Shown here: piece by piece, positions 1 through 64,000 of the stretch | Layout: the number at the start of each line of letters is the position of its first letter | Position numbering within the stretch: the first letter of the stretch is position 1 | From: Nymphaea colorata | Taxonomy: Eukaryota > Streptophyta > Magnoliopsida > Nymphaeales > Nymphaeaceae | Direction of reading: 5' to 3' | Assembly (NCBI RefSeq): GCF_008831285.2 | Contig: NC_045143.1 | Coordinates: 6,953,503-7,017,502, forward strand | Length of the DNA stretch: 64,000 nucleotides | Notes under the pieces: generated by a model | The model's database searches: none | The model's input: only the letters and a program-made list of their open reading frames with translations | What the model was told of the DNA's origin: nothing | Made by a program: the position numbers and the translations under genes

Positions 1-927
1 GGAAGTAACATGAAGAGCTGAACCACTATCAACAAGCCAACAAGTATCATCTCTGGCAACATTAACCATGTCAGCATCACAAACAATGAACATTTCATGT
101 TGTGCAGCAGCTGCGACGTTATCATCTTGGTCATTTTTCTTCTCCTGTTTCTCCCCAATTTTATTCTTCTTCTTCAGCTGGAAGCAATACTTCTTTATGT
201 GCCCTTTCTTTCCACAGTGGTGGCATTCCAAATTCTTATATCTGGGTTTGGACTTGCTTCTGCTTTTATCTCTGCCCCTGTCACTCTTGAATTTACTTCT
301 CCATCTGTTCTCTGTGAAAAGAACCTCTGTCTGAGAAGAGCAAGCCTGAGATTTTCTTCTCATCTCCTCATTGAAAATACCTGACTTAACAGTCTCTAAA
401 AAAACAACCCCATTAACTACAGAATTAGTAAGCGAGACTCTAAATGTCTTCACGAATCAGGCAAAGTAGCAAGCAATAATAATCCCAAAATCTCATCTTC
501 AAATTTAACAACCATACTGGATAACTGATTGGTGATCCCCTGAAAATCATTTTGAAAATCTGACATTGAACTGCTCTCCCTGAATCTCAAATTCATCAAT
601 ATTTTTAGAAGAAATAATTTACTACTTCCTGTCTTGGAGGCATAAAGATTTTCTAATTTTACCTACAAACTGCATGCATGATTTTCATCTTGGATATGGT
701 TATAAACATTTTCATCCACAAATTGTTGAATGAAACCACAAACTTGTTCGTGTTAAAATTTTTCATTCCTCATCAGACTTAAAAGTAGGATTTTCTTTGG
801 AAAAAATAGGGAGGTGCATAGCCTTCATATATAAGAGATCTTTCATCTTATTTTTTCATAGACTATAATTAGTCTCATTTAGGCTAATCATACGGCTAGT
901 ACCAAAATCAATTTTGTTATCCACCAT
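1..927 (-). pseudogene. Copia A gag-pol, N-terminal part, broken
   Basis: Translation from the ATG at 925-927 starts MVDNKIDFGTS, typical of Copia gag. A TGA at 856-858 interrupts the protein where these gags normally carry Trp (after NYSL), so it is not intact. Downstream the frame still gives a nucleocapsid zinc knuckle (ECHHCGKKGHIKKYC, CX2CX4HX4C), a lysine-rich linker and the protease active-site region DSGS at the window edge. The product would package element RNA and process the polyprotein. Smaller frame shifts between 400 and 850 are possible and were not resolved. Confidence 0.8.
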
Positions 928-946
928 GTTGGCTCTGATACCACTT

Positions 947-1581
947 TGTTGGGATAAAAGCGGATAGGACACAAATCTACTAAAATTGATTCAACAACAA
1001 AATATATCCCAAACCGATCATGTAATGAGCAACGAATCAACAACCAAGCAATCCAAGCAAAGTAATCACAATCACAAACTGCACAAGATGATTTTACATA
1101 AAAAACCCCTCAAAAACAATGAAGGTAAAAACCATGGGGTACTACGACCCAAACTCAATCTACTATAATCAATGATATAAGTTATCCCACGAAGGGCTAC
1201 ACAAAGCCAACCCTCAAATAATAATATCTCATCAAAACTATATGAGAAAACAAGGGAAATACCACCGATGTATTGGGAGAAATCGTTGATTGGGAGGAGA
1301 TGCGTCTGGCTTCCTCCTCGATATCAAAATCTTGCTCAATTCAAGTGCTCGCAGCCTTTTCTTCCTTGCCTTCCTCTTCTCCTTCTCTCCTCTTGCTGTG
1401 CAGCCACACACAAGATCTCCCCTTTCTCTTCCCCTTTCTTTTCCCCCAAAAAAGAAAACCTAGGAGAGAGAGAGACGTGGGAGAGATAGGAGGGCACCAT
1501 TGGGTGCCTCCCTTTTTCTTCGGCCCGTCACTTAAGTGACGGGCCGGATCGAGTCCTCTTGAGGCTGTACCCGACCCAACA
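947..1581 (-). repeat. 5' LTR of Copia A
   Basis: The 635-bp block begins TGTTGGG and ends CCCAACA, perfect 7-bp inverted termini with the TG...CA ends required of an LTR. Its inner edge abuts the tRNA-Met primer-binding site. It contains pyrimidine-rich and GA-rich stretches. The short reading frames across it (for example 1268-1539) are chance. Confidence 0.88.
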
Positions 1582-1653
1582 ATGGGTGCAACCCATAACC
1601 TAGATTTTAAGAAGCAGTAATAAAAAGCAATGGGACGTGTTGAGACCATCTAC

Positions 1654-4214
1654 CATCTCCGGCGTCAGTCACAGAGACGTTGAACGAAAGCGCTTTGTAG
1701 TTCTCGAAGGAGTTGAGGACGGCGCCCTCGTCAGAAGCATTGGCCGACCGTATCGAGAATGAGTGTTGGGAGGCTCTTATTGGAACTGTTGAGTACAAAA
1801 CAATGCTATCGAGGTAGGGGACCATGACATCAACCCAGTCTTCCCCATTGATCTAAAGCTTCATCTTCCTCGATCGGCCGCCGGCCTGTGGCACGACGTC
1901 GGCAAACTCGAGGACGAGAAATAACCCTTCGTCCAGTCCCCCAGTCCAGTTGACCAAGATCTCATTCCGCGAGTAGACAGCAGTCTGCATCACAACCGAC
2001 GGCAACCCAAAGATTGGGTCCCCTGATTCCGTCACTGGTTTACTTGTCCTATACAGTGTCCCAAAAGCTCCGTTGTCTGGCGTCCATATGCGATCAAAGC
2101 GGTCGTTCGAGTACCTGCATTAATCAGCATTGTAGGTTTAGCACGTCATTTAGATGCATGATGATCCTGGAGAAAACGACTAAATTTTAACCAAATAAAG
2201 GTGAGCGACATGCATGGAGTAGAACCTAAATTTGGACTCCTAAAGTTGTTTCTTTTAGTATTTAAAGCAAAGTCCCATAAGCCGGAAAATTCGACGATTT
2301 AAAGCTCCTGATTAAAATCTGAAAGTTCTCACACGGAAAATTAGCATTCATCTTTTGCTATCTTTTTTTATCCCCTCCTCCTCTAGCAGCTCTTATAGTA
2401 TCACGACTAAATTGATACAGATCGCGTCCAAGAGTTCCACTTCAATAATAATTATCACCAAATATTGTTCATTTATTGGATATTTGGCAACAGTAACACA
2501 TTATTACTAACCTATGAATGTATTAAAAAAATGGGACACATTCATGGACTACTTCAACTTTTTTAGCGAATTCATGAGTCAGTTACCGAATTAGCGACCC
2601 TTTCAAGGAAAAAAGAATAAGCTGGTAAAGAACGGCTCACCAAGTGTATGTGGTGGCCCCAACGTCTATCCGCAAGAAAGTTTTCAAAGCAAGGGAAAGC
2701 GAGCTATTGGCAGGCGCATACATGTCTTGCGGGAGCGGCCGGAACTTCAAAGAAGAAATGAATGGTGTTCCATGACATGTTCTCACGAGGCACACGTACA
2801 GGAAGCATGTCTCTGCTTGGACGACCAACTCCGTCAGGAACTTGGTATCGTTGGTCAAGTTCACAGTGTCCCAAAGGTCCGCACCAAAATAGAGGTCGAA
2901 GCTCGGCACTTCATTGAGGCTGTCATAGTTACCGTAAAAGAAGGCTGCCCGGACGATATACTTGGTGCCAACGGTCGCCGGCAGCTGGTAGCAGTTTCTT
3001 GTATAGTTTGGGAAGGATCTCACAGTGTAGAATACGTTGTAAGAGCCGCCCCCGATTCTGGTGGGATCTATCTGACCATTCACTCCACTGTCAATGAACC
3101 CGTTGTCGGAGACGTAGGTAAGGTTGTCCAATGGGCTAATGTAGCCTGAGGTCTCCGTTAGTCCACAGTCAATGCTGATAAACCCTCCCATCCTTGTCAA
3201 AGTGCAGAAAAATGAATGACTCTTCCAAAACAGAAAAACAGAATGGATAGAACCAGGCGTACTATTGAACACTGCAATGGCTGCCGGCCAGTAATTAATT
3301 GCCTAAAATTTTATTTCTTGATCAGAAAAAAGGAAAATTCGCCCACAGAACGACTCAGAAAGCTATTTGGTCTCTAACACAGAGCTTCCCCTTGCAATTC
3401 ACCAATGCAGCTGGTCTGCAACTTCTGCTTTACATTCGTTACCATCGTCAAGCATATGAAGATCTTTTTCCTCCCAACATTATCTAAAGAAAACGATTTC
3501 TATGTGACACAAGAAAAGGAATTGCCTGTAAAAGTTTAGGTCTTCACAGAAGGTTCAATGGCCTTCCTTTAACTAGATTGTTAGGAACACAGAACAACTC
3601 TTGAGATATAAAAGGCGTAGCGTATCGCGTATCGGTCGGGCCAACCTATACGCTGTATCGTAACGTATCGTAAACGTAACGTAACGTATCGTAAAATTAA
3701 TTTTTTAATTTTAAAAAATATTTAAAAATCAGAAAAATAGACAAAAATCCTTAAAAATCTGAAAAAAATCAACAAAAAATCAAAAATCAAGAAAAATAAA
3801 AAATGTATTCAAATATAAAAAAGATCATCATATATAAGGAACATTCATGTGTATACTATCAACAACACATTCAAAAATAAGAAATCAAATATTCAAAATA
3901 ACATAATAAGCATCCATCATAATTTTTATGAAAATAGGCAAAATCTCTCCCTCCTATGTTTATTGGAGTCTTTAAATACAAGAAAATAGAGAGGAGGAGT
4001 GTTTAAACTTTCAAAAAATAAAGAATTTTATGTTTTCTCTCGTATCGTACGATACAGGGGTGTATCACCTGTGTCGTATCATACAGGCCCCGTATCATAC
4101 GATACGGATAACATTGCTTGAGATAACGAAGGGAGAACGTGACACTGTTTGTGCTCCTGTTGTTAAGAGGGCAGCCGCACAACATAGCAGAAACAAGAAA
4201 TTATGTGCATCCAT
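1654..4214 (-). pseudogene. Receptor gene 1: malectin-like LRR receptor relic (exons 1-3 only)
   Basis: Exon 1 (4145-4214) encodes a signal peptide beginning MDAHNFLFLLCCAAAL. Exon 2 (2641-3184, 544 nt) encodes the first malectin half, with FISIDCGL, NLTYVSD, RNCYQLPA and YGNYDSL. Exon 3 (1654-2114) encodes the second half, with FDRIWTPD, VVMQTAVYS and SFSIRSANASDEGAVLNSFE. Three faults mark it as dead or dying. A TAG at 1853-1855 stands where the paralogue has Gln. The exon-1 donor reads ACAG|TGTC where paralogous gene 2 has G|GTTT. Copia A interrupts intron 3, and no LRR or kinase exon is visible to its left in this window. A Mutator-type insertion lies in intron 1. Gene 2 is its closest relative: exon 1 and more than 1 kb of 5' flank align between them. 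The 3' half could survive left of the window. Confidence 0.85.
3609..4116. mobile_element. Mutator-type MITE in intron 1 of gene 1
   Basis: This 508-bp insertion is flanked on both sides by the 9-bp direct repeat CTTGAGATA (3600-3608 and 4117-4125), the size made by Mutator-like transposases. Both ends carry inverted, repeated CGTATCG-type motifs (3618-3680 and 4040-4106), while the centre is very AT rich. No transposase is encoded. The matching intron of gene 2 (around 19400-19440) lacks it, which gives an empty-site comparison. Confidence 0.75.
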
Positions 4215-4307
4215 CACATGTGCACGGGACTGTTCACCTTTGCATGGTGCATAGGTCCATATGGATGACAATTACCCTTAGGAGTTGGCTAGGGAGACAG
4301 ATGTCGT

Positions 4308-4614
4308 GCGCTAAAGGTTGTGCACGTAATCATGTCTCCTTAAAAATAGGTAGTTATGACCAAGATTGGTACTTTGATATTTGATCAAATTATCAAGTTA
4401 AATCACTGTTTCCTGCTTCCCTTTTTCTCAAATTAGCTTCCCCATTTCATATTGCTTTCGCGCTAAAGGCTGTGCACGTAACCATGTCTCCTTAACAATA
4501 GGTAGTTATGACCAAGATTGGTACTTTTATATTTGATCAAATTATGATCAAGTTAAATCACTGTTTCCTGCTTCCCTTTTTCTCGAATTAGCTTCCCCAT
4601 TTCATATTGCTTTC
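4308..4614. repeat. 152-bp direct tandem duplication
   Basis: Two head-to-tail copies start at 4308 and 4460 (both GCGCTAAAGG). They match closely through the TTCATATTGC ends, with a few substitutions and one small indel. The pair lies about 100-400 bp upstream of the gene 1 start, so it may have duplicated promoter sequence. Confidence 0.85.
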
Positions 4615-4654
4615 ATGAGTTCCATTCTCTTTGTCCTAATCTAATATTCTTCTC

Positions 4655-5130
<476 letters not shown>

Positions 5131-8003
5131 ATGTATGGATGGATGAAAGAAAAACAAAGAAAGAAAATATTATAAACTAATCCTATATGACGGAAAATGT
5201 CAATCACTTTTTTCTCATTTTTTTCTTGCCAACATACTTGTCATAAAACCTTGTGATATGGAGGAGGATCGCATTTGTCTTCAAGCCTTGTCCCATGGAT
5301 TCATGCTCTCATGGAGGGTCCTTCTTACCGATCAGTCTCCAATCCGACAGCAATTTCAGAGCCACGGACACCAGTTAGCTATCACATAACAAACTTGTCT
5401 TGCATCAAAACACTTGAGAGAGTTCTCAAATGGGCATAGTGAAATAAGTTAAATGCAATGAACAATTTGCTTGATTCCAATATTTAAAGTCCGTCTGTAC
5501 CCATTTCTCAAGTTAATTTTTTTTCTTTCTCTTCTGCTTAGCTTGTTCCGACTTCCCACAAGACTTTAAGGTGACATTTTATTTAATTTTTCAGTTATTT
5601 TTTACTATTGTGGTCAAGAGGGTTGCTCGAAGACATAAGCAACCTATACTCTTTTAAAACAAAATTTTTTTATTTCAAAGATCAAAGATGAGTGTTGCTT
5701 TCACTCCACAAACCATCATTCTCACATGACATAGCTTGTCGGACAAAATCTGCAAGCAAGCTCTCCAAACCCGCGGGCGAGAGACAGCCGGCCAGGTCTC
5801 TCTTTGAGGCACTGGAAAAAAAGCACAACAACCATTTATCTGAATGACTTACAATCTAAGCTCAACAACCTCATTAGCTGCGATGCCAATTACAATGGGA
5901 ATTGTCTCTGCGAGCTTGTTCAGACACATTACATAGTGTAGTAAGAGAATCGTGCATAACAAATACCACTGCTAAAGAAGGAGGTGCTAGAAGAGCTCCA
6001 TTAATTCACCTAGCTAGGTAGAGTAGAGTTGAACTTGACGATCTTCTAGTTGAAGCCAGGAGGACAAAAGTTCAAAATGTAGTTTGCCTCCATTGGCATA
6101 ATCTTTGTCAGAATCTCTCTAACCTCAACTTGCTAATAGAAAAGGAGAGGAATACGTTATTAGGTAGGAAGCCTGTACTCGCTTGGCCACAATCCCCCAC
6201 AACATAATGCTGAGACAAACCTTGTTACATGTACTGTACTACTGGTGCAGGAAATTTTCATGCCGCCTCAGTATAGTTATGACGAAAATACCCTCCATTC
6301 AGACAAAAAAAGAAAACATTTTGAAAGACAAAATTGAAAATAAAAAAAATAAAAAGACTATATAAGACAACTTTTATAAAAATATTAAAATCTCCCCCTA
6401 CTCATACTGCGCATGTACGTTGCGTGCCCATAACGGCGCACCCAACTCAATATGGTGCTGAGATGGATGCTGGAAAGTTGGCAGAATTCAATTGGTTCGA
6501 TGGTTGTGCACCTAAACGATAAGTCATCAGTTTAAATCCCACTGTGTAAATGCTGGTGTTTTGGCTTCTTTCGTTTCCGTAATATGGCTCAGGCTTGAAC
6601 CACTTGAAGCTCGTACCAGCTGTGCTTTGTTTGTCTCACATAAGCCAATCAGATTGGATGGGGGCAGAGGCTGGGGAAGCCTCTTCTAGTTCATACGCCT
6701 TATCCTTATGATTTAATAACAATATTGGACACCTTATTACATATGGAGTTTTTGATAATGATGACAAATGAAAATTATACATATGTATATTTAGTGAATG
6801 GTGACTTTGACTATCGAGACTCATCCAAACTCATTTAGAAGGATTGTTTGATTCATCGTCATGGACAATTGAGAGGAAAAAAGTGTCTATCATGTTTTCT
6901 GCTTGTTTTTATTTCAACTACATCTCACGAGGGATCAGACGAATCTCATGAATAGCTAAGGGTCTCATTCAATATATATATATATTGCATTTGACTAAGG
7001 TGATACTTCAATAAGTACATGTGTTAACTAAAGGTGTTACGATGAGTCCACTCGTGCAGTTTGGTTCCATTTAATTACTTATAACCCTGGAGCAAGTTGA
7101 TTTATGAACAAAGGAAAATGACAAGTTTGGATGAGACAAATAGTGCTTTAAAATACGCTGTTTGGCGCAGCTGGGTGCAAGTTGGTGTCCATGGTTTTTA
7201 TTTTTCTCTTGATCGATTCAACAGATGGTTAAAAAAATGGCTGGGAATTCATTAAAGTATATGCATATATACATATATAAGCAAATTTAATGGTGACTCT
7301 GATTTTTTAGAGTTATCCAACCAACTAATGAGGACCATCTGAACTAATGAGGACCATCTGATCTAACATGATAGAAGGTTAAGAAAAAACAACGACAAAA
7401 AAGTGATAAGTATTTTTTTAATCTTTTATTAGTTTACATTGTTTTTTTGACATTTTTCTTTTAGCCATTTATGTGCTTCAGATAGACGTCTTTGCTTAGA
7501 TGGCTGAGTGACTACACATAGCTAGAGCCATTATTAAGACACTCATATAATAAAGTTGAAATCCTACATTGGATGGTATGTTATAAAAATTAACCTATAA
7601 AATTTCACTTTTAAAATATAAATCCACAAATTTTATATATATATATCACCGAAAAAGTGGGTCAAAGGATAAGAACCAAACCATTTAATTCCTTACTAAA
7701 AAAAATATTTTAAATAAAATATAAACATCCTAATATATTTATAAAAAATATTTTGATGTAAAACATACTTTGAATCAAGTTACTTTCATGCAAAAATGTT
7801 GACTTTTCTATTATCAAAATGTTGATGCTATGAGAGAGATTAATTTTGCTTATTATAAAAGTGCTATTAAAACCCAAAAATTGGTCAACTTAATATATTT
7901 TTGCATTAACCTGTCCTTAAGGTCATATTGGTAAGGTTAGATTAAAAAAAACACTTTAAATATCATATCTAAAAGATTTGGTTTTTGTCCGTAATCACTG
8001 ATT

Positions 8004-8005
<2 letters not shown>

Positions 8006-8069
<64 letters not shown>
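8006..8069. repeat. (TA)n microsatellite
   Basis: About 32 uninterrupted AT/TA dinucleotides. Confidence 0.97.
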
Positions 8070-8072
<3 letters not shown>

Positions 8073-9230
8073 GACTTAGTTTAGGCTCTACACATTTAAT
8101 AGAAAGAAATGAGTTATATAAAGAGAGTGCTTGGCACTAAGAATGGTGGATTATTCAAGAAATCAAATCCGTGACCATCAATGCATCAGGGAAAGCCTAC
8201 TAGTCTTTCACGGTACGTTGTCCTCCAGTTTGACAACTTTTCTTAAAAGTATATATGTCTACAGATATATCCTTGAAATTTTTTTGTTTAAGTTGGGATG
8301 GAGAAATCCAGTCACATGCATCGGATTGATGTATGAAATCCTGCTAATTTGCTAATTGGATCATTCCACTTAGCAATTCAATTGGACCAATTCTGAATTG
8401 GTAAAAGTTGTTACTGCTTTTTTAAAAAATAAATGAAAATTTACAGAACCTTGGCCTCTAATCACATCGAATCAGTAAATGCACGAGGGAAATTTTCATC
8501 TAATAAGTCTCAAACTCTTAATTTTTAATGCTAAGGTTCGGGCATCACATTGTTAAGCTTTTGAGGGTTTAAAATTTTGATTCAGGAATGAAAATTTTAA
8601 AATCTTAATTCCTCCTCAAACTGAAATGGAATCAAAATTCCAAGTTTTAGTTTCCTAATTCCAGAAATAAAATATCTTGTTTGTCTAAAATTTCTAATTT
8701 CTTAAAAAATGAGCATATTTATTCTAAAATTCCATGACTCTGGGTATGTCAAACACCCTGATAGCCCACCACCCTCCCCTGAGCTGACCTCTTGGATCAA
8801 CATGTCACGAATATATGTATATAGGTCTTCTCGCCCTTAAATCTTACAAAATTTGCGGGCAGATGCTACCGACTTTATGGTACAAGAGAGCGAGGCAACA
8901 AGTATGCACCAAAAGGGGTGGGGAATTTTTGAAGTTTTTTATAAATTTTAGACCTTTTAAAATTTTAACAATCCCTCTTTTAAAAAAAATGATGAATTTT
9001 TTGTGAGATTTTGTCTGGCTTTAACAAATGTGAGGAGTCTTCCAACTAGGGACGGCATGCCCCATTTTTCCTGTTATGAGCTGAGATTTTAGTTGCAGCT
9101 TAAACGGAAGAGTCTTTAAGACATTTCTGCTGACAAAATCAGAGTGCTGCTAAAACACATGTATTTGTGAATGTAATTTTTATGATATGTAAATAGTTTG
9201 TCGATAGTAAATCTTTGTTGTCCTCTCTTT

Positions 9231-9233
<3 letters not shown>

Positions 9234-9275
<42 letters not shown>
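9234..9275. repeat. (TA)n microsatellite
   Basis: About 21 uninterrupted TA dinucleotides. Confidence 0.97.
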
Positions 9276-9277
<2 letters not shown>

Positions 9278-9619
9278 CAACTACAATTAAGCTGAAATTA
9301 TTTGCTAAAGACAAATCCAAAACCCATTTTTTGTTGACAAAACAAAAACCAGGTTCTCACTTTTGAAAACCTTCACCCAAACATTAAAACTAAGTTTTCA
9401 AAACTCATAGAAAAATGGGTTTCATAAAACCAAGCTTTGGCAGAAACTTTTTTTTTTAAGGGATTCATCCAAATGCTACCCAAATGAATTATCTAATTCA
9501 ATTTATTAATCCAATATTTAATATTTTTTTTATATGCCAGTTTTTAAGCAGTGCAGTCATACGTTCCATCTAAATTCGATCCATTTATTGGCATCTCTAA
9601 CGTTCACTTCATTTGTAGG

Positions 9620-10120
9620 TTGACTTATGGAGAACTTGCTCTCTGTGTGTTAAGGTCCGGATTCGGCATCACTCGATAATTCCCTGAGGAGTTGAAGGGG
9701 GAGATGGACCGCGAAACTGGGGAATTAAAGACAGATTACTGAACAAAATTCAGATGGAAGCTTGGCAGGAGGGGGAAGAGGCAGACCCGGCACAGCTTGC
9801 TGGGTTCAAAGGGAGTCTCTCATGGGCATCTATTATGGTTGGCAGTGAACGCCCATATTTATCGCAGCTCCCAAACCCTGCAGTGACGATGGAGAATTAT
9901 GGATTTCTCCTGAAGGCATTGTAAAACTGATAGAGTTATGCCAATATGCTGCCCAAGGCCTGGATCAGGCTACTAATACATCCACGAGATGCTCCAAATA
10001 ATTGCAGTAGAAAAATGATTGACATAATCAACACCACAAGAAATTCACTTACGACAAGAAAAATAGCAGATTTTGGTACAAAGATATCACAATAGAAGTT
10101 GTTGATACATTTTATCACGT
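9620..10120 (+). pseudogene. Coding-like relic, possibly a decayed kinase fragment
   Basis: The base composition changes from AT rich to balanced, and plus-strand frames give protein-like pieces. These include FPEELKGEMDRETGELKTDY (about 9680-9740), AAQGLD (about 9950) and, after a frame change, IHPRDAPNN (about 9978-10005) and KIADFGTK (about 10060-10082). The last three resemble the AA(K/R)GL, HRD and (K)xADFG landmarks of a plant receptor kinase in the right order, but frames break often. It lies 3' of gene 2 on the opposite strand, so it is not that gene's own kinase. I do not recognise the upstream part. Confidence 0.3.
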
Positions 10121-12153
10121 GAATGGCCGTCTTAATTTAACTTGCAGGTGGATAAATGGACAAATCCGAGTTCGATGTAGCAGTGGCACTTGATGATGAA
10201 GATGTGAAGATTGCCCACTTTCTCCAGCTTCCACTTTTCTCTCTAGTTCTCTCAATCTCCTTGGCTTCTTTCAAGTGAGCCACAACCTCTGTCATAGTAG
10301 ACCTTATGACCGACATCTCCTCAGTGCATGTCATTGCCAACTCTGCAACCATCCACATGGAGCTGATATCGTATTGACCATGTAGTCTAGGATCAATAAC
10401 AGCTTTGATGGTTCCTCTCATAAGTTCTGGCCGTACAAGTTGAACCAGCGGGAGTCTTTCTCCCTTGGCATTAGTTGATATGGCAGATCGGCCAGTAATG
10501 AGCTCAAACAGGACAACCCCAAATCCATACACATCACTCTTCTCAATAACTTTGTTGGTGTAACAATACCTAAATCCACAAAACAGGTTAGCGATCAAGT
10601 CATTTTAATGAAATTACTAATTAGTTCTTCATGCCACTAAAGGATTGGGGAAAAAAATAAAAAAAGAAAAAAGAATAGGGTCGTGTCGTAGAAATACAAG
10701 TAGCCAAAGGGTTCCACCTTTCCTGTTTGTGAGTAGTACTGAATGAGGTTTTCATGCGAATGAGTTCATTCCATGACCAATTTGCCTGTTGCCAAATATA
10801 AGATATGGTTCGATCTTAGAAATTATAAGTAATTGCCCTCCACGATGGATTCTTGCATCAAAGTAGATATGTTCAGTAGCTCTCAAGGACTTTTCTCTTA
10901 TGTAAAGTGCGCAGAGACCATAAGCTAGTTATGGAGCATTATCTATGGTTTACCAGAATAATCTAAGAACTGCACTTAATTAAGACAATTCATGTTTTAT
11001 GTAAACCTTGATTTAAATAGGCCGCCCGAAAGAATTTGAGCACTACTGACTGACAAAATTAATCTTGCTTTCAAGAGGACAGTAACATACTCAGGGTCAA
11101 GATATCCAGCTGTGCCAGCAACAACAGTTGTAATATGTGTAATCTCATCTGAGACAACAGCCTTTGACAGCCCAAAATCTGCAACCTTTGCTTCAAACTT
11201 CTCATTGATTAGAATGTTGCTCGACTTGACCTCCCTGTGAATGAATGCAGGCGTACATCCTGAATGCAAGTTTTCCAGGCCTGCATCCGCAAGTTTGAAT
11301 CCATTTTAAGTATTTGGTCAGTATGAAAAGTTGAAGACATAGATCAAACCATGTACAAGAAAGATGAAATTGTTCAGCGCTAACCTTTTGCTGCATCCAA
11401 AGCAATGTTCAACCGTTGCTGCCAGTTCAATGTATCAGCCATTTCTTCTGTAAAACATACTGTCCTTGAGATTTTTGAAAATCTGAAACTGAATCTTTTG
11501 GTTCTGGACACATGTCGAGCTTCCTAGAAGCACATTAAATGATAAAATGCCAGAACCAAGTACTTTGCTGTTCGAAATTTAGTGGATATGATAAGATAAA
11601 ATGTAGGCTGTCTGTCAATACTAGTTTTCAGTCAAAAAAATGAATCAGAGTAGTTACTTGTTGACATACCTGAAAGTCGATTCTGAAGGTTTCCATTAGA
11701 CATGTACTCGTAAATGAGGATCAACTCTTGTTCATCATCACAGTACCCAACAAAAGGGGCTAAATATTTATAGTGAACTTGCATCAGCATATTAACCTGC
11801 AGTCACATGTAAGGACTTACTGTTGACCCATGGTTCACGAGTGTTTGCACTGCTTTTATCCAAATAATTTCTTATCACCATACAAACCTCAGCAGCAAAT
11901 TCCATAACTCCTCGTTCAACAAATCTTGAGGACAGTTTCTTAACTGCGACTTCATGTCCATCTTTGAGGCGTCCATAGAAGACAGTGCCAGACCCTCCTC
12001 TACCGATAACTTTCTCGAAGTTATTCGTTATTTCCACAACTTGAGAGTAAGTGAAAGTGCCACTTTTACCAGACTCCGAGCTTGCATGATGTTGTGAAAA
12101 ACTAGCTACGATTTTGTTGTGGTCTTGTGGACGTCCGCCTTCCCCCGGCTTGT

Positions 12154-12612
12154 CTATGTCAGAAAATTTAAAAGCATTTAGAACGTGATGTATCTTAGGA
12201 TAGAATAGGCATGAACATAGAATTTGTCCATTTTATTTGGGAACAGGTTGACCATCTAACTGACTCTACCAACAGTGATGACATTCAAATCACAAGATGG
12301 AGAACAAATTACCTTGATTAAATATATATATCCCCTTCCATCTGTGCAGTTGGTCAATTCCATGTCATTAACTAGCTCTGTCTTACAAGTATGGCTGAAA
12401 TTGGTCCATAACTAGATACCATTTGGCTTCACAACAAATGTCTTTCTTCCATTCACAAAGTGAACCTAACTAGTTAATTTGTTTTCACATGTAATCCTTA
12501 ACGTATTTTTTCTTAAAATAAAATCCTAGCTAAGAATTTGTTTCATCTCTGTGAGGCCACAAACTTAAAGGGTTGCAACTTAAAGCAGCCAGCTAGTGTT
12601 TGACAGCCTCAC
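12154..12612 (-). other. Gap where exons 6-8 of gene 2 should be
   Basis: In gene 5 three exons (72, 81 and 164 nt) encode the second and third LRR and the membrane segment here. In gene 2 only 459 bp lie between exon 5 and exon 9, and neither strand shows an LRR, a hydrophobic stretch or matching splice sites. Exon 5 leaves 2 nt of a codon while exon 9 expects 1, so joining them directly shifts the frame. I infer a deletion. Confidence 0.7.
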
Positions 12613-13218
12613 AATGTTTTAAGCATTGTCAGTTCAGAAATTTGTGGAGCAATAGCACCATTCAGCTCACTGTTAGAAAGATCTCTGCAAATGAAATGTC
12701 ATATGGTACATTACTTTCCAAGAAAAACATGGAGGTGACAACCAGTCAGCAGAAGACTCACAAAGTCAATATTCGTGGTGTTGAAGCATTGTCACAGGAC
12801 AGACCATCCCAAGGAGAAATAGGAAGACAAGGATCTCCCCTCCAGTTTTTCTTTTGATCATAGAACACTTTGATTTTCTGAAGAGAAATAACTGCACATA
12901 GAGGATGGAGGATTTACGAAAGGAGAAAAAAAAAGCACAAATGTGTAAGCATTCAATTAAGAAATCCCGACAAAACTTTCTTCCAGATTAGATTCACCAA
13001 AGTTGTTTAATTCACATCGAAAACTGTCAAGCTGGTCTACATTTGGATGCAGTTAACCTTGCAAACTTATTTCTTAAATGAAGTTTCTGTTAGAAATTCA
13101 ATCCTATATTCATGACCATAAGAGAAAGGAACCATAAGTGTCTCTCTGTGTGTGTACGTGCGGACTCAGGCCTGAATCCCCATGTCCGAAAACTTCAACC
13201 AAAGAGGAAAGAGGACTA

Positions 13219-13756
13219 TGTAGAGAGTCATCACCGACTCTCCCACCGACTCTCTTGGGAAGAATCGAGAAGGCGCAAGAGGCTTTGAGCCTCTCCTTTA
13301 AGTCGGTGCTTGTAAAGTCGGTGAAAGACAAAATAATTAAAAAAGAAAAAATAGAAATCGGTGGAAGCTTCATCCACCGACCTCCTCTCCTTATAAATAG
13401 GGACGTTGGGCCATGGTGTGAGTGTGTGAAAAAAAACTGTGAGTTGAGTGTGCTCCATTTGTGAGCTTGTGAGTGTTAGCTCGTGTGTTCACTTCGTGAG
13501 CTCGAGCATTGCAGTTTCAAGTGTGCGCTGCAAGGGCGTTGGGTGTGTTAGCTCGCTGCGTGAGCCGAGGTGAGTTCTCTGGAGTCATCTTTTGTAATAT
13601 CTAGTGTGATAAATAAATAGTTTACATTTTAAAGAATACTTTGTCAAAATTATTATTGAGTATCATTTTGGACGTCGAAACTCTGCTGGATTTTCTCCGA
13701 ATAAATTCGACTTTGTAGCTGAGTTATATTTAGGGCCCGCATTACGTTTCCCAACA
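13219..13756 (+). repeat. 5' LTR of Copia B
   Basis: It begins TGTAGAGAG and ends CCCAACA, two bases before the primer-binding site. A TATAAATAG box at about 13392-13400 is the likely promoter. Compared with the right LTR it carries an extra short block near 13240-13253. Confidence 0.92.
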
Positions 13757-13832
13757 CGTGGTATCAGAGCAAGGTTTTGTTTGAGGGCTGTTTTACTGGT
13801 GAGATTAATTGGGTCAATTATATTCTGAAATT

Positions 13833-16463
13833 ATGGCGGCATTAGCGGTTGCATTAAATAATATTGAGAAACTTAACAATAACAATTATGGCTATTGGAA
13901 ATCTTGTATGGAGTCGTATTTTCTAGGACAGGAATTATGGGAGATAGTTTTGGGATCAGACACAAATATTCCTGTCGACGAGGAAGCGAAGAAAAAATGG
14001 ATGATCCAAGCAGGGAAAGCGCTATTTGCAATTAAGGTATCTATTGAGAAAGATTTATTAGAGCATATATGTGATGCGAAGACTCCTAAAGAAGCATGGG
14101 ATGCCTTTGCAACGCTATTTTCTAGAGCTAATGATTCCCGCCTATAATTGTTAGAAAATGAATTAGCTACATTAACTCAGGAAAATATGATGATAGCAGA
14201 GTATTTTATGAAGGTTAAAAATATCTGTAGAGAAATTTCTCAAATTGACCCTGAGTCTAAGATTAGTGAGGCTCGTATGCAGAGAAACCCTATTCATGGA
14301 CTTCGTTCAGAATTTGGTAGTTTTATAATTGGTGTTCAAGGCTGGCCAGTTCAACCAACTTTGTTGGAGTTAGAAAATCTCTTGATCAATCAAGAAACAT
14401 TAGCAAAGCAAATGGTCGGGCTTTTTCTCAAGGGAAATAATGAAGAAGCTTTGTTTAATAAGGGTCAGAGATCACGATGTCCAGCTAAGCCAGTCATTAG
14501 GTCTCCAAGTAGGAATATTGATGAAAAGAAAGAGAAAAATGTAGAAAAGAAAACAAGAGAAACTACACAGCAATGAAGACCAAAGAATAAGTGTTTTAGA
14601 TGTGAAAAATTAGGTCATATTGCTCGTGACTGTACAGTCAAAATAAATGAAGGAAATACAGTCACGACGAGTAAGCAATATGGGGGAGCTAACGAGACTG
14701 TACAGAAAAGTTCATTTCTGTACTCAATGGAGGTTAAAGAGGATATTACACAAGAAAGATGCAATTCTGCTCATACAAAACCCGTAGAAGAAAAAGAAGA
14801 AAAGATCAATTATCAAACTGATTGGATAATTGATTCTGGATGCTCAAATCATATGACTGGTGATGAGAGCAAGTTTGTAAGTATGAAAGAATATGATGGA
14901 AATCGAGTTGTTGTTACTGCTAACAACACAAAGCTCCCAGTGGCACATATTGGAGAAGCAAAGGTTGTAGCCAACTTTGGCAAAGACCGGATTTTACGGA
15001 ACGTTTATCATGTTCTAGGAATGACTAAGAATCTGTTGTCTGTGCCACAACTTATAACTTTAGGGCACTATGTTGTGTTCGGCCCAAATGATGTGAAAGT
15101 TTATAAGGATGCAGATGTTCAAGGAACTCCCATGTTTGAAGGGAGCAAAGTTGAGTCAATATATGTCTTGTCCGCAGAAACAACATATATTGACAAAGCA
15201 AAGAAGCATGACACTGCAGATATCTGGCATGAGAGACTCGCTCATGTTGGATACAACAAACTTCGGGAGATGTCTAATAAGGGGCAGTTGATTGACCTGC
15301 TCAAGCTTGAGGTACGAACTGACAAAGTATGCCCAAGATGTCAGTATGGAAAGACGCACAGGAGGCCATACAAAGAATCAAAATATAGAGCTAAAGCGTC
15401 ATTCGAGCTTGTGCATTCAGACGTATTCGGCAAAGTACCAGACCCATCAGTTGGAGGTAAGTGGTATTTTATCACTTTTATTGATGATTTTTCAATGTAT
15501 ACTTGGCTCTATTTTATGAAAGAAAAGTCTGAAGCACTTGAAAAGTTTAAGGAGTTTCACCAAATTGTGCAAAAAGAACTTGGGCATAGAATTCGGTGTC
15601 TACGAACCGATAATGGTGGCGAATATACATCTGACATGTTTATGACATACTTGAGACAACATGGCATTCGAAGACAATTTACATGTGCCTATACGCTACA
15701 GCAAAATGAAGTGGCAGAACGGAAAAATCGTCACATAGCAGAAACATGTCCAAGCATGATGCATGCAAAGAACATGCCACCGAGATTTTGGGCCGAGTGT
15801 GTCAGCACCGCTGTACACGTAATTAATCGACTACCAATGCCGAGATTTAATTTTAAGTCTTCATATGAAATGCTTTATAAAAAGAAGTCATCTGTGAGTT
15901 ATTTTCGAGTATTTGGTTGTGTTTGTTATGTCTTTATATCTAAGCAGCACAGGACTAAGTTTGACAAAAAGGCGCAGAAGTGTGTCTTTGTTGGATATAA
16001 CTCATATCGGAAAGGATGGAGATGTGCTAATCCTAGCACAAGACAAGTTCATGTTTCTCACGACGTCATCTTCGATGAAGCATCGTCGTGGTGGTCAGAA
16101 GAAAAGAAGACGCTTCCAGACTCTCCAGTTCTTGAAAGAGACGTTCAAAACAAAATACAATTTGAGATGAATCGAGGAGAGCCTGAACTTGAAGACACAG
16201 AAGCAAGACAACCAGATAAAGAAGTTCATTGCCCAAGGCAAGAAGAACGTACAGATCCATGGAGAACAGGAGTCAGTCCTCTCCAACAAAGAAGTGCAGA
16301 AGAAGAAAGATCATCACAACTTGAAGAGCCAGAAGGAGCACCGATAGCACTAAGAAGATCGACAAGAATACCAAAACCAAATCCCAAGTATGCAGATGCA
16401 GACTGTGCCATCATGGAAGAGAACGAGCCAGCTTCTTTTGAACTCGCACCAAAGACTTGCTAA
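13833..16463 (+). pseudogene. Copia B gag-protease-integrase, two nonsense codons
   Basis: One frame runs from the ATG at 13833 to the TAA at 16461-16463. It is interrupted by stops at 14145-14147 (TAA) and 14574-14576 (TGA). Domains in order: gag with YWKSCMESYF; zinc knuckle CFRCEKLGHIARDC (about 14593-14634); protease WIIDSGCSNHMTG (about 14824-14860); GAG-pre-integrase HERLAHVGYNKL (about 15229-15264); integrase core with HSDVFG, RTDNGGEY and NEVAERKN (about 15413-15730); and a C-terminal LRRSTRIPKPNPKY segment. Ordinary Copia pol continues into reverse transcriptase, which is absent. Both stops fit C-to-T changes from Gln and Arg codons. The element could move only if helped by a relative. 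Confidence 0.88.
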
Positions 16464-16516
16464 TGCAAACATTCAGTTAAGAGTCATGATTCAAGAGTCG
16501 GTAATGAGGGGGAGAT

Positions 16517-17040
16517 TGTAGAGAGTCATCACCGGCTCTCTTGGGAAGAATCGAGAAGGCGCAAGAGGCTTTGAGCCTCTCCTTTAAGTCGGTGCTTGTA
16601 AAGTCAGTGAAAGAAAAATAATTAAAAAAGAAAAAATAGAAATCGGTGGAAGCTTCATCCATCGACCTCCTCTCCCTATAAATAGGGACGTTGGGCCATG
16701 GTGTGAGTGTGTGAAAAAAAACTGTGAGTTGAGTGTGCTCCATTTGTGAGCTTGTGAGTGTTAGCTCGTGTGTTCACTTCGTGAGCTCGAGCATTGCAGT
16801 TTCAAGTGTGCGCTGCAAGGGCATTGGGTGTGTTAGCTCGCTGCGTGAGCCGAGGTGAGTTCTCTGGAGTCATCTTTTGTAATATCTAGTGTGATAAATA
16901 AATAGTTTACATTTTAAAGAATACTTTGTCAAAATTATTATTGAGTATCATTTTGGACGTCGAAACTTTGCTGGATTTTCTTCGCATAAATTCGAGTTTG
17001 TAATGAGTTATATTTAGGGCCCGCATTACGTTTCCCAACA
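16517..17040 (+). repeat. 3' LTR of Copia B
   Basis: It is nearly identical to 13219-13756, with the same TGTAGAGAG start and CCCAACA end, and is followed directly by the GACTA target duplicate. The TATAAATAG motif is conserved at about 16677-16685. Confidence 0.92.
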
Positions 17041-19515
17041 GACTACCCTTGATTCTGTCATTGATAAAAGAAAGGAAATAAAAGGAAACACATGACTTGT
17101 AGGGAACGAAATGCAATGTATCTTGAAGCACAAAATAAGATACATAAGACTTACGTGGTTCAGGTTAGGTATAAAAACAAAATGTTAAGGCAATCTACCT
17201 TCTCTACCGGCGGTTGCAGAGCCGTTGAATGTAAGCGCTTTGTAGATCTCAAGGAATTGAGGACTGCACCCTCGTCCGAAGCATTGACCGATTGTATGGA
17301 GAATGAGTACTGGGAGGCAATTAGATCATAGATGACTACTTGAGTACAAAACACTGCTATCCAGGTAGGAAACTGAGGTATTGCCCCAGACCTGGCCATT
17401 CATCAGAACGTTCATAAGCCTCGATTGGGCGTTGGCCGGTCGCACTACGTCGGCGAACTCCAAGTAGAGGTAGAACATGTCGTCAACTCCCCCAGTCCAA
17501 TTGACCAAGATCACATCCTTCGAGTAGACAGCAGTTTGCATGACGACCGACGGCATCCCAAACATTGGGTCACCAGACTCGCTCACTGTTTCAGTTGTGT
17601 TGAAGGGAGTCCCATAGCCGTCGTAGTCTGGCGACCATATGCGATCAAAGCGGTCGTCCGGGTACCTGCCGCATTCAGTAATTTACATCTAAAACGTTAG
17701 ATTATGCTGGAGAAAAACGATGAAGGATCGTATATTTTTCAAAATTTTAGCCAAATAGACGTGAGCTACATGGAGTAAAACCCAGATTTTGATTCTTAAA
17801 TTGTTTGTTTCAATATTTAAAGTAGAATTTCATAAAACCTGAAATATCGACGATACAAAATTCCGGAACATCTGAAAGTATGTCCTACCAGAAACAGGCC
17901 ATTCATGTGATAATTGTAGCAGTTGTTTGTTTCCTTTTAATTACAAGAACACGCTTAGCATTAGGAGAAATAACACAAATCACCAATCACTTTCGAAACC
18001 GAATAAATAGGCATTTGACTTTTGAGAGAAATTCCCGAAGAACCACGTACTAACAGTAACTATTAACATGTCATGTAAAATGACCAAAGTAGTCTTTGTA
18101 AAGAATTACCCATAAAAGAATTGCTTTTGAGAAGCGCGCTTACTTTTGTTATTCTACACCAAAGCTTAACACTTTTGTTACTATCTGGCATTTTGATAAC
18201 TTCCCTTGAAAATTCATGAGTTCCTAGTTATTCAAATCTTAAAGTTAAAACGATGGTTACTTTGGTTGTCTTTCTTTTTCTTTGACGCTGTTGTACGAAA
18301 CCATATGGAATACATCTATCTATCACAACTAAATTGGCACAACTAGGATTTAAGATTTACGCTTCAATAAGTACCCCAAGGGTTGTTATTTGAAGGGGAG
18401 AAAAAGAGCAAGTGAAGAACAACTCACGCAGTTTCTGTCGTGGTCCCAGCATCTACTCGCATGAATGTTTTCAAAGCGAGGGAGAGCGAGCTATTGGCAG
18501 GGGCATACATGTCTGCATTGAGTGGCCAGAGCTTCAAATAAGAAATGAAAGGTGTTCCGTTTCCTGTTCTCACGAGGCACACAAACAGGTAGCTTGCCTC
18601 TGCTTGGACGACCAACTCCGGCCGGAACGGGGTATTGTTATCGGTCAAGTTCACGGTGTCCCAAAAGTTCACACCAAGATAGAGATCAAAGCTTGGCAGT
18701 GTGTTGAGGCCGTCATAATTTCCGTACAGGAAGGAAGCCCGGATAATGTACTTGTCACCAATAGTTGCCGGCAGCTGATAGCAGTTTCTTGTGTAGTTTG
18801 GGAAGGATCTCACCGTGTAGTATCCCTTGTTGGTGCCACTCGTTAGGCCGCCGGATTCTATCTGAATGTTCACCCCACTGTCAATGAACCCGTCGTCGGA
18901 GACGTAGGTGAGGTTGTGCGACAGATATAAAGTAATTGGCAGTCTCGCTTAGTCCACAATCGATGCTGATAAACCCTGCCACCCATGTTAAAGTGCAGAA
19001 AAATGAATGACACTTTTAAAACATAAAACAGATTAACTAGAACCAAGCGTAGTATTGAACACTACAATGGTTGCCAGAATTGCCTAAAATTTTATTTCTT
19101 GATCAGAAATAAGGAAAATCGCCCACAAAACGACTGAGAAAGTTATTTGGTCTTTAAGCACAGAGCTTCGCCTTGCGATTCACCGACTGAACCTTAATTT
19201 AGCGCCTGGTCTGCAACTTCTGCTGTAAAATCGTTATCATCGTCAAACATATGAAGACCTCTTCCCTCCCAACATTATCTAAAGCAGACTATATCTACAT
19301 GACACAAGAAAAAGGAATTGCAGGTAAAAGTTTGCGTCTTCAGAGAAGGTTCAACAGCCTTCCTTTAACTAGATTATTAGGAGTTCACCGCAGAACAGGT
19401 GTGGAAGACTCTTGAGTACTCAACGAAGAGAAAGCGTGAAACCTCTTTGTGCTCCTGCTATTGAGAGGGCAGCCGCACAACAGAGCAGAAACGAGAAATT
19501 ATGTGCATCCATCAT

Positions 19516-21453
19516 CTTCTCAGCAACTTAATTTCCTATCTCTTCTAAGAAGATCAGAGCCTCGGAAGGCATGACCATCAGATGAACTAAAATGAAGGAA
19601 ATCCTCTGCCTTCTTTAATAAGTGTGGAGAGATGAAGGGAGGATCTACAGATGAACTAGAACGAACCCAGTGCTGGTGGTTGACTCATTTGGCTGGTCCA
19701 GCATCGCTGAGTTCAACTCTCTAATATTGCGCCAAGCTGTAACTGACGTCTTGTAATATTGCGCCAAGCTGTAACTGACGTCTTGAAACCGGCAAGACCA
19801 TGTGAAGCAGAAGACGGGTCATGCATAGTAATTGAATAATTTTTACAGTACTCGCCTTTCCTACTATGGCCAAATCATACTGCCAGTGCTGCAGTGTGGG
19901 AGGGGTGCCCAGGGAGACTAGCTTTCATTTCTGTCTTCTTCTTTCACATCGTTTGGATGGATAATTGCAGTTGCTTCTTCCTCGGTTATGTGAACTTTTA
20001 AAATAGGATGCATCAGCTGAAGGAGATATGAGTACACAAGTGGAAGATAAAAGAGAATAAATGAGCAATAATTAGCTGCAAGCTTCTTTTTAACGACATC
20101 ATGTTAAACCAGGGGCGGAGGCAGGTCAAGTCTCGGTGGATGGAGCTCACTTTTTGAAATGTTAATTTATTGTTGAAACTTGAGTAAGCTTGGGTTAAGT
20201 TATATGGAGTATCCCCACTAGGTTTGGGTCACTATACTATAGTCTATTAAAAATTTCTTAACTATATATTTAGTGCGACTCCACCATGAGTAAAACCCAT
20301 TTGTCACCCAAGAGACTAGAGAAAACCATTCTGGAGATGAGAGGCCTGATAACAGTTGGTTTTGACCTCCAACACCTCCAGTTAGAGACTATAAAACTTT
20401 GAAGTAAAAGCATTGGAGAGTAAACAAGAGAAAAATAGCTTAATTAACGTGTCATCTAGGTCACACAGGTGCGGGTACGATACAAGTAGAGAGTGAATCT
20501 GATTAGACTCCTGTCACTCTAAACTTAATCTCAATCTTCTATATCAAACCATGATCCATGCCAATCTAACATGATACCTCAAAGCATATGGTTTAAGGGC
20601 TCGTTTTTTTCCTAGAAATGAAAAATTTGATACAATCTGAACGATTCTCTTTTGTCTCACCTTGAACCGATGAACCATGTTGAAGCCCATCATGCGCTGT
20701 CTTAGACGAGTTGTATATTGAGAGGGAGGGAGAGATGGCCAACTTTAGCCCTGTATCGAAAATATCCAAGAAAATCAAATAGCATATAATCTTGTGGGCA
20801 AGGCCTCATGCCCTCACCACACAGCAGCGTACACCTCCCACTTCGGCAGTGGAAGACCGTCGGAAGAAAGGGATCAGGTTATATCGGCCACGTATCCGTG
20901 TGACTTAGCCCGTCACAGTCTGTATGTTTGTTTTTCTATATGCTTCAGATGTTACATCACAACATATTAATAAATGAGCTCAACACACAGACCCGTAGCA
21001 AGAAATATAAAAACTATCGCCTATAAATTGACCTTTTCAAAAAGGAATCTGTTTTTAAGCAGAAAAATGTATGAAGATTCAAAAATTTGTTTAAACTACA
21101 TCCAAGCTGTTGCTTCTTTATTACTCTCATTAATCATGTGCATTGATTCTCTCTCTCCCTCTCTATCTATCTCTATTTAAGTATACTTTTCAACTACTTA
21201 GTTCCAAATATGTTAAACCCAACTCAAATTGTAACTATTCTCTAGTCTTTAATAACTAAATATGATGTTATACTTATCAATTTAAGAATCTTGTCATTTG
21301 AAGAGAACGGGTACTGCATGCCCACATTTTTTTTAAAGAAATTTAATTTGTTGACTATCTAGAGTCACTCCGTGCACAATTTTCTCAAGTCAATTTTTTT
21401 TTCTTTCTAATCTGAAAGAAAATATTATTTTCAAAACGTTATGAGCAACATAT
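19516..21453. promoter_or_regulatory. 5' flank of gene 2
   Basis: No coding gene is seen. Near the start codon lie TTGACTCATT (19680-19689) and a twofold 32-bp repeat with TGACGTC (19722-19785). At 21050-21400 it is homologous to the flank of gene 1. Copia C is inserted at its far end. Confidence 0.45.
19722..19785. repeat. Two tandem copies of a 32-bp unit with TGACGTC, upstream of gene 2
   Basis: The unit TAATATTGCGCCAAGCTGTA plus ACTGACGTCTTG occurs twice, starting at 19722 and 19754, about 207-270 bp upstream of the gene 2 ATG. TGACGTC fits the core bound by plant TGA/bZIP factors, and paired TGACG cores are the hallmark of as-1-type elements. A regulatory role is inference. A single TGACGTC stands in the gene 3 flank at 37081-37087. 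Confidence 0.75.
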
Positions 21454-21856
21454 TGTTGGGATTTTCCCATCTGGATAGTCCTGCGTCGATACGGGTCCAT
21501 ATCCGTTTCGGACCCTTAAGTATAAACACATGTGTCTTGTGATGGTGTGAGACACATCAAGTTTTTACCGTCTGGGTAATCGGTCCCCTTAGCCATACGT
21601 GAATTGCTTGTCCCCATCACTGGGCTGTTATGGTTGAGCAGAGAAACCCATTGCCGCCACCGCGGCTACCTCCGCAGGGGAACGACTCTATGGGGACTGT
21701 AGCCGTTCTTCCCACAGCCGCCGACATTCAGTCGGCGGTCGCCTCTACAGGTTCTTCTTCCGCCTTATATGAAACCACATGAATCATGAATGTTTCTCTT
21801 TCGAATTTTTTCATTTTCGTTTGTGCGCTATCTAGATTTCTAGCAAAGCTCCAACA
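21454..21856 (+). repeat. 5' LTR of Copia C
   Basis: It begins TGTTGGGATT and ends GCTCCAACA, and matches 27737-28136 with scattered substitutions. The TG...CA termini and the CATAT target duplicate fix the edges. Confidence 0.93.
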
Positions 21857-22388
21857 ATGGGTTATGGGCCCACACCACGATTCCTCTGCGCGTTTCCCTT
21901 TGCATTCTGTTTTCACGCAAAGAGAATAGGGCAGAAATGTGGAAAGAGGGCGACGGCCTCCATCGCGTGGGTGATGGAAGCCTTCGGTTCTGTTTTGAGG
22001 GAAAGGGGATGGCAGGGAGTTGGGCGACGGAAAAGCACGGGGCCGGCGGTTTCGGCGGCATGGCGGGCAGCCACCGCCGTTTTGGGCGATTGCCGGCGTC
22101 CATCCATCTGTGTCTGCCCGTTTTCTCTTTCAATCTCTGAAGGAACCAACAGAGGAGGGCAGAGGAGCGGGAGAAAGTGCTTCGCCCGATTCCGGCACCC
22201 ACCTCCAAATCTCCACCGTCGGGCTCTTCCCCGTCGCCGGACGGCGCCGTTAGACTTGCCGGCGCCCACCCATAGCCTGTCGGAGGACGTTTCCGCCGTT
22301 CCCTGCCGTTCGGCGTATGGCAGACGAGCGGCGGTTTCAGTTTCCCTGAAACCGCTCGCTAGGTCGAGCGGGAGTGGGTGGGTCGGAC

Positions 22389-22417
22389 CCGGGTCGGGTC
22401 ATGTTGACCCGACCCGG
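22389..22417. other. Perfect 12-bp stem hairpin in Copia C leader
   Basis: CCGGGTCGGGTC (22389-22400) is an exact inverted repeat of GACCCGACCCGG (22406-22417), with a 5-base loop ATGTT. The stem is GC rich and should be very stable in RNA. Confidence 0.9.
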
Positions 22418-22500
22418 ATTCATAAACGTTTTTAAAAAAAAAAAAAAAATCTCTTCATTACGCTCGACCTCCGCCCGCCCGCTTTGATTTCAAACTTTTC

Positions 22501-22531
22501 GGATCGGGTCGGGTCCGGTTGGACCCGATCC
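22501..22531. other. Perfect 10-bp stem hairpin in Copia C leader
   Basis: GGATCGGGTC (22501-22510) pairs exactly with GACCCGATCC (22522-22531) across an 11-base loop. Its stem shares the CGGGTC core with the hairpin about 100 bp upstream, so the two could also pair with each other. Confidence 0.88.
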
Positions 22532-22561
22532 GTATCCATTCGGTCTGATTTTATAAACTGA

Positions 22562-22872
22562 ATCGATTCGGTCCGTTTCTGAACCGATACGGTTCGTTTC
22601 AGGACCGGTTCGGGCTTTTAGAGACCGATTCGGTCCATTTAAGGACCGATTCGGGCCGTTTCAGAACTGGTTCGGGCATTTTAGGACCGATTCAGATCTT
22701 TTCTGGACCGATTCAGTTGTTTTTCAGACCGGTTCATTCGGTTTTAGAACCGGTTTGGGCCTTTTTGAACCGATTCAGAGTCGTTTGAAACCGGTTCTTT
22801 TCCTTTTCAGACCGGTTCATCTAGTTTTCCACCGGTTCGGTCTATTTAGGACTGATACGGGACCGGTTCTAA
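22562..22872 (+). repeat. Degenerate 20-21-bp tandem array, core ACCGRTTC, in Copia C leader
   Basis: The core (A)CCGATTCGG or (A)CCGGTTCGG recurs with its first C at 22563 (variant T), 22584, 22605, 22625, 22646, 22667, 22687, 22708, 22729, 22750, 22770, 22791, 22812, 22832 and 22852. A last copy at 22863 is out of register. Spacing is 20 or 21 bp throughout, while the T-rich spacers between cores vary. The core is kept better than the spacer, which suggests a bound or folded motif and not a simple slippage repeat. Confidence 0.9.
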
Positions 22873-23554
22873 GCTAGAGGGAGCTGGTATATGTGTTTTT
22901 ATGCCCATTTAAAGTAATTAATGGATTGGTTCGATCATATTAGATCGATACGGGACCAATTCATTATGTTTTATGGAGCTTTAATGAATAATTTAGATAG
23001 CATTAAGTTGATTATGCAGAAATGATTAATGTGATTCGTGTATTTCATTTTAAATGTGTTATTGTGACATATTATATTTTTGTATCATGTTTTGTTTAGG
23101 ATTATGCTAAGGTTAAATTTTATTGCATGATCATAAAGTTGTATGATAACGCTAATGTAAGGAGTCTATGATTAGTTAAATCATGTTATACCTCACCAAA
23201 GTGACTACGCATGATTTAAAGGCACATTAGTGTTTCATGTTGTACTTGTTTTCATTTGAAGTAGCATAATTACCCAAACGTAGTGTGTTGTGTTCAAGAG
23301 AATAAGTAGAGTAAAATAGGAAAATAGATCCTTACATAGTTCTGTCATTTTACACCCAAAGGTGTTATGCTTAACTATAGTTTGGATTTACATTTCCTAG
23401 TTTTACTAGATAAAGTTAAGACGGAATACATGTGTGTATTAGGTATATTACCAAAGTAGTATCCTAATGACCCCGGGTATTTGTCTTGGAAATAGTAAAC
23501 ATAAAGAGCCTTTTATTTGGTTTACTGTTCCATATGGTTTGTCTCATATAATGC

Positions 23555-25975
23555 ATGTCAACTTATGGATGTTTTTTGTCGTCTGCAGTGCCTGGATCTA
23601 TTTATTTTAATTGCTCAAATTCTATCCCTTTACTTGATGATTCGAATTATGCTGAATGGAAAGAAAATGTTGTGTTTACATTGGGGTATATGGATCTGGA
23701 TATGGCTTTGAGGCGACCTGAGCCACCACCTCTTACACCAGAAAGTACACATAATGAAATAGTGTATTTTGACAAGTGGGAGCGTTCTAACCGACTAAGC
23801 TTGTTGCTTTTGCAATCAAGGGTCGCTAAGAACATACGTGGTGCTATCCCACCTTGTAGATCGGTGAGAGAATTCTTGGATGCAGTTGAGGCTTTGTTTG
23901 TTAGTTCTCATAAAGCCAGAGCCAGTACCCTAATATCAAAGTTAATATCTATGAAATATCAAGGAGGGGGTAACATTCGCCAGCATATGTTAGAGATGAG
24001 GAATATTGCTTCTCAATTGAATGACATGAAGTTGACTATTTCTGAATCATTCTTGGTATTCTTTACTTTGACCTCTTTACCAGCTGAATATACTCCTTTC
24101 AAGATCAGTTACAACACACATAATACTGAATGGACATTCAATGAATTGATGTCCAAGTGTGTTGAAGATGAGGAAAGAATGAAGGGTGAGAAATTGCAAA
24201 GTGCACATATGGTTTCTCACTCTGGGGCTGGTAAAGTTGGCATAAAGAAAAGTTCAATGAAAAGGAGTGCCAAGAAGAAGTCAACAGGACAAACTACGTC
24301 TCAAACTGCGCAGCCTAACTTAGCCCCTATAAAGTGTTTCATTTGCAAGAAAAATGAGCATAAGAAGTCAGACTGCATCAAGTACAAGAATTGGTTAGAG
24401 AAGAAAGGTAACATGTCATTTGTTTCACTTGAAAGTAATATGTTACATGTTCCTATTAATAGCTGGTGGATTGACTCTGGTGCTACTGTGCATATTGCCA
24501 ATAATTTACAGGACTTTCTGAGCAAAAGGGAACCAACACTACATGAGATGAGCATTTTCTCAGGAAACAAAATGCGCTCACATGTGAAGGCTGTAGGAGA
24601 ATGTCAGATTAGGCTTGATACTGGCTTTGTTTTGGATCTTCATGATGTTTTCTTTGTTCCATCATATAGTAGAAACTTAATTTCTGTATCAAGACTGGAC
24701 AAATTTGATTTCTGTTTAAAGTTTGAAATCTCAAAGATGTTGATTTATAAAGATCTTGTTGAAATTGGTTCTGCTATTTTGTGTGATGGTTTATACAAGT
24801 TGAATGTGAAGATCCAATCTCCTGAATCGTTGGTTTGTAGTCATAATATAATTGGCAATAAGCGTAGTACCATAAAGGATGATTCATACATGCTATGGCA
24901 CCGCCGTTTGGGTCATATCTCTGAAAAGAGAATAAGGAGACTCCTAAATGAAGGGATCTTACGATCTCTTGATTTTACAGATAACGACATATGTGTAGAT
25001 TGCATAAAGGCAAAGCAAACTAACATATATAAAGAAGGTGCCGAGCGATGTACTGAAAAGTTAGGAATTGTTCATACAGACGTTTGTGGACCTTTCCCTC
25101 CTTGTTACACAGGCGAAAAGTATTTTGTCACCTTTATAGATGACTATTCTCGGTATTTGTATGTCAAGATAGTCAGATCTGATAGAGGTGGTGAATACTA
25201 TGGTAGGTTCACTGAGATGGGACAAAGGGAGGGACCATTAGCGCGATTTCTTAAGGAAGAAGGCATTGTGCCTCAATACACTATGCCAGGCAGCGCCTAC
25301 CAAAATAGTGTTGCTGAAAGAAGAAATCGTACGCTTAAAGAAATGGTTCGAGCTATGTTAAATTACTCTACTCTCCCTCTAACTTTGTGGGGTGAAGCTC
25401 TCAGAACAGCAGTGCATATCCAGAATAGGGTTCCTACTAAGGCTGTTCCCACAACTCCTTACGAGTTATGGACAGGTAGGAAACCTTCTCTTTCTTATAT
25501 GCACATATGGGGATGTCCTGCTGAAGCTAAATTGTATAACCCCTACATAAAAGCTTTTGATCTTAGAACAACCAGTGGTTTCTTTATTGGTTATCCAGAA
25601 AGATCGAAAGGCTATAGGTTTTATTGTCCATCTCATATACCACATATCGTGGAAACAGATAAGGCTAAGTTCTTAGAAGATGGCTCATTTGGGTTAGATG
25701 CATTACAAAACCTCAATTTTGAGGAAATACAGGATACTGAAAGTAGACCTGATAAAGAGAATATAAATGTGTATGATTATGTTGTCTCCCAGGATGACAT
25801 GAATGCAAATCATACAGGCAATGCATCAGATCCAGATGAATTAAGTGTAGATCATACTGATGAACACGAACAGGATGTAGACATACAAATTGAAAATGAT
25901 CAATTACCTGTTCATAGATCTACAAGGGCCAGGAGATCTGCCATATCATCAGACTATGTGGTATACCTACAATAG
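23555..25975 (+). pseudogene. Copia C gag-protease-integrase frame
   Basis: The 806-codon frame contains gag (about 23650-24300), a CX2CX4HX4C zinc knuckle [14 protein letters not shown] (about 24334-24375), protease [13 protein letters not shown] (about 24466-24504), GAG-pre-integrase [14 protein letters not shown] (about 24894-24935), and integrase with [27 protein letters not shown] and [10 protein letters not shown] (about 25072-25345). Between DDYSRY and the [10 protein letters not shown] motif only a few residues remain where Copia integrases usually have about 35 more, so an in-frame deletion has probably removed part of the core. It ends with a TAG at 25973-25975, before the RT. Confidence 0.88.
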
Positions 25976-27536
25976 CCTAATGATTTCATAGATCTTGATG
26001 ATGATCCTTTCACATTCATTGAAAAGCAAACAATATAGGCACTGGATTAATGCCATGAAAGAAGAGCTTGACTCTATGGCTAAAAACCAGACATGGAGCC
26101 TTGTGTCGTTGCCTGAAGGAGTAAAACCCGTAGGGTGTAAATAGGTCTATAAGACCAAGAGAGACTCTAAAGGCAACATAGAGAGATACAAGGCAAGATT
26201 GGTTGCTAAAGGATTCACACAAATGGAGGGCATTGACTATAATGAGACATATTCACCTGTATCTGCTAAAGAGTCAATGAGGATTGTCCTTGCACTTGTA
26301 GCTCATTTTGACTTGGAGCTACATCAGATGGATGTGAAAACGGCTTTCTTGAATGGTGATTTGGATGAAAAGGTATATATGGATCAACCTCAAGGGTTTT
26401 TTGAGAGTGGGAAAGATCATTTGGTTTGCAAACTTAATAAAGCGATTTATGGACTTAAACAGGTCTCACGTCAATGGTACATTAAGTTTTCCGAAGTCAT
26501 TACGACTTTTGGGTTTACAGAAAACATCATTGATCGATGTGTGTATCTTAAGACATGTGGGAGTAAGTTCATAATTTTGACTTTATATGTGGATGACATT
26601 TTGCTTGCTTCAAATGATCTTCAATTGCTAACAGAAACCAAACATTTTCTCGCATCTCATTTTGAGATGAAGGACATGGGTGAGGCTTCATTTGTTCTCG
26701 GCATTGAGATTCGTCGAGACAGATCTAAATGTGTTTTAAGTCTCTCTCAATCAACATACATCAATAAAGTTCTTAAGAGATATGGGATGGAGAATTGTTC
26801 TCCTATTTCGGCACCCATAGCTAAAGAGGATAAATTGAGCCTAAATGATTGTCCAAAGGACGAATTTGAAAAGGCACAAATGATCAACATTCCATATGCA
26901 TCTGCGGTTGGCAGCTTGCAGTATGCGCAGATTTGTACTAGGCCTGATATTTCCTTTGCTGTTGGCATGCTTGGTAGATTTCAATCTAATCCAGGCATGA
27001 CACATTGGAAGGCCGTAAAGAGAGTCATGCGGTACTTGCAAGGGACAAAAGATTACATGTTGACATATCGCAAGGTGGACCATTTAGAAGTGATTGGCTA
27101 TTCTGATGCCGATCTTGGAGGATGTACCGATAGTAGAAAGTCTACTACTGGTTTTGTTTTCCTTCTATCAGGAGGTGCCATCTCATGGGGGAGCAAAAAG
27201 CAGACTGTGACTGCTGCTCACACCATGGAAGCAGAATTCATTGCATTATATGAGACTACATCGCAGGTAATTTTAGTGGAATCTATTGATAGACCACTTA
27301 AAGTTCACTGTGATAATGAAGCTGCAGTATCTTTTTCCAACAACAACAAAAGTACTACTTCTTGTAAGCATATGGAACTTAAGTATTTTGTTGTTAAGGA
27401 AATGACAGAGAATCAACTAGTGTGTATTCAACACATTAGAACTACAGATATGGTTGCAGATCTTCTTACTATAGCGCTAGCATCTGGTATGTTCTTTGAA
27501 TATATTAAGAGGATGGGTTTGTGTAGTTCAATGTAA
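25976..27536 (+). pseudogene. Copia C reverse transcriptase-RNase H
   Basis: The first 220 bp, homologous to the RT N-terminus, are broken by TAG at 25973-25975, a frame change near 26040 and a TAG at 26142-26144 where Trp is usual. From 26199 the frame is open for 445 codons. It has the RT motifs KTAFLNGDL, GLKQ and YVDDILLAS (about 26335-26610) and then RNase H with YSDADLGGC, AEFIALYE and HCDNEAA (about 27100-27330). It ends in a C-terminal tail at 27536, 200 bp before the 3' LTR. The split from the integrase frame makes the copy non-functional as it stands. Confidence 0.88.
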
Positions 27537-27736
27537 ACACACTATTATACAAACATTTATGAATGTGATCACATACAGTTTGTTGATTCTCATTAAGTTT
27601 GTTGTCTATTTATTTTGTATTCTCATTTGTTTGTTGAGAAGTTCTGTAAGGCAACAAGGTGGGACCTTGGAATGGATTTTAAGGCTAATCCATTCATTTT
27701 ATTTACCCTTGATATCGACTTGGACTAGTGGGAGAT

Positions 27737-28136
27737 TGTTGGGATTTCTCCATCTGGATAGTCCTGCGTCGATACGGGTCTATATCCGTTTCGGACCCTT
27801 AAGTATAAACACATGTGTCTTGTGATGGTGTGAGACACATCAAGTTTTTACCGTCTGGGTAATCGGTCCCCTTAGCCATACGTAAATTGTCTGTCCCCAT
27901 CACTGGGCTGCTATGGCTGAGGAGAGAAACCCATTGCCGCCGCCGCTACCTCCGCAGGGGAACGACTCTATGGGGACTGTAGTCATTCTTTCCACAGCCG
28001 CCGACATTCAGTCGGCAGTCGCCTCTACAGGTTCTTCTTCCGCCCTATATGAAACCACATGAATCATGAATGTTTCTCTTTCGAATTTCTGCATTTTCGT
28101 TTGTGCGCTATCTAGATTTCTAGCAAAGCTCCAACA
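27737..28136 (+). repeat. 3' LTR of Copia C
   Basis: It begins TGTTGGGATT, directly after the purine tract, and ends GCTCCAACA followed by CATAT. It is 3 bp shorter than the 5' LTR, partly through loss of a CCG-type triplet near 27935. Confidence 0.93.
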
Positions 28137-28399
28137 CATATACCCGGTGGTTGCCACAAATATAAAAGATACTAGAAGGCAATTGTGATGCTACCAGATT
28201 GGCTGGTGAATGTTTCATCAATTGGAAATTGTGTTCCTGCTAGTAAACTTTTACATTATAAATTGATAGACCTAGTCAACCATTCGAGCTTTTATAAACG
28301 ATTTAGCTGTCTGTCATTGGTGTAAACATGGATTTATCGTGGTTTTATGGTTTCTACATGGGATGGAGAGCCGATGAGATGGGAATAAATTAACAAAAT

Positions 28400-29450
28400 T
28401 GGGTGAGACGGCACACTCTAGCATTGGCAGGCAGGATCTGTTTGGTGAGACACAAATATTTCAGCTTATTGCATATTGGATGATGGCCTTTAAGTTGCCG
28501 ACGGCTGTTATAAACAATCTACAGAAGATGTGCAGTGATTTTAGTTGGGGAGACTGTGAACATGCGAGAAGAATTCATCTTTTGAGCCAGAGCTCTCTCT
28601 GCACACTTTCAACAGATCATCTGTGATATTTCTTGCTTTCAGAGTGAGATAAAGTAGTTCCGTTTGGGCTAGCGTGGTTCGGAAGAAGTATTTGTGCAGG
28701 AAAAGTCTGTGGACATTTAAAATAAAAAGATCTACGGCTTGGAGCTGGTGAGGGATATGTTGGGGTTGGGAAGAGATTAGCCATTTGGTGAGCTGATGTT
28801 TAGGGGATGGTAAAACTGTTTCCTTTTGGAATGAAAACTGGATGTTGAAAGTTATTTCCTACCTAACATCTGCTGCTGATTATGAAACTTGTAGGCGATC
28901 AGTAGCATTAATGTCGGTTCATGAAGTCCTTTTGCAGGACAAAATGCACTGCTTCGGGGGTTGCATTCACGGTTGATAAAACATATTGTGCGGTCGTCTC
29001 AGGTAGGGACTGGTGTAGACCTCTTGTGCTCGGGCGATTTTGATGTGAGTAGTCCCAAAAGAATGCGAATCTATGACATGATCAGATGTGAAAGGACCAG
29101 CAAGTCTTCATATACTCTTGTGTTTAAAAAAAATGTGGCTCCTCCTAGAGCTAAGTGGACTCTACACTTACTCATCTCAGGCCTTATACTCACTTTGGAA
29201 AGGCTTCAAAAAATTGGTAATTCTCTTGCAAATTTGAAGTAAAGATATTTGCTGTTGAGTCAGTGCAGGTGATGTGGAAGTGGTGGAGTAAGAAGCATAT
29301 GGGCAATAAAAGATTCAAGAAGTTGCGGATGGCTTGTTTCCCTTGGCCATATGGTGCCCATGGCAAAATAGAAATGACTTTGTTCACGAAACCAGGGATA
29401 GGTTATCTAAGAACTTTGTGGAAGATTTGGAAAGGTTGACCATTGAGCGT
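28400..29450 (+). pseudogene. LINE (L1-type) ORF2 C-terminal relic
   Basis: Broken plus-strand frames give LALAGRICLV and YWMMAFKLPTAVINNLQKM (about 28418-28530), the usual C-terminal end of plant LINE reverse transcriptases. GDGKTVSFWNENW follows (about 28800-28842). Next is a zinc-binding RVT-type block with PPRAKWTLHLLISGLILT (about 29135-29195), then LAIWCPWQNRNDFVHE (about 29340-29390). Order and spacing match plant L1 ORF2. Several stops and frame changes show it is dead. No poly(A) tail or target duplication was found. It begins shortly after Copia C. Confidence 0.75.
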
Positions 29451-31540
29451 AGATGGGATTGAGAAGGAAATGGCAAAATGGTTACCTGGTTCCAATTTGG
29501 AATCAGACGAGATCCATGGCCATTGTTTCGATGCCCAAAATGGTATATCTTTTCAGTCAAAGTCTCAGTTGTACATGGCTGGAAAGCTATTTCATAAGGG
29601 TGCAAGTGTGGATGCCCGTGCGAGATACGTAAGTTTCAAAACAAATTAGGTATGGGTGTGGCGAGAGGAAGTAAATATATATACATATTATATAAGTATA
29701 TATGTTATTTGTTATATAAGTAATTTTATTTGTCTATATTTTTAAACTTTTTTTGGTCAAAGTGGTATATCAATGAAAACTTCGCTAAAACAGTTTTTAG
29801 AACTGCGAAAACTCATTTGACACCAGCCAGCACCAACACGGATGGGGGAGCAAGTGTGCCACCATAATTGATGCACCTATGTGACTTAGCTGAAAAAGGC
29901 GCTTGATGCTATTGAGGGTTTTCAGGTGCCTGAAAACGTCAACAACCGTCGAGGATTTCATAATCCTCGACGATCATGGAGGGTCTGCCGAGGGTTTCCG
30001 AGGAGTGTCTTGCTCTCTAAAACCTTCCACAGTTCATCTGGAGGCTTTATAGGTCTTCAAACCCTCAACAGAACACACATACATTTCCTTCCTCTCTCTC
30101 TCTCTCTCTCTCTTTCAATCCATTCTGATATTTATTTAATAAACAAAATGATACTTTAGTTACTCATTTATTTAATATGATATGCTAAGAAGTGACTTTC
30201 AAAATAAATAGATATAGGTACTCATTCAAATCCGAATCCAATATGGTACTTATTTAATACTGAACCTAGATTGGAATCCGATTTAATAGTTTAAATGTCT
30301 TCCATGTGAGACTTTTTTTAAAGCAGTTCGGTCGCCTGGTCAACTTACAATTACACGCTCAAATGTGAACCTTGGACCGCCGCTTGATTGACTGCAAAAA
30401 AAGAAAAGAAAAAGAAAAACGACGCTTCAGGCATGCTTTGCACATCAGGTTAGTGGGGGCCTCTAAACCACTTTTTGATGCGTACGCACCACGCCTTGGT
30501 GCGCACGCACTTAACAACACTGCACTGCAGGGTCTTCTACCCTCAAATGCGTGATTAGGGGACAGGGATAGAGGTCGGCAGTCTGGCCACCGTTGGTAAA
30601 TTCTGGCCTATGCGATCCATGGCACTGCCGTCGAAGAGAGCCAAGTTCCTTCGATCAGGGTCTAGGAGCCTGATCGAATTTTGCATGCGCAGCCACGGGC
30701 GGGTCCACAAAGCTCCGGGGATTGACTGTCGGCAATCTTCATCCCAAGATTTGGATCTTGGGTACCCGTTCCAGTTCTCGTCCGCCAACTTGGTTGGGCC
30801 TCACCTTAGGGTTTTCCCTCTCAATCAATGGACCGACTAAGCGAGCTGTGCCCGTTCCGATTTGGCAGATCGAAGATATTATGAGACCTTTGAGATTCCG
30901 GCAATCTGCTTAGAAGTCTTACCTTTCTGGTGGTTTTTTTTTTTTTTTTTGTCAAACCTGCGCCGTCTTATAAGGGTTTGCAAAATGGTTCTGGTTCCCT
31001 GTTTTTTGTGGCAAAGAAGAACTTAAAACATATAGAGTGCTGCGGTTACCCTCATTGTATGACCGTTTTGGGTTGCTCTTTTTTGACAGATTCGGTTGTT
31101 ATCGACAGTAAAGATTCGTATTTAACTTTCTTCATCTGGTGCTCTGTATGATGAGCGTTGAAGAAAGCACGATAAGAGGAGTTGCCGCTTATTCGCCTCT
31201 TGAGGTCCTTTCTCTTCACCTACCGTTTTCGTTATCCCATTTCGTTTTCTTTCTCCTTCTCCTCTATATTTTGCATTTAAGGATGACTGATCCTTTGTAT
31301 CTTACCACGAATGGGAGTGAAATACAATTGCCACCATGCTACCGTGGATATGACATAGATATATTCTTCTTGTGCATATGTGAACATGATTTTATCTTTA
31401 CTCTTCTTTGAAAAATGGCTCTTACATTAGCTTAAGACTGCATGCATCTCAGTTAAAAGGTTATGGTATAGGAACCGACTCTCTGTCTGTCTAGTCCTGC
31501 TATTCTTGTTTTAGCCGTCTTTTTCTGATGATGAATATCT
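29451..31540. other. Intergenic stretch, no gene recognised
   Basis: AT-rich sequence to about 30350, with a (CT)n tract near 30093-30115, then a more balanced block (30540-30910) with short open frames on both strands that match nothing I know, and a poly-T at 30934-30950. The balanced block may be a fragment of a transposable element. Confidence 0.5.
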
Positions 31541-31559
31541 TGCACCTTATCCGTAGCAT

Positions 31560-31800
31560 GGATCAAATGCCCGGCGAATTCATGTCCACTGCAATCTCAA
31601 ACAGTCAGGATTCCAACTAGCTAGTAGGTACATCCTCTGTACAACTAGTGAAGAGACAACCACACACCTATTTCGGAACTGCTCGGTGATCGAAGCCGCA
31701 TATCGAGAGAAATGGCGCACCCTTATGGCGGATGTATATAAATCTTCCATCATTAGGGATGTCATTCAGGAGCCTGTAACCCTTCTGTCCCGTGGGTTAC
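31560..31800 (+). pseudogene. LINE relic, zinc-binding RVT domain
   Basis: The plus-strand frame gives RRIHVHCNLKQSGFQLASRY followed by ILCTTSEETTTHLFRNCS (about 31570-31695). The C-x-x-C...E(E/T)T..HLF..C pattern is the zf-RVT block found at the C-terminus of plant LINE ORF2; here the first Cys is replaced. Nothing upstream joins it cleanly, so it is an isolated fragment 0.5 kb from the 3' end of gene 3. Confidence 0.6.
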
Positions 31801-32328
31801 ATTTTGTTGGCCATGTATTTTTCCGTTATATTATTATCTTCTCTCTCGCTCTACCTTTATGTGAGCTCAAATTAGTGCTCAACTTTCTTTTCGCCAGTCA
31901 CATATTAGCCCCTTTGCCTATCAAGAATAGCATCTGTCTTGAAACAAAGGGATACTCATGCATGCACACATTTTTCTGAGAGAAACGAAACCAATCTATT
32001 GATTGTAACAATCTTTTCCTGAGAGCAACAAAGTCAGTTCATTGATTTTGAGAATAAGAACATCACGGAAGAATGACTAACCAAAAGTCATCTATTAAAG
32101 GCGAAACAGAGTCATAGTCAACGCCCACAGAGTAAATAAAGAGACAAAAAACAAAAACGGCTTCACACAAAACCCAAACGAATGTCATTCTCTCGAACAT
32201 AGAAAACGTGCATTGAGCAGCAGTACGGTGGCTATATATATGCTACATGCAAACACTCTTGCATGATCTACTGGTAACTCACACACAATTTCCTTTTGTT
32301 TGAGTACTTGATCATGATGATAACCGAT

Positions 32329-35300
32329 TTAGATGAATATTAAGCACACCAGTAAAACTAGAGATATGACCATTGATATAACTGATACAACATTCTTGCC
32401 CGCGTGGCTCTTCTGATCCTGGGTGCATTGATCTTTTAAGCAAATATGGGGATTGCCTTCAATTCTTTTCACGACAAAAGAAAAAAAAGGAGAAAAATGT
32501 AATGAATTAGTTCATATATCAAGGAAATAAGAAACATGGGTTAAATTGTTTCTGCCTTTGAGATGGAATCGAACCTTAACGTTAGTTTCCCGCTCCTCAC
32601 CCTTTCACGCATGAGGTCTGGAATAGGGCCAGAGAGATTGTTGCTTGACAAGTCTCTGAAATTCATTCACCACATATCTGTGACATGGAATTGATTTCCC
32701 CTAATATTGGGAGCATACTTTAGTTTAAAAATATGTACTCACATATTGACTAAATATGGCATTTCTAGCAGAAAAGGCGGCACCGAACCATGGAGATTGT
32801 TGGTGGACAAGTTCCTAAGGTAAGAGAAAACATCTTAGTAATATAGAAGTGAAGAGATAACGGCCAAAAGGGAACTGCGGTTGAAGCTAAAACATGATGT
32901 CGGTTGATAGACTTACAATGTTTTAAGCTTTGTCAGACTGAAAATGTGGCGACTAATCATACCACTCAGCCCACTGCTAGAAAGGTCCCTGCCAATGAAA
33001 TTTTCAAGCAGATTAATTGGCAGGGTGTTATCAAGCCAACCTTGTTCCAAAGACAGTAAGTGAATTCTCACAGGCCCACTGTTTGCGATCCATCACAGGT
33101 CAAGCCATCCCAGGGAAAAGGTAGACATGGATCAGCAATCCAGTTTTTCTTCAGTTGATAGTACTCCTTCATGGCTGTGACGGCCATAACTGAAATGGGA
33201 GTTGAAAACTTGAGGAAAATGAATTTCTTTTTCGGACAAGAATAAAAACAGGGAAATGAAGAACAGAGCCATCAGTTGGAAATATAAACCGTCTGACAAA
33301 CAAAATCTCCAGTGATACCCAACACTTGAAAAATAAATGTGACATAATGCATTTTATATCTCATTCTGTTGGTGAAATATGTTTCTTCTGTTCATTTTGT
33401 TACTGGCAATAGTATGGGTTTGCATCTTGGAAGCCAAATTACCTAAAATGATTGCTTTGTGTTACATCTAAATGTATGCAAGCAAGAACTTGGACTTGAG
33501 GCCTCCAATTATGCAGTGCCCTATATGATTATGCTCTAGCTATTTCATGAACTTTTGGACTTTCCTCTGCACTTGCTCAACATATCAAAACTGGTCGAGG
33601 AAAATTGCTCTTAATTTTTTATACTCTCATGGTTATCTTGTCCTGAGTTCAAAAAGTATCAGCTCAACATAATATGTATGCATTCAATATGTAAGAGCTG
33701 CAATGTAATTGTTTTGTGTCTCCGTTTCTAACTCTAGAATGTTAGGAGCATGCTGCTCAAGAATTGAAGTTAGCACTTATCCTTGAGTGCTGCAGCGATG
33801 GACATAAGTGTGCTGGAAGGATAAATTGCTCAACTCGTATAACCTTAAAGTTCGAGCAATTTTTTTGGTTTACGCTTTTGCACTTGTAAAGGTCCGCCTG
33901 ACCCTGTTCTACCATTTCTTACCCTTTGCTCTTAGACAAGCACGCAAACATATTATATCCCGAGGAAGAAGAAGCAATTAAAACAAAGAAAAGTGTCAAA
34001 GACAGTCTACCGTCTCCTTCTTCTGTTGCAGAGCCGTTGAACGTAACCACTTTGTAGATCTCGAAGGAGTTCAGGACGGCGCCCTCGTCTGAAGCATTCG
34101 CCGACCGAATGGAGAACGAATATTCGGAGGCATTATTTAGAGGTGTTGTTGAGTAGAGAACATTGGTGTGGAGGTAGAAAATCGAGGCATCACCCCAGTC
34201 CTCGCCGTTCATCTGAACCTTCATTGTCCTCGATCCTCCGGCGGTCGGTGGCACTACATCAGCAAACTCCAAGAAAAGATGGAACCTGTCGTCAACTCCC
34301 CCGGTCCAGTTGACCCGGATTTCATCCGGCGAGTAGACAGCAGTCTGCATTACGACCGAGGGCAACCCAAACATTAGGTTAGCAGACTCCGTCACCGGTA
34401 AACTTGTGATGTAGGGGGTCCCATAACCATCGTAGTTTGATTCCCATATGCGATCCAAGCGGTCGGTCGGGTACCTGAATTCGGTAATTAGATGATGCTC
34501 GAGAAAAACGATAAAGGATCGAATAGTTTCAAATATTTTAACCAAAGACACGTGAGGTGCATGGAGTAAAACCTAAATTTTGATTCTTAAACTACTACTT
34601 TTAATTTTTAAAGTAGAATATTATAGGGAACCAAAATTCTTTGTAGCCAAAAGTCCTTAAAACCTGATGGTTTTGTCATATGGAGAAAAGGACATTCATG
34701 TGCTAACCATATACATTGTTCGGTTTGTTTCTTCTTTTTGTAGCCGCTTCTACACAGAACCATGTAGGGACACATGTATTTATCAAATCTAAATTGATGC
34801 AGCTTTCATTTAAGATTTCTACTTCAGTAACTACGCTAGATATTGTTCATTAGAAATGAGTAAGCTAAGAAAATCTCACCAACTTGGTTGCTTGGCCCCA
34901 AGGTCTACCCGCCTGAAAGTTTTCAAAGCAAGGTAAAGCGAGCTATTGGCAGGTGCATACATGTTTTGCGGGAGTGGTCGGAGCTTCAAAGAAGAAATGA
35001 AAGGTGTTCCATGTCCTGTATTCACGAGGCACACATATAAAAAGCGTGCCTCTGCTTGGACGACCAACTCCGTCCAGAACGGCTTATTGTTGTCGGTCAA
35101 GTTCACGGTTTCCCAGACGTTCACACCAAGATGGAGATCGAAACTTGGCGGTGTGTCGAGGCCGTCATAATTGCCGTACAGGAAGGTAGCCCGAACGATA
35201 TACTTTGTGTCAACAGTTGCCGGCAGCTGATAGCAGTTTCTTTTGTAGTTTGGGAAGAACCTCACCGTGAAGTATACTTTGTTGGAGCCTTTCCCGATGC

Positions 35301-36708
35301 TAGTGGGATCTATCAGACCATTCATTCCGCTGTCAATGAATCCGTCGTCGGACACGTAGGTGAGGTTGTTCAACTGATTAATGTAAGTGGCAGTGTCGTT
35401 GAGTCCACAATCGATGCTGATAAACCCTGCCACGCAATTGTGCACGTCGGAATAAGTGGGAATTATATGTCCGAACTAATGATTTTTTGGGTATTTCTCA
35501 CTTGTTACGGAACTTAAGAAAACGAACTATTTGTACTCTCAATTTTAATGTCTACTTAATACCGTTTAAACGACCAGTTGAAAGGGAGCCGAAGCAAATC
35601 CGGCGAGGAGGTTCAAGTCTTTCTCTCTCTCTCACCTAGCGCCAGCGGCCAGCTGCTGACGAGTTCCCGTTCTCCTGTATTTCTACTTATTTGCAGTTTC
35701 TGAAAGTTTTATCGGTTAATTTGAATCTTTTGAAATTCACGGCAGCTAGGATCCCAGCCCCGATGCCGGTCGCGTTCTCCTCCTTCATGAATGCGTAATC
35801 TTACCTTTCCTTTTATATTTTGTTCCTTGGTGACAAAGTCAAGATCAACTGTTCTCAGGCCGAGCGTGCCTTTTTAAGTCTAAGTTGTAAAATCAAGTTC
35901 TTCCCTGTAACTTGTTTTGACAAATTTAGAAACCAATAGATGAAACAGTACATGCTTCTCTGCAAGCTCTAAGGAAATTCAATGAAAGACGGCGTGAACA
36001 CAAGCTCTTACAGCATGGAACAATGACTCTTTAAAATAGAAAAAAGAGATTAATGAGAGCCCAAGGGGATCACTCTCCATGACTGCCAGTAAATTCCTAA
36101 AATTTTGTTTCTCAATCAGAGTAAAAAAAAAAAAAGAAAACCATAGGATGCCTCGGGGAGTTACTTAGTCTGGAGGCAGCAAGCTTCGCCTTGCAATCCA
36201 GCTTGTGAACCGTAATTCAGCTGGTCTGCAAGCTTCTGCATGCTGTACACTCGCCATCATCGTCAAGCATACGAAGATCTAAAGAAAATAAAAAATCTAC
36301 AGGGAAGAACAAAAGCAACTGCAAAGTAAAAGTTTTCCATCGTCGGTGAAGGTCCTGTTCTTCCTCTAACTCCATGATTATGAGAGAATGGTAGAACCAG
36401 TGACAAAGATTCTTGACCTTTTTCTGTTTGGGATTTTACTCCCGGAAACTGCGCGTGGACCGAAAGAATCAATTGTTACGAAAAATTGCAAGACTAATTC
36501 TCCTGCTTTTAACAAATTGCAGGCTAATTCTCCTGCTTTTATGGCATGTACACGAACGCTTTGGTTCGACCTGTTACGCTGAACCTCTTGAGGCAAAGAA
36601 AGACTCTTTGAGTTAAAGAAGAAAGAGAGCATGTATACCTCTTTGTGCTCCTGCTAGTAGGAAGGTGGCCGCACAGCAGAAGAGAAAGAAGAAACCATGT
36701 GCATCCAT
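32329..36708 (-). CDS. Gene 3: kinase-less malectin-like LRR protein with C-terminal hydrophobic (GPI-type) tail
   Basis: Eight exons: 36639-36708, 34880-35426, 34011-34474, 33072-33189, 32917-32988, 32743-32814, 32575-32655, 32329-32464. All junctions are GT/AG, phases agree, and the spliced length (1560 nt) gives 519 residues. Exon 1 is a signal peptide, MDAHGFFFLFCCAAT..., cleaved near AGAQRG. Exons 2-3 form the malectin-like domain (FISIDCGL, RNCYQLPA, FDRIW replaced by LDRIW, SANASDEGAVLNSFE). Exon 4 holds the LRR cap NWIADPCLP, and exons 5-7 the LRRs. Exon 8 reads NPHIC, a short hydrophilic stretch ending SHAGKN, about 20 hydrophobic residues and then a TAA. There is no basic stop-transfer segment and no kinase exon downstream. 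A GPI-anchor signal is the best reading; a tail-anchored membrane protein is the alternative. Likely role: cell-surface ligand binding or co-receptor function, inferred from the family. Confidence 0.85.
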
Positions 36709-37100
36709 TATCTTCTCTGCAACTTAGTTTCCAATCCCTCCCAAGAAGACCAGAGCCTCCGTATATCCCGTAATTCGTCTCCCTTTCCGCAATATGTATG
36801 GAGAGAGAGCTCAAGTTAAGTCAATGCTGGTAATTGACTCGCACCGCTGGGCTGTCATGCGGTGGGTCCCACTCAAAACTAAAGCCTTCACTTAGTCTTG
36901 ATGGCTGGGTTGTGGGTAAAGAATTGGTCAAGATGCCTCGGATGCCGTCCATCATCGGAGATGGATGGTGCACAGGATTGCTTTAAAGAACACTCAGAAC
37001 TGTCCAAGTCGGTCTTAGCGAACGGAGTGAAGCATGTCTTGACTTGGTCCAAATGTATCTTGGGACAATGGTACAGCTGGTGACGTCTTTCAAGTGAAGG
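36709..37100 (-). promoter_or_regulatory. Proximal 5' flank of gene 3, with motifs shared with genes 2 and 4
   Basis: TTGACTC (36834-36840), preceded by TGCTGGTAA, aligns with TGCTGGTGG-TTGACTC at the gene 2 flank (19672-19686). CTTGACTTGGTCC (37038-37050) recurs exactly in the gene 4 flank (44277-44289). TGACGTC is at 37081-37087. The TTGAC cores fit WRKY-factor W boxes (TTGAC plus C/T). No TATA box was assigned. Confidence 0.45.
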
Positions 37101-39634
37101 AAATTTCTCTTTCGAGGGCCAACTTAGCCTTAACTTCTGAAAAGTGCTTCACATAGTCCCATCATTTACTGTTTACCTCAAGCTAAGCTTTCAAAGAAAA
37201 GTGATACTGCATATATAGATGCCATGCACAGAACTTGAAAATGAAAATTGGTGCCGTACCTAGTTGCCTGCACAACCAATGTGTTATAAGTAAGTGGAGT
37301 TCGAGTTATAGCAATGCAATAATCTCTTTTAATCTGGGTGATTTTTTTTTGGCAATTTTTAAACTTACAAAAGGAAAAAAAGTCAGGCCAAATGGAAAGG
37401 TGGTAAACTAACTTAGATTTGGTCTATTGAGTCAGACCTTATACAGCTTGACTCGATTTCGGTAAGTTATGAGTCAAGTCAAGCGTAAGCTCTTGACTTA
37501 GCTCGAGTGTAGCTCTAATTGTAGATCGCTTCCTTTTTAAACGACCATAAATATTCTAATCATTCCGACATCAAAGAACCGCGTTGGACCATGTCGAGGA
37601 GACGATGACTGATGAGTTGTATTGCCTTTCCAGATCAGATCATAAATACCTTCCGTTCGGGGCCCAACTTTTGCATGTGGAATATGATATCTACAACTGT
37701 ACATCATGCCCTCAATTTGGTTATACACAGGGATATATTTATTAACATTCGAAATATTTTTTTATATCAAACTAAAAAGAAAGTCACAAAGTTGACGGAG
37801 TCTATTTTTAATTGCCCAAAAGAAATCGTCATGTCACAAAGTTGACTAGGTCTATAAATTATGATCTGACAGTTGATCGTACACGACAACTTGGCCTAGT
37901 GATAAAAGCCTGAATTACTGCAACACAGCGTAACTTTATCTTCCTCATTCCTATGCACAATCCAGCAATTTTAATACTGAAAGAAAAATAATTTGATGCA
38001 TGGAAACATTCATGAGATCTGCAATTGCAAATCACGGCGTCAATTTGGCCATACAAAAGGATATATTTATGCCGTTTGAAATATTTTTTATCTCAAATTG
38101 AAAGAAGGTCACAAAATTCACTAACTACTTTTTAATAATTGTCCAGAAGGAATCAAATCACAAAGTTGAATCCATGAAATCATTATTGTAGGACGGACAC
38201 CGGATTCTCTATCCGTACTGACCAGAACTACAAATATATGTTAATCAGTACTAATTCAGGATTCAAACTTGTAAGGTGTCTAGGACGGGTGACAACCAGC
38301 TCGAGATTGAGCTTGACTTGTTAAAGCTCGGCTCTTGAACGAGTTTAAGCTGAGTCATTTGCTAAACGAGTCCAGCTCGAGTTCATTAGTCGACTCATTC
38401 AAATAATCGAATTGAGTTCGAGCTCAACATGTAACTGATGAGTTGAACTTGAACTTTAAACAAGTCGATATATTCAAACGAGTTTATGAGTTTGTCATGC
38501 CTTAATCGAGTCGAACTTAAGTTTGTCCAGCCTTAATCAAGTCGACCTTGAGCTCAACAAGTAACAATGAATATCAATTCTATTCAAACGAGTTTATCGA
38601 ACCTTAATCGAGTCTAGATCTAGCTCAACATGTAATTGTCGAATCGAGTTGCTTCCGTCGAGCTATTCTCTAGCTCAAACCGAATCGAGCTCGAGGTTTC
38701 ATTAGTCAAGCCGAGCTCAAGCTTACTGAACTTGAGCTTGACTTGGCTCATGTTCACCTGTTTATAGTCATGAAATTATTGGTTGTTTGATGATCTCCAA
38801 ACGAATCACCAAAATTATACCTATTATTTTTTGGCTAATAAAGATGAGGGCTTAACCCTTTTACCTTTGGGTGAGCAGGAAGTTAACAACCTATTGTTTA
38901 AAAAAACCCAAAAGACTCTTTTATTTCTCTTGCCTCTAAAGTTTAAGACTGTATGAGAACTAGGTGAAATATGACACACCTTTTAACTCAAGGGTCATGA
39001 TGAATCCAAAAGAATAAGACATACAACAATCAAATAGTAACATGATTTCTACGTGCCCTCCATGCCTGCCCAACAAGCTATACTATGCCTCTTGAGGGCA
39101 GGCACCACTTTTCCTTGACAGGAATCGCCAAAGAGCGGCTTATACCATGCGTCTACGCTGTTGCACTTTGCAAGCATTAGTCACATAAGAACTAAAGCAG
39201 ATACGGTGAGGGAGAGCGCTGCTGTGAGGTGGCATTGTACGAGAAATTAAAGAAGTGCAATTACAAAAGGTTTCACCACCTTTATGTGGCAGAATTAAAA
39301 GTGCAATTACACTTAAACTTGAAAATGATTAAAGTCCACAAAAACCTGTTTAACTGAATATATAATACGATCCATAAGAATTAAACACTAAAATGCTTGA
39401 AATCTCATAGGTCATAGAGTTCTCAACCACACAATTTACTAGCGCCCTGTTGTCTGCGATATGGTTCTCGTTGACGTTCTAATAAGAGCTCGGCTTCACT
39501 GTTCAGGTCTCGTATACAAAGAAACAAACTTGTCCATCCGCAGCAAATGGGGAAAAATAACCAATACATGTCTTCTAAGCACACAGTTCAAGGAATCAAG
39601 TCACCCTGTTTTCTTGTACATATTGACAACCAAT
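37101..39634. other. Intergenic stretch between genes 3 and 4
   Basis: No gene is seen. It includes a diverged direct repeat (about 37730-37850 against 38050-38170, roughly 318 bp apart, sharing GGATATATTTAT, GAAATATTTTT and GTCACAAA words). A 470-bp low-complexity block (38290-38760) is rich in GAGCTCGAG and TCGAGTT words. Confidence 0.55.
38290..38760. repeat. Degenerate GAGCTCGAG-rich repeat
   Basis: Short words around GAGCTCGAG, AGCTCGA and AATCGAGT recur irregularly on both strands. Similar words appear at 62765-62810 and 63110-63270 and in the ends of the hAT-like element at 58790-59029. This is probably decayed transposon-derived sequence common in plant genomes. Confidence 0.6.
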
Positions 39635-42600
39635 TCAGGACGATAGACAGCTTGCCAAAAGAAGATATATCGCCACTGAAATTGCAGTTACAGTGTAACT
39701 GTTCTTGAGACCAGTTGCAGAGTTACTGCCTTTGCTGCCCGCCGTAGCGCTACTGCTACTGCTACTGTTGCTGCTCTCTTGTTGGTTGCATCCATCTTGT
39801 TGGCAAATTAGAGGATTGTTGTCAATCCTTTAAATGGTGAAAAATGAAAAAGTTAGTCCGACCTTCTGGACGAAAAATATGTGTAGTATTTTTTGAGCTT
39901 CTTAGATTGCGACAAACCTTAACATGACTTCTCCATTCTTCACTTTTTCCTGCAAGCCATTGGGGATCGATCCAGAGAGACTGTTGCTTGATAGATCTCT
40001 GAATTGAAGCAATAATTGCCATGTAAAAAGAATTACTGATATCCACTACTGAACCAGCACCTTAATTTGAACCAGTACTCACATGTTGATCAAATTGGGC
40101 ATCTCCTGTAGGAATGGTGGCACTGGTCCCTGCAGGTTGTTCCTTGATAAGTTCCTGAAATAAGATGAGGAACAGAAAAAGCGATCATGTTTGTGTCGAT
40201 GTGGTTGCTACCCAGAAATTTAGGTTCGCAATCTAAATATCAAATTCAGTCATGGACTCACAATGTCTTAAGCTCAGTCAGTTTAGAAATATGGTCGACG
40301 ATTTCGCCACTTAGCCCACCATTAGAAAGATCCCTGAAAATGAATTTTCCTCAAATATAAATGAGTTGAGAGGGAAATTTCATACGAATCATGTTCTGAA
40401 GGGACAAAGTTCTTACAAAGTCACTATCCATGGTCTCGAATCATTGCCACAGGTCAAGCCATCCCATGGAGAATTGTCAGGAAGACAAGGATCACCAATC
40501 CAATTTCTCTTTAGTTGATAGTACTCTTTGATGGCCGTGATAGCAGTAACTGCCCAAAAGAGTTTGAAAATTTCCAAAAGTGGAAGAATTAAAAAGTAAG
40601 AACCATCAATCAAAACTTTGAACTAGACATCGTTATGTGAGCGAAATTGCCAAAGCTACCCGACAAGTCCACATACCATCAGAGAGAATAAAAAGAAACT
40701 TCCATACAGATTGTGGGGTGTGCAAAATTGTAAATACATTGGAACCTTATTTCCGTCTGAATTTCGGGCCTCCATACAGAGCCTAAAATACTGCTAGGCT
40801 GCTCAATTCTACCGACCTGAGCTGCACTCCAGTTCTGATCTAGGCAAGTTGTGAAATGAGGTAAACTTCATGATGGTGAATAGTCTGAAACTATTTACTT
40901 CACTAATAAAATATGGTTGTCGAGTCTTCTAGTTTATTTTCCCTAGTCAAATGGAACCGGATGATCTTCAATGGTAACTTTTCAAAGTTTTTTTGGATTC
41001 TGCAGTGCAACTGGCCCAAGCTTAGAAGCAGAAGGGTATTCTGAAAGGTACAAGAGGAAGGCTTTCCTGCGAAAATTGTGAGAGCCACTATGACTTCAAT
41101 TTATTCCTTCGGTTCGACCCCTGTTTCTGGAGGACGTACATTTTTTGTAGTTCTTCCACGACGAATATGATATTGATGATGGTCATAATGATGAAGCAAA
41201 AGAATGGGAAAAAAGGGAAACAAGAAAATGGAAAGAAAAGCAAAGAGGAGAATAGGCTAGTTAATAGACTATCAGAAAAAAGAGCTAGTTAATAAGCGTC
41301 GTTGCACACACCATCTCCGGCATCAGTAGTAGAGCCACTGAGAGTCAGGACTTCGTACACCTCGAAGGAGTTGAGGACGGCGCCCTCGTCCGAATCATTG
41401 GCCGATTGTATGGAGAATGTAAACTGGGGGGCGCTTGAGGGAGAGGTTGAGTATAGAATACTGGGCGAGAGGTTTGAAACGTTGACCTCACCCCAGTATT
41501 GCCCATTCTCGAGAACCTGCATTTGCCTCTGTGTACCAGACAACGTCGGCAATATGTCCGCGAATTCCAAGAAAACATAGAAGCTACGGTCGGCTCCCCC
41601 AAGCCAGCTGATGTTTATTCCACCAAGCTGGTAGACAGCAGTCTGCATTACAACAGAGGGCAACGCAAAGAATGGGCTCCTTTCACTCTCCACTATCTTC
41701 TCACTGGTGTTGTAGGGTGTCCCGTATGAATCGTAGTCCGGCGTCCATATACGATCGAAGCGGTCATCTGGGTACCTGCGATGGGGTATTTGGCAGTTGC
41801 AGTTTCAGTCAACTCCTCAAACAACGATGCCAGAATTTGAAAATTCAAAACGACGCAGCATTTTAGTTTTTGCGTGAGAAACTGATATTGACATCATCAA
41901 TTTTAGCAAGGCAAGACTACAGAAAGGGCAACAGGCGTTACAAGCCAAAAAGGACTTCAACCAGTTATCTCAGAGACTAAATTGTAAGAAGGAAAATTGA
42001 GGATGTTCGGTAAACTCTGTAGAAGAACAAGAAAAGAAAAGAAATGCACCTCACGTATCCAGTGGCTCCAAGATTTACTCGTCGGAAAGTTGTTAGTGCA
42101 ACCAAGGCAGAGCTATTGGCAGGTGCGTAGACGTCATCAGTCAGTGGCCGGAGCTTCAAATAAGAAATGAAAGGCGTTCCGCCTCCCGTTTCGACAAGAC
42201 ATAGATGGGTATAAGATGCTTCTGCTTGCACAATGATCTCGGACCTATATTGATGAGTTACGTTGTCCAATTTTATGTTGTCCCACAAGTCCACGCCCAG
42301 GTACAAGTCGAAACTTGGGGGAGTGTTGAGCCCGTCATAATTGCCATACATGAACGCCACTCGAATGAAGTACCTTGCCCCAATTGTAGCCGGAAAATAG
42401 TAACAGTTTCTTGTGTAATTTGGGAATGCTCTCACCGTCTGGTATCTCTTGTTCGTCTCCTTTAACTCAGGATCAACTTGCCTGTTGACTCCAGTGTCTA
42501 CAAACCCATCATCAGACACGTATGTGAGATTGTCATTCTCATCAACATAACTTGGACTCTCAGTCAGCCCGCAGTCGATGCTTATAAACCCTGCCACATA

Positions 42601-44025
42601 TAATTTTCGAAGGTATTAGAGGCGTCAAGAATTTTCTCTATCAAAAGAAAACGAGCAAGAGCACACCTGCTTCTTAGTATTTATTTAACCCCCTTCTTTC
42701 ACCGCCAGCACACACACACAAGGAAGAGAGAGAGAGAGAGAGAGAGAGAACATAATGGGAATTCATTAACACAATTGAATGATGAATAGTCACCAAGAAA
42801 CAAAAAGCAAAAAATCAGCAAAAAACAAAAAAATAAATAATAAATAAATAAGCCACAAAACAAAGAAAAGAAGAAAGAATGATGAAAAGAAAGATCGAAA
42901 AACTAATATGTGGCTAGGCGAAGTGCAAGATGCATATCAGCCTTTACCAAGTAGTTAAACAGAGTCTGCTGATGCTGCTGTATCTCTCAACATCCTATTG
43001 CGCTACTGTCAAATCCGCTACCAATAATTGATAAGCCATGGCCGTTAGATATATTACAACTCCAGAAGCGGGTCGTCCCCCCGGGTTCCACCACCAACCA
43101 AGTGAGATATATTACAACTCCAAACTCTTGCTCTTTCTCTTCATCGAATGTAGACAAATAATGGTACACTCTTTTCTTTTGTGGGTTGAAGGACGACCTG
43201 TTTGATTTTAAAACTAATGGCGCTTCCAATAAAACTTATGAAATGCATTTACTTGCCAGATCAGAAAAAGTTATTGGCTCCTCGTGGACGGCTTGGAGAG
43301 AGAGAAAAGGAAATATTTTGTTTAGAAAAAAAAAATACAGAATGGTGATGATTTAATGAACCTCAGTAACTGCTGATTGCTTCAACTTGGGGTTCAGAAC
43401 AGGCAACAACAGGGAACACAAACGGGGAGCTGAAGGAAGCTCCTTCCTGGAATGGAAGCTGCAAGGTGTAGGTTGAACTTGACTCCTGAATTACAATTCA
43501 GCAGGTGGTGTAGGCATCTACTGCAAACAAATGGCTAAGCATTACACCCAGAAACAAATTTTCTCCACTGGCGCTCCCCATCCCTCATTTTTTGAGAAGA
43601 TTATAGCCCTTACTAAACTGGACTGTAGGCTTCTACAGGCTCGGAAAGATTCCTGGTGGTTGTTTCTTCTTGCAGAATGCATGGAAACGAAGTTCAGATT
43701 CTGCAACGGAGCCGCTAAAGCTCATAAACTAGTAGAAACCAAGACCAACCCCCAGTTTTCGGAACCAGGAAAAACATTTCGTTTCTTTCTGATCTTTTGG
43801 AAACCATTTTCGTAGTTGATTCTTCACCTGCTAATTGCCTGAATTCATGTGTACTTGGTAAACTTTTACATATATCACTGAGTAGACATAGTAGAATATG
43901 TGATTCCAACATGGCTACACCATGCAGAAGAAAGGAGACAGAAAGTCCTTACCTGTCTGTGCTCCGACGAGGAAGAAAAGGGCAGCACTGCAGAGGAGAA
44001 AGAAAAGACCACGCCGACCCATCAT
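39635..44025 (-). CDS. Gene 4: kinase-less malectin-like LRR protein with GPI-type tail
   Basis: With the nearest 5' module the exons are 43953-44025, 42050-42590, 41312-41775, 40417-40549, 40262-40333, 40083-40154, 39918-39998, 39635-39827. Phases fit and the 1629-nt total gives 542 residues. Signal peptide MMGRRGLFFLLCSAALFFLV ends near GAQTG. The malectin-like domain has FISIDCGL, RNCYYFPA, FDRIWTPD, VVMQTAVY and SANDSDEGAVLNSFE. The LRR cap is NWIGDPCLP and three LRR exons follow. Exon 8 encodes NPLIC, a Ser/Asn-rich linker, small residues (GSNSATG) fit for a GPI attachment site, and a 20-residue hydrophobic end YTVTAISVAIYLLLASCLSS, then TGA. No kinase exon lies downstream before gene 3. 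Two further copies of exons 1-2 stand upstream (47011-47083 with 45110-45650; 50078-50150 with 48167-48707), so transcription may start at any of three promoters. Confidence 0.86.
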
Positions 44026-44898
44026 CACCTCCGATCGACGCCTCAATTGTCGCAAGAAAACAGAATGAAGCACTTCGCTTTCTTATGTATGGACTAGAGG
44101 TGGAGAGGTCAAGATCTCCACACCAAGCAAACGGAAGATGACCGGAATTCAAAAGCAGCTAAGTCCACTACAAGTCTTTTGCAGATGGTTGCCCCTTGAT
44201 GGCAGTCTTCAATTGATGATTCCCACAGCATTGAAGCGATCTGTGAAGTTGACTCATTCTGCAGGAAGCTGCATGCCTTGACTTGGTCCTACCACTTTAA
44301 ATGACTACGTGTAATGACACTGCATAGACGTTGGGTTAACAGTTGGCCAAGTCTAATCCTTTCATCTTGCAATTTAGATTTTAAAAGTTCTCGTTCACTA
44401 GAAATCGTAAAATTTACCAATTTAGTGAGAAGCAAGGCCTGAAGCAGGGGCGAACAAACGAGACTAAATTATAAATTTATATTGAAAAAATATTTTCTAA
44501 AACTAAGGGACCAGGCTCAAAGGATGACCCACTCACTCACTTGAGTGAGGGGGCCAAGAAAAGAGGAAGGGCACCTGACCGTTTTTGAATAAAAGAAAGA
44601 GGGAACGAGAGTACCCTTCTCGAACTGAACTCTCTTGACACCAGCAAGAGGGGCAACGTGAGTATGTGCCAACTGTGAAGGAAGGAAGGAAGAAAGAGAA
44701 GGAAGAAAGAGAAGGAAGAACAAGGCAGTGGGCTTGTGCTCAGTATGAGTACATGTGCAGGGAAAGGAAATGAAGAAAACAAGAGGAATGTTGATGATCT
44801 CTTTTGTAGTTTTTGTAGTTTTTTTTTCATGTGTTCATATTTTGTTAGGAAGATTTATGCTATTTTTTGCAAGAAGAATAACACATATTGATGTCATT
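44026..44898 (-). promoter_or_regulatory. Gene 4 promoter region in unit 1 (also at about 47084-47955 and 50151-50999)
   Basis: About 870 bp upstream of each exon-1 copy are repeated with the exons. The region holds TTGACTCATT (44249-44258 in unit 1) and CTTGACTTGGTCC (44277-44289), shared with the flanks of genes 2 and 3. In unit 3 the first site reads TTGGCTCATT, so its W-box core is lost while units 1 and 2 keep it. Confidence 0.5.
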
Positions 44899-45109
44899 GA
44901 AAATTCAAAACGACGCAGCATTTTAGTTTTTGCGTGAGAAACTGATATTGACATCATCAATTTTAGCAAGGCAAGACTACAGAAAGGGCAACAGGCGTTA
45001 CAAGCCAAAAAGGACTTCAACCAGTTATCTCAGAGACTAAATTGTAAGAAGGAAAATTGAGGATGTTCGGTAAACTCTGTAGAAGAACAAGAAAAGAAAA
45101 GAAATGCAC

Positions 45110-47083
45110 CTCACGTATCCAGTGGCTCCAAGATTTACTCGTCGGAAAGTTGTTAGTGCAACCAAGGCAGAGCTATTGGCAGGTGCGTAGACGTCATCAG
45201 TCAGTGGCCGGAGCTTCAAATAAGAAATGAAAGGCGTTCCGCCTCCCGTTTCGACAAGACATAGATGGGTATAAGATGCTTCTGCTTGCACAATGATCTC
45301 GGACCTATATTGATGAGTTACGTTGTCCAATTTTATGTTGTTCCACAAGTCCACGCCCAGGTACAAGTCGAAACTTGGGGGAGTGTTGAGCCCGTCATAA
45401 TTGCCATACATGAACGCCGCTCGAATGAAGTACCTTGCCCCAATTGTAGCCGGAAAATAGTAACAGTTTCTTGTGTAATTTGGGAATGCTCTCACCGTCT
45501 GGTATCTCTTGTTCGTCTCCTTTAACTCAGGATCAACTTGCCTGTTGACTCCAGTGTCTACAAACCCATCATCAGACACGTATGTGAGATTGTCATTCTC
45601 ATCAACATAACTTGGACTCTCAGTCAGCCCGCAGTCGATGCTTATAAACCCTGCCACATATAATTTTCGAAGGTATTAGAGGCGTCAAGAATTTTCTCTA
45701 TCAAAAGAAAACGAGCAAGAGCACACCTGCTTCTTAGTATTTATTTAACCCCCTTCTTTCACCGCCAGCACACACACACAAGGAAGCGAGAGAGAGAGAG
45801 AGAGAGAGAACATAATGGGAATTCATTAACACAATTGAATGATGAATAGTCACCAAGAAACAAAAAGCAAAAAATCAGCAAAAAACAAAAAAATAAATAA
45901 TAAATAAATAAGCCACAAAACAAAGAAAAGAAGAAAGAATGATGAAAAGAAAGATCGAAAAACTAATATGTGGCTAGGCGAAGTGCAAGATGCATATCAG
46001 CCTTTACCAAGTAGTTAAACAGAGTCTGCTGATGCTGCTGTATCTCTCAACATCCTATTGCGCTACTGTCAAATCCGCTACCAATAATTGATAAGCCATG
46101 GCCGTTAGATATATTACAACTCCAGAAGCGGGTCGTCCCCCGGGTTCCACCACCAACCAAGTGAGATATATTACAACTCCAAACTCTTGCTCTTTCTCTT
46201 CATCGAATGTAGACAAATAATGGTACACTCTTTTCTTTTGTGGGTTGAAGGACGACCTGTTTGATTTTAAAACTAATGGCGCTTCCAATAAAACTTATGA
46301 AATGCATTTACTTGCCAGATCAGAAAAAGTTATTGGCTCCTCGTGGACGGCTTGGAGAGAGAGAAAAGGAAATATTTTGTTTAGAAAAAAAAAATACAGA
46401 ATGGTGATGATTTAATGAACCTCAGTAACTGCTGATTGCTTCAACTTGGGGTTCAGAACAGGCAACAACAGGGAACACAAACGGGGAGCTGAAGGAAGCT
46501 CCTTCCTGGAATGGAAGCTGCAAGGTGTAGGTTGAACTTGACTCCTGAATTACAATTCAGCAGGTGGTGTAGGCATCTACTGCAAACAAATGGCTAAGCA
46601 TTACACCCAGAAACAAATTTTCTCCACTGGCGCTCCCCATCCCTCATTTTTTGAGAAGATTATAGCCCTTACTAAACTGGACTGTAGGCTTCTACAGGCT
46701 CGGAAAGATTCCTGGTGGTTGTTTCTTCTTGCAGAATGCATGGAAACGAAGTTCAGATTCTGCAACGGAGCCGCTAAAGCTCATAAACTAGTAGAAACCA
46801 AGACCAACCCCAGTTTTCGGAACCAGGAAAAACATTTCGTTTCTTTCTGATCTTTTGGAAACCATTTTCGTAGTTGATTCTTCACCTGCTAATTGCCTGA
46901 ATTCATGTGTACTTGGTAAACTTTTACATATATCACTGAGTAGACATAGTAGAATATGTGATTCCAACATGGCTACACCATGCAGAAGAAAGGAGACAGA
47001 AAGTCCTTACCTGTCTGTGCTCCGACGAGGAAGAAAAGGGCAGCACTGCAGAGGAGAAAGAAAAGACCACGCCGACCCATCAT
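45110..47083 (-). CDS. Extra copy of gene 4 exons 1-2 (unit 2)
   Basis: Exon 1 is 47011-47083 (73 nt, same signal peptide as unit 1) and exon 2 is 45110-45650 (541 nt). Both have intact splice sites and open frames. Relative to unit 1 the malectin half has two replacements, Val to Ala in R(V/A)AFMYGNYDG and Asp to Asn in LW(D/N)NIKL, which it shares with unit 3. Used alone it lacks exon 3 onward. A transcript from here must either skip exons 1-2 of unit 1 and splice to exon 3 at 41775, or encode a truncated protein ending in intron 2. Confidence 0.7.
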
Positions 47084-48166
47084 CACCTCCGATCGACGCC
47101 TCAATTGTCGCAAGAAAACAGAATGAAGCACTTCGCTTTCTTATGTATGGACTAGAGGTGGAGAGGTCAAGATCTCCACACCAAGCAAACGGAAGATGAC
47201 CGGAATTCAAAAGCAGCTAAGTCCACTACAAGTCTTTTGCAGATGGTTGCCCCTTGATGGCAGTCTTCAATTGATGATTCCCACAGCATTGAAGCGATCT
47301 GTGAAGTTGACTCATTCTGCAGGAAGCTGCATGCCTTGACTTGGTCCTACCACTTTAAATGACTACGTGTAATGACACTGCATAGACGTTGGGTTAACAG
47401 TTGGCCAAGTCTAATCCTTTCATCTTGCAATTTAGATTTTAAAAGTTCTCGTTCACTAGAAATCGTAAAATTTACCAATTTAGTGAGAAGCAAGGCCTGA
47501 AGCAGGGGCGAACAAACGAGACTAAATTATAAATTTATATTGAAAAAATATTTTCTAAAACTAAGGGACCAGGCTCAAAGGATGACCCACTCACTCACTT
47601 GAGTGAGGGGGCCAAGAAAAGAGGAAGGGCACCTGACCGTTTTTGAATAAAAGAAAGAGGGAACGAGAGTACCCTTCTCGAACTGAACTCTCTTGACACC
47701 AGCAAGAGGGGCAACGTGAGTATGTGCCAACTGTGAAGGAAGGAAGGAAGAAAGAGAAGGAAGAAAGAGAAGGAAGAACAAGGCAGTGGGCTTGTGCTCA
47801 GTATGAGTACATGTGCAGGGAAAGGAAATGAAGAAAACAAGAGGAATGTTGATGATCTCTTTTGTAGTTTTTGTAGTTTTTTTTCATGTGTTCATATTTT
47901 GTTAGGAAGATTTATGCTATTTTTTGCAAGAAGAATAACACATATTGATGTCATTGAAAATTCAAAACGACGCAGCATTTTAGTTTTTGCGTGAGAAACT
48001 GATATTGACATCATCAATTTTAGCAAGGCAAGACTACAGAAAGGGCAACAGGCGTTACAAGCCAAAAAGGACTTCAACCAGTTATCTCAGAGACTAAATT
48101 GTAAGAAGGAAAATTGAGGATGTTCGGTAAACTCTGTAGAAGAACAAGAAAAGAAAAGAAATGCAC

Positions 48167-50150
48167 CTCACGTATCCAGTGGCTCCAAGATTTACTCGTC
48201 GGAAAGTTGTTAGTGCAACCAAGGCAGAGCTATTGGCAGGTGCGTAGACGTCATCAGTCAGTGGCCGGAGCTTCAAATAAGAAATGAAAGGCGTTCCGCC
48301 TCCCGTTTCGACAAGACATAGATGGGTATAAGATGCTTCTGCTTGCACAATGATCTCGGACCTATATTGATGAGTTACGTTGTCCAATTTTATGTTGTTC
48401 CACAAGTCCACGCCCAGGTACAAGTCGAAACTTGGGGGAGTGTTGAGCCCGTCATAATTGCCATACATGAACGCCGCTCGAATGAAGTACCTTGCCCCAA
48501 TTGTAGCCGGAAAATAGTAACAGTTTCTTGTGTAATTTGGGAATGCTCTCACCGTCTGGTATCTCTTGTTCGTCTCCTTTAACTCAGGATCAACTTGCCT
48601 GTTGACTCCAGTGTCTACAAACCCATCATCAGACACGTATGTGAGATTGTCATTCTCATCAACATAACTTGGACTCTCAGTCAGCCCGCAGTCGATGCTT
48701 ATAAACCCTGCCACATATAATTTTCGAAGGTATTAGAGGCGTCAAGAATTTTCTCTATCAAAAGAAAACGAGCAAGAGCACACCTGCTTCTTAGTATTTA
48801 TTTAACCCCCTTCTTTCACCGCCAGCACACACACACAAGGAAGAGAGAGAGAGAGAGAGAGAACATAATGGGAATTCATTAACACAATTGAATGATGAAT
48901 AGTCACCAAGAAACAAAAAGCAAAAAATCAGCAAAAACCAAAAAATAAATAATAAATAAATAAGCCACAAAACAAAGAAAAGAAGAAAGAATGATGAAAA
49001 GAAAGATCGAAAAACTAATATGTGGCTAGGCGAAGTGCAAGATGCATATCAGCCTTTACCAAGTAGTTAAACAGAGTCTGCTGATGCTGCTGTATCTCTC
49101 AACATCCTATTGCGCTACTGTCAAATCCGCTACCAATGATTGATAAGCCATGGCCGTTAGATATATTACAACTCCAGAAGCGGGTCGTCCCCCCGGGTTC
49201 CACCACCAACCAAGTGAGATATATTACAACTCCAAACTCTTGCTCTTTCTCTTCATCGAATGTAGACAAATAATGGTACACTCTTTTCTTTTGTGGGTTG
49301 AAGGACGACCTGTTTGATTTTAAAACTAATGGCGCTTCCAATAAAACTTATGAAATGCATTTACTTGCCAGATCAGAAAAAGTTATTGGCTCCTCGTGGA
49401 CGGCTTGGAGAGAGAGAAAAGGAAATATTTTGTTTAGAAAAAAAAAATACAGAATGGTGATGATTTAATGAACCTCAGTAACTGCTGATTGCTTCAACTT
49501 GGGGTTCAGAACAGGCAACAACAGGGAACACAAACGGGGAGCTGAAGGAAGCTCCTTCGTGGATTGGAAGCTGCAAGGTGTAGGTTGAACTTGACTCGTG
49601 AATTACAATTCAGCAGGTGATTTAGGCGTCTACCGCAAATACATGGCTAAGCATTACACCCAGAAAACAAATTTTCTCCACTGGCGCTCCCCATCCCTCA
49701 TTTTTTGAGAAGATTATAGCCCTTACTAACCTTACTAAACTGGACTGCAGGCTTCTACAGGCTCAGGAAGATTCCTGGTGGTTGTCTCTTCTTGCAGAAT
49801 GCATGGAAACGAAGTTCAGATTCTGCAACGGAGCCGCTAAAGCTCATAAACTAGTAGAAACCAAAACAAACCCCCAGTTTTCGGAACCAGGAAAAACATT
49901 TCGTTTCTTTCTGATCTTTTGGAAACCATTTTCGTAGTTGATTCTTCACCTGCTAATTGCCTGAATTCATGTGTACTTGGTAAACTTTTACATATATCAC
50001 TGAGTAGACATAGTAGAATATGTGATTCCAACATGGCTACACCATGAAGAAGAAGCAAGGAGACAGAACGTCCTTACCTGTCTGTGCTCCGACGAGGAAG
50101 AAAAGGGCAGCACTGCGGAGGAGAAAGAAAAGACCACGCCGACCCATCAT
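48167..50150 (-). CDS. Extra copy of gene 4 exons 1-2 (unit 3)
   Basis: Exon 1 is 50078-50150 and exon 2 is 48167-48707. Exon 2 encodes the same protein as unit 2. Exon 1 differs by one residue in the signal peptide (Cys to Arg in the LLCSAAL stretch, from TGC to CGC), placing a charge in the hydrophobic core, which may weaken secretion. Splice sites are intact. As the outermost unit it holds the ancestral distal promoter edge. Confidence 0.68.
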
Positions 50151-51006
50151 CACCTCCGATCGACGCCTCAATTGTCGCAAGAAAACAGAATGAAGCACTT
50201 CGCTTTCTTATGTACGGACTAGAGGTGGAGAGATCAAGATCTCCACACCAAGCAAACGGAAGATGACCAGAATTCAAAAGCAGCTAAGTCCACTACAAGT
50301 CTTTTGCAGATGGTTGCCCCTTGATGGCAGTCTTCAATTGATGATTCCCACAGCATTGAAGCGATCTGGCAAGTTGGCTCATTCTGCAGGAAGCTGCATG
50401 CCTTGACTTGGTCCTACCACTTTAAATGACTACGTGTAATGACACTGCATAGACGTTGGGTTAACAGTTGGCCAAGTCTAATCCTTTCATCTTGCAATTT
50501 AGATTTTAAAAGTTCTCGTTCACTAGAAATCGTAAAATTTACCAATTTAGTGAGAAGCAAGGCCTGAAGCATGGGCGAACAAACGAGACTAAATTATACA
50601 TTTATATTGAAAAAATATTTTCTAAAACTAAGGGACCAGGCTCAAGGAGGACCCACTCACTCACTTGAGTGAGGGGGCCGAGAAAAGAGGAAGGGCACCT
50701 GACCGTTTTTGAATAAAAGAAAGAGGGAACGAGAGTACCCTTCTCGAACTGAACTCTCGCGACACCAGCAAGAGGGGCAACGTGAGTATGTGCCAACTGT
50801 GAAGGATGGAAGGAAGAAAGAGAAGGAAGAACAAGGCAGTGGGCTTGTGCTCAGTATGAGTACATGTGCAGGGAAAGGAAATGAAGAAAACAAGAGGAAT
50901 GTTGATGATCTCTTTTGTAGTTTTTTTTCATGTGTTCATATTTTGTTAGGATGATTTATGCTATTTTTTGCAAGAAGAATAACACATATTGATGTCATTG
51001 TACAGT

Positions 51007-51008
<2 letters not shown>

Positions 51009-51051
<43 letters not shown>
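51009..51051. repeat. (TA)n microsatellite at the edge of the tandem array
   Basis: About 21 TA units begin 9 bp beyond the end of unit 3. Confidence 0.96.
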
Positions 51052-51054
<3 letters not shown>

Positions 51055-54000
51055 TGGTTTTTTATTTCATTATTGAGGATCTTTTTGCATTATTTAACAT
51101 ATATATTTTACATATTACAGTAATATTAGTGTTGAGAATTCAACGTATTTTGCTAGCAGCAAGGTGTTTTTGATTTTTTAGCAGTTTAATGTAGTACTTC
51201 TTATAAAATCAGTTTGTTTGAATTGCTACGTGATGCTAAAAGCTGTCATTACCTGCATAATTGTTTGATATATAATTTGTTGGAGAAAATAAACATAACA
51301 TAAAATCTAAAAATTATTTGAAATGCGTTTTTTTAAATAGTTGAAATTGGACAAATGGAATTTTTAAATTGGCCAGAAAATTGGACAGCCACTGGTTTTG
51401 AGTGGAATTGGTCAGATGACTCTTGTGCATTACAGTAAGGTTGACAGTGAGGGCGGCTGGTTTAGGCCTACATGTATCCAACTTCTCTATCTACCAATCA
51501 CGTGACCATGTTATAAACGGTCTGGATTTGGGGTTGGATTACCAAATCTAAATCAAATATGGAACTCATATTATATTCATATATGTAACTGCATGTCCCA
51601 TTTGAATCTGATTAGCTATTGGATTTGAATTTGATCGATAGAAAATCAGAGTAAACTGATTTCGAGTTGGATCAGTAATCGGCCAATATCACTTAATCCA
51701 TTTATCACCGTATAGTTGGGAATGTCAATATGTGTGATTTGAATCGGTTATGAAATTGAATTGTTCTCAAAAAATTGGATATGAAAAAAAAAAATATCTA
51801 ATTAAGAAATCAGATTGGATTTGGATTAAGAGTGACATCTCATCAGATTCAGATTCAGATATACATAAACATCCAATCAGATTCAGATTCAGATTAGAAT
51901 GAGTTTTAAATAAATATGTTATATCTAATGCTTTTCCATTTTCAAAGTCATATTTTCAAAGTCATCAAGATTCCAGATCAAAATTCAGGTTTGGATATGA
52001 ATGTAAAGAATGGATTTAGTTTAGATTAAGATTGGGAAATCAGATTTCAGATTCGGATATCATTTTTCTTTGTTTGTATTTGAATTTGAAATTAAATCAT
52101 GTGAATATCCGAAAAAGCAGAAATGGTTAAAGATATATCTGATTCAAAAACGATCCATGTATATCCTTACCTACATCCTAAGAAATATAGACTTCTGTCG
52201 TGGATAAGTTTCATATCTTGCTTGACACATTGAGAGAGGCGAGTCCTTAATTTAAGCCTAAAGTTCGTCGCGAAACTAACAAATGCAATTATAAAGTCAT
52301 CCCTAATCAGTGATTCTGTATTTCGCCAAAAATCTAATATCTGTTTTAAAATTTTAAAAACAGAACCTCTTCTAATGAATATACTTCTGAAAACCGTCCA
52401 GCAAAAAATGCCAAGGTTAATTTTTAGAAGATGCGGTGCAACGATGAAAAATACGTTATAATTAGTTTTATATCTGTACTTTCAAATTTTCTGCTTTCAG
52501 TAACACATTTCTAACTTTAATATTCTTTATTAAAAATATAAAATCGTAATGCTTAGAGAATTGTGGCGATATTATGATTTGGTGTCGACACCAGATCGGG
52601 GGCATATGTTTATTTTCTCCGATTTGGAGGTGAAATTTCACCAGGGAAAAGTTTCATTTCACCTATTCCTAAAATGAGATGTGTGAAATTTATTGGTGTT
52701 TGATGGCTAAGTGAAGGATCGAAAAGAAAAACAGTTAAGCAACTAACTATTACAAATGTCATCAATTTTAATTTGAATTTCAATCATCACACGAATTTTC
52801 TTTGATGTTATGAAAGAAGACCTGTCAGTAAGTTTCAATTTTCACATCTAATGGGATGCAGAAATTGACGGTGCTGCAGAAATTTTCACATCTTAATTGC
52901 TATCTCACGGTTCTCACTCATTTTGCTTGTACAAGATACATGTTTGCATTACATGAGTGCTTGAAAACTCGTTTTGTTTAAATGTATTGTGATAATTAAA
53001 TGCAATGTGAACATTACTTTACATTGTCATTTTTTAGCCTGATAAAATCTGTATCCAAACGGTTTGAGGAAAAGGACCGAATACTCGCGTCAAGGGTCGG
53101 CAGACGAGGCCACTCGCCTAAATCGTCGGAGCAGGCCTTCTGCCATTCGCCCACACTCCTGCGGGAGATGGAGAGTGGTTGCAGAGGGGGAAGCATAGAC
53201 CTCGCCTTGGAGCTGTGTTAGCAGCGAGGGGTAAGCAAAGCAGGGATCCCGCTGGAGAAGGGAGAGTTTGGCCATCTTGCTGAGGTGGAAGGATGCTCTC
53301 TGGAGAAGAGAGATTCAAGCAGGGAGAGATGGTGTCCAGGATACTCGCTCAGGTGGAGAAGGGAGATTCAAGCGGGCAGAGATGGTGTCCAGGATGCTCG
53401 ATCAGGTGGAAGGAGATGGAGGACTCTGTTGCTGTGGCTCAGGCAGAGTGAGAAAGAAAAGAAAGACTGACCATAAATATAATGTAATGCCAGGTGAAAG
53501 TTACTTAGTGTCAGCTTAGTTATCCTCATCAAGCCACCCATTAGTACAAACAAATATCATTATCTTGGTAAATTTAAATTAGGTGGGTGAAATTTTTCTG
53601 TGTTCGATGGAGAAAGGGAAAGCCTACCATTTCCCCTCCTCTACAGTGTTTCATCCTGCAAACGAACGCCCTGCACGGACAATTGGGGCGAGGAGAGGCC
53701 CTTGCTCCCTTTAAATTTTCATAAAAACAGCTTAAAATGTTTAAGTTATTCTTACTTCTTATGCCCGTAGAGTTTTTATCTCTGTTTAATATAGGAGAAC
53801 AGGTAGCTATCAATCCTTATTTATAAGACTTAATAGGAATCATACAAGCCATAGATCAGATAGTAGATATTAAAAGTTGAAAATAGGGGAGCTATGCAAT
53901 CTTTTCAAGAGGCTAAAATACCCATCAAAGAAGAAGTATTCCCGGTCTAAGAAAACTTATTACATCATATTTTCTATATTTTCAGGCAATACAAGGGTTG

Positions 54001-54223
54001 GCAGTTACCAGTCTTCATACCATTTTGTGACGCAGTCAATTAAAGAAAAAACGCATATGGAACTCAACAGATCAACTTTCATCAGTTCCAATTGTCTGAA
54101 CGAAATTATTCAATTTGAGCACAACCACAAAAGTCAGAAATCTCATAATATGATCCCTGTACTGATCGGACCACATTGGCTTCCTCTACTGAATGTGAAG
54201 ATGGCGATGCAGAGACCTTCTCC
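51052..54223. other. Intergenic stretch between the array and gene 5
   Basis: No gene was recognised. The part from 51780 to 52100 repeats CAGATTCAGATT-type words. A GC-richer island (53040-53480) has open frames in several phases, but its openness reflects composition and a short tandem repeat. The 3' end of gene 5 should lie within the last few hundred bases. Confidence 0.55.
53311..53412. repeat. Two copies of a 53-bp tandem repeat
   Basis: AGATTCAAGC(A/G)GG, then AGAGATGGTGTCCAGGAT and CTCG(C/A)TCAGGTGGA, starts at 53311 and again at 53364 with a few substitutions. It lies inside a GC-rich island with no supported gene. Confidence 0.8.
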
Positions 54224-54707
54224 TTATCTTGCTGTCGGGTAGATGGATGAATCAATGTCCGATTGGGCATGGCCTTCAAAGGACTGGGAAGCAAAAACTC
54301 CTTCTCTTATTGAACCCTGGCCTTCAATCTCCATGGCAGCCTTCAATCCATTCACAACTTCAGTCATGGTAGGCCTTCTAATGGCTGCCTCTTCACCACA
54401 TGCGAGGGCTATCTCTACAACCTTCCATATAGAGTTGATGTTGTATTGGCCCTGGAGCCTAGGGTCTACCAAGCTGGCGACATCTCCCCTCATAATTTTG
54501 GGGGTAACCCATTGGAGGATATGAACTCGCTGTGCTTCTAGTGTTAATATGGCACGGTGGCCTGTGATCAGCTCGAGAAGAACCATCCCAAAGCCATATA
54601 CATCACTCTTTTCTGTAAGTTTGTTTGTGTTGTAATACCTGAAATGAAAAATGAAGATGATAAACAAGAGTACGAAAGAGATAGAGGGAGAGACAGAGAC
54701 AGAGGGG

Positions 54708-54743
<36 letters not shown>

Positions 54744-56139
54744 TATTCCAGCTACAGTTCCAGCTCTGCCATGTTTTGCTGCATAGTTAGCTTAATTCAC
54801 AGACGAGAAATCGAACTCTGATTAGGATAAATTGAACAACTGCTGGTCTGCAGCAGTCAGTATGCATTAACTTGCAGCATACATATCAGTACCTATCACC
54901 GCAAATTTTGTGAGGTTAACCTCTGTTAGTATGCCTTAACATCTAACTGATGAGCAACTCTATGTACAAGTTGTAATTCCTTTTTCTGAACCGTCAGAAG
55001 CACAGCTCATGCACAATAATAACATGCAGAATATGTGGAAACAACCATGCTTTTAACTAATAGGTACAAGTACAACCATATTGTTAACTAGTGAATGCAA
55101 CCAGAAAGAGATTTTCTTCCTCAAAAAACAAAAATGTTTGCATACTCAGGGTCCACATATCCAGGGGTTCCAGCGACTGTAGTTGTCATATGAGTAATGT
55201 CGTCGGTTGCACAGATCTTTGACAGTCCAAAATCTGCAAGTTTCGCTTCTGAATTTCCATTGAGAAGGATGTTGCTTGTCTTCACATCCCTATGTATGAT
55301 TGGCAGCCTACATCCTGAATGCAGGTATTCCAGCCCTGAATCCCACATAACAATTAATTTCCGAAATGCATGATGCTTATTCATGAAAAGAAATATGGAA
55401 CCGCTTTAATATGAGTGTGAACCTTTGGCAGAGCTTAAAGCAATTTTCAGCCTTTGTTTCCAACTAAGCACCACTGAGCTCCCGGAATCCTCTGCATGAA
55501 AGGATACAAGTACTGGAGATTAGCAGTCAGCTAATTTCTCTAATTTCTTTCACCTGATCCACTTTCTTAAGTAGGACTTTCAAGGGGAACTTGTGGTTGC
55601 TTTGAAAAGAAAATGCTGTAAACTAAACCAAACAAATGATGATCATCTAGCGTTGATACCTGATAATAGCTCCCTCAAGTTTCCTCCAGACATATATTCA
55701 TAAAGTAGTATCATATTATCTCCTTCTTCACAGAATCCATGGAAAGAGACCAGGTACTTGTGATGAACTTTTGTCAACAACTTAATCTGCAAGCGTTGAA
55801 ACAAGGTTGGCTGATGAGGATGTCATGTATAACGCAGCAAGTTCTTTTGCTTCAAATTGAATTCTAGAAACAAACCTCTGCAGCAAATTCTTTGCAGCTT
55901 TGCACTGTTGTTCTGGTCAAAGTCTTGACTGCCACTTCACTGCCATCTATTAGCTTTCCATAAAACACGGTTCCAGATCCTCCTTTCCCGATCATCCTCT
56001 GGAAGTTATTAGTTATCCTCATTATGTCCTTGTATGTGAACAAATAGCTACTTTCTAATGCCAAATGGGTGTGTGTCTTTCCATTCACATTGTCGTTATC
56101 TGGCACAGAAGCAGAGATGGTTAACAGTCATGTGGTATG

Positions 56140-56171
<32 letters not shown>

Positions 56172-59100
56172 CTTAGAGAAGAATGTCGAGACTCATACTA
56201 CTGCTGGTGGTTGAACCTTGGTTCCGTCTCATATTATTCTTTCTCTGAAGGATCGAAGCTAGAATGATTCCAAGAATGAATATGAATAGAGTTGGAGCAC
56301 AAATGGAGAGCACTAGCAAAATAACATTGTGTTTCTTCTTGCAGGTTCCATCCAGACAAAGTTGGGTATAATTGTCCAGCCTGTGAGCAAGAAAACTCAT
56401 TTCTTAGACAAGGATTGACGATTAAGTAGCTGTTCATTGTTTAGGATTAATAATTTAAACCAGACCTTACTGAAAGTGATCCATCATCCATCCTCTGTTT
56501 GAGGGTACTTGGAATTGGGCCAGAAAGGTGATTACCTGATAAATCTCTGGATGCCCAGTTTTGTGTGACAATTCCATTACGCAAAAGAAGGAGAGTTAGT
56601 ATCAATCCCATGCATTAAAAAAAAAATCTAACTCTTGTGTATGTGTTAATGATGATTGAGAGATTAAAATTTTGTACCTCTTCATTATTCCTGCTTTATG
56701 CATTCATAAAGTGTAGATTCCTAATAAAGATAAAGCGAGTCCAATTCTTGTTTGTCTGAATTTTTTCCTACTTTTGGTTTCTTGAGCAGTCCGTGACGTC
56801 TGTCATGGTAGTATCAACTACTATCAAAGAACATCCGAAATTGAGAAGTACAGATTTCTTCTCAAGAGATATGCACCTAGTTGTCTCTAAGAAGTCAGTC
56901 ATATAAAGGATGGCTCATCATTGCTTCAAACTGGGGAAGTTGAAGTTCAAATGACAGGCAATCCGAAGGCAAAACTGTTGATCCAGGATTTCATTTTTCG
57001 AGAATATTACTTTTGATGATCACGTTGGAGGAGAATTGTTAAGCATACTTACAGCGTCATTAAACTTGTCATTTTTCCCAGGAAATCAGGTATGGGCCCT
57101 TCCAAGTCATTTCCCGACAAGTTCCTGCAATATCAGAAGATCAGAAATAATTTCACCTTAACAGGATCATTTGTCCATAGATTAGAAGGAAAGGTATACT
57201 CACAATGAATGAATTGATGCAAATTGATAGATATAATTGGATATGGAGCCATTTAAGCGACTATACGAGAGATCCCTGCGTAGTAATTAACATTGAACTA
57301 ATTGCGACTGTTGACAGTAAAAGGTTCACAAGAAAGACAAATCAGTGTTGCTTACAAGGAAATGATTTTTGGTGATGAAGGATTTTCATAGCTGCAGCCC
57401 AATCCATCCCAAGGGTAGCCCTGGGGAAGACATGGATCAGAATTCCAGTTTTTCTTCAAGTTGTAATGGTCTCTAGTTCCCCTGATTGCGTCAACTGCAA
57501 CGAAGATGTTTCAAGACCAACGGTGGCCAGCATCAACAAGCTTGTTATACGAAAACCAGAAATGATTCTAATTTCTATGGAATAGAGTTCCTAAAGACCC
57601 ACCATCCTGCTCGTTGGTCGCAGAGCCAGTGACATCACGTGCTTCGTAGACCTCAAGAGCATTTATAATTGGCCCACGAGTAGAAGTCTGTGTAACATTT
57701 ATTGAGAACGAATAGCTTACCAGAGTGTCAGGTGAAGTGCTGTATACGGTGTTCGAAGCAAGATATCTAAGAACTAAAGAATCTAACCAAGGTTGTCCAT
57801 TCTTGGTGATTGTGAGATTTCTTGTTTGGTTTCCTTTGTAGTCTATCAGCTCCGCAAAATGGAAGAAAGCATAGATGCGAGCACTGGGTTTCGTGTTCCA
57901 TTTGATTGTGATGGGACCGGGTGAGGTCACAGCAGTCTGCATAATGGCAGTGGGCCGTCCAAATCTCTTGGTAGAGTCTTCCTTTACTTCCAGATTTGTG
58001 ATAAGTGGAGTCCCATATAGATTGTGGTCTGGTGTCCATATACGATCATAGGGATCAGCAGGAAACCTGTGTGCCATAGTTGAACCTTTATTTTTCAAAA
58101 TTTTCAGAAGAAAATGGATGAATTTTATTTCGTTATTTACAACAAACAGAAATCGGAGTCACCTTCCACGAAGGGCAACAATGCAAGTTGCAAACAGAAT
58201 GAAGACGCAAGCAAGTTTTTTTTTTTTTTTTTTTAGAAGTGTTTTTCTTTTGGTTTTTTGATATTTCTGTAAGGAACGTGAGGTATTTTGGCATCTTTTG
58301 TCTGTAAATGTATAAGTTTCAGTTAAGCACTCCAATGTATAGCGAAGTAGGAACCATCTTCAGTTTCAGAATGGGAGGCAATTTTGCGTGTAATTAAAAC
58401 ACGTGCAACGGCCGTGACTGTGGACCAGGTTCATCTGGACTACTCCAAACCCGAAGTCAAGGTTAGCTCAGTCCACCCCAGGCCTGCTAGGTGAAAATTT
58501 AAAAAATATAATTTTAAGATAATAATATATAACATAATTAATCATAATAAAATGTATAATTATATGTAATATGTATATTAAAAAAATATTATTAAAAATA
58601 AGTTATTGGACCTGGACCAACAACTTGTCAGCGAGCCTAGTGCTTAATATTCAGGCTCACCTCACTTCCTTGAGGAAGTCAGCCCATATATTCTAAGCTG
58701 GGTTTAATTTACTAGACTTTCTAAAGGAACCTTGGACTAAAAACTATGGAGCATTTGAAGTCCTTGGCTGAATCCAGCGGAGTCACAGCTAGGCCTGGGC
58801 ATCGGGTCGGCCGGATGTCCAAAACTCGAGCTCGAGCCAGGCTCAGTTACAATAAAAAATATTTTTTAAAATTTAAAATATTTTTTGAATATAAAATATA
58901 TTAAAAATAATAAAATATATATTATTAATTAAAGATAATATTTAAAATCTATCGGGCCAAATCAGGTACCCATCCGTCAACCCGGGCCTGTTTTCTTGGG
59001 TATGGGCCTGGGCCCGATGCCCACCTCTAGTGATGGCCAGTATTGGTGAATTTGCTGATACTTACCATATCTCCTGACTCTCAATTTCTAAAATTTTTGT

Positions 59101-60529
59101 AGTACTTATTTTTTTCTTTTCTTAAATGTAAGAAGAAAGAAATAAATAGATGTGCCCTATTTCTCTAGCTATGTCTAGATATGCAAACACTAGTTTCTTA
59201 AGGGGCCATATAGTTATAGTAACAGTTTGTAACTGTACCATGAGTCAGTCCCAAAGTTGGTGACAGTTACATGAAATATATATTGTAACACAATCACAGT
59301 GTCCCATGAATCTACTCCAGTATTGGAAGTAGATTCATTTAACAGTAACTACCAAATGACCGCTAAGGTAAGCTGCTAAATAGCGTCTGATAAAAAAGAA
59401 TCCATGAGCGAAAATTGCATAAAGACAGCACCTTGATTCTTTGGTAGATCCGAAGTCGATTCTCTTGAAGGTCACAAGCGATGATCCGTTGGCAGGTGAG
59501 TATATACCATCATATGGCCGAAGTTCCAAAGCTGATATGAACGGCGTGCTGTTGCCCGTCTTAAGCAAACACACTGATAGGGAAGTTGAGGTTGCACTCT
59601 TGATTATCTCGGTTCGTAAAACATGAGTTGCATTATCCAGCTGAATCGTGTTCCAGAGGTCTAGCCCCATGTAGATGTCGAATTTTGGAACCGAGCTCAA
59701 CCCGTCGTAATTCCCATACATGAAGGAAGCTCGGACCATGTATCTCGAGCCTGAAGTCAAGGGTTCTAAACTGTAGCAGTTCCTTGTATACTGTGGAAAG
59801 CTTCTTACTGTTTGGTAGATTCGTGGACTGCTGGTCACATAGTCCGTAGAGATTTGGTTCGCAACTCCACTGGATATATATGAATGGTCAGAGGTGTAAA
59901 ATAGACCAATATCAGTACTGTTGTAGCTTGTACCATCTGGGGTGCCACAGTCCAAACTGATAAAACCTGCAGGGAGCAAAGAGACGACGTTTGGTGGACC
60001 AGAATTAATGACGCTTTCTCAATCAATTCATTCATTAAGGCGAGCGTTTGATATACTTAGAATCATGAAATTGTAGAATCAAATGCCAATTTTTTTAAGG
60101 AATTGGAATTACTAAACAAACGTGGTATTTTTGTTTTCCGAATTAAAAAAACTAAAACCTAAAATTTTGATTTCAATCTAATTTGAAGATGAATTAAGAT
60201 TTTGAAATTTTGGTTCTTGAGTCAAAATTTCAAACCATCAAACACCCTCCTAAGGCTCCATTCGGGAGTCTTACATTCCATCCCATGATGATGGAGATAC
60301 GATTTCTGCAACAGAAGTGCAAGGGTTGCTATGTTTCCGCATCTCTCGTTTGATTCACCCGTTGATCGTTGGAACAGTAGGGGGGCCTTCGTTCCAGATG
60401 TGTTTTGCTGGACATCAACCCCACACTTGATAACTATGGGAATGATCTAGTGTCCTTACCTTCTTGAGCTGCTACTTGAAGATGGAAGGCAGCAAGAAAT
60501 AGCAGAAAGAAGCAGCCCCATGCCATCAT
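54224..60529 (-). CDS. Gene 5: malectin-like LRR receptor protein kinase (LRR-RLK subfamily I), complete
   Basis: Thirteen exons: 60460-60529, 59432-59966, 57603-58066, 57356-57494, 57204-57275, 57053-57124, 56466-56546, 56217-56380, 55876-56099, 55660-55786, 55423-55491, 55146-55335, 54224-54638. All introns are GT/AG, phases agree and the 2622-nt total gives 873 residues. Signal peptide [19 protein letters not shown]; malectin-like domain ([28 protein letters not shown]-type AIMQTAV); LRR cap NWNSDPCLP and three LRRs; membrane segment [19 protein letters not shown] followed by basic QRKNNMRR; Ser/Thr kinase with [11 protein letters not shown] loop, VAVKT lysine, HRDVKTSN catalytic loop, DFG and GTPGYVDPE. 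All catalytic residues are present and it is an RD kinase. The family acts at the plasma membrane in defence, symbiosis or growth signalling; the ligand here is unknown. It is the only intact receptor kinase of the cluster. Confidence 0.93.
54701..54743. repeat. GA-rich microsatellite in intron 12 of gene 5
   Basis: An AG-rich tract ends in about 11 GA units, within the intron between kinase exons 12 and 13. Confidence 0.9.
58790..59029. mobile_element. hAT-like MITE in intron 2 of gene 5
   Basis: The ends TAGGCCTGGGCATCGGG and, inverted, TAGAGGTGGGCATCGGG match at 14 of 17 positions, with GC-rich ends and an AT-rich core, 240 bp in all. The GGTGGGCA-type terminus is common in plant hAT elements. 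The flanking 8-mers (GTCACAGC and GTGATGGC) match only 5 of 8, so the target duplication is decayed or my edges are off by a base or two. Confidence 0.55.
60039..60250. mobile_element. Tourist-like (PIF/Harbinger) MITE in intron 1 of gene 5
   Basis: The 212-bp block is flanked by TAA on both sides (60036-60038 and 60251-60253). Its terminal inverted repeats GGCGAGCGTTTGAT and GGAGGGTGTTTGAT agree at 11 of 14 positions. A TAA target site and GG...TGTTTG ends are typical of Tourist elements. The interior is AT rich and non-coding. Confidence 0.65.
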
Positions 60530-63500
60530 GATCGAGGGAGTACTGTGGCTTCCCCTCCCGCCTTAAGTTTCCCTTCCTAAGGGACATTAACAACCTGCTC
60601 CCCACAACAATATATCGGAGGCACACACGGTTGTGTATTCATTGCAAATCACGAGTCAGCGGCGTGGTTCTTACTCGGTAGACTGCGGCTTCCGTATATC
60701 AATTTCTATGAAGTGCTGTGCATTTTTGACTTTTTAACTTTTTTAAAATCCTTTTTCAACCTTTTCAAAAGAGTTTTTCTTTTCTTTTATATATATTTTA
60801 ATGGGAGCATTTTGGTGTGCACCTAACCACTTTGTCGATTAACCGTTTATCACGTAACAGGCCAAGTCTTTGAATAATAACTTATTAGTTGACTTGACTC
60901 CAATGACGTACGTATCGAATGGGCAGAAGAAAGAAAGGAGCAGAACCGGACATTAAAGCAATAGCGGAGCCAGAATTTTTTGGTTGAAAGGTATTTGAGT
61001 TGACAAGTTCCTCGCAATAACAAGGGAAACTTCTCCTATGAACCTTGAATTGCATGGAAGTGGTCTCACTCTTAATGCCAAAAAACTCACTTTGACAAGT
61101 TCTATTTTCCAATGAAACAGAAGAAAGGACTCACTTCCATTCAGATTTGGAAGGAAATGCTTAGATTTATCGTGGAAAAAACCCCCGTTTCAACTTAGCA
61201 AACAGGCTACTAGTCATGCAGTTAGGAAAACTGAAGCAGAGAAACCATAAACTTTGAATAAAAGGATCCCTATGCCAAACGTCAATTTCTTGTGGAAGTT
61301 GTTGAACAGCTACCTTGGATATTTAACACCGACATATTTTCTCTAGCGACACCCGTTTCTGTCGCTGTTGCTGAGTCTAGATCCACGCATACTTGTTCTG
61401 TCCATTGAGGCTACGACTTTCTACAACGGGCAAGAAAAAGCAGACCATACTTGCTCTCTTAACCTTGCATATGAAATATTTATTTGGGAAGTCAGTGGTG
61501 GAGTTAGAAATTTCTAACTAAGGGCCATTGAAGGTTTAACTTTTAAATTTTATGGGGAACTCTAATGTAAATAAGTAAAAAATTAAGCATCAACATAAAA
61601 TAAAACATTTTTTTGTGGACTGGTGTGGGCACATGCGGCTCCACCACCGATTTGGAAATTCACAAAGCAAGCTAAGGAAACATTTAAACATTGACTTGTG
61701 AATGAAATAATACAAACCAAAAATCAAATAATTGATGGGTATGTATATCATACAAAGGATTTTGGGCAGCCTTCTCCAGGTTCGGGTTTTCCCATTTGGC
61801 TCAACCAGAAAATCATTGAAGATGACATACTTAAGAAACAATAGCGAGAAGAAACGGTGTCGATCGCTTTTTGATCTCTTGTGACAAAAATTTCAACTTG
61901 TTGATTACTTGTTGTAAGGATGAAATGATTTTGTTATAACTGAAAGAGTACCTTAATTCGAAGATCCTTTGTGCTGATGTCTCTGTGATCATACATCAAA
62001 AATCATTCCTAGCTATTTGAAAGAGCATATCCTAAAATTTTAAAAATTTAGTTTAATTTATATTAAAAATTTTGAAAAATTATATTTTGACCGCTGTGAA
62101 CAGCGCCTACAATGAAAAATTCCTACGTTTGCTCCTGCAAATATATATGTTCAAAAGAATACAACTAAAATCATATTTCAAGGCATGCATTAACAGTCAA
62201 AAGAATCTCATGCATTAGTTACCATGAAGTGACGTTAATTGATTGTTTTTTTTATGGAGTTGGATTTATCTCTGTCATGGTCATGCCCTAGTGAAGCCCT
62301 TTTCGAACTTTTAATCTCATTTACCAGGAAGTCTTTAAGTATAATAGTCTAAGAGGCTAAAAGATAAACTAAGTAATAGTTATTTATTTCCAAATTGTTT
62401 GCACATACAAGTTTTTAAACTAAAAGATGCGCTAAGAATTTAGGCGTCAAATTGGTATTTGAATGTTTATGATGTTTACTCAACTTCATTAATAAAATAC
62501 AATTCTGTAAATCCTTCTTTTTATCTGAACAACATCTAGATCTGTAAACAGGTGATCACATCATTACTAGAAAACGACAATGAAACAACTTTGGCATCTG
62601 TTGTCTCTCCTGTTTTTGAACATTTAGAGAGAGAAAGGGAGGTGGAGATAAGCTATTTGAGGAGTCCAAGCTTTACGTATACACAGGCAGGCAATATGAA
62701 ACTTAAAAACAAAAAAGGAAATCAAAGGAGGTGAGGACCTTGTGCTTGAATAATGAGACCATCACGAGCAACTCGAGTCGGCTCAGGCTCAAGCTCAAGC
62801 TCAAGCTCGACCTGGCTTTTTTTTTTTATACGAATGGAGTTTAATAGAGTCAAGATTCGAGTTGCATGGACTTGACTATATTAAATTGACTGGGCTCGTG
62901 TGTGCGGACTTATGCAATCGGTCGGCATTCCTCCCTATTAACAAAAAAATTAGGAGCAGTCCAGTTAATTTTCGTTCCAATTTTTCTGTCAATTTATGCG
63001 TGTTTTTTTCTCTTTAATTGCTTGTATTGTCGAGGATTTCATCGAACCCATTTGTGACTGAATTCGGTCGGCACCAACCACCAGCCCATCAACGCACGTT
63101 GGAGCTTTAAACAAGTCGACCCCTAGACGAGCTCGAGCCAAGTAAGATATGAGTCGTGTGAAGCTGGAGCTCGGCTCAGCTCGTGTGTGTGAGGACCAAA
63201 GAGAAAAAGTAGAAGCCTTACCCTTGTGAGGACCAAAGATATGAGTGGTGTAAAGCTGGAGCTCGACTCAGCTCGTGTGCATCCGGTGTGAAGGTAAAAG
63301 AGAAAGAAAAACTAGAAGCCTTACCCTTGTGAAACAGAACTCCCATCACGTGATCAATACTTAGATGCATCTAAAATCGATCAGTGGCTCTGATCTTGAT
63401 GCGGGGAAATTTGTTCTGTACAACACAAAAAGTGGTTCGACTGAGGTTATACTAGAAAAGTAAAAGGTAGGAAGCCAAAAAAAAAAAATCATGATCCAGA

Positions 63501-64000
63501 TTTAGAGAAGAATCTACAGGACTCTGAATCAAGTAAAACTGCGGAAGAAAAAGTTACTAGTGCAAAAGTGGAAGGCGAAGGTGATAAAAGGGAAAGAATA
63601 ACCTCATAAGATAGCTTTCATCAGATGGTGATTCAAGATTGGGATCATTTAGTTACTGGGCCATGGGTTAAGATCCGAGCCATACATACCAAAACTCGGC
63701 TAACTTGGCTGAGAATAGTTTGACCCAAAGGTTCGTTGAATCCGTTGGGAACCGCAGAGTTAGGCGCGATATGAGTTTCAGCAATATATGAAATGAAATT
63801 AACAAGAACCGCAATGAAATGATTCTTTATACAGCAAGGAGGACTCCGCTCCCGCCCGTGCGCCCCCTTGTTTCTTTTTGTTTCTAGCAGCTTTCAATTC
63901 CTGAGAAAGAATGAGTTCGCTTCTTTGTAGCTGCTTCACGAATCTAAACTAAAAAACGAAAATCACGTAACTGTTAACTGTTTCATGAATTTAAAACACT
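60530..64000. other. Right-hand flank without a supported gene
   Basis: The first kilobase is the presumed promoter of gene 5; no motif was assigned. GAGCTCGAG-type words recur at 62765-62810 and 63110-63270, with TGTGAGGACCAAAGA and AAGCTGGAGCTCG(A/G)CTCAGCT each repeated within 63140-63280. Near 63390-63462 a plus-strand frame reads DLDAGKFVLYNTKSGSTEV. It weakly recalls the repeat region of F-box-associated domains, but it is too short to call. Confidence 0.5.

Follow-up and report, generated by a model that had tools for sequence, protein, structure and literature searches.

LORELEI/LLG GPI proteins are surface co-receptors for malectin-like kinases, and RLP4 is a member of clade XIII of the MLD-LRR receptor-like proteins. 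Kinase-less proteins whose ectodomain combines malectin-like and LRR parts are described for clade XIII of poplar and Arabidopsis and for NtRLP4 (PMC7783096, PMC13143284). In the LysM family, the GPI-anchored LYM/CEBiP proteins are described as kinase-less relatives at the outer surface that are proposed to act with LysM kinases, and the same review suggests that the LysM part was joined independently to GPI or kinase parts (PMC6207691). Kinase-less malectin-LRR proteins such as RLP4 are already known; what is new at the locus presented here is their traceable birth by frameshift, the resulting tail and the shuffling of the genes.

The window, a 64,000-nt stretch of the Nymphaea colorata genome, contains two intact malectin-like/LRR genes, G3 and G4, which stop at the end of a membrane helix. 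G3 (32329..36708, minus strand; exons 36708-36639, 35426-34880, 34474-34011, 33189-33072, 32988-32917, 32814-32743, 32655-32575 and 32464-32329) encodes 519 aa in eight exons, and G4 (39635..44025, minus strand; exons 44025-43953, 42590-42050, 41775-41312, 40549-40417, 40333-40262, 40154-40083, 39998-39918 and 39827-39635, the exon 2 donor being picked by analogy with G5) encodes 542 aa, likewise in eight. In both genes the spliced frame is open, all introns are GT-AG (14 of 14, seven in each) and the phases of the exons match the first eight exons of G5, an intact 13-exon malectin-LRR-kinase receptor (54224..60529, minus strand, 873 aa) that the trees place in a different sub-clade. A signal peptide, called by eye, is accompanied by a malectin-like domain (Pfam Malectin_like, E = 7.5e-80 in G3 and 3.9e-82 in G4), a GDPC linker in G4 with ADPC as its counterpart in G3, and three LRR exons with Pfam LRR matches. 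The original prediction had described the signal peptide, the malectin-like domain and the three LRR exons. It had also set kinase-less G3 and G4 against a kinase-bearing G5, and this too was borne out: Pfam found malectin, LRR and kinase in G5, whereas no kinase was detected in a scan of the spliced G3 and G4 proteins. A search with kinase pieces of G5 and A5 behind the two genes (39634-36709 and 32328-19520) yielded no credible hit (best E 0.096 and 0.27), nor was any kinase exon found in these intervals that could be reached by splicing round the exon-8 stop. Apart from the kinase loss, no frame-breaking lesion was seen in the spliced models.

From the signal peptide through the malectin-like domain and GDPC-type linker to the three LRR exons, G3 and G4 resemble LRR-RLK subfamily I (e.g. 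SYMRK), but they lack its stop-transfer segment, cytosolic part and kinase. They share the signal peptide, the malectin-like plus LRR architecture and the absence of a kinase with the RLP4/clade XIII proteins; NtRLP4, however, has a membrane segment, while G3 and G4 end at the helix. In addition, clade XIII is described as its own superclade in poplar, whereas our trees group G3 and G4 among the kinase-bearing paralogues of their own array. Like LYM/CEBiP, they are kinase-less relatives of a receptor-kinase family, with the GPI anchor putative in G3 and G4; unlike what is suggested for the LysM case, the source of their tail is recognisable as a transmembrane exon with a shifted frame. The proposed co-receptor role is shared with LORELEI/LLG, but the ectodomain differs: at E <= 0.001, Pfam gave malectin-like and LRR families alone in G3 and G4, with no LORELEI-type cysteine-rich domain, and this comparison is one of analogy only.

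The kinase loss was examined in one malectin-like cluster of the genome (C6:6863501-7127500), where five paralogues that retain the kinase (A1, A2, A3i, A5 and A6) supplied the exon 8 sequences for comparison. As originally predicted, the stops lie in exon 8 directly after 19-20 mostly hydrophobic residues and no basic residues follow. Exon 8 of G3 (32329..32464, minus strand) comprises the LRR end, KSHAGKN, a 20-residue hydrophobic tail and the stop TAA (32331-32329), and that of G4 (39635..39827, minus strand) a Ser/Gly/Ala-rich linker, a 19-residue moderately hydrophobic tail and the stop TGA (39637-39635). The prediction of two such paralogues was right for G3 and G4 but understated the set: the pair is in fact a trio, because the 3' half of a third gene, G1, sits just beyond the window and ends in a tail of the same kind, again with no basic residues after it. 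Measured from helix anchors chosen by eye, gene by gene, the stop lies 48, 48 and 45 nt past the anchor in G1, G3 and G4, and the anchor spacing is 70, 67 and 64 nt, as against 60, 60, 60, 63 and 63 nt in A1, A2, A3i, A5 and A6, i.e., +1 modulo 3 in all three tail-type genes. Alignment with the kinase-bearing paralogues shows that remnants of the stop-transfer codons still trail the stop in the +1 frame, at approximately 32296..32328 in G3 (supported by the anchor distances) and, together with a remnant of the splice-donor region, at approximately 39595..39634 in G4 (both minus strand). In G1, G3 and G4, the reading frame is displaced close to where the transmembrane helix ends, and a stop stands at that place, so that the kinase and the basic stop-transfer segment are both lost.

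We consider it somewhat more probable than not that these observations reflect a single course of events, in which a small indel at the helix end would have created the stop and removed the stop-transfer segment and kinase while the ectodomain was retained in what are now mosaic genes. The tail would then most likely be a GPI-attachment signal, more clearly in G4 than in G3, because no basic stop-transfer segment follows it; the protein may share its class of ligand with those neighbours that have a kinase and resemble it in the malectin domain (the A5 type for G1 and G3), and may act as a co-receptor or a competitive decoy for them. Such a history offers a concrete, sequence-readable route from a receptor kinase to a kinase-less surface protein, with the lost stop-transfer codons still visible past the stop, and, should the tail prove to be a GPI signal, a simple path by which plants could have gained the GPI-type co-receptors that they employ alongside receptor kinases.

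The GPI anchor, as proposed in the original prediction, is plausible from the sequence, with G4 the best case: both proteins combine a signal peptide (by eye) with a hydrophobic segment, 19-20 residues long, that forms the extreme C-terminus, and have no stop-transfer charges. A simple omega-site rule passed three of the three tails (SHA in G3, NAS in G1 and five triplets in G4) and none of ten uncut kinase-type exons, but also five of nine kinase-type helices cut at about the same place, and it was discarded as evidence for being too weak. It is rather doubtful, although the most viable of the alternatives, that the tail is instead a true single-pass helix without a cytosolic end, in RLP4-like transmembrane proteins that would depend for signalling on an adaptor kinase, for instance SOBIR1. 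The G3 tail has the hydropathy of an ordinary membrane helix (Kyte-Doolittle 3.27 over 20 residues, at the top of the 2.68-3.18 range of the ten kinase-type exon-8 helices), and NtRLP4, a malectin-LRR receptor-like protein with a membrane segment, binds SOBIR1 according to PMC13143284. Against this, basic residues are lacking after the helix in G1, G3 and G4, the stop comes several residues ahead of the end point of the kinase-type helices, and the G4 tail, behind its Ser/Gly/Ala-rich linker, is only moderately hydrophobic (top 17-residue mean 2.13, lower than in any of the ten kinase-type helices).

The frame shift is likely to be one shared insertion, given the same stop place and +1 shift in the three genes, and it is on this shared stop and shift that a single kinase loss mainly rests. 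In the trees, the rooted exons 4-7 do not decide on {G1,G3,G4} (AU p 0.225), and the unrooted tree of exons 4-8 gives a support of only 84/91. That G4 lost its kinase independently of the G1/G3 lineage appears unlikely to us. A double loss would agree with the malectin exons, since a clade {G1,G3,G4} is rejected by exon 2 (AU p 0.009) and exon 3 (p 0.003), and with the synonymous distances over exons 4-7, at which G4 is 0.57-0.58 from A2/A5/A6, 1.85 from G3 and 1.49 from G1, a pattern that calls for two losses, for gene conversion or for rates that differ between lineages. In the comparison of the stop region, the score of G3 with kinase-type A1 (34.5) slightly exceeds its score with G4 (33.5), and the match between G1 and G4 is weak, its score being reached in 41 of 2000 shuffles. 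However, the best match of G4 among seven genes over this region is G3, with no internal gap and only 1 of 2000 shuffles reaching its score, and a clade {A5,A6,G1,G3} is rejected when exons 4-8 are analysed together with their introns (AU p 0.0003).

The malectin half and the LRR-tail half have conflicting trees, with the switch between exons 3 and 4; exon 2 unites A5, G1, G2 and G3 (100/100). A further step, which we put forward only tentatively and hold to be improbable, is that a single small frameshift turned the transmembrane helix of a receptor kinase into a GPI signal and so made a GPI-anchored co-receptor or decoy, whose LRR-tail cassette was then moved onto different malectin domains by recombination near or in intron 3; in this way each type of kinase receptor in the array could gain a kinase-less counterpart to match it. 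The proposal that a G5-type receptor is the partner is probably wrong. Since exon 2 of G1 and G3 groups with A5 and G2, not with G5, G5 is no obvious partner; its malectin exons belong to another clade (45% and 50% identity to G3 and G4 in exon 2, 39% and 37% in exon 3), and it was dropped as first choice. Malectin likeness directs attention to receptors of the A5 type as candidate partners of G3, A5 itself being kinase-bearing and roughly 75-80 kb away, and the likeness between kinase-less and kinase-bearing neighbours means that a role as decoy or co-receptor can be put to a direct test.

G3 and G4 are probably working genes, because exons 4-8 show purifying selection: dN/dS is 0.32 for G1-G3 (148 codons), 0.20 for G3-G4 (153) and 0.23 for G1-G4 (148), with pN >= pS in 0 of 2000 codon bootstraps for each pair. 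Two points weigh on the other side: the tail exon by itself is only mildly constrained (exon 8 dN/dS of about 0.37 in the G1-G3 pair and about 0.52 in the G3-G4 pair, 43-44 codons), and the signature of purifying selection could be imitated by gene conversion involving kinase genes. That G3 and G4 are truncated, decaying copies, with the tail a leftover membrane helix, would fit a kinase loss resembling a frameshift accident, the dead array members G1 (stop in exon 3) and G2 (broken frames, lost exons) and a degenerate related fragment on C14, but seems unlikely against frames open over 519 and 542 codons, intact splice sites, these dN/dS values and the rarity with which exons 4-8 stay open under neutral substitution. 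When each lineage was given 0.3 changes per site, they did so in 3.6% (G3) and 1.3% (G4) of 2000 runs, and at 0.4-0.8 in 0.2-1.2%, rates that suit the G3-G4 distance when the loss is assumed older than the G3-G4 split.

Among the other members of the array, G1 is now a pseudogene, with exons 1-3 at 1652..4214 (minus strand; TAG in exon 3) and exons 4-8 at C6:6949494-6948628; it died after acquiring the tail-type ending. A genome search with G3 exon 8 (15 of 15 candidates scored) gave 14 matches, namely G3, G1, the dead C14 fragment, five array kinase-type genes and six on C1 known by the exon-8 match alone; it missed G4 and is therefore blind to G4-like tails. G2 (10137..19512, minus strand) is a pseudogene of the kinase type: its frames are broken, a Copia-like insertion separates exon 3 from exon 4, and no match to exons 6-8 was found in it. 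A chimeric origin of G2 was discarded, since the trees put its exon 3 with A6 (92/89 and 93/91) and exons 4-5 with A2/A5/A6 (90/90), although none of these supports attains star level; decay of a kinase-type gene is the simpler account of it. Finally, the 5' part of G4 lies in a unit of about 3.06 kb (upstream region, exon 1 and exon 2) present in the assembled sequence in three tandem copies (41837..51000, minus strand), with identities excluding gaps of 99.90% between copies 1 and 2, 98.81% between 1 and 3 and 98.88% between 2 and 3.

The spliced models of the kinase-less pair, G3 (36708-32329) and G4 (44025-39635), both on the minus strand, each comprise eight exons in matching phase, separated by GT-AG introns, encode 519 and 542 residues, and stop at TAA (32331-32329) and TGA (39637-39635), respectively. 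A signal peptide (judged by eye), a malectin-like domain (Pfam Malectin_like, E 7.5e-80 in G3 and 3.9e-82 in G4), a GDPC-type linker, three LRR exons, with LRR present in both proteins, and a terminal exon carrying the stop follow in this order. No Pfam kinase match was obtained in either protein, whereas G5 (13 exons, 873 aa) displays the complete receptor-kinase layout by Pfam. No credible kinase remnant was detected behind G3 or G4 by tblastn with the three proteins, nor in 39634-36709 and 32328-19520 by a more sensitive search with kinase pieces of G5 and the kinase-bearing paralogue A5. Thus, the original prediction that G3 and G4 retain the ectodomain in correct phase, stop in exon 8 at these positions and lack the kinase found in G5 was borne out by the models, Pfam and these searches.

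The family search took in the whole assembly (407.8 Mb), in which the window occupies C6:6953503-7017502, and yielded at least 128 malectin-like matches, a lower bound with 121 of 222 candidates scored. Exon 3 of G3 had 39 matches. Nine genes, counting G3 itself, reached ≥53% identity, and these together with a short fragment (59%) all fell inside C6:6.865-6.996 Mb; the remaining 29 were at ≤41%. With the flanks C6:6863501-6953500 and 7017501-7127500, the array comprises the kinase-bearing A1, A2, A5 and A6, an inverted 3' half termed A3i (A4 probably being the matching 5' half), and G1-G4 of the window; the A genes were placed exon by exon without full gene models, and the kinase end of A1 lies beyond the examined flank. 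Kinase loss was surveyed in this C6 cluster among the malectin-like clusters of the genome. In addition, a kinase-bearing relative (exons 4 onward, C6:6883017-6887310, plus strand) adjoins A4 exons 2-3 on the opposite strand, as if a single gene had been divided by inversion.

G1 is a further member of the G3/G4 group: exons 4-8 of this gene (C6:6949494-6948628, outside the window) form a tail-type 3' half, and its last exon has a G3-like tail, with KSH.GKN common to both genes. Exon 3 of G1 carries a TAG stop, and the gene is a pseudogene today. A dead G3-like fragment of exons 5-8 (C14:8466423-8465856, minus strand; 79% DNA identity to G3; stop in exon 7) shows how decay looks in a G3 relative.

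In exon 8 of the kinase-type A1, A2, A3i, A5 and A6, the membrane helix continues into IKRRKQ-like basic codons and then a GT donor. Two anchors chosen by eye lie 60, 60, 60, 63 and 63 nt apart in these genes, against 70 nt in G1, 67 nt in G3 and 64 nt in G4, which amounts to a +1 shift in each tail gene. Their stops lie 48, 48 and 45 nt after the first anchor, and the former stop-transfer codons remain recognisable behind each stop in the +1 frame. The simplest reading is that one shared insertion would have shifted the frame at the helix end and so produced the stop in all three. Within the stop region, the best match of G4 among seven genes was G3, without internal gaps and with a score equalled in 1 of 2000 shuffles; the score of G3 was 34.5 with A1, slightly above its 33.5 with G4, and the G1-G4 match was weak (41 of 2000 shuffles as high). 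Several observations count against a single insertion: the rooted trees of exons 4-7 leave the G1, G3, G4 clade unresolved (AU p 0.225), its support in the unrooted tree of exons 4-8 with introns is 84/91, and the dS of G4 is 0.57-0.58 to A2, A5 and A6 versus 1.49 to G1 and 1.85 to G3. For exons 4-8 of G1 and G3, a single tail-type ancestor is very likely.

The 5' exons gave other groupings; all p-values of the group tests, for 5' and 3' exons, are somewhat optimistic as the tested groups were picked after earlier trees. A clade of G1, G3 and G4 was rejected by exon 2 (p 0.009), where G1 and G3 joined A5 and G2 (support 100/100), and by exon 3 (p 0.003), where G4 joined A1, A2 and A4 (95/98). 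The group A5, A6, G1, G2 and G3, absent from the exon 3 tree, was not rejected by it (p 0.277); the group A5, A6, G1 and G3 was rejected by exons 4-8 (p 0.0003) and exons 4-7 (p 0.0004). As different groupings are rejected by exons 2 and 3 and by exons 4-8, the two gene halves differ in history, and the switch is located between exons 3 and 4.

Across exons 4-8, dN/dS was 0.32 for G1-G3 (148 codons), 0.20 for G3-G4 (153) and 0.23 for G1-G4 (148), and pN reached pS in none of 2000 codon bootstraps for each pair; the tail exon alone is under weaker constraint (dN/dS of about 0.37 in G1-G3 and about 0.52 in G3-G4). In 2000 neutral simulations at a rate of 0.3 changes per site per lineage, the frame of exons 4-8 remained open in 3.55% of runs for G3 and 1.30% for G4; at rates of 0.4-0.8, the corresponding fractions were 0.35-1.15% for G3 and 0.20-0.55% for G4. 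Gene conversion with kinase genes could weaken this selection argument. Taken together, G3 and G4 are real kinase-less receptor-like proteins, probably functional, whose frameshift origin can be traced and whose ectodomain is recombined.

Malectin-LRR proteins without a kinase are already known from published descriptions: NtRLP4, a binding partner of SOBIR1, combines a signal peptide with a malectin-like domain, LRR and a membrane segment (PMC13143284), and clade XIII of poplar and Arabidopsis consists of MLD-LRR RLPs (PMC7783096). Truncated LRR-RLKs occur commonly (PMC7318236), a THESEUS1 allele giving a kinase-less form is hypermorphic (PMC5853656), and cleavage of the SYMRK malectin domain requires the GDPC motif (PMC6024595). 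The LYM/CEBiP proteins, with GPI-anchored members related to a receptor-kinase family, offer a GPI precedent (PMC6207691); among the open-licence papers listed, no title or abstract opening reported a GPI-anchored malectin-LRR protein, which is weak evidence of absence.

An omega triplet, by a simple rule, was present in 3/3 tails, in 0/10 uncut kinase-type exons and in 5/9 kinase-type exons truncated at a similar position (B1, the tenth, stayed uncut, its motif lying outside the cutting pattern); the rule therefore does not discriminate once the helix is cut. The most hydrophobic 17 residues averaged 2.76 in G1, 3.27 in G3 and 2.13 in G4, compared with 2.68-3.18 in ten kinase-type helices, and the last 17 residues of G4 averaged 1.83. 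With its Ser/Gly/Ala-rich linker and milder tail, G4 is the better GPI candidate; the tail of G3 may just as well be a short membrane helix. Both GPI anchoring of G3 and G4 and a role as co-receptor or decoy are inferences.

Copia-like retrotransposon coding sequences were recognised by eye in translated frames at 13809-16463 and 23552-27536, the former interrupting the kinase-type pseudogene G2 between exons 3 and 4. The G2 kinase carries HRE (11239-11231, minus strand) versus HRD, the catalytic motif, in G5. The 5' end of G4, with its upstream region and exons 1 and 2, occurs in three tandem copies (41837-51000, minus strand; unit about 3.06 kb) with identities of 99.90% (copies 1-2) and 98.81% (copies 1-3) and open exon 2 copies, representing either a recent triplication that yielded three promoters or an assembly artefact.
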